A stretch of DNA of 64,000 bases from Glaciihabitans arcticus (lineage in GTDB: Bacteria > Actinomycetota > Actinomycetes > Actinomycetales > Microbacteriaceae). The number at the start of each line of letters is the position of its first letter. The stretch's first letter is position 1. The translations under genes were made by a program, and so were the position numbers. This document shows, piece after piece, positions 1-64,000 of the stretch. Below the pieces are notes generated by a model. The model ran no database searches. It was given only the letters and a program-made list of their open reading frames with translations, and was not told where the DNA came from. The stretch covers positions 2,170,001-2,234,000 of the forward strand of contig NZ_SISG01000001.1 in assembly GCF_004310685.1 (NCBI RefSeq), in the 5' to 3' direction.

Positions 1-925
1 TGCCTGCCGCAGCGATGACCCGGGTGCCATCGGCGAGCACGGGTGCGAAGTTCTCCACGACCGGGGTGCCATCGGCCAGCCCCGTGGGGATGCGGATCGA
101 GAACCCGAAGCTCGCGGTGCGCCCCGGACTGACGATCGCCTCGCTCTGCACGGCGGCCCGATTCGCTGCAGTCCAACCCTGTGCGAGCACGGAGTCGTGA
201 TCGTTCGGAGCCTGCGTGGCAAGGGAGAGCCCGGTCCAGGCCGTACGACCCGTGTTGACGAACTTCATGTCGACCCATGCGGTCGTGCCCGGCTTCATCA
301 CCGTCGTGTCCGCGAGATTCGCCTTGCTCGAGTCGGTGTACACCGTGGTCGTCGAGGCCTTGCCGCGGAACTCCGGAACGGATCCGACGCCGGAGGCGTC
401 CTTGAAGTGGATGAAGCCCTCGGGCCACCCGCCGTTCGCCTTGGTGAGGTGCCGCCAGTGGAAGTCGCCTCCCCAGCTGTCCTCGGAGATGAGGATCTCG
501 GTCGGGGAGATGACCGCCTCGACGTAGGCGACGTGACCCGAGTTGGGCGTCCACCAGGCGATGGAGCCGACGGTCGGCGTCTGGTTCGTCGCCTTCTTGT
601 AGCCCACGCCCCATCCGCTCGCGTTGCCGGTCGCGTTCGTCCAGGGGCGTACGTTGGCCATGCCCGCGCTCACCATCATGTAGGCGGCGTAGTTGGTGCA
701 GTTGTGGCCGCCGTACATCCTCCAGTAGGAGTTGCCCGAGCGGGTCGAGTAGCCGTGGTTCGACATCCCAAGCGCCGTGCACTGGGCGTAACCGGTGCAC
801 AGGGTCGTGCTCGCGGCGCTCGCGGACTGTGCCGGAGCCGTCAGTGACAGTCCTGCCGTGACCGCGACGACGGCGAGAATGGTGACGATGGAACGCCCGA
901 ATGAGCGTGCGCGCGCTGAAAGCAT
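1..925 (-). CDS. Secreted CHAP-domain amidase/peptidase, partial (3' end beyond window)
   Basis: The ATG at 925 opens a protein with a typical signal peptide: basic N-terminus, hydrophobic segment about residues 13-30, then a small-residue SASA/A cleavage region near 34-38. A CHAP domain follows, with the likely nucleophile Cys76 in GGHNCTNYAAYM and the catalytic His131 in SGHVAYVE. CHAP enzymes cleave peptidoglycan stem peptides or cross-bridges outside the cell. From about residue 185 the chain resembles an NBR1-like/Ig-like beta-sandwich (pattern ...VDMKFVNTGRTAWTG..., ...SPGRTASFGFSIR...), probably for wall or protein binding. About 308 codons are visible and the frame runs off the window start, so the C-terminus is missing. 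A run of five G residues about 10 bases before the start may serve as ribosome binding site. The CHAP call is firm; the second domain is inferred. Confidence 0.85.
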   Translation of the reverse strand, partial: MLSARARSFGRSIVTILAVVAVTAGLSLTAPAQSASAASTTLCTGYAQCTALGMSNHGYSTRSGNSYWRMYGGHNCTNYAAYMMVSAGMANVRPWTNATGNASGWGVGYKKATNQTPTVGSIAWWTPNSGHVAYVEAVISPTEILISEDSWGGDFHWRHLTKANGGWPEGFIHFKDASGVGSVPEFRGKASTTTVYTDSSKANLADTTVMKPGTTAWVDMKFVNTGRTAWTGLSLATQAPNDHDSVLAQGWTAANRAAVQSEAIVSPGRTASFGFSIRIPTGLADGTPVVENFAPVLADGTRVIAAAG

Positions 926-964
926 AAGAGTTTGTCCCCCGAAAAAACGTTGTACCCCGAAACC

Positions 965-999
965 AGTATCAGTGGAACCGGCGTGTTGCGCTAGGGCAA
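965..999 (-). promoter_or_regulatory. Possible promoter/regulatory elements of the CHAP gene
   Basis: On the minus strand a TTGCCC hexamer (994-999) is followed by TAG, and a GATACT -10-like hexamer lies at 965-970. The 23-base spacing is too long for an ordinary sigma-70 promoter, so either only the -10 is used or the TTGCCCTAG element is an activator site. The same TTGCCC(C)TAG then ATACT arrangement precedes the secreted protease gene that starts at 35188. Confidence 0.3.
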
Positions 1000-1007
1000 A
1001 CGGGAAA

Positions 1008-2369
1008 TCAGTGCTTGAGCTGCTCGCGCACGATCTCGGCGAGGCGGTGCGCCGTGGCATCCGCCGTCGCCTGGTCGGAGGCTTCGACCATGACTCGAAC
1101 CATCGGCTCGGTGCCCGAGGGACGCAGCAGCACCCGGCCGGTCTCGCCCAGTTCAGACTCGGCAACACGCACCGCCTCGGCGATGACCTGGTTGTCTTTC
1201 AGGCCGTGGTGGTCGATGCCCTTGACGTTGATCATGACCTGCGGGAAGACCGTCATCACCGCGGCGAGCTCGGCGAGGGTCTTGCCGGTGCGGGCCATCT
1301 CGGCGAGCAGCTGCAGGCCGGTGAGGATGCCGTCACCCGTGGTGGCGTGGTCGCTCATGATGACGTGACCGGACTGCTCACCACCAAGGCTGTAGCCGTG
1401 TTCGTTGAGAGCTTCGAGCACGTAGCGGTCGCCGACCGCGGTCTGCACGAGCGAGATGCCGTGCTCCGCCATGGCGAGCTTGAGACCGAGATTGCTCATG
1501 ACCGTCGCGACGAGGGTGTCGTGCGCGAGCAGGCCGCGTTCCTTCATCGAGACGGCGAGGATGGCCATGATCTGGTCACCGTCGACGACATTGCCGTCAC
1601 GGTCGACGGCGAGGCAGCGGTCGGCGTCACCGTCGTGCGCGATGCCGACGTCGGCCCCGTGCTCGAGGACGGCCGCAGACAACTGATCGAGGTAGGTCGA
1701 GCCGACCCCGTCGTTGATGTTGTAGCCGTCGGGATCCGCGCCGATGACCGTGACCGTCGCGCCTGCGTCGGTGAAGACCTGGGGCGACACGCCGGCGGCA
1801 GCGCCGTGGGCGCAGTCGAGCACGACGTGAATTCCGTCGAGGCGCTGAGGGAGCGTCGACAGCAAGTGAACGACGTATCGGTCCTCGGCGTCGGCGAAGC
1901 GACGGATGCGTCCGACCTCCACTCCGGTGGGCGCGAGCTTCTTCTGTGCAAGGGCGGCCTCGATGCGATCCTCGACGATGTCGGGGAGCTTGGTGCCGCC
2001 GACGGCGAAGAACTTGATGCCGTTATCGGGCGCCGGATTGTGCGAGGCGGAGATCATCACGCCGAAGTCGGCCTTGAAGTCCGCGACGAGGAACGCAGCA
2101 GCGGGAGTCGGGATGACGCCCGCGTCGTAGATGTCCACGCCGGAGCTTGCGAGGCCGGCAGCGACCGCCGCGCCAATGAACTCGCCCGAGACCCGGGGGT
2201 CACGAGCGAGGACCGCGACAGGTCGGCGCCCCGAGGCGCGCCGACCGTCAGCGTGACGTCCTTTGCCGAGTACTACGGCAGCCGACTGAGCAAGCCCGAG
2301 AGCGAGCTCGACCGTCAGGTCGCTGTTTGCAAGACCCCGAACTCCGTCGGTGCCGAATAGCCGTGGCAT
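1008..2369 (-). CDS. glmM: Phosphoglucosamine mutase
   Basis: Converts glucosamine-6-phosphate to glucosamine-1-phosphate in the cytoplasm, feeding UDP-GlcNAc and hence peptidoglycan synthesis. The 453-residue length is normal for the family. Visible landmarks in order are the N-terminal FGTDGVRG, the phosphoserine loop [12 protein letters not shown] (Ser about 107), the metal loop DGDADR, the sugar loop GGEQSGH and the C-terminal phosphate loop RPSGTEP. It is the last gene of rplM-rpsI-glmM, 26 bases after rpsI, an order common in actinobacteria. No convincing terminator was seen before the CHAP gene. Confidence 0.97.
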
Positions 2370-2395
2370 CCTGACTGCCAGCTAAGAAGCGCTGG

Positions 2396-2881
2396 TTAGC
2401 GCTTCGAGAACTGGGAAGCCTTACGAGCCTTCTTGAGACCGGCCTTCTTGCGCTCGATGACACGGGGGTCACGAGTCAGGAAGCCGGCCTTCTTGAGTGC
2501 CGGGCGGTTGTTCTCACGGTCGATCTCGTTGAGCGAACGCGCGATGGCGAGACGCAGTGCGCCTGCCTGGCCGGAGGGGCCACCTCCGGTGATCTTGGCG
2601 ATCACGTCGTAGCTGCCGAGCAGGTCGAGGACCTTGAACGGGTCGTTGATGAGCTGCTGGTGAAGCTTGTTGGGGAAGTAGTCCTCGAGCGTGCGGCCGT
2701 TGACGGTGAACGAACCGGCTCCGGGCTTGATGCGCACGCGGGCGATGGCCTGCTTACGACGTCCAACGGCTGCGCCGGGAACGTTGAGAACCGCGCGGGG
2801 TGCCTTGGGGGCGCTCTCTGCGGGGGTTTCGGTCGAGTAGCTCTCGGGAGCTTCTTCGATGATGTCTGAGATCTGGGCCAC
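2396..2881 (-). CDS. rpsI: 30S ribosomal protein S9
   Basis: Small-subunit protein whose C-terminal tail reaches the P-site tRNA. The core starts at [12 protein letters not shown] (about residue 41) and ends with the invariant basic tail [11 protein letters not shown], identical in style to other S9 proteins. An acidic, Ser/Pro/Glu-rich leader of about 40 residues ([15 protein letters not shown]) precedes the core, as is common in actinobacterial S9. It lies 32 bases after rplM in the same transcript. Confidence 0.97.
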
Positions 2882-2913
2882 GGTAGTTAGTCCTTAAAGT
2901 TTCTAAGCCGGCG

Positions 2914-3360
2914 CTACTGAGCGACCTGGGAAAGGGTGTACGTCTTCGGCTGCTGTGCAGCGTGAGGGTGCTCGGTACCCGTGTAGACCTTGAGCTTCGT
3001 GAGCTGAGCGCGACCGATCGAGTTCTTCGGGAGCATTCCACGGACGGCCTTCTCGACGGCGCGGGTCGGGTGCTTCTCGAGCAGCTCCGCGTAGGTCGTC
3101 GCCGTGAGTCCGCCCGGGTAACCCGAGTGGCGGTACGCCTTCTTCTGCAGCAGCTTGGAGCCGGTCAGTGCGACCTTCTCGGCGTTGATGATGATGACGA
3201 AGTCGCCCATGTCCATGTGAGGAGCAAAGGTCGGCTTGTGCTTGCCGCGCAGGAGCGCTGCAACGTGGCTGGCGAGACGGCCGAGAACGATGTTCTCTGC
3301 GTCGATGATGAGCCAGTCGCGCTGGACATCTTCCAACTTGGGTGAATAAGTACGAGTCAC
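2914..3360 (-). CDS. rplM: 50S ribosomal protein L13
   Basis: Early-assembly large-subunit protein. I place the start at the GTG at 3360 (reads V/M-TRTYSPK), because L13 proteins begin at this point and an AAGGCAG Shine-Dalgarno-like sequence lies about 10 bases upstream. An in-frame ATG at 3459 would add 33 unconserved residues. The product is 148 residues with the family motifs [31 protein letters not shown], and HSGYPGG. First gene of the rplM-rpsI-glmM transcript. Confidence 0.96.
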
Positions 3361-3499
3361 AGTTGTACTGCCTTCTTGATCGAGTGAGGTGTTCGTGAAT
3401 CCCGCTCCGTGGAGATTGTCCGCACGATGTGGGGAGAATCGAACCGGTGGAGGGCTCATGATCGGATGTCGCGCACAGGGGCGTGGACACCAAGGGTCT

Positions 3500-3529
3500 A
3501 TGTTAGTCGGCTTCCGGCCGTTCGGTCAA
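3500..3529 (-). promoter_or_regulatory. Sigma-70-type promoter of rplM-rpsI-glmM
   Basis: On the minus strand TTGACC (3524-3529) is followed after 18 bases by TAACAT (3500-3505), a good actinobacterial TTGAC/TANNNT pair. It overlaps the last codons and stop of truA, so rplM can be transcribed independently. Transcription would start near 3493, leaving a leader of about 130 bases before the rplM GTG. Confidence 0.65.
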
Positions 3530-4408
3530 ACGCAGGGCTGCCGGGTCCCGGCGCTGGCGGGTCAGTTCGGCCCGCGCGCCCATCTCAGAGTCGGCCGGGT
3601 AGCCCACCTCGGCGAGCGCGAGTCCCTTCGCGGGCATCACCTTGAAGGCCGCGGTGCGTTCGTGGGCGTCGCGCAGGTCGACGACATCCTCTATTCGTAG
3701 CTTGCCCTCCCCCACGGCGACGCTCGCCCCGACGAGGGCGCGCACCATGGAGTGGCAGAACGCGTCCGCCCGCACGTGCGCGACCATCAGGCCGTCGTCG
3801 AGGCGCCGCCAGGTGAACTCCTGCAGGTTGCGGATCGTCGTCGCGCCCTCGCGCGGTTTGCAGTAGCTCGCCCAGTCGTGCAGGCCGGTGAGCGAGGCGG
3901 CGGCGGCGGCCATCGCGTCGACGTCGAGCACGGAGGGGTGCCAGAGCGTGTGGTTGCGCAGCAGCGGGTTTCGGGGTGCCGTCGCGTCGGCGATGCGGTA
4001 CTCGTAGCGGCGCCAGGTCGCCGAGAAGCGGGCGTCGAACCCCTCGGGCGCGACAGACGACCGGATGACGTGCACGTCGGTATCGAGCCCGGCGATGCCG
4101 TTGAGCCGCTTCGCGAGCAGGTTCGCGCCGGCGACCGGGTCGCCCTTGCCGCGCCTCGTGTCGAGGCTGCGCAGCTGCTCGTCGTTGAGGTCGACGTGGG
4201 CGACCTGGGCAAGCGCGTGCACGCCGGCATCGGTGCGCCCGGCGACGTGGATGACGGGCTTCAGCCCCGACCGCCGCAGGAGGATCGCGAGGTTCGCCTC
4301 GAGTTCTCCCTGCACGGTGCGCAGCCCCGGCTGCTTCGACCAGCCGAGGAAGTCGGTGCCGTCGTAGGCGATGTCCAGCCGCAAGCGGGTAGTAGCGTGC
4401 TCACTCAC
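3503..4408 (-). CDS. truA: tRNA pseudouridine(38-40) synthase
   Basis: Isomerises uridines 38-40 in the anticodon arm of many tRNAs. The 301-residue protein has the family opening [19 protein letters not shown] and the catalytic-Asp motif [10 protein letters not shown], followed by [15 protein letters not shown] and the C-terminal [11 protein letters not shown] block. Its gene sits between the rplQ end and rplM in many actinobacteria; here an acyltransferase and a GNAT gene separate it from rplQ. The ATG start lies only 30 bases from the divergent acyltransferase start. Confidence 0.96.
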
Positions 4409-4438
4409 GCTGCGAGTCTAGGCTGGGACGACCGACCC

Positions 4439-6355
4439 ATGACACCGACCAAGCCCCGCTCCCCAGCACGGCCTGCGAAAACTGCCCCGCCGCTCGCCGC
4501 CGTGAGCAGCCGCCTGCCCGGACTCGACGGGCTGCGCGCCCTCGCCGTCACCCTCGTGATCCTCTACCACCTGACTCCCGGCGCGCTCGAGGGCGGCTAC
4601 ATCGGCGTCGACATCTTCTTCGTGATCAGCGGCTTCCTCATCACCGGCCTGCTGCTGCGCGAGAAGGAGTCGACGGGGCGCATCTCCCTGTCGGACTTCT
4701 GGCGTCGGCGCGCCCGGCGCTTGCTCCCCGCACTCGTGGTTCTGCTGCTGGTCTGCTGCAGCGCCGCCTTCTTCGTCGGGGGTGACGTGCTCGTGGGCCT
4801 TGGCGCGCAACTGCTGGGCGCCCTAACCTTCAGCTACAACTGGCTCGCTCTCGCCGGCGGCGCGAGCTACTTCGACGCGACGACGCCCGAGCTGTTCCGC
4901 AACCTGTGGTCTCTCGCGGTCGAGGAGCAGTTCTACCTGCTGTGGCCGATCGTGGTGCTCGGGCTGGTAGCGCTCGCGAAGCCCCGCTGGAGGCTGGCCA
5001 TCGTGGGCGGGGTGGCTGCGGCATCCGCTCTCGCGATGGGTTTGCTGCACAGCGGGGTGCTCGGCGCGACGTTCGACGCGACGCGGGTCTACTACGGCAC
5101 CGACACCCACAGTTTCGGTCTCGCGATCGGTGCGCTGCTCGCCCTGCTCAACACCGCCTGGTCGCCGCGCGAGCTCGAGTGGTCGCGCGCTTCACGCCTG
5201 TGGCTGCCCACTCTCGGCTCGGTCGCAATCCTCGCCCTCATCGCGCTCTCGGTGTTGATGTCGGCGGATGAACCGATCAGCTACTTCGGCGGACTCGCCC
5301 TCGTCGCCCTGCTCACCGCCGTTGCCATCGCGGGAGCCGTGGTGCCGGGAGCACCCCTCGCTCGCCTGCTCGACGCCCGTCCCCTGCGCTGGATCGGCGA
5401 GCGCTCCTACGGCCTCTACCTCTGGCACTGGCCCGTCTTCGTTCTCGTGTCGGCGGCGATCCCGGGCTGGGAGCGTGAACCCGCCGGAGCCTGGCTGCTC
5501 GGCGGCATCGCGCTCGTGCTCACCGTGGCCGCGGCGACGCTCTCCTACCGGTACGTCGAAACCCCGATCCGCAGGGGCGGGCTGCGGGGTACCGTGCGAC
5601 GGTGGCGGGGTGCGCTGGGCATCCGTCGGCCTGCCGCCCTCGGGGCCTCCGCTTTAGCGGTGCTGACCATCGCGCTCGGAGGCCTGAGCGCCGCCGCCGT
5701 GGTGACGGCACCCGCAGCCGGTGTCGCGCAGTCGCAGATCGAGGCCGGACAGGAGGCCATCGGCGAGACTCCGACACCCGAACCGACCGGGCCCGCCACA
5801 GAGCCCGCGCCCGCAGCACTGCCGGGCGGTGAGCAGATCGTCGCCGTCGGCGACTCGGTGATGCTCGCTGCGACGCCGACCGTGCAGGAGACGTTCCCGG
5901 GAATCCTGATCGACGCCGTCGTATCCCGCCAGATGTCGCAGGCGCCCGAGATCGTGCGCGGCCTGGTCAAGCGAGGCAAGATGCGTCCGATCCTTGTGCT
6001 CGGCCTCGGCACCAATGGGCCGATCGACCTGAAGACCATCGAAGAGGTCAAGTCGATCATCGGCCCCAAGGTGCAGCTCGTTCTCGTGAACGTGCAGGCG
6101 CCGCGCGGCTGGGTGCCCGAGGTCAACGAGATCGTCTCGCGCTACGCCCAGCAGCAGCGCACCGTGGAGCTCGCGAACTGGCACGACGCCATCCAGCCCC
6201 GACTCGATGTGCTCTCCCGGGACCAGGTGCACCCCGGTGGGCCGACCGGCGGAAAGATCTACGCGGGCGCGATCCGGGATGCGCTGCAACGCCTCGCCGA
6301 ACTTCCCCCGCTGCTCGGCACCAACGACTACGGGCTCACCCCCCGCCCGGCTTAG
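4439..6355 (+). CDS. OafA-type membrane O-acyltransferase with C-terminal SGNH domain
   Basis: A 638-residue acyltransferase-3 membrane protein. The N-terminus GLDGLRALAVTLVILYHL holds the conserved His, followed by GGYIGVDIFFVISGFLIT and the RRRARRLLPAL motif. About ten membrane helices run to roughly residue 410. A Pro/Thr/Glu-rich linker then leads to an extracytoplasmic SGNH hydrolase-like domain with GDSVML, GTNGPID and the terminal DQVHPGG (Asp-x-x-His) motif. Such proteins transfer acetyl or other acyl groups to cell-wall polymers or surface glycans; the substrate cannot be told. The reading frame continues upstream antisense to truA, but the chosen ATG at 4439 is where homology starts. 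This is the only plus-strand gene here, so its promoter must lie within truA. Confidence 0.93.
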   Translation: MTPTKPRSPARPAKTAPPLAAVSSRLPGLDGLRALAVTLVILYHLTPGALEGGYIGVDIFFVISGFLITGLLLREKESTGRISLSDFWRRRARRLLPALVVLLLVCCSAAFFVGGDVLVGLGAQLLGALTFSYNWLALAGGASYFDATTPELFRNLWSLAVEEQFYLLWPIVVLGLVALAKPRWRLAIVGGVAAASALAMGLLHSGVLGATFDATRVYYGTDTHSFGLAIGALLALLNTAWSPRELEWSRASRLWLPTLGSVAILALIALSVLMSADEPISYFGGLALVALLTAVAIAGAVVPGAPLARLLDARPLRWIGERSYGLYLWHWPVFVLVSAAIPGWEREPAGAWLLGGIALVLTVAAATLSYRYVETPIRRGGLRGTVRRWRGALGIRRPAALGASALAVLTIALGGLSAAAVVTAPAAGVAQSQIEAGQEAIGETPTPEPTGPATEPAPAALPGGEQIVAVGDSVMLAATPTVQETFPGILIDAVVSRQMSQAPEIVRGLVKRGKMRPILVLGLGTNGPIDLKTIEEVKSIIGPKVQLVLVNVQAPRGWVPEVNEIVSRYAQQQRTVELANWHDAIQPRLDVLSRDQVHPGGPTGGKIYAGAIRDALQRLAELPPLLGTNDYGLTPRPA

Positions 6356-6367
6356 CGGTCAACTGGT

Positions 6368-7390
6368 CTAGAACGTCTTAAGGAGATTGACGCTGCGGTT
6401 CGACTCGGCGAAACCGACGGCCTCGTACAGCCCGAGCGCTCCACTCGGGTTCTCGGCGTCGACGTCGAGAACGGCCATCTCGAGGCCGGCATCCCGCATC
6501 AGGTCCATCGCCGAGGCAAGCAGGCTCGGAGCGATGCCCTTGCCTCGCCACGCGCGACGCACCCCGACGAGCCCGATGTAGCCGGAGGAGAAGCCCTGGC
6601 CGGCCCAGTCCTCCTCGGTCACCGAGGTCAGCACGAAGCCGGCCACCTCACCCCCGGCCGTGAGCGCGACGACGGAGAGGTCGCGTCGCGTGTGCTGGCT
6701 GGTCGCATAGGACCGCCACTGCTCCTCGTTGGTGGACTGGCTGCCCCAGTGGTCGCGGAACGAATCGTTGCGGGCGTCACGCACAGCCTCGTCGAACTCG
6801 GGCTTCCAGGTCGTGAGGTCGAGTCCTTCGGCGAGCGGTCGTTCGGCGATCGGCTCGGAGAGGTCGCGACGCAGCTCGAGGTAGTAGCGGCTGATCGCGA
6901 ATCCAGCGCGCTCGAGGGTCGAGATCGCGGACGGCGCGCGCGTCTCGGCGTACGCCATGAGCCAGCCCGGCAGTGGCTTTGAGGACGTCGCGAGCTGCTG
7001 CATCCCGCGCCCCTCCTGCCAGGCGACCAGACGTCGGCCCAACCCGTTACCGCGGGACTCGGGCCGAACCCCTCCGAACAGGATCGAGCGCACGAGCGTC
7101 TCCTGCCCGGGGCTGAGTGTCACGAAGCCCCAGGCGTCGATGCGCCCATCGGGCGTGACGGCCACGATCGAGTCGACGGTGGGATCGACGTAGCTGTGCT
7201 CGAACTCCTCCTCGATGTCGTCGCGGGGAATGATGTAGTTCGGATGATCGACGAGGCTGCTCGCCCGCGCGCAGTCGGTTATCGCGTCGACGTCGGCGCT
7301 GGTCGCGGGCCGCCACTCGTAGCCGTTGCTGACCGGAAGGTCGAGGGTGGACGGCGCTGTCACACGGGAGCTGAGGGGTGTCTCGGTCAT
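6368..7390 (-). CDS. Tandem GNAT-family N-acetyltransferase
   Basis: A 340-residue protein with two GNAT folds. The acetyl-CoA-binding R/Q-x-x-G-x-G/A motifs are RPESRGNGLGRRL in the N-terminal half and RRAWRGKGIAPSLL in the C-terminal half, the latter followed by NPSGALGLYEAVGF, a classic GNAT ending. The two-domain layout resembles mycothiol synthase (MshD) and many uncharacterised actinobacterial acetyltransferases; the substrate is unknown and I do not assign mshD. It ends 13 bases from the convergent acyltransferase, and its start follows the rplQ terminator. Confidence 0.85.
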   Translation of the reverse strand: MTETPLSSRVTAPSTLDLPVSNGYEWRPATSADVDAITDCARASSLVDHPNYIIPRDDIEEEFEHSYVDPTVDSIVAVTPDGRIDAWGFVTLSPGQETLVRSILFGGVRPESRGNGLGRRLVAWQEGRGMQQLATSSKPLPGWLMAYAETRAPSAISTLERAGFAISRYYLELRRDLSEPIAERPLAEGLDLTTWKPEFDEAVRDARNDSFRDHWGSQSTNEEQWRSYATSQHTRRDLSVVALTAGGEVAGFVLTSVTEEDWAGQGFSSGYIGLVGVRRAWRGKGIAPSLLASAMDLMRDAGLEMAVLDVDAENPSGALGLYEAVGFAESNRSVNLLKTF

Positions 7391-7400
7391 GCGTTAAACA

Positions 7401-7432
7401 GTAAAGCCCCGCTCCGGGGAGCGGGGCTTTAC
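7401..7432 (-). terminator. Intrinsic terminator after rplQ
   Basis: A perfect 15-base inverted repeat (GTAAAGCCCCGCTCC at 7401-7415 with its complement at 7418-7432) lies between the rplQ stop and the downstream GNAT start. On the minus strand it is followed by a short T-containing stretch (TGTTTAAC). It closes the alpha-operon transcript. Confidence 0.75.
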
Positions 7433-7445
7433 CTGAAAAGCAGTA

Positions 7446-8000
7446 CTACTTGGCTGCGTCCTCGTCGGCTGCAACAGCCTCGTCGGCGGCAACCTCAGAC
7501 TCGGTCACGGTCTCGGCAGGGGTCTCTTCGACTGCTGCGTCGTCCGCTACGGCCTCGTCCTCGGCGGGAGCCGGGGCGGCTGCGGCGGGCGCTGCCTTCT
7601 CGGTCGCTGCGGACTTCTTGGCCGACTTCGGCTTGGGAGCAACGGGCTCGAGAACGAGCTCGATCTGCACCATCGAAGCGTTGTCTCCCTTGCGGAAGCC
7701 GAGCTTGGTGATGCGCGTGTAGCCACCCTCGCGGTCCGCAACGAGCGGCGCGATCTCCGTGAAGAGCTCATGGATGACGTTCTTGTCACCGATGATCGAC
7801 AGCGCGCGGCGGCGGTTGTGCAGGTCGCCCTTCTTGGCGAACGTCACGAGGCGCTCCGCGACGGGACGCAGGCGCTTGGCCTTCGTCTCCGTGGTCTTGA
7901 TGCTCTTGTGGGTGAACAGGGCAGCTGCGAGGTTCGCGAGCATGAGGCGCTCATGCGCCGGTCCGCCGCCGAGGCGCGGTCCCTTGGTGGGTGTAGGCAT
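7446..8000 (-). CDS. rplQ: 50S ribosomal protein L17 with acidic Ala-rich tail
   Basis: Large-subunit protein near the exit tunnel. The core opens with [28 protein letters not shown] and runs to about residue 122, the usual length. It continues into an unusual tail of about 60 residues, first Lys/Ala-rich then Ala/Glu/Asp-rich (ending VAADEDAAK). Extended L17 tails are known in actinobacteria. Last gene of the alpha operon, 47 bases after rpoA. Confidence 0.97.
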
Positions 8001-8047
8001 TGTTTTTTCTCTCTTAGATAAGAAGTCAGGTTGTCGGGAACGACGAC

Positions 8048-9043
8048 CTAGGCAGTGGGCTCTTCGTCGTCGTATCCGCCGTAGAAGTGGGCGCCGTCGA
8101 ATCCGGGAACCGAATCCTTGAGGCTGAGTCCCATCTCGACGAGCTTGTCCTTGACCTCATCCACCGACTTCTGTCCGAAGTTGCGGATGTTCATGAGCTG
8201 CGTCTCCGACAGGGCGACGAGTTCGCTCACGGTGTTGATGCCCTCGCGCTTGAGGCAGTTGTAGCTGCGCACGGACAGGTCGAGGTCTTCGATCGGCATG
8301 CTGAGCTCGCTCGAGAGCACGGCGTCGACGGGTGCCGGGCCGATCTCGATTCCCTCGGCCGCAGTGTTCAGCTCGCGTGCGAGGCCGAACAGCTCGGTGA
8401 GGGTGCGACCGGCCGATGCAATGGCGTCGCGCGGCGAGATGGCCGGCTTCGTCTCCACGTCGACGACAAGGCGGTCGAAGTCGGTGCGCTCACCGGCACG
8501 AGTTGCCTCGACGCGGTAGGTCACCTTGAGCACGGGCGAGTAGATCGAGTCGACCGGGATCTGGCCGGCTTCGCTGAACTCGCTGCGGTTCTGGGTCGCC
8601 GAGACGTAGCCGCGGCCACGCTCGATCGTCAACTCGAGTTCGAACTTCGCCTTGTCGTTCAGGGTGGCGATGACGAGCTCGGGGTTGTGGATCTCTACAC
8701 CGGCAGGTGCGGAGATGTCGGCGGCCGTGACCTGGCCGGCACCCTGCTTGCGCAGGTAGGCGGTGATCGGCTCGTCGTGCTCGCTCGAGACGACGAGGCC
8801 CTTGATGTTCAGGATGACCTCGGTGACGTCTTCCTTCACACCGGGAACGGTGCTGAACTCGTGCAGCACACCATCGATGCGGATGCTGGTTACAGCGGCA
8901 CCGGGGATGGATGACAAGAGGGTACGGCGAAGGGAGTTTCCGAGCGTGTAACCGAAACCGGGCTCAAGCGGCTCGATGACGAACCGCGAACGGAACTCGG
9001 AGATGTTCTCTTCGGCAAGAGTGGGGCGCTGTGCAATGAGCAC
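8048..9043 (-). CDS. rpoA: RNA polymerase alpha subunit
   Basis: The 331-residue subunit shows the N-terminal dimerisation domain ([39 protein letters not shown]), a linker around residue 230, and a C-terminal domain ([36 protein letters not shown]) that contacts UP elements and activators. The start is the GTG at 9043, preceded by a GAAAGGAA ribosome binding site. It follows rpsK after a 147-base gap with three stem-loops; the rpsD found in this position in enterobacteria is absent. Confidence 0.98.
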
Positions 9044-9060
9044 GGTGATTCCTTTCGGCG

Positions 9061-9175
9061 AGGTGTCCGCTATATGACACCTGGGGTGCGTCGGGTGGCT
9101 GGCCCGACGGTTGTTGAGTTATGTGAAGGAAAAAGCTGTACTGGTCGAGTGGACGCGCCAGTGGCGCGCCCACTC
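9061..9175 (-). promoter_or_regulatory. Three stem-loops between rpsK and rpoA
   Basis: The 147-base gap holds three inverted repeats: AGGTGTC/GACACCT at 9061-9082, CGTCGGG/CCCGACG at 9089-9109, and GAGTGG-CGCGCC pairing with GGCGCG-CCACTC (one mismatch) at 9147-9175. Together they may attenuate, process or separate expression of rpoA from the ribosomal protein genes. No promoter pair was convincing. Confidence 0.45.
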
Positions 9176-9190
9176 AATCAAGGTGATGCG

Positions 9191-9589
9191 TTAGACGCGG
9201 CGGCGCTTGGGCGGGCGGCATCCGTTGTGCGCCTGCGGGGTGACGTCGCTGATGGAGCCGACCTCGAGGCCAGCGGCCTGGAGTGAACGGATCGCGGTCT
9301 CGCGGCCCGATCCCGGTCCCTTGACGAAGACGTCAACCTTCTTCATGCCGTGCTCCTGCGCCTGGCGCGCTGCGGACTCTGCGGAGAGCTGTGCGGCGTA
9401 GGGGGTCGACTTACGCGATCCCTTGAAGCCGACGGTTCCCGACGAGGCCCAGCTGACGACGGCGCCGGTAGGGTCGGTGATGGTCACGATCGTGTTGTTG
9501 AACGTGCTCTTGATGTGAGCCTGTCCGATCGCGATGTTCTTCTTCTCTTTACGACGCGGCTTACGAGCGGCCGATTTTGGTGCTGCCAT
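9191..9589 (-). CDS. rpsK: 30S ribosomal protein S11
   Basis: Platform protein of the small subunit that contacts 16S rRNA near the E site. The 132-residue chain has the standard [42 protein letters not shown] and terminal [13 protein letters not shown] blocks. It follows rpsM after 50 bases in the alpha operon. Confidence 0.98.
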
Positions 9590-9639
9590 GGTGTTCTCCT
9601 AAAACGTGTATGGCGACGACGTGGGGGTGAGCCCAGCGT

Positions 9640-10014
9640 CTATCGGGCCTTCTTCTTGCCGGCGACGGTGCGCTTCGGGCCCTTGCGGGTACGAGCGTTG
9701 GTCTTGGTGCGCTGTCCGTGGACAGGCAGGCCGCGACGGTGGCGGATTCCCTGGTAGCTGCCGATCTCGACCTTGCGGCGAATGTCGGCGGCGACCTCAC
9801 GGCGGAGGTCACCCTCTACCTTGAAGTTCAGCTCGATGTAGTCGCGCAGGGCGATGAGCTGGTCATCGGTCAGATCCTTGACTCGGATCTCCCCGCTGAT
9901 TGAGGTGTCGGCGAGGGTTTTGAGGGCCCTCGTACGGCCAACACCGTAGATGTAAGTCAGTGCGACCTCTACGCGCTTGTCGCGCGGGATGTCGACGCCG
10001 GCTAGACGTGCCAT
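9640..10014 (-). CDS. rpsM: 30S ribosomal protein S13
   Basis: Head protein that contacts the P-site tRNA and 50S subunit. The 124 residues begin [20 protein letters not shown] and include [25 protein letters not shown] and a basic tail ending GKKKAR. It lies 158 bases downstream of rpmJ; that gap contains no gene. Confidence 0.98.
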
Positions 10015-10172
10015 GGTGGCTTCTCCTGTGAGTGAGTGAAGGTGTGGACAGTACCGGTGCCGGGGCCTTCAACCCAGGGTGTCCGCCTCCGAGGAGGGTT
10101 CTTGGTACTGCTGTTTTCGTTATTCAGTTGTCAGTCTGCGATGGTCGAGACCAGGTCGAGCGAAGCCGAGAG

Positions 10173-10289
10173 TTAGCCCTGGCGTTGCTTGTGACGCGGG
10201 TTGGACTTGCAGATGACCATGACGTTTCCGTTGCGACGGATCACCTTGCAGTGGTCGCAGATCGGCTTGACGCTGGGGTTTACCTTCAT
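10173..10289 (-). CDS. rpmJ: 50S ribosomal protein L36 (zinc-binding form)
   Basis: A 38-codon gene: ATG at 10289, TAA at 10173-10175. The product begins [19 protein letters not shown] and ends NPRHKQRQG. Cys11, Cys14, Cys27 and His33 form the zinc ribbon, so this is the Zn-containing (C+) paralogue. It sits between infA and rpsM as in most bacteria. Confidence 0.97.
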
Positions 10290-10381
10290 GATGTTTTCCT
10301 TGTATTCGCTGTCGTCGTGCCCCGATTTGCCGGGGCCGTTACTTTCCAGCAGCGCCTTGCGGCTTACTTGTAGCGGCGTAG

Positions 10382-10603
10382 TTACTTGTACCGGTAAACG
10401 ATCCGGCCGCGGGTCAGGTCGTACGGGCTCAGCTCCACGATCACGCGGTCCTCGGGAAGGATGCGGATGTAGTGCTGGCGCATCTTGCCCGAGATGTGGG
10501 CAAGAACGCGGTGGCCGTTGGTCAGCTCAACGCGGAACATTGCGTTGGGCAGAGCTTCGACTACTGCGCCTTCGATTTCGATGACACCGTCTTTTTTGGC
10601 CAT
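10382..10603 (-). CDS. infA: Translation initiation factor IF-1
   Basis: Binds the 30S A site during initiation. I choose the ATG at 10603, giving the normal 73 residues beginning [20 protein letters not shown] and ending RGRIVYRYK. An in-frame ATG at 10726 would add 41 unconserved residues and would overlap the likely promoter. First gene of infA-rpmJ-rpsM-rpsK-rpoA-rplQ. Confidence 0.97.
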
Positions 10604-10725
10604 TGCCTCTTCGTCGCTAAAAGTTGTTTGCTGGTCGTGCGGGATGTGGTGTTCTCGCGCCGCCGTACGACGTTGCCGGAAGGCTGCGCAGGCACGCCAA
10701 AGGCGGCCAGAAACACCAAAGATCA

Positions 10726-10755
10726 AGCTTAGGTCATTCCCGGGCGTTTCGCCAA
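10726..10755 (-). promoter_or_regulatory. Probable promoter of the infA-alpha operon
   Basis: In the 172-base gap between map and infA, minus-strand TTGGCG (10750-10755) is followed after 18 bases by TAAGCT (10726-10731), matching TTGNNN/TANNNT. It would give an untranslated leader of about 115 bases before infA. A second TATACA hexamer lies nearer map but without a matching -35. Confidence 0.5.
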
Positions 10756-10775
10756 CTTAGGTGTATAGAGCACGC

Positions 10776-11603
10776 CTAGGCGACCGGCGTCGGCACAACG
10801 CCGAACGGCGCGAGTCCTGCCGCGCCACCGTCGATCGCGGTGAGCACCCAGATGCCGCCGCCGTGCACGGCAATCGAGTGCTCCCAGTGCGCCGCGGAGC
10901 CACCGTCGTCAGTGACGACCGTCCAGTCGTCGGCGAGGGTGTGCGAGTCGATGGTTCCCTCGGTCACCATCGGCTCGATCGCCACGACGAGCCCGGGCTT
11001 CACCTTCGGGCCCTTGTCGCGAACCCGGTAGTTGAACACGGGCGGATCTTCGTGCATGGAGCGGCCGATGCCGTGCCCCACGTAGTCCTCGATGATTCCC
11101 CAGCCTGGGTTCGCATCCACGATGACGTCTTCGATGAAACCACCGATGTCGTTGAGGTGCCTGGCCTGAGCCAGCGCGGCGATGCCGGCCCAGAGAGAGC
11201 GTTCCGTGGCATCCGACAGCGCCTGCCGCACAGCGACCCGTTCACTGTCGGCTTCACCGGGAACGACCATCGAGAACGCAGAGTCGCCGTTCCAGCCGTC
11301 GACGATCGCACCGCAGTCGATCGAGACCAGATCGCCCGGCTCGAGCGGGCGGTCGTTCGGGATTCCGTGCACGATCGCCTCGTTCACCGAGGCGCAGATC
11401 GTGTGGCGGTAGCCCGGTTCCAGCATGAAGTTGGGCCCGCCACCGCCGTCGCGGATGACCCTCTCCGCGATCGCGTCGAGCTGGAGGGTCGTCATCCCGG
11501 CCCGGATCTCGCTGCGCACGGCATCGAGAGCCAGTGCGGTCAGCACACCCGGTGCGATCATCGCCCGCAGATCAGCGGGTGACTTGTAGATGTTGAAGCG
11601 CAC
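10776..11603 (-). CDS. map: Methionine aminopeptidase, type I
   Basis: Removes initiator methionine from nascent proteins, using two divalent metals. The 275-residue protein holds the metal ligands in the expected blocks: VNEAIVHGIPNDRPLEPGD, VSIDCGAIVDGWNGD, VGHGIGRSMHEDP, and VAIEPMVTEG. The start is the GTG at 11603, three bases after the adk stop, so translation is probably coupled. Confidence 0.96.
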   Translation of the reverse strand: MRFNIYKSPADLRAMIAPGVLTALALDAVRSEIRAGMTTLQLDAIAERVIRDGGGGPNFMLEPGYRHTICASVNEAIVHGIPNDRPLEPGDLVSIDCGAIVDGWNGDSAFSMVVPGEADSERVAVRQALSDATERSLWAGIAALAQARHLNDIGGFIEDVIVDANPGWGIIEDYVGHGIGRSMHEDPPVFNYRVRDKGPKVKPGLVVAIEPMVTEGTIDSHTLADDWTVVTDDGGSAAHWEHSIAVHGGGIWVLTAIDGGAAGLAPFGVVPTPVA

Positions 11604-11606
11604 GAA

Positions 11607-12206
11607 CTACTTGGTAGCGGCGTCAGGCAGCGCGATGCCGCGATCGGCGAGGGCTGCAGCGATGCGCGAGGCCACCTCGTCGACCTCGCCGAGGGCATCG
11701 ATCTCGATGACCAGGCCGCGATCCTTGTAGACGGCGATCAGCGGCGCGGTCTCTCGCTTATACAGCGACTGGCGGTGGCGGATCGTGTCTTCGGTGTCAT
11801 CGGTGCGGCCCTCTTCGTGGGCGCGCTTCAGCAGTCGCGAGACGACCTCGTTCGGGTCGACCACGAGCTGGATCACGGCGTCGAGTGCGGTGTCCGACTT
11901 GGCGAGCACGCCGTCGAGGAACCCCAACTGGTCGAGGGTTCGCGGGTAACCGTCGAGCAGGAAGCCGTCGACCGCATCCTCTTCGAGAAGGCGGTGGGCC
12001 ACGAGGTCGTTCGTCAGCGAGTCGGGCACGTAGTCCCCGGCGTCGATGATGGCCTTGACCTGCTGGCCGAGCTCCGTCTGGTTCTTGATGTTGGCACGGA
12101 AGATGTCACCCGTGGCGATCGCGGGGATACCGAAGGTGTCTGTCAGGCGAGCGGACTGTGTCCCCTTGCCGGCGCCGGGCGGACCGACAATCAAAAACCG
12201 GGTCAA
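11607..12206 (-). CDS. adk: Adenylate kinase
   Basis: Interconverts ATP + AMP and 2 ADP. The 199-residue short-LID form has the P-loop [14 protein letters not shown], the AMP site DGYPRT, and no zinc-finger Cys residues in the LID. The start is a TTG at 12206 that overlaps the secY stop (TTGA), implying translational coupling; the next in-frame codons give [12 protein letters not shown]. Confidence 0.96.
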
Positions 12207-13531
12207 CGGAGCAGGCCCTCGTAGTGCCTCTGCTGAAGCTGCGAGTCGATCTGCTTGACGGTCTCAAGACCGACACCGACGATGATCAGGATGCTCGCGC
12301 CACCGAACGGGAAGTTCTGGTTGGCACCGACCGTCGCCAGGGCGATGAGCGGGATGAGCGCGATCAGGCCGAGGTAGAGCGAACCGGGAAGTGTCACGCG
12401 GGTGAGCACGTAGTCGAGGTACTCGGCCGTCGGGCGACCCGCACGGATGCCGGGGATGAACCCGCCGTACTTCTTCATGTTGTCGGCGACCTCTTCGGGG
12501 TTGAAGGTGATAGCGACGTAGAAGTAGGTGAAGCCGACGATGAGCAGGAAGTACACGGCCATGTAGAGCGGGTTGTCACCCGATACGAGGTTGTTGTTGA
12601 TCCAGGTGACCCATGCGGCAGGAGCCTCACCGGCGACGGCTGGCTGGTTGAACTGCGCGATGAGGGCGGGCAGGTACAGCAGCGACGAGGCGAAGATGAC
12701 CGGCACAACGCCCGCCATGTTGACCTTGATCGGGATGTACGTGTTGTTGCCGCCGTAGGTGCGTCGACCGACCATACGCTTCGCGTACTGCACGGGGATG
12801 CGCCGCTGTGATTGCTCGACGAAGACGACGGCCGCCATGATCACCAAACCGACGGCAATGACGAGGATGAACGTGTTGATGCCCTTGGAGAGCTGGATGC
12901 TCCACAGTGCGCTCGGGAAGGTCGCCGCGATGGACGTGAAGATGAGGAGCGACATGCCGTTGCCGATGCCGCGCTCGGTGATGAGCTCGCCCATCCACAT
13001 GATGAGGCCGGTGCCGGCGGTCATCGTGATGACCATGAGCAGGATGGCGTACCACGCCTCATTGGTGATCAGGTCGCTGCAGGCGGGGGTTCCCGAGTTG
13101 CTCGGGAACAGCGCGCCGCTACGGGCGACGGTGATGAGGGTGGTCGACTGCAGGACGCCGAGCGCGATGGTGAGGTAACGCGTGTACTGCGTCAGCTTCG
13201 CCTGGCCGGTCTGGCCCTCCTTGTAGAGGGTGTCGAAGTGAGGGATGACCACGCGCAGCAGCTGCACGATGATCGAGGCCGTGATGTACGGCATGATGCC
13301 GAGCGCGAAGACCGACAGCTGCAGCAGTGCACCACCGCTGAAGAGGTTGACGAGCTCGTAGAGGCCCGAGGCGCCGGCGTTGCCCGCGAGGCAGGCCTGC
13401 ACGTTGATGAAGTCGACGAACGGCGCCGGGATGAAGGATCCCAGGCGGAACAGCGCGACGATGCCGAGCGTGAACCCGATCTTCCTGCGCAAGTCAGGCG
13501 TGCGGAATATCCGCGCGACGGCTCTAAACAC
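12203..13531 (-). CDS. secY: Preprotein translocase subunit SecY
   Basis: Central pore of the Sec translocon in the cytoplasmic membrane. The 442-residue chain has ten predicted membrane helices and family landmarks: [22 protein letters not shown] at the N-terminus, [15 protein letters not shown] in helix 2, and the cytosolic loop [13 protein letters not shown]. The start is GTG at 13531. It serves the many exported proteins in this window. Confidence 0.98.
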
Positions 13532-13564
13532 GAGGTCCTCCAGGTTTATTGGGGCCAGCGGCGC

Positions 13565-13600
13565 GAGTGGAGCTCCCGAATCTCTCCAGGAACTCCACTC
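13565..13600 (-). promoter_or_regulatory. Long stem-loop in the rplO-secY gap
   Basis: GAGTGGAG (13565-13572) pairs with CTCCACTC (13593-13600) and the stem is extended by further pairs around a short loop. It lies about 35 bases before the secY start and may modulate secY expression relative to the ribosomal genes. Confidence 0.4.
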
Positions 13601-13633
13601 GAAACCGAACTGGCAGCCGCTAGGGCGGCACAG

Positions 13634-13649
13634 TGGCGCTTACGCGCCA
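13634..13649 (-). promoter_or_regulatory. Small stem-loop just after rplO stop
   Basis: TGGCGC-TTAC-GCGCCA, a perfect 6-base stem with 4-base loop, lies 4 bases past the rplO stop codon. It has no T-tract, so it looks more like an mRNA-processing or stability element than a terminator. Confidence 0.35.
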
Positions 13650-13653
13650 GGTA

Positions 13654-14514
13654 CTACTTTACTGAACCGCCAGCTGCGACGATCTTCTGCTCTGCTGAGC
13701 TCGAGACCTTGTCGACTGCAACGTTCAGCTTAACCGCAATGTCACCCTGGCCAAGAACCTTGACCTTCTCGTTCTTGCGAACGGCACCCTTTGCCACGAG
13801 GTCGAGGATGGTTACATCCCCACCCTTCGGGTAGAGCTCGGCGAGCTTCTCGAGGTTGACGACCTGGTACTCGACACGGAACGGGTTCTTGAACCCGCGC
13901 AGCTTCGGTGAGCGCATGACGAAGTTGACGCCACCACCCTCGAAACCGACACGCATCTGGTAACGAGCCTTCGTTCCCTTGGTACCGCGGCCCGCGGTCT
14001 TACCCTTCGAGCCCTCACCGCGTCCAACGCGGGTGCGGTCCTTCTTCGCGCCCTCAGCGGGACGAAGGTGGTGGACCTTGAGCACCTGCGGGCGAACGGC
14101 GACATCAGCCTTGGGCGTCTTGGCGCTCTTGGCGGCAGGAGCCTTCTTGGCGGGAGCCTCGGCAACGACGTCGTCGGACTTCGCAGCAGCAGCCTTGGGA
14201 GCAGCCTTCGCGGCGGGAGCCTTGTCGGCAGCCTTCGCGGCGGGAGCCTTCTCAGCAGCGGCCTTCTTAGGGGCAGCGGCCTTGGGGGCAGCCTTCGTGT
14301 CGTCGGACTTCGCAGCGGCAGCCTTGGGGGCCTTTGCGGCGGGAGCCTTCTCGGCAGCAGCCGTCTTCGTGGCGGGTGCCTTGTCGGCAGCAGCCTTGGC
14401 CGGAGCCTTGTCGGCAGCGGCCTTCTTGGGGGCAGCAGCCTTGGCCGGAGCCTTCTCGGCAGCAGCCTTCGCAGCGGGCGCCTTCTTAGGGGCGTCCTTC
14501 TTTTCTTCAGCCAT
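13654..14514 (-). CDS. rplO: 50S ribosomal protein L15 with long histone-like N-terminal extension
   Basis: The normal L15 core occupies residues 145-286 ([53 protein letters not shown]). Before it lies an extension of about 142 residues made almost only of Ala, Lys, Pro and a few Asp/Glu, with recurring units such as [11 protein letters not shown] and [13 protein letters not shown]. This resembles the C-terminal tail of histone H1 and of the mycobacterial DNA-binding protein HupB. The start at 14514 overlaps the rpmD stop by one base (TAATG), which supports the long form: a shorter start would leave the reading frame open but the operon uncoupled. Confidence 0.95.
14089..14514 (-). repeat. 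Lys/Ala/Pro-rich degenerate repeats in the L15 extension
   Basis: DNA-level tandem degeneracy (recurrent gcagcagccttggcgggagcc-like stretches in the plus orientation) encodes short AAKAP/AEKAP units. The unit length is irregular, about 8-12 residues, and replication slippage could change the length between strains. Confidence 0.7.
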
Positions 14515-14699
14515 TAGTCAATCTCCTCGACCTTGACAAGGTGAGCGACGGTGCGGACATAGCCACGGTTCTGCTTGTTGTCTTCGCGAACCACTACGTC
14601 ACCGATGCGGTGCAGCCCGAGGCTGCGCAGGGTGTCGCGCTGGTTCTGCTTCTCACTGATTTTGGACTTGATCTGGGTCACCTTCAGGTTTGCGGCCAT
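14514..14699 (-). CDS. rpmD: 50S ribosomal protein L30
   Basis: A 61-residue protein with the L30 opening [20 protein letters not shown] and [13 protein letters not shown]. It overlaps rplO by one base downstream (TAATG) and the rpsE stop by one base upstream (TGATG), indicating translational coupling through rpsE-rpmD-rplO. Confidence 0.97.
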
Positions 14700-15415
14700 C
14701 AGACACCTGCCTTAGCTTCTGCTTCGGCGCGCAGGAGGCGAGCCGGAACAACGTGCTCGACATCGAGGCCACGACGTGCGGCGACCGCACGGGGCTCCTC
14801 GAGCTGCTTGAGGGCAGCGACTGTCGCGTGCACGATGTTGATCGTGTTCGACGAACCAAGCGACTTGCTCAGAACGTCATGGATGCCAGCGCACTCGAGT
14901 ACGGCGCGGACCGGTCCACCGGCGATAACACCGGTACCGGCGGAAGCCGGACGAAGGAGGACAACGCCTGCGGCGGCCTCACCCTGGACGGGGTGGGGGA
15001 TCGTCGCACCGACGCGGGGAACGCGGAAGAAGTTCTTCTTGGCTTCTTCGACGCCCTTCGAGATGGCCGTGGGGACTTCGCGTGCCTTGCCGTAGCCGAC
15101 GCCGACCATGCCGTTGCCGTCTCCGACGACGACGAGAGCGGTGAAGCTGAAGCGACGACCACCCTTGACGACTTTGGAGACGCGGTTGATGGTGACAACC
15201 TTCTCCAGGAACTGGCTCTTCTCGGCGTCGCGGCTGTTGCCACGCTCGCGGTTGGGGTTGCGCTCGCGACCGCCACGGCGAGCCTCGCGGGGCTCGTTCG
15301 TGAGGTCGGTGGCCGGGGCGTCAGCGGTGGTTGCCGCTGCGGTCTCGGTCGTGGCCGCAGCCTCGGTGGTTACTTCGGACGTCACGTCCTGCTCCTTGTT
15401 GGTTGCGTCGCTCAC
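14699..15415 (-). CDS. rpsE: 30S ribosomal protein S5 with N-terminal extension
   Basis: Protein of the decoding region. The core runs from [22 protein letters not shown] through [12 protein letters not shown] and [19 protein letters not shown]-like blocks to the end. About 60 extra residues at the N-terminus are first acidic Thr/Ala/Glu-rich and then Arg-rich ([17 protein letters not shown]). The start is GTG at 15415, overlapping the rplR stop by four bases (GTGA), which supports the long form. Confidence 0.96.
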
Positions 15416-15783
15416 AGGTTCAATCCACCCTCTCGAGCTCCCTCGGCGATTGCAGCTACGCGTCCTGCGTACTTGCTGCCGCCACGGTCAAATACAACGG
15501 CTTCGACGCCGGCGGCCTTGGCGCGCTCTGCGACGAGTTCGCCGACCTTGCGTGCCTTGGCGGTCTTGTCGCCGTCGAAGGTGCGCATGTCAGCTTCGAG
15601 GGTCGATGCCGATGCGAGGGTGAAACCCTTGCTGTCGTCGACGACCTGGACGAATACGTGACGGGCGCTGCGCGTGACGACGAGGCGCGGACGCAGCTCG
15701 GTGCCGACGACCTTCTTGCGCAGTCGCGTGTGACGGCGAGCCTTGGCTGCCGACTTGCTCTTGCCTCTAGTTCCGAGACCCAT
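15412..15783 (-). CDS. rplR: 50S ribosomal protein L18
   Basis: Binds 5S rRNA with L5. The 123 residues include [20 protein letters not shown], the [16 protein letters not shown] region and the C-terminal [14 protein letters not shown]...AREGGLNL. It follows rplF by 2 bases and overlaps rpsE by 4 bases. Confidence 0.97.
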
Positions 15784-15785
15784 GA

Positions 15786-16322
15786 TTACTTACCTGACTT
15801 TCCGGCCTTGCGGCGGACTACCTCGCCTGCGTAACGCACGCCCTTGCCCTTGTAGGGCTCTGGCTTGCGCAACTTACGAATGTTGGCCGCGACTTCGCCG
15901 ACGGCCTGCTTGTCGATGCCGAGAACCGTGACCTTGGTGTTTCCCTCGACCGCGAAGCTGATGCCTGCGGGCGGGTCGACGGTGATCGAGTGCGAGAAGC
16001 CGAGTGCGAACTCGAGGGACTCACCCTTGGCGGCGACACGGTAACCGGTGCCGACGACCTCGAGACCCTTGGAGTAACCCTCGGTCACGCCGACGATCTG
16101 GTTCGAGATCAGGGTGCGGGTCAGGCCGTGGAGCGAACGCGATGCGCGCTCGTCGTCGGGACGGGTGACGAGCACCTGTCCGTCTTCCAGCTTGACCTCG
16201 ATGGGGCTGGCGACGGTGAGCGAAAGCTCACCCTTCGGGCCCTTGACGGTGACGGCTGAGCCGTCGATCTTGATGTCGACGCCCGCGGGGACGTCGATCG
16301 GAAGTCTTCCAATACGTGACAT
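15786..16322 (-). CDS. rplF: 50S ribosomal protein L6
   Basis: Protein near the factor-binding site. The 178 residues start [20 protein letters not shown], with [40 protein letters not shown] and the C-terminal signature [21 protein letters not shown]. It lies 6 bases after rpsH. Confidence 0.98.
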
Positions 16323-16328
16323 GACGGA

Positions 16329-16727
16329 TTACCACACGTAGGCGAGGACTTCCCCACCTACGCCCTTCGAGGAAGCCTGGCGGTCGGTGAGCAGACCGGA
16401 GGAGGTGGACAGGATGGCGACACCGAGTCCGCCGAGAACACGAGGGATCTCGGTCGACTTCGCGTAGACGCGAAGACCGGGCTTGGACACGCGCTTGATG
16501 CCCACGATGGAGCGCTCGCGGTTGGGGCCGTACTTGAGGTCGATGGTGAGGGTCTGTCCGACGCGAGCGTCTTCGACCTTCCACGACGTGATGAAACCCT
16601 CGGTCTTGAGGATGTCGGCGATGTGCGCCTTGAGCTTGCTGTTCGGCAGTGACACGCTGTCGTGGTACGCCGAGTTCGCATTGCGCAGTCTGGTGAGCAG
16701 GTCTGCTACCGGATCTGTCATTGTCAT
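16329..16727 (-). CDS. rpsH: 30S ribosomal protein S8
   Basis: Assembly protein that in many bacteria represses the spc operon. The 132 residues start [23 protein letters not shown] and end with [26 protein letters not shown], the rRNA-binding C-terminal domain. The 82-base gap before it, from rplE, is where an S14 gene (rpsN/rpsZ) sits in many bacteria; none is present here. Confidence 0.98.
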
Positions 16728-16809
16728 GAGTTGATATTCCTAGTCTCGCCCGGTTTCGACACTCATTACATGAGGGCCGACCTGGTCGATCGGTGTTACT
16801 GGTGGGTTG

Positions 16810-17388
16810 TTACTTGTCTTCCGTAACGAACGGGAAGCCGAGCGCCTTGAGCAGCGCGCGCCCCTCGTCGTTGTTCTTCGCGGTGGTGACGACAGTGATG
16901 TCGAAGCCACGCACGCGGTCGATCTTGTCCTGGTCGATCTCGTGGAACATGGACTGCTCCGTGAGGCCGAACGTGTAGTTGCCGTTGCCGTCGAACTGCT
17001 TGGGGCTCAGGCCGCGGAAGTCGCGGATACGCGGAAGCGCCAGCGAGATCAGACGGTCGAGGAACTCCCACGCACGGTCGCCGCGGAGGGTGACGTGTGC
17101 GCCGATGGCCTGGCCCTCGCGGAGCTTGAACTGCGCGATGGACTTGCGGGCAAGGGTGACCTGCGGCTTCTGGCCGGTGATCGCAACGAGGTCCTTGATG
17201 GCACCGTCGATGATCTTGCCGTCGCGGGCTGCCTCACCGACACCGGTGTTGACAACTACCTTGACGAGTCCGGGAACCTGGTGCACGTTCGTGAAGCCGA
17301 AGTCCTTCTTGAGCTGCGGAGCAATCTCATCGCGGTACTTCTGCTTGAGGCGCGGCTGGATTTTGCCAGCTACTGCGGTGTCGGTCAT
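16810..17388 (-). CDS. rplE: 50S ribosomal protein L5
   Basis: 5S rRNA-binding protein of the central protuberance. The 192 residues include [56 protein letters not shown] and [20 protein letters not shown]. Its start overlaps the rplX stop by one base (TAATG). Confidence 0.98.
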
Positions 17389-17747
17389 TACAGGTCCTTA
17401 CCTGACTTCTTGGCGTAACGGATGCGGACGGTGCGCTTGACGCCGTCCTTCTCGACGACCTCTTCGCGGAAACCGACGCGGGTCGGCTTCTTCGAGTCGG
17501 GGTCGACGAGTGCAACGTTGGAAACGTGGATGGGGGCTTCGAAGGTCTCGATGCCGCCGGTCTTGGTGCCGCGCTGGGTCTGGCCGACGCGAGAGTGCTT
17601 GGTGACGAAGTTGACACCCTCCACGATCACGCGGTTCTTCTCGGCGAAGACCTCGATGACACGACCCTGCTTGCCGCGGCTTCCGCCACGGGCCTGGGTG
17701 CGGCCGGTGATGACCTGAACCAGGTCACCCTTCTTGATGTTTGCCAT
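17388..17747 (-). CDS. rplX: 50S ribosomal protein L24
   Basis: Assembly initiator on 23S rRNA. The 119 residues contain the KOW segment [30 protein letters not shown] and the block [23 protein letters not shown]. It follows rplN by 2 bases. Confidence 0.97.
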
Positions 17748-17749
17748 GA

Positions 17750-18118
17750 CTAAATGACCTCCGGTGCCAGCGAGATGATCTTCATGAACTTCTTGTCGCG
17801 AAGCTCACGACCAACCGGTCCGAAGATGCGGGTACCGCGGGGGTCTCCGTCAGCCTTCAGGATCACTGCGGCGTTCTCGTCGAACTTGATGTACGAGCCG
17901 TCGGGACGGCGCGTCTGCTTGATGACTCGGACGATGACCGCCTTGACGACATCACCCTTCTTGACGTTTCCACCGGGGATCGCGTCCTTGACGGTCGCGA
18001 CGATGACGTCACCGAGTCCCGCGTAACGACGGCCTGAGCCACCGAGAACGCGGATGGTGAGGAGTTCCTTGGCGCCGGTGTTGTCGGCAACCTTGACTCG
18101 TGATTCCTGCTGAAGCAT
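17750..18118 (-). CDS. rplN: 50S ribosomal protein L14
   Basis: Large-subunit protein at the intersubunit bridge. The 122 residues open [20 protein letters not shown] and include [21 protein letters not shown] and [18 protein letters not shown]. It lies 35 bases after rpsQ, where no separate spc promoter could be recognised. Confidence 0.98.
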
Positions 18119-18153
18119 TCTGTGTCCTTATTCCTAAGTAGACGCCGGGGCGA

Positions 18154-18444
18154 CTACTTGGCCTTCTCGAGGATCTCGACGATGCGCCAGCGCTTCGTGG
18201 CGCTGAGCGGACGAGTCTCGCTGATGAGGACGAGGTCGCCGATGCCGGCCGCGTTGGCCTCATCGTGTGCCTTGACCTTGGACGTGCGACGGATGACCTT
18301 GCCATAGAGGGGGTGCTTGACGCGGTCCTCAACCTCGACGACGACTGTCTTGTCCATCTTGTCGCTCGTGACGTAGCCACGACGCGACTTGCGGTAACCG
18401 CGAGCGAGCTCGGCGGTCTCGGCCTTCTCTTCAATCTTTGCCAT
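18154..18444 (-). CDS. rpsQ: 30S ribosomal protein S17
   Basis: 16S rRNA-binding primary assembly protein. The 96 residues carry [28 protein letters not shown] and [23 protein letters not shown]. It is 5 bases after rpmC. Confidence 0.97.
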
Positions 18445-18449
18445 GAGAC

Positions 18450-18767
18450 TTACGCCTCCTTCGTGTCATCGGTGGACTCAGCAGCTGCTGCATCCTTCTT
18501 GGTGGTCTTCTTTGCGGCCTTGGCCGGTGCCTCGACTGCAACGGGCGTGGCACGAATGCCCAGCTCGCGCTCACGGAGAACCGTGTAGATACGGGCAATG
18601 TCGCGCTTCACGGCGCGCAGGCGGCCGTGGCTCTCGAGCTGTCCGGTTGCCGACTGGAAGCGCAGGTTGAACAGCTCTTCCTTGGCCTTCTTGAGTTCGT
18701 CGACCAGGCGTGCGTCTTCGAAAGTGTCGAGCTCGACTGAGGCGAGCTCCTTGGATCCGATCGCCAT
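18450..18767 (-). CDS. rpmC: 50S ribosomal protein L29 with Ala/Lys tail
   Basis: The L29 core ([44 protein letters not shown]) covers about residues 14-75. A C-terminal tail of about 30 residues ([20 protein letters not shown] then acidic) follows, a milder version of the L15/L17 extensions. It overlaps the rplP stop by one base. Confidence 0.96.
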
Positions 18768-19186
18768 TATGCGTCGCCCTCCTCGCGCTTGATGATGCGT
18801 GCCTTGAGGGGCAGCTTGTGAATTGCTCGGGTGAGTGCCTCGCGAGCGACTGTCTCATTGACACCGCTCAGTTCGAAGAGCACGCGGCCCGGCTTGACGT
18901 TCGCGACCCACCACTCGGGTGAACCCTTACCGGAACCCATGCGGGTTTCGGCGGGCTTCTTGGTCAGCGGGCGGTCGGGGTAGATGTTGATCCACACCTT
19001 TCCACCACGCTTGATGTGACGGGTCATTGCGATACGAGCCGCCTCGATCTGGCGGTTCGTGACGTATGCGGGGGTCAGCGCCTGGATGCCGTACTCACCG
19101 AACGACACAACGGTTCCGCCAGTGGCGTGACCGGAGCGACCGGGGTGGTGCTGCTTGCGGTGCTTGACCTTACGTGGAATCAACAT
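18767..19186 (-). CDS. rplP: 50S ribosomal protein L16
   Basis: Organises the tRNA-binding region of 23S rRNA. The 139 residues open [20 protein letters not shown] and include [22 protein letters not shown], the conserved [20 protein letters not shown] and the terminal [12 protein letters not shown]. It follows rpsC by 2 bases. Confidence 0.98.
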
Positions 19187-19188
19187 TG

Positions 19189-19989
19189 TTATGCCTCAAC
19201 TCCTGCTGCTGCGACCGGTGCGTCAGCCTTGGGGGCTGCTGCAGCGCGGGGCGCACGGCTGTCGCGACGGTCTCCGCCATCACGGCGGTCGTCACGACGC
19301 TCGGGGCGCGTCGACTTCTGGCTGGCCTGCTCGCGAGCAAGCTCCTTGTTGGTGATGTCACCCTTGTAGATCCAGACCTTCACGCCGATGCGGCCGAAGG
19401 TGGTCTTGGCTTCGTAGAAGCCGTAGTCGATGTTCGCGCGGAGCGTGTGCAGCGGCACACGACCTTCGCGGTAGAACTCCGAGCGGCTCATTTCTGCGCC
19501 ACCCAGTCGACCGGAGACCTGGATACGGACACCCTTGACGCTCGCGGTGCGCTGTGCGCCCTGCAGGCCCTTACGCATCGCGCGGCGGAAGGCCACACGA
19601 GCGGAGAGCTGCTCCGCGATGCCCTGGGCAACGAGCTGAGCCTCAGCCTCGGGGTTCTTGACCTCGAGGATGTTGAGCTGGATCTGCTTGCCCGAGAGCT
19701 TCTCGAGGTCGGCACGGATGCGCTCGGCCTCTGCTCCACGGCGTCCGATGACGATTCCGGGACGCGCCGTGTGGATGTCCACGCGGACACGGTCACGGGT
19801 GCGCTCGATCTCGATGCGTGCAACACCAGCGCGGTCAAGCGAGGTCTTGAGCAGGTTACGGATCTTGATGTCCTCGGCGACGTAGTCGCTGTAACGCTGG
19901 CCGGCCTTCGTGCTGTCGGAGAACCAACGCGACACGTGGTCGGTGGTGATACCGAGGCGGAAGCCGTACGGATTTACTTTCTGGCCCAT
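19189..19989 (-). CDS. rpsC: 30S ribosomal protein S3
   Basis: Lines the mRNA entry channel. The 266 residues begin [22 protein letters not shown], with the KH domain ([20 protein letters not shown]) and the C-terminal domain ([28 protein letters not shown]). A tail of about 45 residues is rich in Arg/Asp then Ala/Pro ([20 protein letters not shown]). The rplV stop overlaps its start by one base. Confidence 0.97.
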
Positions 19990-20390
19990 TACTTCTTTCC
20001 TGCCTTCTTGGCGCCGGCCGAAGCCGCACCAGCGAACTCGTCCGGCGTAGCCAGGACGATCGTGATGTGGCTCGTGCGCTTGAGGATCTGGAAGGCGCGA
20101 CCCTGTGCACGCGGCTGGAACCGCTTGAGGGTCGTACCTTCGTCAACGAATGCCTGCGAAACGAACAGGTCCTGCTCGTCGAAGAAGCTGTTCGAAGCAT
20201 CAGCCTTGACGCGAGCGTTCGCGATTGCTGCTTCGACGAGCTTGTAGACGGGCTCGCTCGCACCCTGGGGTGCGAACTTCAGGATTGCCAGTGCCTCGAT
20301 TGCCTGCTTGCCGCGGATCAGGTTGACGACGCGACGAGCTTTGGTGGCGGTGACGCGAATGTGCTTCACGCGAGCGATGGATTCAACCAT
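19989..20390 (-). CDS. rplV: 50S ribosomal protein L22
   Basis: Tunnel-wall protein. I choose the ATG at 20390 ([20 protein letters not shown]) because an AGGAGG stretch lies 8 bases upstream and it gives the usual core length, 133 residues; an ATG at 20441 would add 17 unconserved residues. It contains [18 protein letters not shown] and the loop [20 protein letters not shown]. Confidence 0.96.
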
Positions 20391-20415
20391 TTCTCTCTCC
20401 TCCTTACGCCCCGCG

Positions 20416-20697
20416 CTAGCGGCGGCGACCCTTCTTGTCATCCTTCACGTGGCCGCGGAAGGTACGGGTGGGCGAGAACTCGCCGAGCTTGTGGCCCACC
20501 ATGGATTCGGTAACGAAGACCGGGATGTGCTTGCGGCCGTCGTGCACCGCAATGGTGTGGCCGAGCATGATCGGAACGATCATCGAACGGCGCGACCAGG
20601 TCTTGATCACGTTCTTGCTGCTGGCCTCGTTCGCCTTGACAACCTTCTGAAGCAGGTGGTCGTCGACGAAGGGGCCCTTCTTCAAACTGCGTGGCAT
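20416..20697 (-). CDS. rpsS: 30S ribosomal protein S19
   Basis: Head protein that pairs with S13. The 93 residues begin [19 protein letters not shown], with [20 protein letters not shown] and the [22 protein letters not shown] ending. Confidence 0.98.
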
Positions 20698-20708
20698 CTC
20701 TACGTCTC

Positions 20709-21548
20709 CTACTTGCGCTTCTTGCCGACGTTGCGTCGGCGAACAATGAGCTTGTCGCTGGGAAGGTTGCGCTTACGCGTACGGCCTTCCTTCTGGCCCC
20801 AGGGGCTGACGGGGTGACGTCCACCGGACGTCTTACCCTCACCACCACCGTGGGGGTGGTCGACCGGGTTCATGGCAACACCACGGACGGTCGGGCGAAC
20901 GCCCTTCCAGCGCATGCGGCCGGCCTTACCCCAGTTGATGTTCGACTGCTCGGCGTTGCCGACCTCGCCGATCGTCGCGCGGTTACGCACGTCAACGTTG
21001 CGGATTTCACCCGACGGCAGGCGAAGCTGCGCGTAGGGGCCGTCCTTGGCGACGAGACGAACCGATGCACCGGCGGAGCGGGCCATCTTGGCGCCTCCAC
21101 CGGGGCGGAGCTCGATCGCGTGGATGACGGTTCCGACCGGGATGTTCTTCAGCGGAAGGTTGTTACCCGGCTTGATGTCAGCCGCGGGACCCGACTCGAT
21201 GATGTCGCCCTGGTTGAGCTTGTTCGGAGCGATGATGTAGCGCTTCGTACCGTCAACGTAATGCAGCAGCGCGATGCGCGCCGTGCGGTTGGGGTCGTAC
21301 TCGATGTGGGCGACCTTGGCGTTCACGCCGTCTTTGTCATTGCGCTTGAAGTCAATGATGCGGTACTGGCGCTTGTGGCCACCACCGATGTGACGGGTCG
21401 TGATGCGACCGGCGTTGTTACGACCACCGGTCTTGGGCAGCGGACGCAGCAGCGACTTCTCCGGCGTTGACCGGGTGATCTCTGCGAAGTCGGCGACGGA
21501 TGAACCGCGGCGACCGGGCGTTGTGGGCTTGTACTTGCGAATAGCCAT
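20709..21548 (-). CDS. rplB: 50S ribosomal protein L2
   Basis: Needed for subunit association and peptidyl transfer. The 279 residues begin [20 protein letters not shown], with [20 protein letters not shown] and the catalytic-region block [19 protein letters not shown] (His in PVDHPHGGG). It is in standard S10-operon order. Confidence 0.99.
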
Positions 21549-21566
21549 GAGTTATCTCCTGAGTCC

Positions 21567-21869
21567 CTAGCCGACAGCCGTGAAGATGTCGATGGAACCG
21601 GACTTCAGGGTCACAATGGCACGCTTGGTGTCCTTGCGCTTTCCGAGTCCGAACTTGGTACGGCGGGTCTTGCCCGTGCGGTTGAGCGTGTTGACCGAGT
21701 CGACCTTGACGTTGAAGATCTTCTCGATAGCGAGCTTGATCTCCGTCTTGTTCGCACGGGGGTCCACAACGAAGGTGTACTTGCCGTCATCGATCAGGCT
21801 GTAGCTCTTCTCGGAGACGACGGGCGAGAGGATGATGTCCCGCGGGTCCTTGTTCGTTTCGATGGTCAT
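21567..21869 (-). CDS. rplW: 50S ribosomal protein L23
   Basis: Docking site for trigger factor and SRP at the tunnel exit. The 100 residues include [23 protein letters not shown] and [16 protein letters not shown]. Its ATG overlaps the rplD stop by four bases. Confidence 0.97.
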
Positions 21870-22531
21870 GCGCTGACCTCTTCCTTGTTGCTGGTCGACT
21901 TCGTGTTGAACGCGACGAATGCGTCGAACGCACCCTTCGTGTACACGATGTCGTCGCTGACGATCACGTCGTAGGCGTTGAGCTGGTCGTAGGGCAGCAC
22001 GTGAACGGTGCTGAGGTTACGAACGCTCTTGTAGCTGATCTCATCTTCGCGCTCGATGACGACGAGCACGTTCTTGCTCGGCGAGATCGATGCGAAGAGA
22101 GCTGCGATGGCCTTGGTCGAGGGCACCTCGCCGACGGCGAGCTGCGAGACGACGTGGAGACGCTCGCCGCGGGCGCGGTCGGAGAGAGCTCCGCGGAGCG
22201 CTGCTGCGATCATCTTCTTGGGGGTGCGCTGCGAGTAGTCGCGGGGGTGGGGTCCATGGACGATTCCACCACCCTTCATCTGGGGAGCGCGGATCGAGCC
22301 CTGGCGAGCGCGACCGGTTCCCTTCTGCTTGAACGGCTTGCGGCCGGCACCGGAGACTTCACCGCGGCGAAGCGTGTTGTGCGTACCCTGGCGAGCCGCT
22401 GCGCGCTGCGCGACGACGACCTGGTGGATAAGCGGGACGTTGGTCTGGACGTCGAAGATCTCGGCGGGAAGTTCGACGGAGTCGACCTTCTTGCCCGAGG
22501 CATCGATTACGTCAAGTGAGACGTTAGCCAT
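21866..22531 (-). CDS. rplD: 50S ribosomal protein L4
   Basis: Tunnel protein with an extended loop. The 221 residues include VHQ-type motif [20 protein letters not shown], the loop [23 protein letters not shown] (positions about 62-84) and the C-terminal [17 protein letters not shown]. In enterobacteria L4 also regulates the S10 operon; nothing here shows that. Confidence 0.98.
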
Positions 22532-22536
22532 GAGGA

Positions 22537-23190
22537 TTACGCTCCCTTCACTGCGTTGCGGACGAAGACGATGCGGCCACGAGCACCGGGAACTGCACCC
22601 TTGACCAGGATGAGACCCTTCTCGAGGTCGACGGCGTGAACCTTGAGGTTCAGGACAGTGACGCGGTCGCCACCCATACGGCCGGCCATGCGCATGCCCT
22701 TGAAGACACGGCTGGGGGTCGAGGAGGCACCGATCGAGCCGGGCTTGCGGTGGTTGCGGTGCGAACCGTGCGAGGAGGAGACACCCTTGAAGTTGTGACG
22801 CTTCATAACACCGGCGAATCCCTTGCCCTTGCTCGTGCCGACGACGTCGACAAGCTGGCCTGCGGCGAAGATGTCCACTGCGATCTCCTGGCCGAGGCTG
22901 TAGTCAGCTGCGTCCGCGGTGCGGACCTCGGTGAGGTGACGGCGAGGCGTAACGCCTGCCTTGTCGAAGTGGCCGGTTGCCGGCTTGTTCGCCTTGCGGG
23001 GGTCGATCTGGCCGTAAGCGATCTGCACGGCGCTGTAGCCGTCGACCTCGGGAGAGCGAACCTGCGTGACGACGTTGGGGGTGATCTCAACGACGGTGAC
23101 GGGGATGAGCTTGTTGTTCTCGTCCCAGACCTGCGTCATGCCGAGCTTCTTGCCCAGGAGACCCTTGGTGGAAGTGTTGTTGTTTGCCAT
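22537..23190 (-). CDS. rplC: 50S ribosomal protein L3
   Basis: Assembly initiator near the peptidyl-transferase centre. The 217 residues include [17 protein letters not shown], the [20 protein letters not shown] region with the glutamine/His-rich loop, and [19 protein letters not shown]. It lies 11 bases after rpsJ. Confidence 0.98.
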
Positions 23191-23201
23191 CAGTCGCCTC
23201 C

Positions 23202-23510
23202 CTAGAGCTTGATCTCGATGTTGACGTCGGCCGGCAGGTCGAGACGCATAAGCGAGTCGACGGCCTTGGGCGTCGGGTCGATGATGTCGATCAGACGCTT
23301 GTGGGTGCGCTTCTCGAAGTGCTCGCGGCTGTCCTTGTACTTGTGAGGCGAACGGATTACTACAACCACGTTCTTCTCGGTCGGCAGCGGCACCGGGCCG
23401 ACGACAGTCGCGCCTGCACGGGTTACCGTGTCGACGATCTTGCGTGCCGATGCGTCGAGACCTGCGTGGTCATACGACTTAAGTCGAATGCGGATCTTCT
23501 GTCCCGCCAT
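23202..23510 (-). CDS. rpsJ: 30S ribosomal protein S10
   Basis: Head protein, also the NusG/NusB partner NusE. The 102 residues begin [21 protein letters not shown] and include [29 protein letters not shown]. It is the first gene of the long ribosomal super-operon. Confidence 0.98.
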
Positions 23511-23884
23511 GTCGAACTCTCTCTCTGTAATGCATCATGGCCGCTCCGCCTTCTTTCGAAGGCACAGTTGCTATTGGATGCTGGTGTTAGCTCGAGCACT
23601 TCTGCTGTCGCACCACTGTTTATGTGTCAAACGTTGCTGTCATCACCTCGCCCGAGCACGCGCATAGTTCTAGACGCGTTACTTTCGGGAGGGGTTGAAA
23701 CTTCGGCTCTGCTTCCCGCGGCCTAGCGCCGGCCCCTTGGAGACCCGCTATGCACTGCCTGGAAGTGATTCACGCGCACGCTGGCGGTGAAATGTTGAAC
23801 TAGACGAGTTTGCCACATTCTCGGGCATGCTGCAACCCGGGCGTGTCGCGCTCGGCGTGTTGCACGCGCGCCCGCGTTATCCGC
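23511..23884. promoter_or_regulatory. S10 operon leader region (no gene)
   Basis: This 374-base gap between the haem/iron ATPase gene and rpsJ contains no plausible gene. It must hold the S10 promoter and leader, but no convincing -35/-10 pair was found: the minus-strand TTGACA at 23625-23630 has no -10 at 16-18 bases. A small hairpin, GCCTTC-TTTC-GAAGGC, lies at 23548-23563, about 40 bases before the start of rpsJ. Confidence 0.5.
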
Positions 23885-24697
23885 TTATTTTCGGGCGCGC
23901 AGCGGCACAACGAGCGATTCGCCGGTCGGCAGCTGGATGACGTTCACGGGGTACTGGTACACGTCGCTGATGAGCTCGGCGGTGAGCACGACTGCCGGCG
24001 CTCCGACGGCGCGCAGGCGGCCGCGCTCGAGCAGGGCGATGCGGTCCGCGTAGGCGGCCGCGAGGTTGAGATCGTGCAGTACAACGACCACGGCGTCCCC
24101 GGCGGCGGCGCGCTCCCGGGCGACGCGCAGCACGTCCTCCTGGTGGCGCAGGTCGAGGGCCGCGGTGGGCTCGTCGAGCATGACGATTCCGGTGCGCTGG
24201 GCGAGCACCCGCGCGAGGGATACCCGCGCGCGTTCGCCGCCCGACAGGGTCGGGAAGTGCCGCGGGGCGAAGCCGGTGACGGCTGTCGCTGTCATGGCGT
24301 CGAGCACGGCGTCGTCATCCTCGTCTTCGAGCGCGCTTCTCGACCACGGGGCGCGGCCCATCTCGACGACCTCGAGCACGGTGAACGGAAAGGACAGCAG
24401 GTTCTCCTGCTGCAGCACCGCGCGGTGTCGGGCCAGTTCAGCGATCGTCCAGTGCGAGAGGGGATGCCCCGCCAGCTCGATCTGTCCGCTCGACTTCTCG
24501 TCCCCGGCGATCACGCCGAGCAGCGTCGACTTGCCGGCACCGTTCGGCCCGACGAGGGCGAGCACCTCGCCCGCAATGACGTCGAGGTCGACCCCGTCGA
24601 GGATCGTGGTGCCGTCGATCGCCACGCTCACGCCCCGCGCGCTCAGGGCGACATCGCCCAGCGCGATGCGCTCGGGCAGAACCAGCCGGCGGCTCAT
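23885..24697 (-). CDS. hmuV: Iron/haem ABC transporter ATP-binding protein
   Basis: A 270-residue FecE/HmuV-class ATPase. It has Walker A GPNGAGKST, Q-loop LQQENLLSF, ABC signature LSGGERARVSLAR, Walker B GIVMLDEPTAALD and H-loop VLHDLNLA. The block VVEMGRAPW before the signature is typical of haemin importers, hence the tentative symbol; a siderophore importer is also possible. The ATG at 24697 overlaps the permease stop by four bases (ATGA); the frame is open further upstream only as a shadow of the permease gene. Confidence 0.88.
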   Translation of the reverse strand: MSRRLVLPERIALGDVALSARGVSVAIDGTTILDGVDLDVIAGEVLALVGPNGAGKSTLLGVIAGDEKSSGQIELAGHPLSHWTIAELARHRAVLQQENLLSFPFTVLEVVEMGRAPWSRSALEDEDDDAVLDAMTATAVTGFAPRHFPTLSGGERARVSLARVLAQRTGIVMLDEPTAALDLRHQEDVLRVARERAAAGDAVVVVLHDLNLAAAYADRIALLERGRLRAVGAPAVVLTAELISDVYQYPVNVIQLPTGESLVVPLRARK

Positions 24698-25770
24698 GCC
24701 CAGCCCCCCGACCGTTTGCGGGTGCGGCGGAGGAGCCAGAAGAAGAAGGGTCCGCCGACGAGGGAGGTGAGCATACCGATCGGCAGGTCTGCGTAGGTGA
24801 TGGCGGTGCGCGCGAACAGGTCGGCCAGCATCAGCAGCAGGGCTCCACCGAGAGTGCTGGTGACGAGCAGCGGCAGGTGGGCCGGGCCGATGATCATGCG
24901 CATGAGGTGCGGCACTACGAGCCCCACGAATCCGATGATGCCGGCGAAGGCGACCGCCGCACCGACCAACAGGGCGACGAGCACGATCGCGACGATGCGC
25001 AGCGCCTCGACGTTCACGCCCAGGTGTCGGGCCGACTTCTCGCCGAGGGCGAGCAGGTCGAGGCGGCGCACCAGCACGAAGGACGCCGCGACTCCGATCA
25101 GCACGCACGGCACGACCACGGCGACCTGCACCCAGCGGCTGCCGTTGAGGCTGCCGAGCTGCCAGAACACGATCTGCTCGCGGGCCGCGGTGTCACCGAT
25201 GAAGGTCAGGAAGGCGAGGCCGGCACCACAGAATGCGTTGACGGCGATTCCGGTGAGGATGAGTGTCACGACCTCCGTCTTGCCGCGGGACCGCGAGAAG
25301 ACGTAGACGACGAGCGTGGTGATGAGCCCAGCCCCGAAGGCGAGCACCGCTGTCGTCCACTCGCCGAAGAAGCTGAGGCCGAAGACGATCGCCGAGCACG
25401 CGCCCAGAGCTGCACCGCTCGAGACGCCGACGACGCCCGGCTCGGCGAGCGGATTGCCGAAGATCGCCTGCATGAGCATTCCGGCCACGGCGAGCGCGGC
25501 ACCGATCACAAGCGACATGACCACGCGCGGCAGGCGAATCGTCCAGAGCGCGGCCTCCGCGTTCGGGTGCTCGGTCACGATGCCGAGGTCGATCCCGACC
25601 GAACCCAGCAGGATCGACAGCACCTCGAGCGGGCTGATGCTGAGCTGGCCGCTCCCCACCGACACGAGGGCGGTGATGACGACGCCGATCGTGAGCCCCG
25701 AGATGAGGAGAGCCGTGCGGGCGGGGCGTGGACGAACGAGGGGGGCCGGGGCATCCGGAGTCGTCATCAT
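24694..25770 (-). CDS. hmuU: Iron/haem ABC transporter permease, FecCD family
   Basis: A polytopic permease of about 358 residues with the FecCD pattern: RLPRVVMSLVIGAALAVAGMLMQ early, NPLAEPGVVGVSSGAALGA in the middle, and GIIGFVGLVVPHLMR near the end. It works with the downstream ATPase. I prefer the ATG at 25770 (MMTTPDAPAPLVRPRP) since an alternative start at 25881 would overlap the DtxR-like operator. No substrate-binding protein gene is adjacent. Confidence 0.85.
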   Translation of the reverse strand: MMTTPDAPAPLVRPRPARTALLISGLTIGVVITALVSVGSGQLSISPLEVLSILLGSVGIDLGIVTEHPNAEAALWTIRLPRVVMSLVIGAALAVAGMLMQAIFGNPLAEPGVVGVSSGAALGACSAIVFGLSFFGEWTTAVLAFGAGLITTLVVYVFSRSRGKTEVVTLILTGIAVNAFCGAGLAFLTFIGDTAAREQIVFWQLGSLNGSRWVQVAVVVPCVLIGVAASFVLVRRLDLLALGEKSARHLGVNVEALRIVAIVLVALLVGAAVAFAGIIGFVGLVVPHLMRMIIGPAHLPLLVTSTLGGALLLMLADLFARTAITYADLPIGMLTSLVGGPFFFWLLRRTRKRSGGWA

Positions 25771-25868
25771 CTCGCGTTCGCTGCGATAGCGAGGGGCCCG
25801 AGGGCGAGAGAGGCCGAGGCGCGGCGGTACATGGCTGAGTTTCTGAGAGGAGTCGGGATGCTGCCCTC

Positions 25869-25887
25869 GTAGGTTAGTCAACCCTTA
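25869..25887 (-). promoter_or_regulatory. DtxR/IdeR-type iron box upstream of the importer
   Basis: The minus-strand 19-mer TAAGGGTTGACTAACCTAC matches 15 of 19 positions of the DtxR/IdeR consensus TWAGGTTAGSCTAACCTWA, with a full TAACCT right half. That half also forms a TANNNT -10-like hexamer (25871-25876), so iron-loaded repressor would block the promoter. It lies about 100 bases before the preferred permease start. Confidence 0.65.
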
Positions 25888-25905
25888 CCTGCAAGGCAAA
25901 CGGGG

Positions 25906-28900
25906 CTATTCGGAGAACGAATCAGTACTCGCCCACTTGACCACCGTTGTGTAGTTCAGCCGGGTGTGGATCACGCGCACGGTGAGTGTCTTGCCCGCGT
26001 CCGCTGCAACCGGCGTATAGCCCGCCTTCGTCGCCTTGGCGATCGCCGTCCCGTTGCGGTACCACTGGAACGCCTTGACCGCCGGGGCACCGATCCCGGT
26101 GTCCCCCACCACGTAGCCCGCGCCGACCGCGCTCACCTGCACCGGCGCAGCGATCGCCTCGTCACCGAACGTGAACAGCCCGACTGGCAGGGTTGCGGCG
26201 CTTGTGCTGACCGAGGGCAGGAAGCCCGCCGCCGACGCCGTGACCCGCACCGAGATCGCTGTGCCGCGATCTGACGTGACCAGCAGGTAGCTCGAGGCCG
26301 TCGCCTTCGGGATGGCCACGCCATTTCGCAGCCACTGGTAGGCGGCGGCCGCGTTCTCGCTGTACTCCCGCGGCGCGATCGAAAGCGTCGCGCCGACCAC
26401 GGCGTTGGTGGTCAGCTGCGGAAGCGGAGTCGACGGGACCACGGGCACCCCGGGCGCCACGAGCACGGCCGGAGTAACAACGATGGAGGGCAGGAGACCC
26501 GCGAACGTCGCCATCACGCGCACGGAGAGCAGCTTGCCCTTGTCTGCGGCCACCGGCGTGTAGCTCGCGCCGGTCGCCTTCGGGATGACGACCCCGGCCC
26601 GCAGCCACTGGTAGCTGCGCACGGGTGCCGCGACCGGCCAATCCAGGCTCGAGTAATCCACCGAGCTGACCGTGACCGGCAACGCGACGCGGACCGTCCC
26701 CGTGACAACCGGCACGGTCTCTGCCTGCAGTGTGTAGTTGAAAGGAACGGCGGTCAGCACCACCGTCGCGTAATTCTTGCGAGTCACGACGGCACGCGGT
26801 CCGACCGTCTTATTGCGGTCGAGCATCGTGAGCTTGTAGGCCTTGCCCGTCGCGCCCTTGATGACGACGCCGTTGCGCAGCCACTGCCAGCTCGTGGCAG
26901 AAGCCTGGTTGGTCGTGTGGGCGGGGATCGCCGTGAGGACCAGGCTGCCTGCCACCCGGCCCATGGTCGGCACGGCCAGTGTGCCGGTCAGCTCGCCCTT
27001 GCCGATCACGCGCTTCGGCGTCGAGGCCGAGTAGCTGAGAGATCCCGCGGCGGTCGCCGTCACCGTGACCCTGATCGACTTTCCGAAGTCGCTCGGCTTG
27101 ATCGTGTAGCTGGTTCCAGCGTTTGTGAACTTCACGCCATTGCGGTACCAGGTGCGGGTCACGGTCGGCGTGACAGGGAGGGCCTTGAGCGAGTAGCTGG
27201 GCTCATTCACTGTGAGCACTCCCCCGCCGATCTTCGCCGTGCCGCTGAGCACGATCGGCGCCGAAGCGGTGACGGTGTAGTTCGTCACGGCCGAGACGAG
27301 CACCGTCGTCGCGTAGTTGGTCTTGCTCAGGGTCACGCGAGCCGAGATGACCTTGTTGCGGTCGGCAGCGGTGAGAGTGAACGTCGGCTTGGTGGCCTTC
27401 TTGATCACTACTCCGTTGCGCAGCCACTGCCAGGAGCGCAGCACACCACTCTCGGTGACGCTGGCCGCGGGAAGAGCCGCCGAGAGCACGAGTTTCTTCT
27501 GGGTTACCTGCGGCACGGCGAGTGTCCCGGCAATCAGGCGTTTGGCGATGACCGGCGTCTTCACCGACAGCGCCGAGACCGTCACCGTGCCGTCGGGGGC
27601 GCGACCGGTCGACCGCACGGTGATCGTCTTCGCCACGTCGAGGGCCGCGAGCGTGTAGGTCTGCGCGGCAGCCCCGGCGATCGCGGCACCGCTGCGGTAC
27701 CACTGGAACCGGCGGACGGGAGCTTCGACGGTCTCACCCTCGAGCGTGTAGGTCGGTGCGGTAGCGGTGAGGGTCGAACCGAGGCGCGGGGTTCCGGTGA
27801 CGAGCGGGAGGGCAACGTCATCCGTCGCATAGGAGACAGGGGCGGAGGAACGCACCAGCGCGTCGAGCCCCGGGCGCGTGGTCGTGACAACGAGCTTCAG
27901 GCGCGTGCCCACGTCGGCTGCGACCGGGGCGTAGGTCGTCTTCGTCGCTCCCGCGATCGGGGAGTCGCCCCGCAGCCACTGCTGGGTGGTCACGGCACCG
28001 GTCGACGTGATGGCGGGGAAGGCGGCGCTCAGCGCGATCGGCGAGAGGGTCGCCGTGATGGCGGGGTTCTCGGTCGGGGCAGGAGCGTCATCCGCCACCG
28101 CAGCGGACTCGGCGGTGAGCGAGGCGAAACCGGGCCGGCTCGCCGTGACCCGCACCCTGAGGGCGTGGCCGCTGTCTGCCGCCACCCGCTGGTAGGTCGC
28201 CCCGGTCGCGCCCGGGATAACCGTCGCGCCGCGGTACCACTCGTAGCTGTAGCTCGCGCCGGCTGTCGTCCAGTTCTTGAGCTTCGCGGTCAGGGTGGAT
28301 GACGCCTGGGAGATCGACACCGATCCCTGGACGAGAATGCCCTCCTTCACGGCGAAGCCGGTGTACGTGACGTCGGGAAGCGTGACACTGCTCGAGCTCG
28401 CACCGACCGCGCCGGTGACGATGACCCGCACCGAACCCTTGTCCTCCGGGAGCAGCGTATAGCTCTGGTCGGTCGCGCCCGCGATCGCGACAGCGCCGTT
28501 CGCGCCAGAGGGCCAGCGGTACCACTGGAAGGAGTAGCTCTCCGCCACCCACGCGTCACCGAGCAGCGCGGTCAGGGTGTCGCCGACGCGCCAGTAGTTG
28601 TCGAAACCCCCGTGGGTGCGGGCGATCCACGCACCCTTCGGGTCGTCGACGTCGTAGGGGTTGCCGTTGGTCGCGTCCGCCGTGAGGCCGTTCGTCGGGC
28701 GGTTCACCGTGACCGTTGCCGTCGTCGGGCCGACCTGGTCGACCGTGACAGTCACCCCGCCGGTCGACTGGCTGCGGAAGACGTCGGCCTGCTTGTAGTC
28801 GCGCAGCTTCGCGCCGCCGACCGTCCGGCCGAGCAGGTGGGTGTCGTCACCCCACAGGCCCTTGAAGGTTGTAGTGCCGTTCACCAGCTTCTTCTCGAGA

Positions 28901-30165
28901 GTCAGGATGCGCACACCCGGCGTGGACGGAACACATCCGGCGCCAGACGCACAATTGCCCGCTCCACCCGAGAACTGGGCGTCGTCGCCGGTGAAGGTAC
29001 GAAACTCGACGAAGTAGTTGAGTCCGAGGCTGTCCTCCACGACCACCGCGCGCTTGCCCGCGTTCGATCCCAGGGACTCGAGGGTGTAGGTGGTGCTGCC
29101 GGTCGGGGCGACGCTGTAGTCGGCCGAGGTCCAGAGGCCCGAGCGAATGGCGTTGGGGCTCGAGACGGATCCGCCCGTCTTGCCCCCGACGCTGCCGCCC
29201 ATCGTGTCGAACTGGTCGCCGTACTCGACGTTGGAGCAGTCCGCGTCGAAGCCCGAGGCGCCGAGGTACGGCTCCGATTCGAAGCAGTCCAGCCAGTTGG
29301 CGTGACCGAACGAGAGGTTGTGGCCCAGTTCGTGGGCGAGGATGCGCCTACCCTGCGCCGTGTCGCTGCCGAGGCTCCAGGTGCGTCCGCCCGAGTTGAT
29401 CGACGTGCCGACGTCACCGAGCCCACCGCCGCTGCAGCCCTGCGCGCTGTCGGGGAAGATCAGGGACAGGTGGGTGTTCTCGCCGGGCAGGTAGTCGAGC
29501 TGGGTTCGCGCTCTCGCCTCTGCCTCATTCCACATCGAGAGACTGCCCGCGATCGACGCGCAGCTGTAGGCGCTCTTGTAGTGCGGCACGGTGCCGGCGA
29601 GCTCGAAGCCGACGCGATTGCCGGACTCGCCGAGCCAGAAGCCGTCGACGTAGTCGACCGCCGCCTGGACGCCCGCCACGGTCTGTCCCGCGCCGGGTGC
29701 TGTGCCGGAGACGTTGGCCGGCGTGACGAGCACGGCGTACACGGAGTGGATGCCAGGTGTCGCGGGCACCGTGTTGATCATCGCGCCGACGCCATCGGAG
29801 GAGACCAACGCGGCCACGCGCAGTTTCGCGCCCTGCGAGAAGTCCTGCAGCGCCTGGAACTCGGACTCCGGGGTGGCGCCCAGGGCGAGGGTCTTCGGAA
29901 CCGTCACCTGCACGCTGATCGGGCCTGACAGCTCGAGCGCGGCCGGCTCGGCCGCGAAATCGAGCGCGAGGTAGCCGCGGCCGGTCACGCGGAAGGCGCG
30001 TTCGAGGGAGGCGTCATCCTGATCGGAGATCTGGGCGATCGCACCCGACAGGGTGACCACGCGCGTCGTTGGCGCGGCCTGGGCCGGCAGGATGCCCACG
30101 GTGCCCATCACGAGGACCCCGCTCACGAGCAGGGCGACGCGTCGAAGCGTGGCGTGAACAGTCAC
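25906..30165 (-). CDS. Giant secreted metzincin metalloprotease with ten Ig-like repeats (paralogue 1)
   Basis: A 1419-residue exported protein. The chosen start is the GTG at 30165, after which comes a signal peptide (hydrophobic LLVSGVLVMGTVGILPAQA, about residues 12-30). A propeptide-like region of about 200 residues precedes the zinc site HELGHNLSFGH at residues 278-288 and a Met-turn YGDQFDTMGG, the metzincin signature; the YGD-x-x-D-x-MG form recalls gametolysin family M11 or reprolysin-like enzymes. The C-terminal two-thirds has ten repeats of about 85-95 residues built on a QW(L/Y)RNG...I..AT...Y......D pattern, an Ig-like fold. There is no LPxTG or transmembrane anchor, so it is probably released or bound non-covalently. 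Paralogous to the gene at 30992-35188. Confidence 0.88.
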   Translation of the reverse strand: MTVHATLRRVALLVSGVLVMGTVGILPAQAAPTTRVVTLSGAIAQISDQDDASLERAFRVTGRGYLALDFAAEPAALELSGPISVQVTVPKTLALGATPESEFQALQDFSQGAKLRVAALVSSDGVGAMINTVPATPGIHSVYAVLVTPANVSGTAPGAGQTVAGVQAAVDYVDGFWLGESGNRVGFELAGTVPHYKSAYSCASIAGSLSMWNEAEARARTQLDYLPGENTHLSLIFPDSAQGCSGGGLGDVGTSINSGGRTWSLGSDTAQGRRILAHELGHNLSFGHANWLDCFESEPYLGASGFDADCSNVEYGDQFDTMGGSVGGKTGGSVSSPNAIRSGLWTSADYSVAPTGSTTYTLESLGSNAGKRAVVVEDSLGLNYFVEFRTFTGDDAQFSGGAGNCASGAGCVPSTPGVRILTLEKKLVNGTTTFKGLWGDDTHLLGRTVGGAKLRDYKQADVFRSQSTGGVTVTVDQVGPTTATVTVNRPTNGLTADATNGNPYDVDDPKGAWIARTHGGFDNYWRVGDTLTALLGDAWVAESYSFQWYRWPSGANGAVAIAGATDQSYTLLPEDKGSVRVIVTGAVGASSSSVTLPDVTYTGFAVKEGILVQGSVSISQASSTLTAKLKNWTTAGASYSYEWYRGATVIPGATGATYQRVAADSGHALRVRVTASRPGFASLTAESAAVADDAPAPTENPAITATLSPIALSAAFPAITSTGAVTTQQWLRGDSPIAGATKTTYAPVAADVGTRLKLVVTTTRPGLDALVRSSAPVSYATDDVALPLVTGTPRLGSTLTATAPTYTLEGETVEAPVRRFQWYRSGAAIAGAAAQTYTLAALDVAKTITVRSTGRAPDGTVTVSALSVKTPVIAKRLIAGTLAVPQVTQKKLVLSAALPAASVTESGVLRSWQWLRNGVVIKKATKPTFTLTAADRNKVISARVTLSKTNYATTVLVSAVTNYTVTASAPIVLSGTAKIGGGVLTVNEPSYSLKALPVTPTVTRTWYRNGVKFTNAGTSYTIKPSDFGKSIRVTVTATAAGSLSYSASTPKRVIGKGELTGTLAVPTMGRVAGSLVLTAIPAHTTNQASATSWQWLRNGVVIKGATGKAYKLTMLDRNKTVGPRAVVTRKNYATVVLTAVPFNYTLQAETVPVVTGTVRVALPVTVSSVDYSSLDWPVAAPVRSYQWLRAGVVIPKATGASYTPVAADKGKLLSVRVMATFAGLLPSIVVTPAVLVAPGVPVVPSTPLPQLTTNAVVGATLSIAPREYSENAAAAYQWLRNGVAIPKATASSYLLVTSDRGTAISVRVTASAAGFLPSVSTSAATLPVGLFTFGDEAIAAPVQVSAVGAGYVVGDTGIGAPAVKAFQWYRNGTAIAKATKAGYTPVAADAGKTLTVRVIHTRLNYTTVVKWASTDSFSE
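25930..28590 (-). repeat. Ten tandem Ig-like repeats within protease 1
   Basis: Ten copies of an 85-95 residue unit, each with a central QWYR/QWLR-NG motif followed about 10 residues later by AT-x-x-(Y/F) and D(K/R/A)G. At DNA level most units carry the word GCGGTACCACTGG or GCGCAGCCACTGG on the plus strand. The units are diverged enough to be old duplications. Confidence 0.8.
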
Positions 30166-30231
30166 GTCGGGGACCCCCAAGGCCGTTGTGCGGTTGCACC
30201 ATTGTCCCGAAGGCGACGAAGCGTCTGCTAC

Positions 30232-30247
30232 GCCCCGAACCGGGGGC
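30232..30247 (-). terminator. GC hairpin after DUF1275 gene
   Basis: GCCCCGAACCGGGGGC lies 11 bases past the stop of the DUF1275 gene on the minus strand, a short GC-rich stem without a T-run. It may be a weak terminator before the protease gene. Confidence 0.4.
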
Positions 30248-30258
30248 ACCGCGCAGTT

Positions 30259-30930
30259 CTACCGGCGGTTCGTTGCGACGAGGATGCCCGTGCCCGCCGC
30301 GAAGACAGCGGCCGCCGCGAGCAGGGCCGCACCTCCGCCGAAGAGCTGGATGAGGCCGGCGCCGATTGCCGCGCCGAGTCCCATCGCGACGACCGCCAGC
30401 AGGCGGGGAAGCCAGGCCTGTCCCCTGCCACCGCCGAGGCGGCTGTCGCGAGCGAGGTTCGCGACGGTGTTGGTGACCACGATCGTGGTGACGTCGCTAT
30501 TACCGATCGGTTTGACCGCGGAGACCTGGGCGCCCATGGTGCTCGCGAGAACGAAGGTCACCACGAGCAGCGCCCACTCGGGCAGGTCACCGACGAAGAC
30601 GAGTGCGAGCCCCAGCGCGACGATGATCACCGCGGCGACGGCGAGAGTTGCTGCGGATGTCGCGGGCAGCCCCTTCCGGTGACCCCGCCCGATGATCCGG
30701 CCGCTGACGATCGATCCCACGACGAAGCCGAGGAGCGCGATGACGTTGTTCAGCAACGGGATTCCCGCGACGCCAACCAGCGCGAAGCCGATGAACAGCA
30801 CGTTGCCGGTCATGTTGCCGGTGAACACCCGGTCGAGCGCGAGGTAGCTCGCGGCGTCGATGATGCCGGTGGAGGCCGTGAGCATCAGCAGGCCCGCCGT
30901 GAAACTGTGTTCTGCGGGGAGCCGGGCCAT
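30259..30930 (-). CDS. YoaK/DUF1275-family membrane protein
   Basis: A 223-residue protein with about six membrane helices. The N-terminal pattern STGIIDAASYLALDRVFTGNMTGN is the hallmark of the DUF1275/YoaK family, whose biochemical role is not established. It lies between the two giant protease genes on the same strand; a functional link is not evident. Confidence 0.88.
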   Translation of the reverse strand: MARLPAEHSFTAGLLMLTASTGIIDAASYLALDRVFTGNMTGNVLFIGFALVGVAGIPLLNNVIALLGFVVGSIVSGRIIGRGHRKGLPATSAATLAVAAVIIVALGLALVFVGDLPEWALLVVTFVLASTMGAQVSAVKPIGNSDVTTIVVTNTVANLARDSRLGGGRGQAWLPRLLAVVAMGLGAAIGAGLIQLFGGGAALLAAAAVFAAGTGILVATNRR

Positions 30931-30948
30931 GGATCCACTTTAACGGGG

Positions 30949-30980
30949 TGAGGCCTCGCGACTCGTGTCGCGAGGCCTCA
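30949..30980 (-). terminator. Perfect 13-base hairpin after protease 2
   Basis: TGAGGCCTCGCGA (30949-30961) and its exact complement (30968-30980) are separated by 6 bases, starting 11 bases after the stop of the upstream protease gene. It lacks a T-run but is strong enough to terminate or stabilise the mRNA end. Confidence 0.6.
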
Positions 30981-30991
30981 TGACCGTTCGG

Positions 30992-33900
30992 CTACTTGAT
31001 CGCCCTGGTGGCGGCGCTCGTGAGCACCGCGGCGACGAGGCCGGGGCTGGTCGCGACCACACGAGCCGTGAGCTTCTTGCCCTTGTCCGCACTCACGGGC
31101 TTGTAGGTCGCGAGAGTCGCTCCCACGATCTTCTTGCCGCTGCGGTACCACTGGTAGCTGACGGTGACGGGGATGTCTCCCCCGCCGGGGCCGCTGAATG
31201 TCGGGGTCGAGACCGTCACGGGCTTACCGCGCTTCGGCAGTGACGAGCTGATCACCGGCTTCGCGGAGGCAATCACCGACACCTCGACGGTCGCGGAGTA
31301 CCGCACCACGGTCGTGTAGTTGGGCTTGGTGTAGATGATCCGCACCCAGATGCCCTTGCCGTAGTCCGCGGCGACCGGCGTGTAGGTGGCCGCGGTGGCC
31401 TTCGGGATCGCGACACCACTGCGGTACCACTGGTACGCGCGAACGACATCGGGTTCCGTGATCTGCGAATCGGCGGAGGTCAGCAGGGAGACGCCCGCGC
31501 TTCGGGTGATCCCCACCGGTGTGGTGCTGGTGCCGCCGGCGAGGTAGTTGTCACCGATCTTCTGCGTCGCCGCGCTCGTCGACACCGACGTCAACGCACC
31601 GGCGAACACGGCGGTGACGCGCACCGATATCGAGTTGCCCTTCTCGGCGGTGAGCGCGTAGGCCGCTGCCGTTGCACCGACGATCGGCTTGCCGTTGCGC
31701 AGCCACTGGTAGTCCACCATCGGCGAGACTCCGGTTCCATTCACCGAGTAGCTGCGCCCCGGGACGGTGACAGTCGTGGCCGTCGAGAGGTTTCCGGCGA
31801 TGACCGGAAGCGGGGTGTTCGGGGTCACCGAGTAGTTACGCGCGACCGAGTCGTACGCCTTGCTCACGTAGTTCTTCTTGGCCACAACGATGCGCAGGAA
31901 CACTGTCTTGCCGTAGTCGGCTGCCGTCAACGTAAAGCTGGCCTTTGTCGCCTTCGCGATCTTGGCCGAGCCGCGGTACCACTGGTATGTCTGCACGGTG
32001 CCCGTCTCACTGACGCTGCCGGCGGTGAGCGCTCCGGTGAGCACCAGCCCGTTGGCCGTGACGGTGGGAGCCGCCGCGCTGCCGGTGAAGGTACCCTTGC
32101 CGATCTTCGCCGTGGTTGCCGCCCGGCTATCCCAGGTCAGGTATCCCGGGTTGATCGCGATCACTCGGGCGACAAGCTTCTTGCCGAAGTCGGCGTTCGT
32201 CGTGACGTAGGTCGCGCTGTTGGAGGCCGGGATGGCCTTTCCGTCGCGGTACCAGACGTAGGTCAGCAGCGGCGATACTCCGCCGTCGGCGGTGGTGAAC
32301 GACAGCGCTGTGCCCGTCGGCGACAGCACCGTGAGCGGTCGGCCGACCTGGCGCAGGCCCGTGATCGTGGGCACAGCGACGATCTGGATGCCGTAGTTCT
32401 TCGCGACCGACTGCAGCACAACCGGGGTGTAGTTGAGCTTGGTGATCGTGACGACGACCTTTACCGCAGCGCGTGCATCGAGGGCCGTCGGCTTGTAGGT
32501 CGCCTTGGTCGCCTTGGCGATCTTGGCGGTGCCGCGATACCACTGGTACCCGATCACCACGCCCGCCTCGGTGACGCTGCCCGCGGGCAGCGCCGCAGTC
32601 AGCTCCGGGATGACGTTCTTGCTGACGACGGGCAGGGCAAGGTTGCCGGCGATAACGCCCTTCGCAATCTTCACCGTCGGCGCCGAGAGCGTGCCGACGG
32701 CCGCGTCACCGGCCTTGCGACCGCTCACGCGGACCGTGGTGACGGTGTTGTAGTCCGCGGCGACGAGCGTGTAGGTGCTGTTGGTGCCCCCAGCGATCGC
32801 CACGCCGTTGCGGTACCACTGGTACGAGAGCACTGGTCCGACCACGGGTGCACCGGTCGACTGGGTCGTGAAGGTCTGCGTGCTTGTCGCCGAGAGGGTG
32901 ACGCCCACTCGCGCGATGCCAGGTGCTCCGACGGTCAGTCCGACCGTGCCACCGGTGAGAACCGTCGTGTAGTTCCTGGCGGCCGAGGTCGCCGCGAGGC
33001 TGTTGAAGCCGGCCTTCGAGCCGACCACCCGCACGGACAGCGAGGTGTTCGAGTCCGCGGCAGCGGGCGTGTAGCTCGCCTTGATCGCACCCTTGATCGC
33101 GGCACCGTTACGGAGCCACTGGTACGAGAACACCGTCGACGGGGTGTCCCAGCCGAGGGGCGCCGCGAGGAAGGTCGGGTTGGTCGAGTTGATCGATACG
33201 GTGCCCTGCGCGAGCACTCCCGCGCGAATCGGACCGAATCCCGAATAGGCGGATGACGGGTCCGTGGTGACCTTGACCTTCTTGCCGACCTTGCCGGTGA
33301 CCTTCAGCTTGATCGCCTTGCCCTTGTCGGCGGCCGACACGGTGTACGAGGTCTTCGTCGCGCCCTTGATGGCCTTGCCGTTGCGCAACCACTGGAACGA
33401 GTAGGAGTCCGCCTCCCATGAGGCACCGATGAGTGCCGTGAAGACATCGCCGACGCGGAAGTAGTTGTCGGTGAACGCCGAACGCGTGACCTTGACCACG
33501 CCACCGGCAAGAGCCGTCGCGGGGCGCTTGACGGTGACGGTTGCGGTGGTGGAGGTGACGGCGGTCACAGTGATGGTGATGCCCGCCGTCGAGAAGAACT
33601 CGCCAGCCGTATACGAGGCCTTCTTGACGCCGTTGACCGTGCGACCGATGAGGGTGGTGCCGTCGGCGGCGCGCCCCTTGACGTAGGCGCCTCCCGTGAT
33701 TTCGCCGCGGTAGGTCTGTTCGGCGCGCAGGATCCGGACGCCTGCCGTGGAAGAGCACGCGTCATACATGCTCGCCGAGACGGGGCAGCCGTAAACGGTG
33801 TACTGCTGATCGACCCCCGTCATGTTGCGGTACTCGACGAAGTAGTTGGACCCGGTGTTGTCTTCGACGATCACCGAGCGCAACCCGCTGTTCGAGCTCA

Positions 33901-35188
33901 CCGAGTTGAGCGTGTAGGTGGAGACCCTGGCAGGTGGCGCATAGGCGTAAGCGGTCGACGACCACAGTCCGGCTCGGATCGCATTCGGGCTTGAGAGTGA
34001 ACCGCCTGTTCCGTCTACCGTGCCGCCACCCATCACGTCGGTGACGTCGCCGTACTCGTACACGCTGCATCCCGCGCTTCCCAGGAAGCCCGGCTGCGGA
34101 GTAGCGGAGGTGCAGTCGGCCCAGTTGGCGTGGCCAAGCGTCAGGTTGTGACCGAGCTCGTGGGTGAAGGTCGACTTGGAGTACGCCGAGGAGGTTCCCA
34201 TCGACCACGAGGGGCCGCCGGTGTTGATCGACTGGCCATAGCGCGCGAGTCCGGCTGCGCCGCCACACGAATACGTCGTATTGCTCGGGGCTTCGCTGCG
34301 CTCGGGGAAGAAGAGCGCGAGGTGCGCGTTCGGGCCGGGCTTGTACCCGAGCTGGGTCTTCGCGATCGCGGCCGCCTCGCTCCAGAGCCCTGCGGCATTG
34401 ATCGCGTCCGATTCGGCGGTTCCACCGACCGTGCAGTTGTACGCGCTCTTGTAGTGGGGAACGGTACCCGCCCACTGGAACGACACCACGCCGCCCGACT
34501 GAGCCGACCAGAAGGCACTCGCCTGCGCGACCTGCGCCTGGGTCCCGGCTACAGTCTGTCCGGCCGTGGGGGCCGTCGTGTTGAAGTTCTTGGGGGTGAC
34601 CAGTACGGTGTACACCTTGTGCACTGCGGTCGCAGCGGGCGTCTGGTTGATGCGGCCGGCGACGTTCTGCTCGGAGGCCGTGGAGTAGTCGACGGCCGGG
34701 ATGGGCCCGTTCGCGAGGAAGAACGTCTCGAGGGCCTCGAACTCCGAGGTGTCCGACTCGCCCAGGTCGAGGCTCGCGGGGATCTCGAGGGTCAGCGCGG
34801 CGTCGGTGGGGCTCTCGGCGCCGAGGTCGATCTTCGTCAGGTCGACGAGCAGGTCACCCTGGCCGGCGATGCTGAAGAACAGGGTTCGGGATGTCGCGGC
34901 GCCCGCCGAGTGCTCGGTAAGGCGCGTCAGCAGACCGACGAGAGTGACGTTCTTCGTTCCTGTGGCCTGGGGCGCGGGCTCGCGGGTGGCCTCGGGCGTC
35001 GGGGCCGAGGTCGGCTCCGCCGTGGGCTCGCCTGTCGGCTCGGCAGTGGGCTCGGCCTCGGGGGTCGCGACAACCGTCGGCGTCGGCGTCGGCTCGTCCG
35101 CAATGGCGGGGGTCGCACTCAGCGTGCCCGCGATCAGCGCGAACGCGGCAAGGCTCGTGAGCATGCGAATAGGAACACGTGAAGACAC
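30992..35188 (-). CDS. Giant secreted metzincin metalloprotease with nine Ig-like repeats (paralogue 2)
   Basis: A 1398-residue exported protein starting at the GTG at 35188, seven bases after a GGGGGG run. Signal peptide residues 1-30 (MLTSLAAFALIAGTLSATPAIA) are followed by a Pro/Thr/Glu-rich segment to about residue 75 (repeated EPTAEPT). The zinc site HELGHNLTLGH starts at residue 343, with Met-turn YGDVTDVMGGG; the surrounding region is clearly homologous to the protease ending at 25906 (for example GTVPHYKSAYNC and SPNAIRAGLW). Nine Ig-like units of QW(L/Y)RNG type fill the C-terminal part. No wall anchor is seen. Substrates could be host, environmental or envelope proteins; this is unknown. 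Confidence 0.88.
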   Translation of the reverse strand: MSSRVPIRMLTSLAAFALIAGTLSATPAIADEPTPTPTVVATPEAEPTAEPTGEPTAEPTSAPTPEATREPAPQATGTKNVTLVGLLTRLTEHSAGAATSRTLFFSIAGQGDLLVDLTKIDLGAESPTDAALTLEIPASLDLGESDTSEFEALETFFLANGPIPAVDYSTASEQNVAGRINQTPAATAVHKVYTVLVTPKNFNTTAPTAGQTVAGTQAQVAQASAFWSAQSGGVVSFQWAGTVPHYKSAYNCTVGGTAESDAINAAGLWSEAAAIAKTQLGYKPGPNAHLALFFPERSEAPSNTTYSCGGAAGLARYGQSINTGGPSWSMGTSSAYSKSTFTHELGHNLTLGHANWADCTSATPQPGFLGSAGCSVYEYGDVTDVMGGGTVDGTGGSLSSPNAIRAGLWSSTAYAYAPPARVSTYTLNSVSSNSGLRSVIVEDNTGSNYFVEYRNMTGVDQQYTVYGCPVSASMYDACSSTAGVRILRAEQTYRGEITGGAYVKGRAADGTTLIGRTVNGVKKASYTAGEFFSTAGITITVTAVTSTTATVTVKRPATALAGGVVKVTRSAFTDNYFRVGDVFTALIGASWEADSYSFQWLRNGKAIKGATKTSYTVSAADKGKAIKLKVTGKVGKKVKVTTDPSSAYSGFGPIRAGVLAQGTVSINSTNPTFLAAPLGWDTPSTVFSYQWLRNGAAIKGAIKASYTPAAADSNTSLSVRVVGSKAGFNSLAATSAARNYTTVLTGGTVGLTVGAPGIARVGVTLSATSTQTFTTQSTGAPVVGPVLSYQWYRNGVAIAGGTNSTYTLVAADYNTVTTVRVSGRKAGDAAVGTLSAPTVKIAKGVIAGNLALPVVSKNVIPELTAALPAGSVTEAGVVIGYQWYRGTAKIAKATKATYKPTALDARAAVKVVVTITKLNYTPVVLQSVAKNYGIQIVAVPTITGLRQVGRPLTVLSPTGTALSFTTADGGVSPLLTYVWYRDGKAIPASNSATYVTTNADFGKKLVARVIAINPGYLTWDSRAATTAKIGKGTFTGSAAAPTVTANGLVLTGALTAGSVSETGTVQTYQWYRGSAKIAKATKASFTLTAADYGKTVFLRIVVAKKNYVSKAYDSVARNYSVTPNTPLPVIAGNLSTATTVTVPGRSYSVNGTGVSPMVDYQWLRNGKPIVGATAAAYALTAEKGNSISVRVTAVFAGALTSVSTSAATQKIGDNYLAGGTSTTPVGITRSAGVSLLTSADSQITEPDVVRAYQWYRSGVAIPKATAATYTPVAADYGKGIWVRIIYTKPNYTTVVRYSATVEVSVIASAKPVISSSLPKRGKPVTVSTPTFSGPGGGDIPVTVSYQWYRSGKKIVGATLATYKPVSADKGKKLTARVVATSPGLVAAVLTSAATRAIK
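31000..33440 (-). repeat. Nine tandem Ig-like repeats within protease 2
   Basis: Nine 85-95 residue units share the YQW(L/Y)R-(N/S)G...I..AT...Y......D pattern. Units ending in KNY/KLNY/KPNY tend to alternate with units ending in AGF/PGY/AGA, suggesting growth by duplication of two-unit blocks. Confidence 0.8.
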
Positions 35189-35220
35189 GGCTGGACCCCC
35201 CAGAAATCAAGATTTCCTTG

Positions 35221-35250
35221 AGTATGGCGGACGGAGCGGTCTAGGGGCAA
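35221..35250 (-). promoter_or_regulatory. Probable promoter of protease 2
   Basis: Minus-strand TTGCCC (35245-35250) and CATACT (35221-35226) are 18 bases apart, 4 of 6 matches in each hexamer. The start codon is about 32 bases downstream. The -35 region TTGCCCCTAG resembles the TTGCCCTAG element before the CHAP gene. Confidence 0.5.
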
Positions 35251-35314
35251 CTGTCGGCGTCATGAACAGCATGCGCCGCGTCATCCCGAACCTGATTGGC
35301 CGGTTAAACAGAAA

Positions 35315-35344
35315 CAGGGCCCGCAACCGAAGTCGCGGGCCCTG
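35315..35344 (-). terminator. Intrinsic terminator after tuf
   Basis: On the minus strand CAGGGCCCGCGAC and GTTGCGGGCCCTG enclose a TTCG tetraloop and are followed by TTTCTGTTT, a textbook rho-independent terminator. It begins 17 bases past the tuf stop. Confidence 0.9.
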
Positions 35345-35361
35345 CTATCGAGTAGTCGGAA

Positions 35362-36555
<1,194 letters not shown>

Positions 36556-36584
36556 AGTGGGTCCTCCTCAGGACTCGTTGCTGG

Positions 36585-36604
36585 GCATCCGAAATATCGG
36601 ATGC
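36585..36604 (-). promoter_or_regulatory. Hairpin between fusA and tuf
   Basis: GCATCCGA-AATA-TCGGATGC forms a perfect 8-base stem in the 106-base fusA-tuf gap, 30 bases before the tuf start. A TAACAT hexamer lies further upstream on the minus strand, so a tuf-specific promoter is possible, giving the extra EF-Tu cells need. Confidence 0.4.
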
Positions 36605-36661
36605 TTCGCGGATTGGTGTGTATTTATGTTACTCGGGCCGGGACGGCCGCGTGTACGGGCG

Positions 36662-38776
36662 CTATTCGCCCTTGTTCTTCTGGATGATCTCGTCGGCGAC
36701 CGCGCGGGGCACCTCGGAGTAGCTGTCGAAGGTCATCGAGTACACGGCGCGGCCGGAGGTCTTGGACCTCAGGTCACCCACGTAACCGAACATTTCGGAC
36801 AGCGGAACTTTCGCGGTGATGACCTTGACGCCGGTGGCGTCCTCCATTGACTGGATCTGTCCTCGACGCGAGTTGAGGTCACCGATGACGTCGCCCATGT
36901 ATTCCTCAGGGGTACGAACCTCGACGGCCATCAGCGGCTCGAGCAACACGGGCTGCGCCTTGCGGGCCGCTTCCTTGAATGCCATTGAACCGGCGATCTT
37001 GAACGCCATTTCTGACGAGTCGACATCGTGAGCGGCACCATCGAGGATGATGCCCTTCACGCCGACCATGGGGTAGCCGGCGAGAACGCCAACTGCCATC
37101 GACGCCTGGAAACCCTGGTCGATGGAACCGATGTACTCGCGCGGGATGCGACCGCCGGTGACCTTGTTCTCGAATTCGTAGATCTTCTCGGGAGTGACTT
37201 CCATCGGCTCGAGAGAGATCTGCACCTTCGCGAACTGGCCGGATCCACCGGTCTGCTTCTTGTGCGTGTAGTCGTGCTTGTCGACGATGCGGCGAATGGT
37301 CTCGCGGTAGGCGACCTGGGGCTTGCCCACGTTTGCCTCAACGTTGAATTCGCGCTTCATGCGGTCTACGAGGATGTCGAGGTGAAGCTCGCCCATTCCC
37401 TTGATGACCGTCTGGCCGGTGTCCTGGTTCTGCTCCGTGCGGAAGGTCGGGTCCTCTTCAGCGAGCTTCTGGATAGCGATACCCAGCTTCTCCTGGTCGG
37501 CCTTGGTCTTCGGCTCGATGGCAACCTCGATGACGGGCTCGGGGAACGTCATCGACTCCAGAACGATCTGGTGGTTCGGGTCGGTCAGGGTGTCACCGGT
37601 GGTGGTGTCCTTCAGGCCGATGACCGCGTAGATGTGACCGGCGGTCACGCTGTCGACGGGGATCTCCTTGTTGGCGTGCATCTGGAAGATCTTGCCGATG
37701 CGCTCCTTCTTGCCCTTGGTCGAGTTGGCGACCTGTCCGCCTGAGTCGAGACGACCCGAGTAGACGCGGATGAAGGTGAGGCGACCGAAGAACGGGTGAA
37801 CGGCGACCTTGAACGCGAGTGCGGCGAAGGGCTCGGAAGCGTCGGGGTGACGCTCGATGACCTTCTCCTCGTCGCGGGGGTCTGTGCCCTCGGTTGCCGG
37901 CACGTCGAGCGGGCTCGGCAGGTAGTCGACGACAGCGTCAAGCATCGGCTGGACGCCGCGGTTCTTGAACGCGGATCCGCAGAGAACCGGGTAGATCTGG
38001 CTCGACACGGTGAGCTTGCGGATGCCGGCCTTGATCTCAGCAACGGTCAACTCTTCGCCGCCGAAGAACTTCTCGAGCAGCGCGTCATCGGTCTCGGCGA
38101 CCGTCTCGAGGAGGGTCTGGCGGTACTCCGCAGCCTTCTCCTTGAGGTCGTCGGGGATCTCCTGGACTTCGTACTTGGCTCCCATGGTGACGTCACCCTT
38201 GGAGTCGGAGGGCCACACGAGTGCACGCATCTCGACGAGGTCGACGACGCCGACGAAGGCGCTCTCGGAACCGATGGGCAGCTGGATGACCAGCGGCTTG
38301 GCTCCGAGCTTGTTGATGATCGTGTCTACGGTGAAGTAGAAGTCAGCGCCCAGCTTGTCCATCTTGTTGACGAAGCAGATGCGGGGAACGTCGTACTTGT
38401 CGGCCTGGCGCCAGACGGTCTCGGACTGGGGCTCAACGCCCTCCTTGCCGTCGAACACTGCGACAGCGCCGTCGAGAACGCGGAGCGAGCGCTCCACCTC
38501 GACGGTGAAGTCCACGTGGCCGGGGGTGTCGATGATGTTGATCTGGTTCTTGTCCCAGAAGCACGTAACAGCCGCAGAGGTGATCGTGATGCCACGCTCC
38601 TGCTCCTGCTCCATCCAGTCGGTGGTCGAGGCGCCGTCGTGGGTCTCGCCGATTTTGTGGTTGACACCCGTGTAGAACAGGATGCGCTCGGTCGTCGTGG
38701 TCTTGCCAGCATCGATGTGCGCCATGATGCCGATGTTGCGGACCTTGTTCAGGTCGGTGAGCACGTCTTGTGCCAC
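36662..38776 (-). CDS. fusA: Elongation factor G
   Basis: Ribosomal translocase. The 704 residues include the GTPase motifs [23 protein letters not shown] and NKMDK, the domain IV block [10 protein letters not shown] and the C-terminal [17 protein letters not shown]. The start is GTG at 38776 after a CGGAGGAA ribosome binding site. It lies downstream of rpsG across a gap carrying a palindromic repeat. Confidence 0.99.
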
Positions 38777-38816
38777 GGAGTTCCTCCGAAAAGTTGTGGG
38801 TGGGGTGCTGCTGGTT

Positions 38817-38893
38817 GAGCTGGTTGAGTAGCGCGCCAGCGCGTATCGAAACCAGGTTTCGATACAGCCGCGGGCGGCTTACTCAACCAGCTC
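38817..38893. repeat. Large imperfect palindrome between rpsG and fusA
   Basis: The left arm (38817-38853) reads GAGCTGGTTGAGTAGCGCGC... to ...GTATCGAAACC and the right arm (38855-38893) mirrors it: GGTTTCGATAC... to ...TACTCAACCAGCTC, with differing GC-rich centres of each arm (GCGCGCCAGCGC versus AGCCGCGGGCGGCT). A short duplication GCTGGTTGAG occurs at the left edge. It resembles REP-like palindromes I recall scattered through Microbacteriaceae intergenic regions, and would fold into a long hairpin in the str mRNA. Confidence 0.75.
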
Positions 38894-38900
38894 GAAGCTG

Positions 38901-39371
38901 TTACCAGCGGTAGTGCGCGAAGGCCTTGTTCGACTCGGCCATCTTGTGAGTGTCCTCGCGACGCTTCACAGCGGCGCCGAGACCGTTCGATGCGTCGAGG
39001 ATCTCGTTGGTGAGACGCTCGGTCATCGTCTTCTCACGACGTCCCTTTGCGTAGCTCGTGAGCCAGCGCAGGGCGAGGGTGTTGGCACGGTGAGGCTTGA
39101 CCTCGACCGGGACCTGGTACGTCGAGCCACCGACGCGGCGGCTGCGGACCTCGAGGGTGGGGCGCACGTTGTCGAGCGCCTTCTTGAGGGTGACGACTGC
39201 GTCCTGGCCGTTCTTGGCCGATACGCCTTCGAGCGCGCCGTAGACGATGCGCTCTGCGAGGCCCTTCTTGCCATCAAGAAGGATCTTGTTGACGAGCTGG
39301 CTGACGATGGGGGCTCCGTAGACCGGGTCCGCTACTACGGGACGCTTCGGTGCTGGTCCTTTACGAGGCAT
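38901..39371 (-). CDS. rpsG: 30S ribosomal protein S7
   Basis: Head assembly protein. The 156 residues begin [19 protein letters not shown] and include [40 protein letters not shown] and the terminal [20 protein letters not shown]. Its start overlaps the rpsL stop by one base. Confidence 0.98.
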
Positions 39372-39745
39372 TACTTCTTATCCTTTTTTGCTCCGTAGAG
39401 GCTACGAGCCTGCTTGCGGTTCTTGACGGCCTGGGTGTCGAGCGCGCCGCGCACGATCTTGTAACGCACGCCGGGGAGGTCCTTTACGCGACCGCCGCGG
39501 ATGAGCACCATCGAGTGCTCCTGAAGGTTGTGACCTTCGCCGGGGATGTAGGCGGTGACTTCGGTTCCGTTGGAAAGCTTGACGCGGGCGACCTTGCGGA
39601 GAGCCGAGTTCGGCTTCTTCGGGGTGGTCGTGTAGACGCGGGTGCAAACGCCGCGCTGCTGCGGGTTGCCCTTGAGGGCAGGCGCCTTGGTCTTGACGAC
39701 CTTGGGGCTGCGACCCTTGCGGACCAGCTGCTGAATGGTGGGCAC
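39371..39745 (-). CDS. rpsL: 30S ribosomal protein S12
   Basis: Decoding-centre protein and classical streptomycin target. The 124 residues begin [20 protein letters not shown] and contain [16 protein letters not shown], with the Lys of the PKKPNS resistance site intact, and [16 protein letters not shown]. The start is GTG at 39745. First gene of the str operon. Confidence 0.98.
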
Positions 39746-40043
39746 TAAGTAACTCCTTGTATTTGCTGCACGGTGACAGCGTCGTGATTAGCATTCGACT
39801 CGCTTCGTAATAGAAGAGTGTCGAGTTCATCTGGACCCGGCCGAGCACGCAGACTGTCCATTACGGGAGTTCTTGTGATCCGGCCAGGTATGCCGTGGGG
39901 GGCGTTCGTCGAACGCACCCGATGTGTGGCTATTGAGGCCCCCTGAACGAGCGATCAGATCGCGGGCACGCAGGGAGCGCACGACAAAGCGCACACCCAG
40001 AAAATACTAGTACCGCTGGGGGCCCCGGTCAAATGATCGACGG
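39746..40043 (-). other. str operon leader and promoter region (no gene)
   Basis: This 298-base gap contains no coding frame of note. From the promoter at its far end, the str transcript would have an untranslated leader of about 250 bases, long enough for regulatory structure, but I recognise no known leader motif. Confidence 0.6.
40004..40032 (-). promoter_or_regulatory. Strong sigma-70-type promoter of the str operon
   Basis: Minus-strand TTGACC (40027-40032), a 17-base spacer and TAGTAT (40004-40009) form the best promoter in the window. Transcription would start near 39997. Confidence 0.8.
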
Positions 40044-40745
40044 TTACGCCTGGGCCCGTCGAGCGGCCTTCTCGGCGTCAAATGCGGCACGCGCCTCGGC
40101 GTTGCGGGTGCGCACCCGGCGTCCGCGGGATCCGATGATCGCTCCGGCCCAGACAGCGACCTCGCGGGCGAGCAGCGCGGCGATGATCACGGGCGGGTTG
40201 AGCAGCAGTTCACCATAGAGACGGCTGGCGCCTTCGGGCGTCTCGAGCACGATTCCACTGGCAAGCGCGAGCGCTCCGGCCGTGCCGAAGTACACGGCGA
40301 GAGCCACGAGAACGCTGCCGAAGACGTAGCTCCACCAGCCGGCGCGGTTGACGATCAGCACGAGCAGAACGAGCGCGACTGCGAACAGCAGAATCGGGAT
40401 GAGGAGAGCGGGGCTGGCCAGAAGAGAGAACGTAGGGCGTCCCACGACAGCAGACGCGTAGATGAGGAACACGATCGCGAGCAGCACGCCGTAGACGAGC
40501 GCAGCTCCGACGGCGATGAGGGAGCCGAGGCCGCGGTTGCCCTTGCGTACGGGGGCGCTGGGCTCGGTCACGTAGACGATCTGCGGGCCGGGGGCGGGAG
40601 CCGGGGCATCCGGAGCATCGATGTAGGAGCTGTCGACGACTGCCACCTGGCTGTCCGGCACGGCCTCGACCTGCCCGGTCTCGTCGATCGTCGCGATGAC
40701 GGGCTCGCTGTCGTCTTCGGTGGGTTCGGGCGTGTGGGTAGCCAT
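40044..40745 (-). CDS. Uncharacterised four-TM membrane protein with acidic Pro-rich N-terminus
   Basis: A 233-residue protein that I do not recognise. Residues 1-65 are acidic and Pro/Ala-rich (EPTEDDSEPVIATIDE, DAPAPAPGP), probably cytoplasmic and disordered. Four hydrophobic helices follow (about 78-98, 112-132, 137-160, 180-200), then a basic tail (GSRGRRVRTRNAEARAAFDAEKAARR). It lies after the pilus operon on the same strand, separated by a gap with a hairpin, so a pilus role is uncertain. Confidence 0.75.
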   Translation of the reverse strand: MATHTPEPTEDDSEPVIATIDETGQVEAVPDSQVAVVDSSYIDAPDAPAPAPGPQIVYVTEPSAPVRKGNRGLGSLIAVGAALVYGVLLAIVFLIYASAVVGRPTFSLLASPALLIPILLFAVALVLLVLIVNRAGWWSYVFGSVLVALAVYFGTAGALALASGIVLETPEGASRLYGELLLNPPVIIAALLAREVAVWAGAIIGSRGRRVRTRNAEARAAFDAEKAARRAQA

Positions 40746-40770
40746 GGCGAGCTCCTCTTCCTGGCCCGTT

Positions 40771-40815
40771 CGGGCATCCGGATAGAACGGTGATTACTCT
40801 ACCAACGGATGCCCG
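40771..40815 (-). terminator. Possible terminator of the pilus operon
   Basis: CGGGCATCCG (40771-40780) pairs with CGGATGCCCG (40806-40815) across a 25-base loop in the gap after pilO. The loop also contains TAGAGT/TAATCA hexamers on the minus strand that could belong to the promoter of the next gene. Confidence 0.4.
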
Positions 40816-40835
40816 AGCGGAAGCCGGGCGGGCGA

Positions 40836-41513
40836 CTAGCCTTCTTCGGTCGTGGTGCTCTCGGCGTCGAGCACGGGCGGAGCGCCCGCACCGTCGAGCA
40901 GAACGAATACCTGGCCGGAGATGGTCATCTCGGCAGGTGAGTTCGGTTCCACGGTCGTCTCATCGAGGCTCAGGCCGTGCACGAGGAAGAGGCGGGTGCC
41001 CTTCTGCAGGCTGTCAACGAAGTCCATCACGTTCTTGTATTTGCCGGTTACGGCGATCTCGACCGGGATGATGAAGAAGTTGCTGCCGTTGACGCTCATC
41101 ATGGCGGTGGCGAGTTCAGGATCAGTTTCGACAGGAACGGCGTCCTCGGTGGTGACCGGGATCGGCTCGATGTAGGCGGAGGGGTCCGAGAAGGTCACCG
41201 ATTCGACGTCGACGCTGTGCTTCTGCGTGAGCTTGTCGAGCTGGCCGATCAACGGGGACAGATTGGCACCGGTCGGAACCTGCGCCTGCATCGCGGCAAG
41301 ATCAGCGCGAAGCGAGTCGATCTGTTCGAACTGCTTCTTGAGCGCGGCAAGCTTCACCTGCTGCACCTGGTTCTGGGATTCGACGGTCTCGCGTTCGGTG
41401 TTGGACTTCGCGACGGCTTCCAACTGCGGCGAGACGCCGAGGAAGAATGTTCCCGCCAGGAGGATGAGGATGAGGGCGACTGCTCCGAAGAGCCAGATAC
41501 GGTTCGAGTTCAT
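40836..41513 (-). CDS. pilO: Type IV pilus inner-membrane alignment protein, PilO-like
   Basis: A 225-residue bitopic protein: one membrane helix (residues 7-27, WLFGAVALILILLAGTFFLG), a coiled-coil stretch (about 35-90, KLAALKKQFEQIDSLRADLAAM), then an extracytoplasmic ferredoxin-like domain with YKNVMDFVDSLQKGTRLFLVHGLSLDE, the PilO pattern. It pairs with the PilN-like protein encoded 2 bases upstream. Last gene of the pilus operon. Confidence 0.85.
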   Translation of the reverse strand: MNSNRIWLFGAVALILILLAGTFFLGVSPQLEAVAKSNTERETVESQNQVQQVKLAALKKQFEQIDSLRADLAAMQAQVPTGANLSPLIGQLDKLTQKHSVDVESVTFSDPSAYIEPIPVTTEDAVPVETDPELATAMMSVNGSNFFIIPVEIAVTGKYKNVMDFVDSLQKGTRLFLVHGLSLDETTVEPNSPAEMTISGQVFVLLDGAGAPPVLDAESTTTEEG

Positions 41514-41515
41514 GA

Positions 41516-42310
41516 TCAGTCCTCATCCTCGGTCGAGGTGCTGGTGGGATTCGGTGTCGGGGTGTTGGTCGGCGTGCCGGCCGCGTCCTCCTCGGCGGTC
41601 TCCTCTTCCTCTTCGACCACGACTGCACCATCCTTGGGAGTGCCGTCGAGGTTCATCAGGAAGAACCGACGCTCGAAGGCCTCGGAGTTGACGTTGAGCG
41701 TGATGCTCATGATGTAGCCACCGTCGTCATCCGCCTGGATCGTCGATGCGGCGGCGTCCGCGTAACCGGTCATGCCACGCAGGTTGATCATCACCTTGTC
41801 GGCAATGGGCAGTGTGGCGGTGCGCACGGTGAACTCGATGGTCGCGATGCGCGGGTTCTCGAGCGGGACGGTCGAGGCTCCACCGAAGTCCAGCTCGAGA
41901 ACATTCTGGGCATCGACGGCGAAGGACAGGATCGTCGCCTTGCCCGGCATGGTCTTCGCGAGCTCCGCGAAGTAGGCCTTCCAGAGGATCTCGGGCGATG
42001 ACGCCACCAGGCGAGCGTTCGTCGCAGCCGCGAGAGCGTCGGCGGCATTCTTCGCCTCGATGAACTCGGTCTGGGCTTCGAGCAGCTCTTGGGTCTTCGC
42101 CTGCTCTGCCACGAGCGACATCTGGCCCTGGATGGCCAGGTACGCGGAGAACGCGTAGCCGGCGAGGCAGGCGGCCAGAACGACGATCACGAGGCCGATC
42201 AGGGAACGGCGCGAACGGCGGTTGGCCTTGCGCTGCTTGACCTCCAACGGAAGGAAGTCGATGCGGGGCACACCACCGAAGACGATGGGGCCGGAGTCCT
42301 TGGCGCTCAT
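41516..42310 (-). CDS. pilN: Type IV pilus assembly protein, PilN-like
   Basis: A 264-residue bitopic protein. The N-terminal VPRIDFLPLEVKQRKANRR resembles the conserved INLLP PilM-binding segment; a membrane helix follows (about 35-58), then a coiled coil (EQAKTQELLEAQTEFIEAKN) and an external domain. The C-terminus is an acidic Thr/Pro tail (EEEEETAEEDAAGTPTNTP), unusual for PilN. It overlaps pilM by four bases and lies 2 bases before pilO. Confidence 0.85.
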   Translation of the reverse strand: MSAKDSGPIVFGGVPRIDFLPLEVKQRKANRRSRRSLIGLVIVVLAACLAGYAFSAYLAIQGQMSLVAEQAKTQELLEAQTEFIEAKNAADALAAATNARLVASSPEILWKAYFAELAKTMPGKATILSFAVDAQNVLELDFGGASTVPLENPRIATIEFTVRTATLPIADKVMINLRGMTGYADAAASTIQADDDGGYIMSITLNVNSEAFERRFFLMNLDGTPKDGAVVVEEEEETAEEDAAGTPTNTPTPNPTSTSTEDED

Positions 42311-43350
42311 GCCTTGCTCCCCAGTGCGAGCCCGAGGGCGACGGACATGCTGTCAATGGACACTTCTGTCTTGGCGGCGGCCTTGCTGACCGGCACCTCA
42401 CCGAAGCCGGCACTCAGCGAGACCGGAAGTTTGGTGACTTCGGACAGCGCGGAATCGAAACCGCGCAGTCTCGACCCTCCGCCGGAGAGCAGAATGCGTC
42501 CGATCCCCTCCTGCTGGCGTGCGTTGACGAAGTAGCTGAGCGTGTTGCGGAGGCTCGTGAGCAGCTGGTTGGCCGACTCGAAGATCGTCTCGACGGCCAC
42601 GCGGTGTTCAGCGGCGACGCCGACTGTCGAGAGTCCCAGGCCACGCTTGATCTGCTCGGCCTGCACGGGGTTGACCTCGAGGCGCGTGGCGAGTGCACGG
42701 CTGATCTCATTGCCACCGGCGGGGATGATGCGCACGAACTGCGGGATCCCGTTGGTCGAGATGATGACGCTCGTTGTGGTCGATCCGACGTCGATCAGGG
42801 CGACTGTGCCACGAGCCGACGGACCACGGAGGTGCACACGGTTGAGTGCGAACGGGATGAGGTCCACGCCTACCGGGTTGAGCCCGGCGAGTTCGACGGC
42901 GCGCACGTTCGCGAGCACCGCCTGCTTGACGGCCGCGACGAGCAGTCCGTTGACGACCGGGCCATTCTCTCCCTGTCCCTCGGAGATCGGGTAGAAGTCG
43001 AGGATCGCGTCTGCGACCGGCACAAGAAGCAGGTCCTGCACCTGGAAGGGCAGAGCTTCGCGGATCTGGGTGAGCGACATCTTGGGAACCGTGAGGTCAC
43101 GCGCGAGCACGCGCTGGTTGCCCATCCCGAGCACAACGTCCTTGCTCTTGAAGCCGCCTGTGGTCCACAGCGACCGCAGGGCCGTGGCCACAGTGTTGAG
43201 TTCGAGCACCTCACCGCTGGCGGCTGCGCCCTCCGGCAGGGGCACCTCGTGGTACCTGAGGATGGAGGGCTTCGAACCCGCCGCATCCGTGACTTCGACG
43301 GCGCGCAGCATGTTGCTGCCGATGTCGACTCCGACAATTCCCTGAACCAT
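42307..43350 (-). CDS. pilM: Type IV pilus actin-like ATPase, PilM
   Basis: A 347-residue cytoplasmic protein of the FtsA/actin fold. It shows the phosphate-1 motif IVGVDIGSNMLRAVEV, phosphate-2 VALIDVGSTTTSVII and adenosine motif ILLSGGGSRLRGFDS. PilM binds the cytoplasmic end of PilN and links to the motor. I start at the ATG at 43350 (MVQGIVGVDIG), where homology begins; an upstream ATG at 43437 adds 29 unrelated residues. Confidence 0.9.
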   Translation of the reverse strand: MVQGIVGVDIGSNMLRAVEVTDAAGSKPSILRYHEVPLPEGAAASGEVLELNTVATALRSLWTTGGFKSKDVVLGMGNQRVLARDLTVPKMSLTQIREALPFQVQDLLLVPVADAILDFYPISEGQGENGPVVNGLLVAAVKQAVLANVRAVELAGLNPVGVDLIPFALNRVHLRGPSARGTVALIDVGSTTTSVIISTNGIPQFVRIIPAGGNEISRALATRLEVNPVQAEQIKRGLGLSTVGVAAEHRVAVETIFESANQLLTSLRNTLSYFVNARQQEGIGRILLSGGGSRLRGFDSALSEVTKLPVSLSAGFGEVPVSKAAAKTEVSIDSMSVALGLALGSKA

Positions 43351-43396
43351 GTGTTTCCTTATCCCCCCGCTTGCGTGCGGCGCGCAATGTGCACGT

Positions 43397-44236
43397 TCAC
43401 AACGCCAGACCAAACAATGCCAGATAACCGCGCGCAATGGCGTCTCCGACGAAAATTCCTACCCACGCGCCCACCAGCATCCACGGACCGAACGGGATAC
43501 CCGACTTTCGGCTGGCCTTCTTCGCCAGGATCAGCACGAGCGAGAACACGCCGCCGAGCACGAACGCGGCGAAGAATCCGATGGCGAGCTCGCCCCAGCC
43601 GAGCCAGGCCAGGTACAGCCCCAGAACGCCGGCGAGTTTGACGTCGCCGAATCCCATGCCGCCCGGGTACGCGATGGCCATGAGGAAGTATGCGGCGAAC
43701 ATCGCGGCAAGACCGATGCCAGCGCGGATCAACGAGCCGAGGTCGCCTTCGACGAGGCTCGCGGCGACGATCAGCACGGCGCCGACGATGTAGGAGGGCA
43801 GCACAATGCGGTTGGGCAGGGTGTGCGTGTCGAGGTCGATGAGGGCCAGGGCGACCGAGATCGAAGCGAGGTAGAGGAAGGCGACACCGGCGAGTATCAG
43901 CGCGACCGGCTCGACCAGGCCGAGGCCTCCGCTGAGAATCCAGAAAGCGATTCCGGCGAAGAACAGTCCGGTCGCCGTCTCGACGAGCACATAGCGTGAC
44001 GAGATGGGGGCGCCGCAGTCACGGCACTTTCCGCGCAGCACAATCCACGAAACGACCGGGATGTTGTCCCACCAGCGAATCGGGTGACCGCAGTTCGGGC
44101 ACGCGCTACCGGGGTGGCTGAGGGATTCGCCGCGCGGCAGTCGCCAGACCACAACGTTGAGGAACGACCCGATGATCGTGCCGAAGATGCCCGTCAGAAC
44201 CACAACGGCGACGGCGAAAGCAGGGTCGAGCAACAT
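43397..44236 (-). CDS. pilD: Prepilin peptidase / N-methyltransferase
   Basis: A 279-residue polytopic aspartyl protease that cleaves prepilins and methylates the new N-terminus. It carries the CPNCGHPIRWWDNIPVVSW...CRDCG zinc-type Cys quartet and the two catalytic Asp sites, in LIDLDTHTLPN and GMGFGDVKLAG. Its ATG overlaps the preceding stop by one base. Its substrates are the pilin-like proteins encoded just upstream. Confidence 0.95.
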   Translation of the reverse strand: MLLDPAFAVAVVVLTGIFGTIIGSFLNVVVWRLPRGESLSHPGSACPNCGHPIRWWDNIPVVSWIVLRGKCRDCGAPISSRYVLVETATGLFFAGIAFWILSGGLGLVEPVALILAGVAFLYLASISVALALIDLDTHTLPNRIVLPSYIVGAVLIVAASLVEGDLGSLIRAGIGLAAMFAAYFLMAIAYPGGMGFGDVKLAGVLGLYLAWLGWGELAIGFFAAFVLGGVFSLVLILAKKASRKSGIPFGPWMLVGAWVGIFVGDAIARGYLALFGLAL

Positions 44237-46116
44237 TATTTATACGTGCCGTCCGAGTTGTAGACGGGGTTGATCTCGCTCCAGGTGCTCACGCCGTATG
44301 TGGTGCTCGCCGGAGCGAGGAACTTGGGCGGTGCGATGTTCACGAAACGCGTGTCGTACTTGTACACCTTGTCATAGCCCGTTCCGGGATCTCCACCGGT
44401 TCCCACCGGACCGCGGAACTTCTGCGCGATCGACCCGAGCAGGTTGAGCTTTCCACGGTCACCGATCGACGCATAGTTCTGCACCGTGAAGGTGTGTCCG
44501 ACCGAGAGGATGGCGCCCTGGATGGTGCGGCCGTTGGCTACTGAGTCACAGGAGTTCGGGATGGACGCCGAGACGGTCGTGATGCACCCGTTCGATGCCG
44601 CGCCGGTCGACGGGTTCCAGACGACGACGGCTTCCTGCCCGACGATGCCGAGCACGTCGTCTGCGGGCGTCTTGTAGGTAACGTCGTTGACGACGTAAAC
44701 GAAGTTCTGGGCCGCGACGGTCAGCTTGCCCTTGAGCTTTCCCTCGAGGAAGAGGTCGCCCGACTGGCACTTGTAGGCGTTGGCGGGAGCGCCGGTCTCC
44801 TTGGCGTAATTCTCGCCGAGGATCGGGTAGCCGAGGCCGTTATTCGGTCGGTTCCACACGCGGTTGTTGGTCGGTCCGGTGTAGTAGCCGTCGCACTTGA
44901 CGGTGGTGTTCGGGGGTGACGTCTTCACGGTGTAGTTCGGATCCTGCGCTGCGGCGTTGCCCGCTCGGAGGGCGGGCACATCCTGCACGAAGATCAGGTT
45001 GTTGTCGGGCACCTTGACAGTCGCGCCGGCAGCGGAAGCGAGGTCCGTCGGGTTGCCGCAGACGTACTTGCCACCAACGATCAGGTTGCGGCCCTGGTTG
45101 GCGACGGGGAGTGCCGCACCGACCTGGGTGAACTTCGTCCACGGCGACTTGACGACCATGTCGCCGTTGTCCTTGAACACGATGCTCGTCGGCCCGGTGT
45201 AGAGGCAACCGGGGTTCGGCACGTCGGAGGCGATGAGGTCGTACCGCGTCTCCTTCTTGAGCTCGAGGTTCGTCTTCGGCATCTCGATGTGCTCACTGGC
45301 CTCGACAACGAGGGTCGCGGGCTTCGGGTTGGCGCAGCCGGAACCCTTCTTGTAGCGCACGTTGGTTCCGACCGGGTTCCACTCGGTGGTGACCTTCGCC
45401 TTGAACTCGGCGCCACAGAACACCATCTTGTCGTTCGAGTGCACCGCACCGTCGAGCACGTCGTTGGCACCGAACTGGATCTCGCCGCACGACGTGGGCC
45501 GCTGTGCGGTTCCGGTCCCCCACGCGTACTTGTAACAGGAGCTGGTCACGTCGTAAGGGTCGGACGTCTCGAAGTCGGTGAAGTAGACGTAGTTGACGAA
45601 TCCGTCCTGCTTGAGGTCGGCGACGATGCTGCGCGTCTCGCTACCCACACGACCGGTTGCACGCAACGTGAGCGTGCCCTCGCTGTCGTAGTGTGCGTTG
45701 TTGACCTCATAGCGGTACTGCGCATTTGAACTGCTACCGGGCACGTCCGCCCAGGTGCCGGTCTTGCCCACACCGAACGCGGGATTGGTCGTCGCGGGCA
45801 ACGAGACGATGCTCATATCGCTGGTGTCGCTCGGCGTCGTCGGGTTCACGTAAGACGTGTATTTTGATGCTGGATTGCCAAAACGTACGTATGCGGGGTT
45901 GTTCGCCAGGCGGCTCTGGTACTCCTCAACTGCGGCGTAGGCTGCTGCCAGCGCGCCGTTGTAGTCCTGGTCATCGCGCGCCTTGGTGTAGCTCGAGACG
46001 GAGAAGGCGATTCCCGCCACGGCGAGCAGGGCCAGGATCGAGCTCAGTGAGATTACCGATACCAGCGCGATGCCCGACTCTTCTGAGTGCACCCTGCGCA
46101 TTAGTCGACGCATCAT
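44236..46116 (-). CDS. Large PilX-like pilus-associated protein (putative tip component)
   Basis: A 626-residue protein with a short basic start (MMRRLMRRVHSEESGIALV) and a 20-residue hydrophobic N-terminal helix (SVISLSSILALLAVAGIAF) without a strict GFTLIE site, as in PilX/GspK-like minor pilins. The rest is a large external domain with many Cys residues and a VLDGAVHSNDKMVFCG segment, a pattern I associate with PilX-type proteins. The start at 46116 overlaps the upstream minor pilin stop by four bases (ATGA); the frame extends further up only as a shadow. It is much larger than typical PilX (about 150-200 residues). Confidence 0.8.
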   Translation of the reverse strand: MMRRLMRRVHSEESGIALVSVISLSSILALLAVAGIAFSVSSYTKARDDQDYNGALAAAYAAVEEYQSRLANNPAYVRFGNPASKYTSYVNPTTPSDTSDMSIVSLPATTNPAFGVGKTGTWADVPGSSSNAQYRYEVNNAHYDSEGTLTLRATGRVGSETRSIVADLKQDGFVNYVYFTDFETSDPYDVTSSCYKYAWGTGTAQRPTSCGEIQFGANDVLDGAVHSNDKMVFCGAEFKAKVTTEWNPVGTNVRYKKGSGCANPKPATLVVEASEHIEMPKTNLELKKETRYDLIASDVPNPGCLYTGPTSIVFKDNGDMVVKSPWTKFTQVGAALPVANQGRNLIVGGKYVCGNPTDLASAAGATVKVPDNNLIFVQDVPALRAGNAAAQDPNYTVKTSPPNTTVKCDGYYTGPTNNRVWNRPNNGLGYPILGENYAKETGAPANAYKCQSGDLFLEGKLKGKLTVAAQNFVYVVNDVTYKTPADDVLGIVGQEAVVVWNPSTGAASNGCITTVSASIPNSCDSVANGRTIQGAILSVGHTFTVQNYASIGDRGKLNLLGSIAQKFRGPVGTGGDPGTGYDKVYKYDTRFVNIAPPKFLAPASTTYGVSTWSEINPVYNSDGTYK

Positions 46117-46832
46117 CCGTCTTTCCCCATTCGTGAACTGACGAGGTTGGGTAGTCCTACCCGGTTCTGTATCTGCACCGGATCGGCACGCGACGTGACG
46201 TCTGCCTGCACGCTCATGGTGATCTTGACGGTACGAATATCCTTGGCTCGGGTGGTGATCGGCGTCGGGATGGGGTTGCCGTCGACATCGAGATAAGTGA
46301 AGAGATGGGACGCATTGCCTGCGAGTACAGCAGCCGCGGTCGGCAGGATGATCTTGCGCGCTACGACGCGAGGCTTCACCGCGCTGGCGGGCAGAGCGCT
46401 GAAGGTCCAGTACTCGTCGGACCGTATCGCGTCCCAACGCTCCTCGGTGAGCTCGCCGGTCGCGCTGATCGAGAAGCGCACTCGAACGGGCGCGGAACCC
46501 AGAGTGTCATCGCTGAGCGCCGCGTCACTCGCGAGGTAGGCGTAGAGCACCATCGACTTGTCGGTTGCGGACACAAAAGCCTCGAGCGGGTCGGCGTTCC
46601 TGACCTTGATCTTCGTTCCCGCTCGCACCACCTTGGTGAGTTCGTTCATTCCGAGCGCAGCAACCGCCGCGCTGTCGGTGGCCGCGCGCTGCTCGGTGAA
46701 ACGTGTCGTGAATCCAGTGAAGAGTCCGACAATGAGGGTCATGGCAACGGCGAAGATCGCCATGGCCACGATGAGCTCAATGAGAGTGAAGCCTGATTCG
46801 GAGCGCTTGAGTCTCTGCGAGATTGCGAGCAT
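46113..46832 (-). CDS. Minor prepilin, PilW-like
   Basis: A 239-residue prepilin. The leader MLAISQRLKRSES precedes the processing site G|FTLIELIVAMAIFAVAMTL, with Glu at +5, followed by an external domain with no recognised family. Its start overlaps the preceding gene's stop by one base and its stop overlaps the next gene's start. Confidence 0.88.
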   Translation of the reverse strand: MLAISQRLKRSESGFTLIELIVAMAIFAVAMTLIVGLFTGFTTRFTEQRAATDSAAVAALGMNELTKVVRAGTKIKVRNADPLEAFVSATDKSMVLYAYLASDAALSDDTLGSAPVRVRFSISATGELTEERWDAIRSDEYWTFSALPASAVKPRVVARKIILPTAAAVLAGNASHLFTYLDVDGNPIPTPITTRAKDIRTVKITMSVQADVTSRADPVQIQNRVGLPNLVSSRMGKDG

Positions 46833-48175
46833 CAGCCGACCGTCCTCGGGTCGAGGGTAACCGAGCCATCGAGATTGATCCGGCCATAAGAGACCAGCTG
46901 GATGGCCGTGGGCAGGATTGCGGACGTTCCGGATCCCACGTTGCTGAGCTTCCAGTTGCCATAGGGAAGCGAGATCGTCTTTTGGTTGACCGGGAAGTTC
47001 AGCGTCATCGCGGTCGTGCAGGCGGGTACACCGACGAATGTAGATGACACGGCGCGGATCGCTCCGTTATTGGGCAGAGAGGGAACCCTGAGCTGACCGG
47101 CCTCGACCGGAACGGTAATGCTGCCACCAGGGGACACGACGTAGGGGGCCGGCTCATTCGGCACAAGATTGACCGGGGGAAGCAGACCGTCGGTGCCCGT
47201 GCTCCACCGTGCCGGGTCGGCGGCCGGGCACTTGGTAACGTCGCCCGCGACGATGCGGTAGGCGACGGGGAACATGGGCATCTCGCCGCTTGCCGGAAGA
47301 TTTTGTACGAACGTGCGCTCGGCGGTCATAAACGACGCCATGAAGGTGGCAGGACGCGCGGCAGGGAAAGTCAGAGTGTACTTGCCCGACTGGTCGAACT
47401 GGAACTTGCGGGAGTTGGTGAAGCCTGCGTCGACGATGACTCCGGTCGCCGACGGCGATGCGTTCTGGGTCTCGTCGAGGTAGCCGGCCTTGCTCAGGGT
47501 GATCGAGTACGTGTTCGGCGTGACGTTGATGAGGTAGCTGCAACCCTCGATGTCGGTGGGCTGGGCGACAACGCCCGAAGCCGGGCTGACGACCGGGGTG
47601 ATTCCCGAAACGCCGTTGCCGTTGGCGTCGAGCACGGAGATGAGTAGCGAGCCCTTCGCCGGGTCGTTGACGCGCTGGCGGGGGTTGATGACGGTGTCGG
47701 CCTGCACCGGGTTCTCGGGCGACCTCATGCCGTCCCAGCGCACCTCGACGTTGACGCGCTTGTAGCGGAGGGAAGTGCCCGAGGCAGAGGCGCCGCACTG
47801 CAGGCTCGAGGCGGGGTCGGAGACCCACTGCACTGTGCGCTTGACGTGGAATTTGTCACCGTTGATGGTGATGACGCCCTTGCGATCCTTGGGATCGTTC
47901 GGGTCGTCGAGAGACAGGCCACCGACGACGGCCGGGTCGGTGTTCCACGACACCAGGTCGGCGACCTTGTCGACCTCGCGGGCCCGGTCGATCTCCTCGG
48001 CGGCAAGGTTGACGGCGACCTGGCGCACGCGGGTGTCGCGTGTGAGCTCCATCATCGCCATCATCGTGTACAGCGTGCCGGTGGAGACGAGGGCGAAGAT
48101 CATCATCGCTACGACAACCTCGGCAAGGCTGAAGCCGGCGTCTTCGGCCAGCAGTCGTTCTCGCAGTCGCTTCAT
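46832..48175 (-). CDS. Large minor prepilin with carboxypeptidase-regulatory-like domain, PilV-like
   Basis: A 447-residue prepilin. The site AEDAG|FSLAEVVVAMMIFALVSTG has the expected Gly and Glu+5. After about 170 residues of pilin globular domain comes a segment (KGSLLISVLDANGNGVSG ... NTYSITLSKAGY) like a carboxypeptidase-regulatory/Cna-B-type beta-sandwich, and then a further Ser/Pro-rich domain. This size suggests a specialised tip or adhesive role. I choose the ATG at 48175, 6 bases after a GGGGGGAGG ribosome binding site; an ATG at 48220 adds 15 residues. Confidence 0.85.
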   Translation of the reverse strand: MKRLRERLLAEDAGFSLAEVVVAMMIFALVSTGTLYTMMAMMELTRDTRVRQVAVNLAAEEIDRAREVDKVADLVSWNTDPAVVGGLSLDDPNDPKDRKGVITINGDKFHVKRTVQWVSDPASSLQCGASASGTSLRYKRVNVEVRWDGMRSPENPVQADTVINPRQRVNDPAKGSLLISVLDANGNGVSGITPVVSPASGVVAQPTDIEGCSYLINVTPNTYSITLSKAGYLDETQNASPSATGVIVDAGFTNSRKFQFDQSGKYTLTFPAARPATFMASFMTAERTFVQNLPASGEMPMFPVAYRIVAGDVTKCPAADPARWSTGTDGLLPPVNLVPNEPAPYVVSPGGSITVPVEAGQLRVPSLPNNGAIRAVSSTFVGVPACTTAMTLNFPVNQKTISLPYGNWKLSNVGSGTSAILPTAIQLVSYGRINLDGSVTLDPRTVG

Positions 48176-48226
48176 GTGCGCCTCCCCCCAGGCATTGCCA
48201 TCGTAGTGGAACTCGTGCAATTGGAA

Positions 48227-48258
48227 ATGCTGGCCGCCGCTCTCGCGGCGGCCAGCAT
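48227..48258 (-). terminator. Strong hairpin after the major pilin gene
   Basis: A perfect 14-base stem (ATGCTGGCCGCCGC at 48227-48240, complement at 48245-48258) with a 4-base loop lies 18 bases past the pilin stop and is followed on the minus strand by ATTTCC. Placed inside the operon, it is likely a partial terminator or 3' stabiliser that raises pilin mRNA over the downstream minor pilin genes. Confidence 0.7.
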
Positions 48259-48276
48259 CACTGAGCTAGCTCAGAC

Positions 48277-48732
48277 TTACGGAGCGTCGATAACGCCGGT
48301 TGCGCTGGAGTAGGTCCAGACGTCGCCGGTGCGCTGCAGGTGTCCACCGGTGAGGGTGTACTCGCCCGGGTTGGCGGTGTCGAGTGCGAACGTCAGCGTG
48401 ACGTCCTCGGTGCTGTTGAAGCCAGCGTCCGACCATGCTGCGGGAACCGAAGCGGCGGTGCCGTTGGAGACCGCACCCACGAGGGTGTCGGCGCCGTCAA
48501 CGTAGGATCCGTTGTGCTCGACCGAGAACTGCGTTGCTGCAATTGCCGCGTTCTTGATGTCGGACTCGACCTGCGAGGCCCATGCACCCTGGCGCTGGTT
48601 GAGGAACGCCGGGATGGCGATCGCGGCCAGAACGCCGATGATGAGGATAACGACGAGCAGCTCGATGAGCGTGAAGCCCTTTTCGCCGTTCTCGCGCTTC
48701 TTCGCGATTGAGTTGTTGATTGTTGCGATCAT
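48277..48732 (-). CDS. pilA: Major type IV pilin
   Basis: A 151-residue prepilin with leader MIATINNSIAKKRENGEKG and mature start FTLIELLVVILIIGVLAAIAIPAF, the classic class IVa sequence with Glu+5. The globular part is short (about 105 residues) with no Cys pair, so it lacks the disulfide loop of Gram-negative pilins. It lies between pilC and the minor pilin genes, with its own 154-base upstream gap and a terminator-like hairpin behind it. Confidence 0.95.
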   Translation of the reverse strand: MIATINNSIAKKRENGEKGFTLIELLVVILIIGVLAAIAIPAFLNQRQGAWASQVESDIKNAAIAATQFSVEHNGSYVDGADTLVGAVSNGTAASVPAAWSDAGFNSTEDVTLTFALDTANPGEYTLTGGHLQRTGDVWTYSSATGVIDAP

Positions 48733-48867
48733 TACGATCTCTTTCCTGTCAGGTGAAACTGGTGTTTGGACAGGTGGCCCCCATTAAGAAACTGACCCCC
48801 ACACACATCGTGCTGTACTGACCATTGCTCCGTAACCCCGCGAAGTGGGGGTATGTCGCTGATTACT

Positions 48868-48883
48868 GCCCCCAGTAGGGGGC
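48868..48883 (-). terminator. Small GC hairpin between pilC and pilin gene
   Basis: GCCCCC-AGTA-GGGGGC begins 4 bases after the pilC stop; a second CCCC/GGGG pairing follows at 48836-48852. They may attenuate read-through from pilBTC, leaving the pilin on its own promoter, which I could not define. Confidence 0.4.
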
Positions 48884-48886
48884 GCG

Positions 48887-50131
48887 CTACTTGATCTGGT
48901 CGAAGATGCTGAAGATCGGCAGGTAGAGCGCGACGATCATTCCACCGATGACGACACCGATGACGGCGATCATGAGCGGCTCGATGAGCGCGGTGAGCTG
49001 CTCGGCGGTCGACTCGACCTCCTGGTCGTAGAAGTCGGCGATCTTCTCGAGCATCGTCTCGAGTGAACCGGAATCCTCGCCGACAGAGATCATCTGGGTG
49101 ACCATGGACGGGAACACCGGCTCCTCCGCAAGAGGACCGGAGATCGACTTGCCGGCACGGACCGACTCTCCGACCTTCACCAGCGCCCGCTCGATCACGT
49201 AGTTGCCCGAGGTCTCGCCGACGATCGCGAGGGACTGGAGAATGGGGACGCCGGCGCCGATCATGGTGCCGAAGTTGCGAGTGAAGCGCGCGATCGCGAC
49301 CTTCTTGAACAGGTCGCCGAAAACCGGGAATTTCAGTTTCCAGGGGTCGATGACCGCAAGCACCTTGGGATTGTTCTTGTTGGTGCGCCACCAGAAGGTG
49401 AACCCGACGATTAACACGAGCAGCAGCGGCCCGCCCCAGATCATGTTCTTCGAGAGGATCACGAGGAACTGCGTGGGCAGCGGCAGCTCGCCACCGAGGT
49501 TTGCGAACATCTGCTCGAACACGGGCACCACGAAGATGAGCATGCCGATGACGGCGACGAAGGCGAGGGCGAGCACGGTTACCGGGTAGGTCAGGGCGGA
49601 CTTGATGGTCGAGCGGAGCTTGACGTCCTTCTCGTTGCTCACCGCGATCGATTCGAGCGCGTTCTCGAGGAAACCGCCGGTCTCGCCCGCGCGAACCAGG
49701 TTGACCATCAGCGGCGGGAAGATCTTGCTCTGGCGCGCCATCGAGTCGGAGAGCGAGAGTCCGGACTCGACCTCGTTGCGCACCGTGTCGAGGGTCTTGC
49801 CGAGGATCTTGTTCTCGGTCTGCTCGGAGAGGATCGTGAGCGTTCGGATGAGCGAGAGTCCCGACGCGGTCATCGTCGCCATCTGGCGAGCCATGATGGC
49901 GAGATCCTTGAGCCCGACCTGCTTCTCCAGGAAGGAGACGTTGATTTCCATGCTGAGCCCGGATCCGCCCGCGGTCTCCTTGACCTCGATAGGCGTAATG
50001 CCGAGGGTGCGGAGCTTGGCGAGAACGGCGCCTTCAGAGGCAGCGTCGAGTTTGCCCTTGACGACTTTGCCGTCGGTACCGCGACCGGAGTACGCGAATG
50101 CCCGGACCCCTGAGGTCGTTGCGGTGGCCAT
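48887..50131 (-). CDS. pilC: Type IV pilus platform protein PilC
   Basis: A 414-residue polytopic membrane protein with two GspF domains, the first around LKDLAIMARQMATMTASGLSLIRTL, the second around RFTRNFGTMIGAGVPILQSL, and three hydrophobic segments. It transmits motor motion from PilB/PilT to the pilus base. Its start overlaps the pilT stop by one base. Confidence 0.95.
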   Translation of the reverse strand: MATATTSGVRAFAYSGRGTDGKVVKGKLDAASEGAVLAKLRTLGITPIEVKETAGGSGLSMEINVSFLEKQVGLKDLAIMARQMATMTASGLSLIRTLTILSEQTENKILGKTLDTVRNEVESGLSLSDSMARQSKIFPPLMVNLVRAGETGGFLENALESIAVSNEKDVKLRSTIKSALTYPVTVLALAFVAVIGMLIFVVPVFEQMFANLGGELPLPTQFLVILSKNMIWGGPLLLVLIVGFTFWWRTNKNNPKVLAVIDPWKLKFPVFGDLFKKVAIARFTRNFGTMIGAGVPILQSLAIVGETSGNYVIERALVKVGESVRAGKSISGPLAEEPVFPSMVTQMISVGEDSGSLETMLEKIADFYDQEVESTAEQLTALIEPLMIAVIGVVIGGMIVALYLPIFSIFDQIK

Positions 50132-51861
50132 CAGTTGCCGCTCGAGTAGCTGTCGCCGAAGTTGACCGCTGCGGCGCTCGACTCACCCGTGCGAGTGACG
50201 AGGCGCTTGAGCACCTCTTCGTCGTGCACCTTCTCGGCTGCTGCCGAGTAGCTGATCTGGCCCGCGTTCACGAGGTCGGCGAGGTGCTGGTCCATGGTGT
50301 GCATCCCGAGCTCACGACCGGCCTGCATGGCGGACTGCACCTGGTAGGTCTTGCCCTCACGGATGAGGTTCGCGACGGCGGGTGTGGTGATGAGCACCTC
50401 GGTGGCGACCGCTCGGCCGCCTCCGATCTTCTTGACGAGGGTCTGACAGACCACGCCCTGCAGGGTTGCCGCGAGCTGGGCTCGCACCTGGCCCTGTTGG
50501 TGCGGCGGGAACACGTCGATGACACGGTCGATCGTTTGCGGGGCATCCTGCGTGTGCAGGGTCGCGAAGACGAGGTGACCGGTCTCGGCGGCGGTGAGGG
50601 CAACCGAGATCGTCTCGAGGTCTCGAAGCTCACCGATGAGGATGACGTCGGGGTCCTGCCGCAGCACGTGCTTGAGCGCGTTCTGGAAGCTGTGGGTGTC
50701 GGCGCCGACCTCGCGCTGGTTGACGACCGACTTCTTGTTGGTGTGCATGAACTCGATCGGGTCTTCGACCGTCACGATGTGGTCGGCACGGGTCGAGTTG
50801 ACGAGGTCGATGAGGGCCGCGAGAGTTGTGGACTTTCCCGAACCGGTCGGGCCCGTGACGAGCACGAGTCCGCGGGCGAGGGTCGCGAAGCGCGCGATGC
50901 TCTCGGGGATACCGAGCGAGGACAACTGCTTGATCTCGGTCGGGATAAGACGGAAGGCCGCACCCATCGAGTGCCGCTGCTGGTAGACGTTGACGCGGAA
51001 TCGCGCGCTGTCCGAGAGGCGGTAGGCGAAGTCGAGTTCGAGCTTCTCCTCGAAGATCTCGCGGTTCTTGGGCGACATGATGCTGTGCAGCACCTTGGCG
51101 ACCTTCTCAGAGTCCCAGGTCTCCATGCCGGGTGCGGGGCGCAGGCCGCCGTCGACGCGGATCATGGGCGTCGACTTGGCAGTGACGTGGAGGTCGGAGG
51201 CGCGGGCCGTGACGACGGCGTTCAGCGCGGCGACGAGGTCGGGGTCGCTGCCCTCTTCACCCTCGCCGACCTGCGGTGACAGGTCGATGACTGCCTCGGC
51301 AGCCGGCGCGGTGGAGACCTCGGGAAGCTTGTGGGCAGGACCGTTGCGGGTCGCGGCTGCAGCGGCCTCGACGGCTGCGGCTGCGGCAGCAGCCGCTGCA
51401 AGGTCGGGCTGAGGAGCTGCAACAGGCGCTGCGACCGGAGGGGCGGCAACCGGCGCCGCTGAGGCGGGAACCGGGAACGGCGCGGTGAAGGCGGGAGCCG
51501 CAAACGCAGCGGTGGGAGCCGCCTCGAGTGCGGAGGGCGCGGCGTGCGGCGCCGAGGGCGGCGGCATCGACGGGAAGGACGCGTCGAACGACGGCGGCGG
51601 GAAGGCCGGGGCCGAGGGGTACGCGGGCGGCGGAGCCGAGGCGTACGACGGCGCGGGAGGAGCCGAGGGGTTCAGGAGCGCGTCGAAGGGCGAGGCGCCG
51701 GGAGCGTCGTATCCACCGAGGTCGTGCACCGGTCCCGAGGAGACGGGCGTGTTGAAGCGCTCGAACTCGGTCTGGGCCGGTGCAGGCGAAGCCGTACCCG
51801 GCACGGGTGCCGGCCAGGACTCGCCGTCGCCGATCGGGATCTCATACACGGGCTTGTTCAT
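50131..51861 (-). CDS. pilT: Twitching motility retraction ATPase PilT with long Pro/Ala-rich N-terminus
   Basis: A 576-residue secretion ATPase. The C-terminal 370 residues are classic PilT: Walker A GPTGSGKSTTLAAL, Asp box, Walker B DVILIGELRD, His box TLHTQDAPQTIDRVID, and the PilT-specific ANLIREGK retraction motif followed by LGMHTMDQHLADLV. The first 205 residues are a Pro/Ala/Ser-rich disordered region absent from typical PilT (about 345-370 residues). The ATG at 51861 overlaps the pilB stop by four bases (ATGA). Confidence 0.94.
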   Translation of the reverse strand: MNKPVYEIPIGDGESWPAPVPGTASPAPAQTEFERFNTPVSSGPVHDLGGYDAPGASPFDALLNPSAPPAPSYASAPPPAYPSAPAFPPPSFDASFPSMPPPSAPHAAPSALEAAPTAAFAAPAFTAPFPVPASAAPVAAPPVAAPVAAPQPDLAAAAAAAAAVEAAAAATRNGPAHKLPEVSTAPAAEAVIDLSPQVGEGEEGSDPDLVAALNAVVTARASDLHVTAKSTPMIRVDGGLRPAPGMETWDSEKVAKVLHSIMSPKNREIFEEKLELDFAYRLSDSARFRVNVYQQRHSMGAAFRLIPTEIKQLSSLGIPESIARFATLARGLVLVTGPTGSGKSTTLAALIDLVNSTRADHIVTVEDPIEFMHTNKKSVVNQREVGADTHSFQNALKHVLRQDPDVILIGELRDLETISVALTAAETGHLVFATLHTQDAPQTIDRVIDVFPPHQQGQVRAQLAATLQGVVCQTLVKKIGGGRAVATEVLITTPAVANLIREGKTYQVQSAMQAGRELGMHTMDQHLADLVNAGQISYSAAAEKVHDEEVLKRLVTRTGESSAAAVNFGDSYSSGN

Positions 51862-53525
51862 ACGACAACTCTCATAATCTCTTCGACCGAAGTCATACCC
51901 ATCTGGACCTTGGCCCAACCGTCAAGGCGGAGCGTCAGCATTCCCTCACTGACGGCGACGCGACCGATCTCCGCAGCCGAGGCGCGGGTGACGGCGAGAC
52001 GCTCGATCTGCTCGGAGACCACCATGACCTCGTGCAGCGCGATGCGCCCGCGGTATCCGGTGTTCGAGCAGTTGGTGCAGCCGACGGGGCGGTAGAGCAC
52101 CGGCAGCGGCATGCTGATGTCGTAGCCGAACCGCAGCGCGGCCAGCTCGTGCGGGTCGTGGTTGTAGGCCTGCTTGCACCTGTCGCAGAGGCGACGGGCG
52201 AGGCGCTGAGCGACGACAGAGTCGAGGGCGGAACCCACGAGGAACGGCTCGATGTCCATCTCGGTGAGTCGCGTGATCGCGCTCGGCGCGTCGTTGGTGT
52301 GAAGCGTGGACAGCACGAGGTGACCGGTGAGCGAGGCTTCGATGGCGATCTGGGCCGTCTCGTGGTCACGGATCTCACCGATGAGAACGACGTCGGGGTC
52401 GGATCGCAGGATCGAGCGCAGCGCACTGGCGAACGTGAGTCCGGCCTTGTTGTTCACCTGCACCTGGTTGATTCCGGGCATCCGGAACTCGACCGGGTCT
52501 TCGACGGTGATGACGTTGATCTCGGGCTTCGCGACGGTCTGGAGCGTGGTGTACAGCGTCGTGGACTTGCCGGAACCGGTCGGGCCGGTCACGAGGATCA
52601 TGCCGTACGGCTTGGTGTACGAGTTGCGGTACGCCTCGGCGTTGCGCGGCAGCAGCGCCAGGTTCTCCATGGCGAGCGAGCTCGACGTGTTGTCGAGGAT
52701 TCGCATGACCACCTTCTCTCCCCAGACGGTGGGGAGGGTGGCGACGCGGAGGTCGATCTTGCGGCCACCGTGGCTGACCGACATGCGGCCGTCCTGGGGC
52801 TTGCGACGCTCGGCGATGTCGATGTCGCTCATGATCTTGAGGCGCGAGGTCACGCCATTCTGAATGGCCTTCGGCGCGGACTGCATCTCGTGCAGCACAC
52901 CGTCGATGCGGTAGCGCACGTGCATCTCGTGCTCACCGGGCTCGATGTGGATATCGGAGGCCTTGTCCTGGATGGCTTGACTGATGAGCAGGTTGACGAA
53001 GCGCACAATGGGTGCGTCGTCCTCGATGGGGGCGTCACCCGCCATGACCATCTCGGTGCCACTGCTCTCCTCCTCCAGCGCGGAGGTGAGGTCGCTCAGT
53101 TCGCCGTCGGCGCGGTGGAACCGGTCGATGGCGGTCTTGAGGTCACCGGGTGCGGCGACAACGGCCTTGACCTGCATGCGGGAGACGGCACGCACGTCGT
53201 CGATCGCGAAGACGTCGCCGGGGTCGACCATGGCGAGGGTGAGGATGTCACCGATCACGCCGATGGGCAGCACCTGGTAGCGACGGCACATGGCCGCGGG
53301 CACAAGGGATACCGCGGTGCGGTCTACGGGGAACTCGAGGAGTTCGACGAAGGGAAGCTCGGCCTGGGCAGCGCGCGCTGACGCGAGCTGCACCTCGGTG
53401 ACGATGCCCTTCTCGACGAGCGAGCGCACGGCATCCTCGTCTTCACCCCATTGACCCGAAATCGAGTCGAGGTTTTCAATCGGGACGACGCCACGAAGAA
53501 TAAGGATCTCAGTAAGGGTTGCCAT
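51858..53525 (-). CDS. pilB: Type IV pilus extension ATPase PilB
   Basis: A 555-residue ATPase. The N-terminal MshEN/T2SSE-N domain (about 1-150; MSR-like pattern LVEKGIVTEVQLASARAAQ) could bind c-di-GMP in some relatives. The motor has Walker A GPTGSGKSTTLYT, DPVEFRMPGINQVQVN, Walker B DVVLIGEIRDHET, and a CDRCK...CTNC tetracysteine zinc site. First gene of the pilus operon. Confidence 0.95.
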   Translation of the reverse strand: MATLTEILILRGVVPIENLDSISGQWGEDEDAVRSLVEKGIVTEVQLASARAAQAELPFVELLEFPVDRTAVSLVPAAMCRRYQVLPIGVIGDILTLAMVDPGDVFAIDDVRAVSRMQVKAVVAAPGDLKTAIDRFHRADGELSDLTSALEEESSGTEMVMAGDAPIEDDAPIVRFVNLLISQAIQDKASDIHIEPGEHEMHVRYRIDGVLHEMQSAPKAIQNGVTSRLKIMSDIDIAERRKPQDGRMSVSHGGRKIDLRVATLPTVWGEKVVMRILDNTSSSLAMENLALLPRNAEAYRNSYTKPYGMILVTGPTGSGKSTTLYTTLQTVAKPEINVITVEDPVEFRMPGINQVQVNNKAGLTFASALRSILRSDPDVVLIGEIRDHETAQIAIEASLTGHLVLSTLHTNDAPSAITRLTEMDIEPFLVGSALDSVVAQRLARRLCDRCKQAYNHDPHELAALRFGYDISMPLPVLYRPVGCTNCSNTGYRGRIALHEVMVVSEQIERLAVTRASAAEIGRVAVSEGMLTLRLDGWAKVQMGMTSVEEIMRVVV

Positions 53526-53593
53526 TGCGCTCTCCTCACGAGTAGTGATGCCGTGGGCCCCCCAGGCGCGGCAACCATGAGTACGAATAACTC

Positions 53594-53630
53594 TAGGTAG
53601 TCAACCTAACCCGTCGGTCGCCTCTTGACT
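53594..53630 (-). promoter_or_regulatory. Possible promoter and inverted repeat upstream of pilB
   Basis: A 5-base inverted repeat TAGGT-TGACT-ACCTA lies at 53594-53608 (minus strand). Its TAGGTT end could be a -10 (TANNNT) with a TAGTCA -35-like hexamer 17 bases upstream. It resembles half of a DtxR box but is one base short of the 19-base form. Confidence 0.3.
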
Positions 53631-53677
53631 ACACCCTCACGTGGGGGCCATGTGACTCGTGTGACTGGTGGTATACG

Positions 53678-54385
53678 TCAGCTCGTTGCCAGAAGAACGC
53701 CGATGACGACCCCCGCAATGATCAGAACGGTGAGGATGACGCCCCCGACCACCACGAATCTCAGTCCGCTCGAGCGTCGCGCCCTGCCCTGCTCGGCCGC
53801 GAGCTGCTCGACGGTTCGGGTGGAGCGTCGCACAATTGGCGGCGCGGAGACATCCGCACGCACGACCGGAACGTCGGTGACCGTCGCGCGGATGCCGTAG
53901 CTCTCGCGCTGCCCCTCGCCGAGCCGGGACGGCTGGAAGGCGATGCGCCCGCCCGTGATGGGGGTATCCCCGCGCGGAATGTCGGGCTTCGGCTTCGCCG
54001 GACGCTGGGTGACGATCGTGGAGTCCTCGACCGGGCCGCCGCGTTGCGCAACGACCGTCTCGTCGGCGGGCGCATCCCGATGCACCATGATCGTCTCATC
54101 GGCCGGGGCGGCACGCTGCACCATGACGGTCTCATCGGCGGGCGCCTCGCGGCGCACCATCACCGTCTCGTCGGCGGGCGCCTCGCGCTGCACCATCACC
54201 GTCTCGTCCGCGGGCGCCTCGCGCTGCACCATGATCGTCTCGTCATCGGGCACGGCGCTGCGCTGCACGACCACCGTCTCGTCGGCTGGCGGCTGGGTGC
54301 GCTGCACCATCACGGTCTCGTCGGCCGGCGGAGTGCTTCGCGGCACCACGATGGTCTCTTCGAAAAGATCGTCGTGGTCGGTCAC
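53678..54385 (-). CDS. Tail-anchored protein with ten tandem ET(V/I)xVxR repeats
   Basis: A 235-residue protein of no family I recognise. Residues 9-128 are ten tandem 12-13 residue units of the form (D/E)ET(V/I)(M/V)VQR-xxPAD, with the Thr at 11, 24, 37, 50, 62, 74, 86, 98, 110 and 123. A polar region (PDIPRGDTPITGGRIAFQP...) follows, then a single C-terminal helix (about 210-233, FVVVGGVILTVLIIAGVVIGVLL), giving a tail-anchored membrane protein with the repeats in the cytoplasm. It overlaps the FHA gene by four bases and is the last gene of the MoxR-FHA operon, so I infer that the Thr units are kinase targets and FHA docking sites. Confidence 0.85.
   Translation of the reverse strand: MTDHDDLFEETIVVPRSTPPADETVMVQRTQPPADETVVVQRSAVPDDETIMVQREAPADETVMVQREAPADETVMVRREAPADETVMVQRAAPADETIMVHRDAPADETVVAQRGGPVEDSTIVTQRPAKPKPDIPRGDTPITGGRIAFQPSRLGEGQRESYGIRATVTDVPVVRADVSAPPIVRRSTRTVEQLAAEQGRARRSSGLRFVVVGGVILTVLIIAGVVIGVLLATS
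54002..54361 (-). repeat. Tandem 36/39-bp repeats encoding the ETVMVQR array
   Basis: Ten units of 36 or 39 bases in frame, most similar in the middle five (core word CACCGTCTCGTCGGCGGGCGC on the plus strand, slightly varied). The period is a multiple of three, so unit number could change by slippage without frameshift. Confidence 0.85.
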
Positions 54386-55269
54386 GAGCGCGCCACGACC
54401 TTGAACGCGACCTGGTCGCCGATCGCGACGATCATGCCGTCGCTGAGCTCGGCAGGCTCCCCCGGAATTACGCGGAACGCGATGCCGTTCGTCGCCGTCA
54501 CCTCTGTGCCGTTCTTCGAGCCGAGATCCTCGAGCACCACCCGGGTGCCGTCGACCGAGACCTTGAGGTGCGTGCGCGAGATCTTCTGGCGCGGGCTCGC
54601 GACGGGAACGAGCGTGGGCAGCAGCGCGGAGGTCGAGCGCTCGGCACGGGGGCTGCGTCCGATGATGACTGTGCGGTCGACGTCGACCAGGTTGCCGTCG
54701 GTGAACTCGAGCGTCGCCACCGCCGTCGAATTGCGGGCCGGGATGACGACCGTGCGCTCGGGCAGCGCGGACGGACGGGTGACCGGTTCCGGCGCGACGA
54801 GGGCAACGGCCTCGGGGAGGACCGACGCTTCAGATGAGTAGGTGAGGCTCGCGGTGGAGAGCGAGCCGGGGAGAGCGATGCGGGACGCGGAGGTCGCGGC
54901 ATCCGGAGCAGTATCGAACAGCTCGGCGGTCAGGCAACTGGTCTCGAGGAGGCTCGCCCAGGTCTCGACATCCTGCCCGGTGTAGACGACGCGGCCGCCA
55001 TCACGGCGCACCACGCGGATGCCGAGGCGCGAACCGCGGAACTGCGCGCGCACCGAGGGTCCGAAGAACTGCGCGACGACGAAGTCGGGGCGCTTGGTGC
55101 CGGGAGCCTCGAGAATGGCCGCGACGACTTCTTCGGTGCCGCGGGCCGAGGCGACCACCGCGGAGATGTAGGCGGAGGCGCTGCCGGCACCGGGGCCGGC
55201 CAGCATCGCGACGACGTTCGCCCCGATGATCGTGGGGTTGGGTCCGGCGCGGTACTCAGACGACTCCAC
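54382..55269 (-). CDS. FHA-domain protein with novel N-terminal domain
   Basis: A 295-residue cytoplasmic protein. The C-terminal 100 residues are an FHA phosphothreonine-binding domain with all key residues: IIGRSPR (Gly-Arg), ISRTHLKV (Ser and His) and SKNGTEV (Asn). The N-terminal 130 residues (ANVVAMLAGPGAGSASAYISA...RLGIRVV) are of no family I know. The linker holds PERTVVIPAR, similar to the Thr units of the downstream repeat protein. I start at GTG 55269, 11 bases inside the PP2C gene, with AAGGGG upstream; the frame open further upstream is a shadow of the PP2C gene. Confidence 0.87.
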   Translation of the reverse strand: MESSEYRAGPNPTIIGANVVAMLAGPGAGSASAYISAVVASARGTEEVVAAILEAPGTKRPDFVVAQFFGPSVRAQFRGSRLGIRVVRRDGGRVVYTGQDVETWASLLETSCLTAELFDTAPDAATSASRIALPGSLSTASLTYSSEASVLPEAVALVAPEPVTRPSALPERTVVIPARNSTAVATLEFTDGNLVDVDRTVIIGRSPRAERSTSALLPTLVPVASPRQKISRTHLKVSVDGTRVVLEDLGSKNGTEVTATNGIAFRVIPGEPAELSDGMIVAIGDQVAFKVVARS

Positions 55270-56125
55270 GACCGCCCCTTCGCGGGAGCTCGATCGTGGT
55301 GTCCTCGAGCATGTCGTCGATCTCGGCGGGTCGGGCTTCGGCGGCGATCGTCGCCTCCTCGATATCGACGCTGATGCCGCCGGCGATCGCATCGATCACG
55401 AGAACCGTCACGTTGTCGCGACCACCGTGGGCGAGCGCGTCGGCCACGAGGGCATCGGCGGCGGCCTGCGGGTCGAGGTTTGCCACGAGGTGTGCGGCGA
55501 TGCCCTCGTCGGTGACCTCACCGCTGAGCCCGTCGGAGCACAGCACGAGCCTGTCGCCGGTGACGATCGGGTAGAGCCAGAAGTCGGCGTCGCTGTGGTC
55601 GGCACCGACGGCCTTCGTGATGACGTTGCGTCCCGCGTAGGTCGCGAGGTCCTCGCGGGCGAGGGTGCCGTCGTCGATCATCTCCTGCGCGATGGAGTGG
55701 TCGACGGTGAGCTGCACGAAGTCGCCCGAGCGCAGCAGGTAGACGCGCGAGTCGCCGATGTTGAAGACAAGCCAGTGCGGACGGCCGCCCTGGTCGGAGA
55801 TCACCACACCGGTGAGGGTGCTGCCCGCACCGCGCGAGGTGCCCTCGGCGATGACCCGCACCGCGGCGTGCGCACGGTCGAGCGAATCGGCGAGCTCGTT
55901 GGGGGTGACCGCGTCCTTGCCGACGAGACCCGAAAGCTCGAGCACAACGGCCTGGCTGGCCTTGTCCCCCGCTTCGTGGCCGCCCATTCCGTCGGCGACG
56001 ATGTAGACGGGATGCTGCGCGAGCAGCGAATCCTCGTTGACCTTGCGGCGCAGGCCGACATCCGTGCCGGAACCCACGGCGAGGTGAAGCGCCACAGGTG
56101 CTGTCGCGGAGTCGGTCGATGACAT
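55256..56125 (-). CDS. PP2C-type Ser/Thr protein phosphatase
   Basis: A 289-residue PPM phosphatase with all metal-binding motifs: RKVNEDSLL, IVADGMGGHEAGD, GSTLTGVVI, LVLCSDGLSGEVTDE and GGRDNVTVLVI. It is expected to remove phosphate from Thr residues put on by Hanks-type kinases. The C-terminal tail IDDMLEDTTIELPRRGGRG carries a D-T-T-I motif like those of its neighbours. The ATG at 56125 lies 2 bases after the FHA-membrane gene. Confidence 0.94.
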   Translation of the reverse strand: MSSTDSATAPVALHLAVGSGTDVGLRRKVNEDSLLAQHPVYIVADGMGGHEAGDKASQAVVLELSGLVGKDAVTPNELADSLDRAHAAVRVIAEGTSRGAGSTLTGVVISDQGGRPHWLVFNIGDSRVYLLRSGDFVQLTVDHSIAQEMIDDGTLAREDLATYAGRNVITKAVGADHSDADFWLYPIVTGDRLVLCSDGLSGEVTDEGIAAHLVANLDPQAAADALVADALAHGGRDNVTVLVIDAIAGGISVDIEEATIAAEARPAEIDDMLEDTTIELPRRGGRGVV

Positions 56126-56127
56126 GG

Positions 56128-57543
56128 TCAGGCCTCCGGCTGCATTCTGAAGGTCTGTTCCCCCAGTTTGAAGGTGTCGCTGAGCGGCGTCGAGACGCTC
56201 GGCTGCAGCTCGAGTTCCTCGCCCGCCGAGTCGAGCAGGTACACGCCGTTCGTCGACGCCAGGTCGATGATCGACCACACGCCGTCGGCGAGCGTGATCA
56301 GGGCATGGGTTTTCGAGACGGTTTTGGATGGGTCCGGCACGGGAACGAGCTGCGCGTCGGCGGCCGAGCCGCGGGCCGCCGGGTTGCGGCCGATGAGAGC
56401 ACTCGTGCCCTCGATGCGGATGGGGGTGCCACCGACCGGGGTGAGCAGCCAGCCCTGCACGCGTCGACCCGCGATGACCGTGTCGTCGAAGTCGGGCAGG
56501 TCCGCGGCATCGACTACGGGCGCGGGAGCAGTGACGGGGGCCGGTGAGGCGACTGCGACCGGCGCCGCGGGAGCCTGCACCACGGCGGGCGGGGCGACCG
56601 GCTCGGGAGGCGCTACCGGTTCGGGTTCCGGTACGGGCTCGAGCGGAGCAACCGGCTCGGGCTCAGGGACCGGCTCTACGACCGGCGCGGGAGCGGGCGG
56701 CGCGGGTGCCGGGGGCGGCGGCGAGACGGTCATGCCGGGTATCGACGACACGGGCGGAGCCCACGGGTCGGCGGCCGGCGCGACGGGAGGAACGACGGGA
56801 GTAGGCGTGGGCGGCTCGACCAGGGCGGGCGGCATGACGATCTCGACCTGGGCGGGCGGAGGTGCGATGACAGCGGGCGGGGGCGGCGGGGCGCTCACCA
56901 CGGGAGGCGGCGGCGGGGGTGAGTACTTCGGTGCCGCAGGGGGCGGGGGCGGCGGGGCGGGAGCCGCGTAGGCGGGAGCGGGCGGCGGAGGCGGGGCCGG
57001 GAGGCTTCCGGGAATGGAGGACTGCGGCGGTGCGGGCGGACCAGGCGGCGGGGGCGATGAGGAAACGGGGTTCGCGGTGTACGGGTCGACCGGCCCGGGG
57101 AGAGCGGGGGGCATCCCGCCCGTCATGCCGGAACGATACGGAAGCGGCTGCGCGGCTCCCCCGGCGGGAGTCGCGGAACCGAAACCGAGGATCGTCGCCC
57201 AGACCGGCAAGGCCACGATGGCGAGGATCGTGAAACCGATGCCCTTGCCGAAACGCTCGTTGATCTTGTGGATCGACAGGAAGAGGAAGATCGCGGCCAC
57301 GATGTTCACGATCGGCAGCAGGGTGGCGAACGCCCAGAGCGCGTTGTAGCCGCCCAGCTCGAGGATCACCATCGAGTTGACGAAGGGAACCCACGCCTTC
57401 CAGGCCGGCTTGCCGAGCTTCACGAAGACCTTGGACAGCGAGAGGGACAGCCACACGTAGAACGCCGCCGAGATGACCACGCTCACGAGCATGGAGACGA
57501 TCGCGGCACCGACTGCCGCCGAATCCGAGTATGTGGGGTCCAT
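56128..57543 (-). CDS. Membrane FHA protein: N-terminal four-TM domain, Pro-rich linker, C-terminal FHA
   Basis: A 471-residue protein. Residues 1-130 have four hydrophobic helices of the DUF5684-like type (KAWVPFVNSMVILELGGYNALWAF). Residues 145-345 are a Pro/Ala linker with PPPPP and PEPVAPxE runs. The C-terminal FHA domain (about 365-470) retains IGRNP, VSKTH and STNGVY. The motif DFDDTVIAGRR lies just before it, as in GarA/FhaA proteins whose FHA binds their own phosphothreonine. It stops 2 bases before the phosphatase start. Confidence 0.9.
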   Translation of the reverse strand: MDPTYSDSAAVGAAIVSMLVSVVISAAFYVWLSLSLSKVFVKLGKPAWKAWVPFVNSMVILELGGYNALWAFATLLPIVNIVAAIFLFLSIHKINERFGKGIGFTILAIVALPVWATILGFGSATPAGGAAQPLPYRSGMTGGMPPALPGPVDPYTANPVSSSPPPPGPPAPPQSSIPGSLPAPPPPPAPAYAAPAPPPPPPAAPKYSPPPPPPVVSAPPPPPAVIAPPPAQVEIVMPPALVEPPTPTPVVPPVAPAADPWAPPVSSIPGMTVSPPPPAPAPPAPAPVVEPVPEPEPVAPLEPVPEPEPVAPPEPVAPPAVVQAPAAPVAVASPAPVTAPAPVVDAADLPDFDDTVIAGRRVQGWLLTPVGGTPIRIEGTSALIGRNPAARGSAADAQLVPVPDPSKTVSKTHALITLADGVWSIIDLASTNGVYLLDSAGEELELQPSVSTPLSDTFKLGEQTFRMQPEA

Positions 57544-57554
57544 GTGGCCTTACC

Positions 57555-60077
57555 TTATCGTTTTGTGGTCGGTAGTTGAGAGCGCAGGTAGTTGGTGAAC
57601 GACCGCAGCGAGAGCGCCGCCCTGAGTCGTTGCCAACGGGTCAGCCCGGCCGAGAAGGCGAGGCGCTCGGCCTCGACGATCTCCCAGAAGGTGTCGCCGT
57701 CGGCGTCCACCGGCTCGGTCGCGTCGAAGACCGCGCGGTCGGCGAAGCGCGCGAGCTGCACGCCGCGTGGGCTGCCGTAGGAGCGGGCGAGTTCGGTGCG
57801 GGTCTGCGTGGTCGGCGCGGGAAGGCCGTGGTCGAGGGCGGCATCCACGTACTCGTCCCACCCTCCGACGATGCGCTTCTCGGGCACCGTCTCCTTCATG
57901 CGGTCGCGGCGGCGGGTGGCCTTCGCCACGAGGATCGTCACGAACGGAGACAGCAGCACGAGGAGCGCCAGCAGCGAAAGCCCGACAATGCGCAGCACCG
58001 CTGCGAGCCAGGCGAGGTCGATGCCGTTGTCGTCGTCGCTGTTGTCCTGCTGGTCGCCGCCGCTCGGGCTCGCGTCGGGCGGAAGCTGCTCGGTGGCCGA
58101 GTCCTGGATGACCTCGGTCGAGTTCTCGGGGTCGCGCAGGTTCTCGTTGACCGGGTCGAGCGGGTCGCTGTGCTGCGGCGTGACATCCACGGTCGCCCAC
58201 TCGCCGCTCGCGCCCTGCACCTCGAGCCACGCGGTCAGGTTCTTGCCCTCGCACACGCCGGCCTCGCAGGCGGGCAGCGGTTCGCCGGTCTGCCCGACGT
58301 CGTCGAGGGCGAAGCCGAGCACCACCCGCGCCGGGAAGCCGAGGTGCTGCGCGACGAGTGCGGCGGCCACGGCGAACTGCTCGTCGTCACCGACCGCGGA
58401 AACGAGCTGGGTGTCCGCGGTGTCGTTGGTGGAGTTCTGCTTCTCGAGCAGCGACGTGAACAGCTCGTCGATGCGACCGACGGAGTGGCCCGCGAAGCTC
58501 GGCTTGAACGAGTAGTCGCCGAGGTCGTCGGCCCAGGTCGGCGCGAGCGGTTCGGCCTCCTCGGCCTCGCCCTCGGGCACCGGCTCGCCGACGGAGAGAC
58601 CGTGGCTCAGGTAGCCACGGGCGCGCAGGCGCTCGATCAGCTCCTGCAGGCCGGAGCCGCTCGACGACAGCTCCTGTGCGCGCACCCAGTTGACGAGGCT
58701 CTTCGGAATCAGCGCCTCGTCGACGAGACCCTCGCGCGAGTCGGGGGCGACGAGGTCACCCAGGCTGGCTGTGCCAGCGCCCACGACCGCGTCGATCACA
58801 TAGCTGTCGCCCTTTGCGAGCACACCCAGATTGACGGCGGATGACGTGGCCTCGTTGTAGAAGAAGTCCTCGGTGAGAGCGGTGGATCCTGCGCCCTCGA
58901 AGCTCGCGCTCACGAGTGACCCGACGGTGGGCATCCAGATACCCGAATAGTCGCCGACGGTGACGGCGACCTTCTCTTCGCTTCCGCCGCCAGCATCCGG
59001 GCTCAGTCGATACGGGATGCGGATGAACGCCGTCTTCTCGTTCGTGTCGTCGGCGTTCGGGTCGGTGACGCGGAACACCTCGCCGTCGTAGTAGCTGAGC
59101 ACGGCGAGCCGCAGTCGCGTTCCGGCCGGCTGCTCCCCCTCGACGGTGAACAACTCGGAGTCGTAGCTCTGCTCGTCGAAGTAGCTGCGGTACTGCGACA
59201 ACGGGCTCGTGTAGTCGCGCAGGCGCACCTCGGGCTCGATCGTGGTGCGCAGCACCTCGCGCTCGTTGGTCGCGGCGACGACCGGCAGCAGCGCAGCGGA
59301 AGCACCGAGAGAGACGAGCAGGATGACGACCGCAAGGCTCACGCGACGCACGAGCGCACCCAGACCGGAGCGGCCCTGGCGCACACCGCCCTCGCTCTGC
59401 GCGAGGCGGACGGCAACGCGTCGCGCGTAGCTCACCCGCCAGACCAGGAAGCCGAGGGCGAGCAGGAAGCTCGCGAGACCGAGCGCGAGTTCGCGCGGGT
59501 CGAGCAGCGGAAGGCCGGCGATTGTGGAGGATCCGCTGGGAACGGCCGAGCCGAAGATGAGGCCGAACAGCTGCACCGCGAAGGCGACCGGAAGGGCGAT
59601 CCAGTAGGTCTTCTTCGCGCGCCAGGCGATCGAGAGCGCGCCGACCGTACCGAATAGGAAGACCAGGAGCGCGGGAACGAGCAGTCCCTGGTAGGTGCCG
59701 ACCGGGATGGTGACGGTGACGAGCTGCTTCCAGCCGAAGACCGAGGCGGTGAGTAGCGTGAGGAATCCGCCGACCAGTTCGCCGAGGCTCGCGAGGGCGT
59801 CGGGCACCGCGAGCGGCACACCGATCACGAGGTAGGCACCGAGGGTCAGCAGCACAACGGTGAGCCAGGACCAGGAGCGGATGAACGCGGTGAAGGCGAC
59901 CGCCGCGGCAAGCACAACGCTCACCGCGACCAGGATCACAAACGCGGGGGTCTCGTAGATCGGCCACGCGGCGACGGCGCCGAGCACGATCATCCCGATC
60001 AGGAACGCCGCATTGATTGCGAGGAAACGGCCCTCGCTGCGCACGTTCGTCGCCGCACGGCGCCTGCGTTCGCTCAT
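57555..60077 (-). CDS. DUF3488/transglutaminase-like membrane protein lacking catalytic Cys and His
   Basis: An 840-residue membrane protein. About eight N-terminal helices (to about residue 260, TgpA/DUF3488 type) precede an external transglutaminase-like domain, then a helix at 700-725 and a cytoplasmic tail. Residues 563-569 read GDDEQFA where active enzymes have G-x-C-E-Q-F-A: Asp565 replaces the nucleophilic Cys. Thr615 in TAWLEV replaces the His of HAW-x-EV, while Asp631 in TVDVTP remains. I therefore expect a non-catalytic binding domain. It overlaps the DUF58 gene by four bases. Confidence 0.9.
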   Translation of the reverse strand: MSERRRRAATNVRSEGRFLAINAAFLIGMIVLGAVAAWPIYETPAFVILVAVSVVLAAAVAFTAFIRSWSWLTVVLLTLGAYLVIGVPLAVPDALASLGELVGGFLTLLTASVFGWKQLVTVTIPVGTYQGLLVPALLVFLFGTVGALSIAWRAKKTYWIALPVAFAVQLFGLIFGSAVPSGSSTIAGLPLLDPRELALGLASFLLALGFLVWRVSYARRVAVRLAQSEGGVRQGRSGLGALVRRVSLAVVILLVSLGASAALLPVVAATNEREVLRTTIEPEVRLRDYTSPLSQYRSYFDEQSYDSELFTVEGEQPAGTRLRLAVLSYYDGEVFRVTDPNADDTNEKTAFIRIPYRLSPDAGGGSEEKVAVTVGDYSGIWMPTVGSLVSASFEGAGSTALTEDFFYNEATSSAVNLGVLAKGDSYVIDAVVGAGTASLGDLVAPDSREGLVDEALIPKSLVNWVRAQELSSSGSGLQELIERLRARGYLSHGLSVGEPVPEGEAEEAEPLAPTWADDLGDYSFKPSFAGHSVGRIDELFTSLLEKQNSTNDTADTQLVSAVGDDEQFAVAAALVAQHLGFPARVVLGFALDDVGQTGEPLPACEAGVCEGKNLTAWLEVQGASGEWATVDVTPQHSDPLDPVNENLRDPENSTEVIQDSATEQLPPDASPSGGDQQDNSDDDNGIDLAWLAAVLRIVGLSLLALLVLLSPFVTILVAKATRRRDRMKETVPEKRIVGGWDEYVDAALDHGLPAPTTQTRTELARSYGSPRGVQLARFADRAVFDATEPVDADGDTFWEIVEAERLAFSAGLTRWQRLRAALSLRSFTNYLRSQLPTTKR

Positions 60078-61429
60078 CGCGCCGACCTCGCCATCAGCTG
60101 CTTGAGGTCGTCGAGCAGAGCGATCGTGATGACCTTCAGCCCGCTCAGGTTGCGCATCGAGGATTCGGCCGACTGGTCGCAGACCACGGCGACGACGGCG
60201 ACGTTCGTGGGGAACTTCGCGGCGATGGACTGCAGGCGACGCGGGGTGACGAGCGAGCCGCAGAGCACGAAGGCGATCGACATGTCGTGCACGACCTGGC
60301 TCGCGAGCGAGCAGACCTGCTCGATCGGCATGACTGCCGCACCGGACTCGACGGTGCTCAGGTCGTCGAGCAGGCCGCGTGTGCTGAGGATGTTGAGGCT
60401 GCGCACCGACTGCACCGACTCGCGGATGAACTCGGGAATCTCCTCGCTCGCGACGACGGCGATGTCGCGAGCGTCACGGATGGCGCGCACACCGAGCGAA
60501 CCGGCGACGCTCACGGCGAGCTCGAACTCGTCGTCGTTCGCAAACTCGGACTCGTCGAGGCTCAGCACGAGGGCGAGGCGCGTGCGGCGCGTCTCCTCGA
60601 ACTGGCGCACCATGAGCTTGTTCATCTTCGCGGTGGACTTCCAGTGGATGTGCCGGCGCGCGTCACCCTGCGCGTACTCGCGGATCGCGTGGAACGAGAT
60701 GTCGGAGTCGACGACCTGGTTCGAGGCCATGCCCTCGAGGTCCTTGATGAACCCCGCGTTCGTGCTCGGGATCGATGCCGTCTGCGGGTGCACGAAGATG
60801 TCGTGCAGGTCGACCCAGGCGACCTCGCGCTTGAGGATGCCCAGCGGATCGGTGCGCACCGAGGTGACCGGGCCGACGCGGATCACGCCGCGGCGCGGGG
60901 TCGCGATGACAAGCGGTTCCTCGTGGGTGTGGCCGGAGCGCAACAACGGCACGTGCACGTCGGCGAGTCCCTTGCCGGTCGGGATGTCGATGCGCCCGGG
61001 AAGCGCGATGCGCTTGGACACGTTGGTGATCTTCACCCCGCCGTTGACCTCTCCACCGGCGACGACGCGCTCGGTCGTGAGGTCGAGGTCGACTTCGTAG
61101 GAGTGGCCGCCGAACAGGAACGGCACGGCGGCGACCAGCAGCAGCACCGCGACGAAGCCGGCGACGGTGACCTCGGTCCAGCCGAAGATGAGGCCGAGCG
61201 GCAGGGCGACCAGGGCGGCGAGCACGAGCCAGCCGGCGGGCGTCACGGTGTTGCCGACCCAGCGCATGGCACTCACAAAACGGGGCGCGAACCAGCGCCA
61301 GGCGCGGAGTCCCCATACGACGACCGACACGAACCGGCCCCCGCCACGCTTGGTGACGTAACGGGTATGCGTGGCGGTGCCGGTGGAGGCGACCGTCCGG
61401 GAGATGCGGGACTGGGTGTCGAACGTCAC
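60074..61429 (-). CDS. DUF58-family protein
   Basis: A 451-residue protein with two membrane helices near the N-terminus (VTPAGWLVLAALVALPLGLIF and VTVAGFVAVLLLVAAVPFLF) and the DUF58 core REYAQGDARRHIHWKSTAKMNKLMVRQFEETR, followed by a von-Willebrand-like fold. Such proteins are partners of MoxR ATPases, which may chaperone or remodel them. It overlaps both neighbours by four bases. Confidence 0.93.
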   Translation of the reverse strand: MTFDTQSRISRTVASTGTATHTRYVTKRGGGRFVSVVVWGLRAWRWFAPRFVSAMRWVGNTVTPAGWLVLAALVALPLGLIFGWTEVTVAGFVAVLLLVAAVPFLFGGHSYEVDLDLTTERVVAGGEVNGGVKITNVSKRIALPGRIDIPTGKGLADVHVPLLRSGHTHEEPLVIATPRRGVIRVGPVTSVRTDPLGILKREVAWVDLHDIFVHPQTASIPSTNAGFIKDLEGMASNQVVDSDISFHAIREYAQGDARRHIHWKSTAKMNKLMVRQFEETRRTRLALVLSLDESEFANDDEFELAVSVAGSLGVRAIRDARDIAVVASEEIPEFIRESVQSVRSLNILSTRGLLDDLSTVESGAAVMPIEQVCSLASQVVHDMSIAFVLCGSLVTPRRLQSIAAKFPTNVAVVAVVCDQSAESSMRNLSGLKVITIALLDDLKQLMARSAR

Positions 61430-62391
61430 ACGAGATCGTTTCGGGCCGGCGGCACGATGTCGAGCACGATCTGCGCGACAACGGCGTTCGCCGTCACGCC
61501 GTCGAACTCGGCCTCGGCATCGAGAACGAGACGGTGCGAGAGAACGGGCTCGGCGAGCAGCTTCACGTCATCCGGAGTCACGTAGGTGCGACCGTGCGCA
61601 ACGGCCCAGGTCTTCGCGGCCTTGGTGAGGGCGCGGGCGCCACGCACACTCGCTCCCATGCGCACCTGTGTGGCGGTGCGGGTCGCCTCGACGATGCTCG
61701 AGATGTAGTCGAACAGCAGCGGGTTGACGTAGGCCTGGCGGGCGAGGTCGGACATGCCGAGCAGCACCTGCGGGGTGACGACCGGAGCGAGGTCCTGCTT
61801 GACGTCTGCGGTGGCCTCGAGGATGCGCACGGTGGCCGCGCGGTCCGGGTAGCCGAGCGAGGTCTTGATCATAAAGCGGTCGAGCTGAGCTTCGGGCAGT
61901 CGGTAGGTTCCGGCCTGCTCGATCGGGTTCTGGGTGGCGATCACGAGGAACGGCAGGCCGACGGGGCGCGAGTTGCCGTCGACGGTGACCCGGCCCTCCT
62001 CCATGACCTCGAGCAGGGCGGACTGCGTCTTGGCGCTCGCACGGTTGATCTCGTCGGCGAGCACGACGTTGGCGAAGATCGGTCCGTTGTGGAATTCGAA
62101 CTCGCCCTTCTTCTGGTCGTAGACGGTGATGCCCGTGACATCGCCCGGCAGCAGGTCGGGAGTGAACTGGATGCGTGAGCTCGTGCCATCCACCGTCTGC
62201 GACACGGCGCGAGCGAGCGAGGTCTTGCCGGTGCCTGGGAAGTCCTCGAGCAGGATGTGGCCCTCGCTGATCATCGCGGAGAGCACCAGCTCGATCACGT
62301 GGTTCTTGCCGAGCACGGCCTGCTCGACGTTGTCGACCATCTTCGTGAAGGTCTCGGCGAACCACACGGACTGTTCTGGGGTGATCGGCAT
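61426..62391 (-). CDS. moxR: MoxR-family AAA+ ATPase
   Basis: A 321-residue AAA+ ATPase with Walker A FPGTGKTSLARA, Walker B VVLADEINRASAKTQSALLEVMEE, sensor 1 IATQNPIEQ and sensor 2 near the conserved GASVRGARAL. MoxR proteins act as chaperones for partners with DUF58/vWA domains. It starts 33 bases after the surface protein stop. Confidence 0.95.
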   Translation of the reverse strand: MPITPEQSVWFAETFTKMVDNVEQAVLGKNHVIELVLSAMISEGHILLEDFPGTGKTSLARAVSQTVDGTSSRIQFTPDLLPGDVTGITVYDQKKGEFEFHNGPIFANVVLADEINRASAKTQSALLEVMEEGRVTVDGNSRPVGLPFLVIATQNPIEQAGTYRLPEAQLDRFMIKTSLGYPDRAATVRILEATADVKQDLAPVVTPQVLLGMSDLARQAYVNPLLFDYISSIVEATRTATQVRMGASVRGARALTKAAKTWAVAHGRTYVTPDDVKLLAEPVLSHRLVLDAEAEFDGVTANAVVAQIVLDIVPPARNDLV

Positions 62392-62424
62392 GGAGGTTCG
62401 TGTTCCTTTGGTGTGGGGTAGAGG

Positions 62425-64000
62425 TTAGAAGCTGCAGTCGGTTTCGGAGTTCGCCGTCCACTGGTACGGCTGCAGGCCGGAGTTGGCACCGCCCCAGTTG
62501 ATGGTTCCCGCGACGTTCCGCACCGTGGCCGCCGTGAGCGGGATATCGCGCGGGTTCGCACCCTCGTCGGGCGTGATGAAGTCGCCGTTCGCGCGCTCGT
62601 AGCGCGCCTGGTCGATCGTTGCGGATCCGCCGGCGCCGCCGCCGACGTTCACGCTGAGGCGCGGGCGCACGCAGGTGACGCCCGAGACGTTCACGCTGAT
62701 CTGCCACGAGCGGTTCGCATCGACCGGGTTGACCGTTCCGTGGCCCGAGCAGCGCTCGGAGCCGAAGACGTTGATGCAGTAGGCGGCGCCGATCGCGGGT
62801 GCGCTGCCGGTGATGTCGGCGCCGCTGCCCTCGGAGTAGCCGCGGTACTTGATGTAGAAGCCGTCTTCGCCAGCGGGCGCGTCCTGGATCGAGATGCGGT
62901 AGTTGCCGTCGCCGCTGCCGTCGCGCACCTTGTAGGTGAAGCCGGTCGGGGCGTCGGGCTGGTCGTACGGGAAGCCGCGGCTCACGTCGCCGACAGCGAG
63001 ACCGAAGCCGTTCGAGTAGCAGAAGAAGACGCCGTACTCGCGGTTCTTCGGCACGGTGATGGTCGAGGTCGTCGACTGGTAGCTGTTGGCAGGCGCCGTG
63101 GCGACGAGTTCGCCACCGGTCGTCGTGTTGATCGAGCAGGTGGGCTTCGTGCCGCGGTAGGCGATGAAGATGCTCTGCGGCGGCTTCGCGCTGAACTTGT
63201 CGTTCACGCCCGTGCCCGCGAGGGTGAGCGAATCCTCTGCCGAGTTGACGACGCCCGAGTCGGTGATGTTCGGCAGGCCGGCCACCTGCATGGTCTGCGT
63301 GTTCGTTCCACCCGCGTCGCCCTGTCCTCGGGGGATCTCGAACTGGCTGATCGGCGTGACCGAGACCTGCTGGCCACCGACCGGCAGCGAGACAGTGGTT
63401 TCGGTGAGCGCGCCGGTGCGGGGCAGCACGTTGTCCTTGCCGGTCACCCGGTAGGAGACGACGGTCGGGTCGGATCCGGTGATCGAGATCTTCACCGATC
63501 CGCGGTCCTGGCTCGTCACACCGTTCTGGTAAACGAGCGTGCGCTCCACGGTGCCCAGCACCGGGGTCGCGTAGGACCAGGCGAGAGTGGTGACGGGTGC
63601 GAGCGACTCGCCTGCGGAGTTGACCGCGTACGCACTGTAGGTGAGCTTCTCGCCGTTGGTGAGTCCGGTGATCTGCGTGCAGACTCCCGCGGTCGTGCAG
63701 GTGCCGACCTTCTTCGGTCCGGTCTTGATCACGAAGCCGGTGAGGTCGGGGTAGGCCGACGCCGAGGCGCCGGGGCTGACCTGAAGGCGGATGCTGCCGT
63801 CGTCGAATGCGGCCTGTTCGACCGAGTCGGGCGTCTTCGGGTAGCCGTGCAGATCGAGGATGAACGTGCCGCGACCGTCATCCGTACTCAACTTGCCCTG
63901 CGCGTCTTCGACGACGAACCGCACCTGGCACTTGGCGCCGGTGACGTCGGGCGCATAGGCGGCGCGGATGCGGGAGTTGTCGGCCACGGAGAATGTGACG
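62425..64000 (-). CDS. Large fibronectin/Ig-like surface protein, partial (5' end beyond window)
   Basis: About 524 C-terminal residues are visible; the frame is open to the window edge. An apparent start at 63987 (GTG) is unlikely, because the upstream codons VTFSV continue a beta-strand. The sequence is a chain of beta-sandwich domains with fibronectin type III features (ITGLTNGEKLTYSAYAVNSAG) and ends QPYQWTANSETDCSF, without a wall-anchor signal. Several Cys pairs suggest an exported location. It is first gene seen of the MoxR-DUF58-FHA operon. Confidence 0.82.
   Translation of the reverse strand, partial: VTFSVADNSRIRAAYAPDVTGAKCQVRFVVEDAQGKLSTDDGRGTFILDLHGYPKTPDSVEQAAFDDGSIRLQVSPGASASAYPDLTGFVIKTGPKKVGTCTTAGVCTQITGLTNGEKLTYSAYAVNSAGESLAPVTTLAWSYATPVLGTVERTLVYQNGVTSQDRGSVKISITGSDPTVVSYRVTGKDNVLPRTGALTETTVSLPVGGQQVSVTPISQFEIPRGQGDAGGTNTQTMQVAGLPNITDSGVVNSAEDSLTLAGTGVNDKFSAKPPQSIFIAYRGTKPTCSINTTTGGELVATAPANSYQSTTSTITVPKNREYGVFFCYSNGFGLAVGDVSRGFPYDQPDAPTGFTYKVRDGSGDGNYRISIQDAPAGEDGFYIKYRGYSEGSGADITGSAPAIGAAYCINVFGSERCSGHGTVNPVDANRSWQISVNVSGVTCVRPRLSVNVGGGAGGSATIDQARYERANGDFITPDEGANPRDIPLTAATVRNVAGTINWGGANSGLQPYQWTANSETDCSF

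Follow-up and report, generated by a model that had tools for sequence, protein, structure and literature searches.

In bifidobacteria, the PFNA cluster consists of pkb2-fn3-aaa-atp-duf58-tgm, with prpC, a seventh gene to which no function is assigned, and in some species fha (PMC8430577). Several FHA systems offer further points of comparison. GarA carries an ETTS motif N-terminal to its FHA domain (PMC12321487), and Rv1747 of Mycobacterium tuberculosis combines two FHA domains with a disordered linker, whereby phosphorylation promotes condensates in vitro and nanoclusters form at the membrane (reviewed in PMC9312465). In the human Hippo pathway, the FHA domain of SLMAP prefers E/D-G-pT-M-x-R/K, binds several phosphothreonines in the MST2 linker and brings a phosphatase (PMC5663475), and in type VI secretion the PpkA-Fha system comprises a membrane kinase, an FHA protein and condensates (PMC12607579). 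In threonine sites that depend on PknA, acidic residues are reported for positions -1, -3 to -6 and +7, besides Pro for -1 and +2, Leu/Val for +3 and Lys/Arg for +4 (PMC7164672).

The stretch of Glaciihabitans arcticus DNA analysed here (64,000 nt, "the window") contains a cluster of adjacent genes, all on the same strand, with the following features:

53678..54385, minus strand: TA, a predicted tail-anchored repeat protein of 235 aa with a GTG start (ORF list, coordinates)
54002..54364, minus strand: array of ten Thr-motif units, TA residues 8-128 (sequence reading, shuffles)
53681..53764, minus strand: predicted hydrophobic anchor at the C-terminus of TA (residues 208-235; sequence)
54382..55269, minus strand: FHA1, an N-terminal domain of about 120 aa, a linker and a C-terminal FHA domain (Pfam PF00498, E 3.7e-10; alignment to the upstream-FHA proteins found in other clusters; model)
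54733..54762, minus strand: FHA1 linker site PERTVVIPAR, residues 170-179 (sequence; alignment; model)
55256..56125, minus strand: PP2C-type phosphatase, 289 aa (Pfam PP2C above cut-off; NCBIfam Stp1_PP2C_phos match below cut-off)
55277..55306, minus strand: PP2C tail site EDTTIELPRR, residues 274-283 (sequence; tails compared)
56128..57543, minus strand: membrane FHA protein of 471 aa, DUF5684, Pro-rich linker and FHA (Pfam PF18936, PF00498)
56461..56493, minus strand: pre-FHA site DFDDTVIAGRR, residues 351-361 of the membrane FHA protein (sequence; aligned rows; model)
56131..56451, minus strand: FHA domain of the membrane FHA protein (sequence; structure search; pocket residues in aligned rows)
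57555..60077, minus strand: TgpA-like membrane protein with transglutaminase fold (Pfam Transglut_core above cut-off)
60074..61429, minus strand: DUF58 protein (Pfam PF01882)
61426..62391, minus strand: MoxR-type AAA+ ATPase (Pfam AAA_3)
62425..64000, minus strand: 3' part of the gene for a protein of 1987 aa that has cadherin-like and bacterial Ig (Big_9) domains (Pfam)

The start of TA overlaps the stop of FHA1 by 4 nt, and the 1987-aa Ig protein extends past the window edge up to a Hanks-type kinase gene. This kinase gene, 4.4 kb beyond the edge, is the first of the cluster; it was found where an earlier note on this DNA had suggested a search, near the upstream end of the operon. The same note had placed the writer elsewhere, which does not hold, since a kinase with intact catalytic motifs opens the same cluster. 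HRDIKPSN and DFG can be read in its sequence (Pfam Pkinase, E 2.3e-39), the active Hanks-type signature of AxK, HRDxKPxN and DFG is present, and HRDxKPxN together with DFG occurs in 71/71 same-layout kinases longer than 300 aa.

The cluster shares with PFNA the order of kinase, large surface protein, MoxR AAA+, DUF58, transglutaminase-like protein, PP2C and FHA, the last two occupying the distal end as in some PFNA species. It differs in that the large protein shows Big_9 and cadherin-like domains only and no FN3 (Pfam, E 0.01), and in that it also encodes a DUF5684-FHA membrane protein and the TA repeat protein. Because FN3 is missing from the 1987-aa protein, we call the cluster PFNA-like rather than strict PFNA. 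By reading, the gene that follows PP2C in five bifidobacteria-type loci has neither such an array nor a terminal hydrophobic segment.

TA has a single hydrophobic segment, at its very end, and is predicted to be a tail-anchored protein whose N-terminal tail with the array is putatively cytoplasmic. The acceptor threonines are residues 11, 24, 37, 50, 62, 74, 86, 98, 110 and 123. Ten units of the form ET(V/I)xVxR had been described; the number is right, while the literal pattern fits 8/10, nine units having ET(V/I) and the tenth DSTI. All four motif items that the earlier note had listed for this operon lie where it had placed them, far above chance; for TA, 0/200 shuffles reached the ten motifs. 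TA matched no Pfam family at E 1 and only one NCBIfam entry (17.8 bits, the cut-off being 770), so that no family above cut-off covers the array among the families scanned. The sites resemble those of PknA only in part: here acidic residues precede and hydrophobic residues follow the Thr, Arg stands at +5 and Pro is lacking. A mycobacterial kinase-motif paper by Prisic and others (2010) is cited in PMC7164672.

A whole-protein similarity search recovered TA relatives in 4/120 family genomes, the own genome included, because the spacers diverge; the loci of relatives were found by anchoring on MoxR instead. The comparison set comprised 63 distinct TA proteins encoded in clusters of the same layout; the window's TA is one of them, and the relatives had been selected in part by their C-terminal hydrophobic segment. 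Over the whole set, the motif had Thr as acceptor in 242 cases and Ser in two (shuffles 3.0 and 2.6). The called proteins carry 0 to 10 strict sites each, at least one in 57/63, and for 46/63 none of 200 shuffles matched the protein's own motif number. Three of the six site-free proteins (L059, L060, L158) gain 3 sites each once the frame is extended upstream, and the loci L068, L113 and L147 possess a TA without a strict site; when a TA frame was looked for in same-layout loci, it was absent in L088, L109 and L142, and none was called in L093. Frames fixed without regard to the acceptor held Thr in 242/280 cases, against a composition share of 7.4%, in a count that omits non-Thr frames three or fewer residues from a Thr site. 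Arg occupied +5 in 92% of 261 loosely defined sites. After reduction to 30 clusters (MoxR below 90% identity), TA still gave 108 Thr and no Ser, and the pre-FHA Thr was present in 30/30.

These data bear on two readings in which phosphorylation plays no part. That the array is a functionless low-complexity repeat expansion would agree with spacers that differ by lineage and with the varying unit number. However, between repeats of one protein the Thr codons differ synonymously (pS 0.52; ACC 128, ACG 104, ACT 6, ACA 4), this synonymous part being the only informative one because Thr is fixed by the motif definition, and the spacers are free to vary (pN about 0.5 for positions +6 to +8); with the near absence of Ser as acceptor, this makes the expansion reading extremely improbable. 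Alternatively, the unphosphorylated motif could be sticky, acting by beta-strand addition or charge complementarity, with Thr kept for its strand propensity. In its favour, strands are readily formed by Thr, Val and Ile alike, and the unit is acidic at one end and basic at the other. If strand propensity were what counts, Val or Ile could take the place of the acceptor Thr, yet these fill only 5 of the 280 frames, and the cluster supplies a kinase, a phosphatase and two FHA proteins. We consider this explanation quite improbable.

The Thr preference was also compared with the remaining genes. Across relatives, the motif is enriched in its Thr version and not in its Ser version, while 163 Thr and 106 Ser sites were counted in the control of 688 unlabelled genes from the same loci (shuffles 133.9 and 111.8). 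Strict sites are not enriched in the kinases (1/62, the window kinase being outside this count), MoxR (0/65) or TgpA (2/65) of the relatives. Same-layout kinase segments had loose sites in 6/72 cases (6 Thr; shuffles 3.0), and the same-layout kinase was rejected as carrier of the array; at the juxtamembrane place the window kinase reads DDEAVL. The extracytoplasmic Ig protein gave 24 Thr and 10 Ser sites (shuffles 11.2 and 9.5) and DUF58 gave 10 Thr and 11 Ser sites (shuffles 3.4 and 3.1), both by the strict pattern. Lacking Thr specificity, the sites of DUF58 were disregarded. The excess Thr sites of the Ig protein partly recur, in related loci, at a single PDGDTVVLDR-like place in its extracytoplasmic part. 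Since these two proteins also show an excess, site excess alone is no proof of function.

The membrane FHA protein carries its site just ahead of its FHA domain. The Thr of this site is kept in 63/63 aligned rows and Arg at +5 in 61/63. Lack of Thr conservation in orthologues would have spoken against the proposal of the earlier note; the motif is conserved in relatives, and it is Thr-specific both in TA and in the pre-FHA segment. In the structure model, whose FHA fold was recognised by structure search, the site lies 10 residues ahead of FHA strand 1. Loose sites occur in 32/68 pre-FHA segments of same-layout loci (33 Thr, 3 Ser; shuffles 2.6 and 2.4), against 2 Thr and 2 Ser in the remainder of the same proteins (shuffles 1.8 and 2.2). 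One locus with an array and no labelled FHA gene (L145) has a Pfam FHA match just upstream of the array and was dismissed as an FHA-less exception, being a gene-calling miss. The pocket residues G-R, S, H and N-G are kept in 63/63 rows of the membrane FHA protein, and FHA1 keeps G-R, S, H and N-G-T in the alignment, in line with the proposal of two FHA readers.

A conserved Thr with an acidic neighbour directly before a canonical FHA domain is reminiscent of GarA/OdhI, in which the Thr motif on the N-terminal side of FHA is phosphorylated, although here the protein is a membrane protein with a single Thr and a DxTVxxxR-like flank instead of ETTS. It might therefore be that the cluster works as a GarA-like switch, in which the phosphorylated pre-FHA Thr folds onto its own FHA domain and the phosphorylated TA array competes and opens it, which would make TA an activator. 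The invariant position of this single Thr argues for such a switch, as does the finding that TA sites resemble the pre-FHA site of their own genome more than those of other genomes (0.379 against a permutation maximum of 0.359; 2000 permutations, 47 loci, relatedness not controlled). The switch alone leaves up to ten strict array sites and the sites on PP2C tails unexplained, and we regard it as rather unlikely. It partly overlaps the explanation that we prefer, and the probabilities attached to the readings do not sum to one.

The other two sites are less uniform. PERTVVIPAR in FHA1 is the weakest, with one acidic residue and R at +6 instead of +5; it lies in a stretch (132-179) with pLDDT below 50 in the structure model, and its Thr is matched in 10/15 aligned related proteins, FHA1 itself included. 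The N-terminal domain of FHA1 was modelled with low confidence, and the idea that this domain derives from a degenerate PP2C was dropped as unsupported (HHalign profile comparison, probability 0.2 of 100). The PP2C tails of same-layout relatives bear strict sites in only 8/44 cases (8 Thr, 3 Ser), and among non-redundant tails a simpler Thr pattern occurs in 18/24 and its Ser version in 6/24. The motif shared by four proteins, as claimed in the earlier note, is real, Thr-specific in TA and in the pre-FHA segment of the membrane FHA protein, partly conserved in FHA1 and present on the PP2C tails of many, not all, relatives. Because PP2C is unlabelled in 19/63 TA-bearing loci, 17 of them from Microbacterium, the eraser is not present everywhere. 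The spread of the sites also bears on a reading in which the array is a decoy that sets a threshold by absorbing the activity of the kinase and the phosphatase, FHA docking being absent. The many equivalent sites on a protein without known domain, in numbers that vary between TA proteins, would suit a sink of this kind. Such a sink needs no site beside FHA domains or on many PP2C tails, and either residue would suit it equally, provided that the kinase accepts Ser; we judge it improbable.

Taken together, we consider it probable, with some reserve, that the cluster constitutes a membrane phosphothreonine circuit with a multivalent rail, in which the kinase writes, the FHA proteins read and PP2C erases. 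The Hanks kinase would phosphorylate Thr in (D/E)(D/E)xT(V/I)xxxR-like sites, up to ten strict ones along the presumably cytoplasmic TA tail as the rail and single ones in the membrane FHA protein just ahead of its FHA domain, on the PP2C tail and in the linker of FHA1. Once phosphorylated, the rail would recruit and cluster the FHA proteins by avidity, these in turn might bring the MoxR-DUF58-TgpA machinery, and PP2C, which bears a site itself, would reset the rail. What is observed comprises the sites and, for TA and the pre-FHA position, their conservation specifically as Thr, together with the intact kinase motifs, the FHA pockets and the adjacent same-strand genes; from these we infer co-transcription, phosphorylation by the cluster's kinase, FHA binding, clustering and any effect on MoxR-DUF58-TgpA. 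The docking network suggested previously is retained as far as the shared conserved Thr motif and the FHA pockets are concerned, and amended in that the kinase belongs to the cluster and the FHA1 and PP2C sites are less conserved. Phosphorylation or binding data for these proteins were not found in open-licence papers. The principle proposed here is the phosphorylation-dependent FHA-linker multivalency at the membrane known from Rv1747; in that case a single ABC transporter holds both the linker and the FHA domains, whereas here the array sits on a separate, predicted tail-anchored protein. SLMAP-MST2 differs in being eukaryotic, with R/K at +3 and with the array in the kinase itself, which is also where the paralogous clusters have their sites. 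For PpkA-Fha, the abstract mentions no repeat array, and the machinery is different. Open-licence full texts, to which the search was confined, yielded no earlier description of such an array.

Comparable sites occur at other places in other clusters. In other loci they were found in 24/51 post-kinase segments (26 Thr, 4 Ser; shuffles 3.0 and 3.6), before the FHA domain in 20/68 cases (24 Thr, no Ser) and on 8/37 PP2C tails (9 Thr, no Ser). In paralogous clusters they lie in the juxtamembrane segment of the kinase, in one case three of them, in L063 and L067 on a pseudokinase, and in bifidobacteria-type loci (E/D)WD(G/S)TVLS precedes the FHA domain in 5/5 labelled FHA proteins. As a tentative extension that may well prove wrong, a fast-evolving and previously undescribed family of membrane-anchored, multivalent phosphothreonine rails could be the organising hub of PFNA-like clusters. 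The array would then be exchangeable, its sites standing on a kinase, a pseudokinase or a stand-alone anchor depending on the cluster, which would suggest an origin of the rail from a kinase minus its catalytic domain, and the number of sites would set how strongly FHA proteins and MoxR-DUF58-TgpA condense at the membrane.

To our knowledge, bacterial Ser/Thr kinases are common, and the role of their phosphothreonines is known for few. Here, conservation alone singles out a putative phosphothreonine array beside writer, readers and eraser, and the control in which Thr and not Ser is enriched fits the FHA reading. If true, the circuit would be an actinobacterial counterpart of eukaryotic multi-phosphothreonine FHA docking, and it would provide a short, concrete peptide with which the function of PFNA-like clusters may be probed.

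The tail-anchored repeat protein (TA) carries ten acceptor threonines in its N-terminal array, each preceded within three positions by two or more acidic residues and followed directly by Val or Ile, with Arg at +5, and none of 200 shuffles of the window protein got to ten motifs. The earlier note had read all ten as ET(V/I) units, which holds for nine of them, the remaining one being DSTI. Its claim of a common Thr motif in four proteins is borne out by the sequence, since besides TA we found DFDDTVIAGRR directly ahead of the FHA domain of the membrane FHA protein, EDTTIELPRR in the PP2C phosphatase tail and PERTVVIPAR in the linker of FHA1, which consists of an N-terminal domain, a linker and an FHA domain. 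The array gene is the distal end of a same-strand cluster, whose order in the direction of transcription is Hanks kinase, a large protein (1987 aa; bacterial Ig and cadherin-like domains), MoxR, DUF58, TgpA, DUF5684-FHA membrane protein, PP2C, FHA1 and TA. Thus, the writer, suggested in the note to lie elsewhere, is encoded by the cluster itself, as its first gene (G000, own genome; C1 and C2, its contigs):

G000:C1:2238388-2239617, minus strand, Hanks kinase of 409 aa, 4.4 kb past the window end
Window 56128-57543, minus strand, DUF5684-FHA membrane protein
Window 54382-55269, minus strand, FHA1
Window 53678-54385, minus strand, TA, 235 aa

Within the window, adjacent genes either share 4 to 14 nt or are separated by gaps of 2 to 33 nt, a spacing that appears operon-like. 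Beyond this kinase, searches of the own genome gave ten more kinase matches, and FHA matches totalled eleven; two FHA matches lie at G000:C2:226923-231576 on the 246-kb second contig, one of them within a 1549-aa frame. By reading, the kinase gene lies directly downstream of rpoC/rpoB-like genes on the same strand (G000:C1:2238388-2245988; L009:8388-15988). In many Microbacterium loci a run of genes for 122, 156 and 704 aa starts after the TA or the DUF5684-FHA gene, and its genes in L088 and L109 read as ribosomal protein S12 and EF-G; therefore, rpoC and rpsL may flank the cluster in such loci. In the window, the TA gene is followed on the same strand by a type IV pilus-like cluster (43397-53525, minus strand; named by reading) with prepilin peptidase, prepilin-like proteins and PilC-, PilT- and PilB-like proteins.

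Because TA diverges too fast, MoxR was chosen as the anchor for finding relatives. The loci comprised the best 80 of a length-limited list of MoxR matches and 60 stretches from other genomes or the own genome. Their genes were called from codon usage and then labelled by means of profiles made from the window cluster. A DUF5684 gene after TgpA defined the same layout, which was found in 75 among the 140 loci and the window; L070 and L145 were added by hand, giving 77. Sources among the loci included Cryobacterium, Microbacterium, Leifsonia, Glaciihabitans, Galbitalea, Microterricola, Arenivirga, Demequina and Cellulomonas. A TA gene, recognized by position and terminal hydrophobic segment, is present in 66 of the 77. 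Six of the other 11 (L056, L062, L074, L076, L086, L106) run into the end of the contig, the DUF5684 gene being the last one called, in L137 a TA frame with four sites had escaped gene calling, a search of the frames of L088, L109 and L142 yielded no TA frame, and L093 has no TA among its called genes. After removal of three TA repeats, identical over the last 60 residues, 63 distinct proteins remained, the window's counted.

A strict site was required to have two or more acidic residues within positions -3 to -1, V/I/L/M at +1 or +2 and R/K at +5. The 63 TA proteins contain 242 such sites on Thr and 2 on Ser (shuffles 3.0 and 2.6), so that the threonine, whose lack of conservation the earlier note had named as refuting its reading, is kept in relatives. 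At least one strict site occurs in 57 of the 63; L059, L060 and L158 show three each once the frame is read further upstream, and L068, L113 and L147 have none. A looser rule gave T 264 and S 12 (shuffles 12.2, 10.3). With the strict frame fixed and the acceptor free, Thr fills 242 of 280 frames, Ser one, and Val and Ile together five, non-Thr frames three residues or fewer from a Thr site being excluded. In a set of 30 clusters whose MoxR proteins share less than 90% identity, TA had 108 sites on Thr and 0 on Ser, and 28 of the 30 had a site. The unlabelled genes of the same loci (n = 688) gave T 163 and S 106 (shuffles 133.9, 111.8). Since Thr is needed and neither Ser nor Val/Ile is accepted, the TA pattern fits an FHA-read phosphothreonine better than it fits a linker that is charged or forms strands. 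Another short motif, Tyr followed by Arg two or three residues on, stands shortly before the anchor in 58 of 63 TA proteins (shuffles 21.7) and supports their common descent.

The pre-FHA Thr of the membrane FHA protein is present in 63 of 63 aligned rows (61 TA-bearing loci with a called membrane FHA gene, plus L137 and L142) and Arg at +5 in 61; the FHA pocket residues are invariant, and in the aligned linker upstream of the Thr a single Pro column alone reaches at least 85%. In a model of the last 150 residues, the Thr is residue 34, ten residues ahead of strand 1 of an FHA fold modelled with confidence; mean pLDDT is 67 for its block, with 54 to 62 in what precedes and at least 93 in what follows. 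Solved FHA domains matching the model include CEP170, CT664, MDC1, FhaA, ArnA and GarA/OdhI. Of the PP2C proteins, 8 of 44 carry strict Thr sites (T 8, S 3; shuffles 1.6, 1.4), and 11 of 45 tails carry looser ones (T 18, S 0; shuffles 1.6, 1.0), whereby two neighbouring Thr in one tail may both count. Of the 75 same-layout loci, the window alone was found to have FHA1 between PP2C and TA. FHA1 shares 21-27% identity with 14 aligned FHA proteins whose genes, in other clusters, lie upstream of the kinase gene, and 10 of the 15 rows, FHA1 counted, match its linker Thr. Its N-terminal domain (window 54910-55269, minus strand) is common to such upstream-encoded FHA proteins and, in the window protein, matched no Pfam family; a PP2C origin was unsupported by profile comparison. 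Kinase, MoxR and TgpA showed no site enrichment (strict T 1, 0, 2), DUF58 sites are not Thr-specific (strict T 10, S 11); a moderate strict-site excess was seen in the Ig protein (T 24, S 10; shuffles 11.2, 9.5). In several same-layout loci (e.g., L057, L140), this large extracytoplasmic protein has a recurring PDGDTVVLDR near residue 940-950, which matches the strict site by sequence and is probably part of a domain fold.

Two more kinase-MoxR-DUF58-TgpA-FHA clusters were found in the own genome. The kinase of L157 (G000:C1:212783-232782) has three sites between catalytic domain and membrane segment (NETRVRSV, EETRIRPV, EETIVRPR), and two FHA proteins there also bear sites; the kinase of L156 (G000:C1:517725-537724) has one, EDRTRVRG. 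A kinase with a long C-terminal GAF-like part (by reading; L157:779-2239) adjoins this L157 cluster, which is PFNA-like. Across loci not of the same layout, 24 of the 51 post-kinase segments have such Thr sites (T 26, S 4; shuffles 3.0, 3.6), as have 20 of the 68 segments ahead of FHA domains (T 24, S 0; shuffles 1.6, 1.9), and the N-terminal rest of their FHA proteins gave T 9 and S 4 (shuffles 3.8, 3.5). Two loci encode a kinase-like domain at the TA position, with Pfam PK_Tyr_Ser-Thr above cut-off in both:

L063:17115-18461, kinase-like and Thr-motif array protein
L067:17139-18512, kinase-like and Thr-motif array protein

By reading, this domain is without glycine loop, HRD and DFG, and it is fused to DHTVLSxR-like units and a terminal membrane anchor.

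The bifidobacterial PFNA cluster and its order are known, its AAA-ATPase is phosphorylated by Pkb2 and its seventh gene is of unknown function (PMC8430577). Nine stretches of one order-mate family resemble this cluster, and their gene order suggests Bifidobacteriaceae. L176 and L177 have the published order (kinase-large protein-MoxR-DUF58-TgpA-PP2C-unknown-FHA), and in L181, L185 and L186 the FHA gene is on the opposite strand. No TA array was seen in these five loci, which were read in detail; (E/D)WD(G/S)TVLS precedes the FHA domain in all five labelled FHA proteins, and the PP2C ends read as DAT(L/V)QT-like in four and DSTMQS in one. The product of the gene after PP2C has conserved blocks at both ends (NPEFGANVAxxPRxYPGLxRW-like and NPxxYPxLxxWL-like) and is not a TA relative. 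In SLMAP-MST2 an FHA domain reads a multi-pThr kinase linker and a phosphatase is recruited (PMC5663475), GarA is phosphorylated on a pre-FHA Thr (PMC12321487), Rv1747 forms FHA-linker condensates and membrane clusters (PMC9312465, review) and PpkA-Fha forms kinase-FHA condensates (PMC12607579). PknA-dependent sites have acidic residues before Thr, Leu/Val at +3, a basic residue at +4 and Pro at -1 and +2 (PMC7164672), a preference partly similar to the window motif, whereby the two Pro are a feature of PknA sites. The accessible parts of the papers on these six systems gave no description of the TA array, nor was a mention found in the open-licence literature searched.

The motif is a real, Thr-specific and conserved linear motif of the kinase-FHA-phosphatase cluster. 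The main rivals for its mechanism are a kinase sink and a fold-back switch that would be opened by a phosphothreonine rail. Most likely, the array is itself a membrane-tethered multivalent phosphothreonine rail, whose threonines, we infer, would be phosphorylated and, once phosphorylated, bound.
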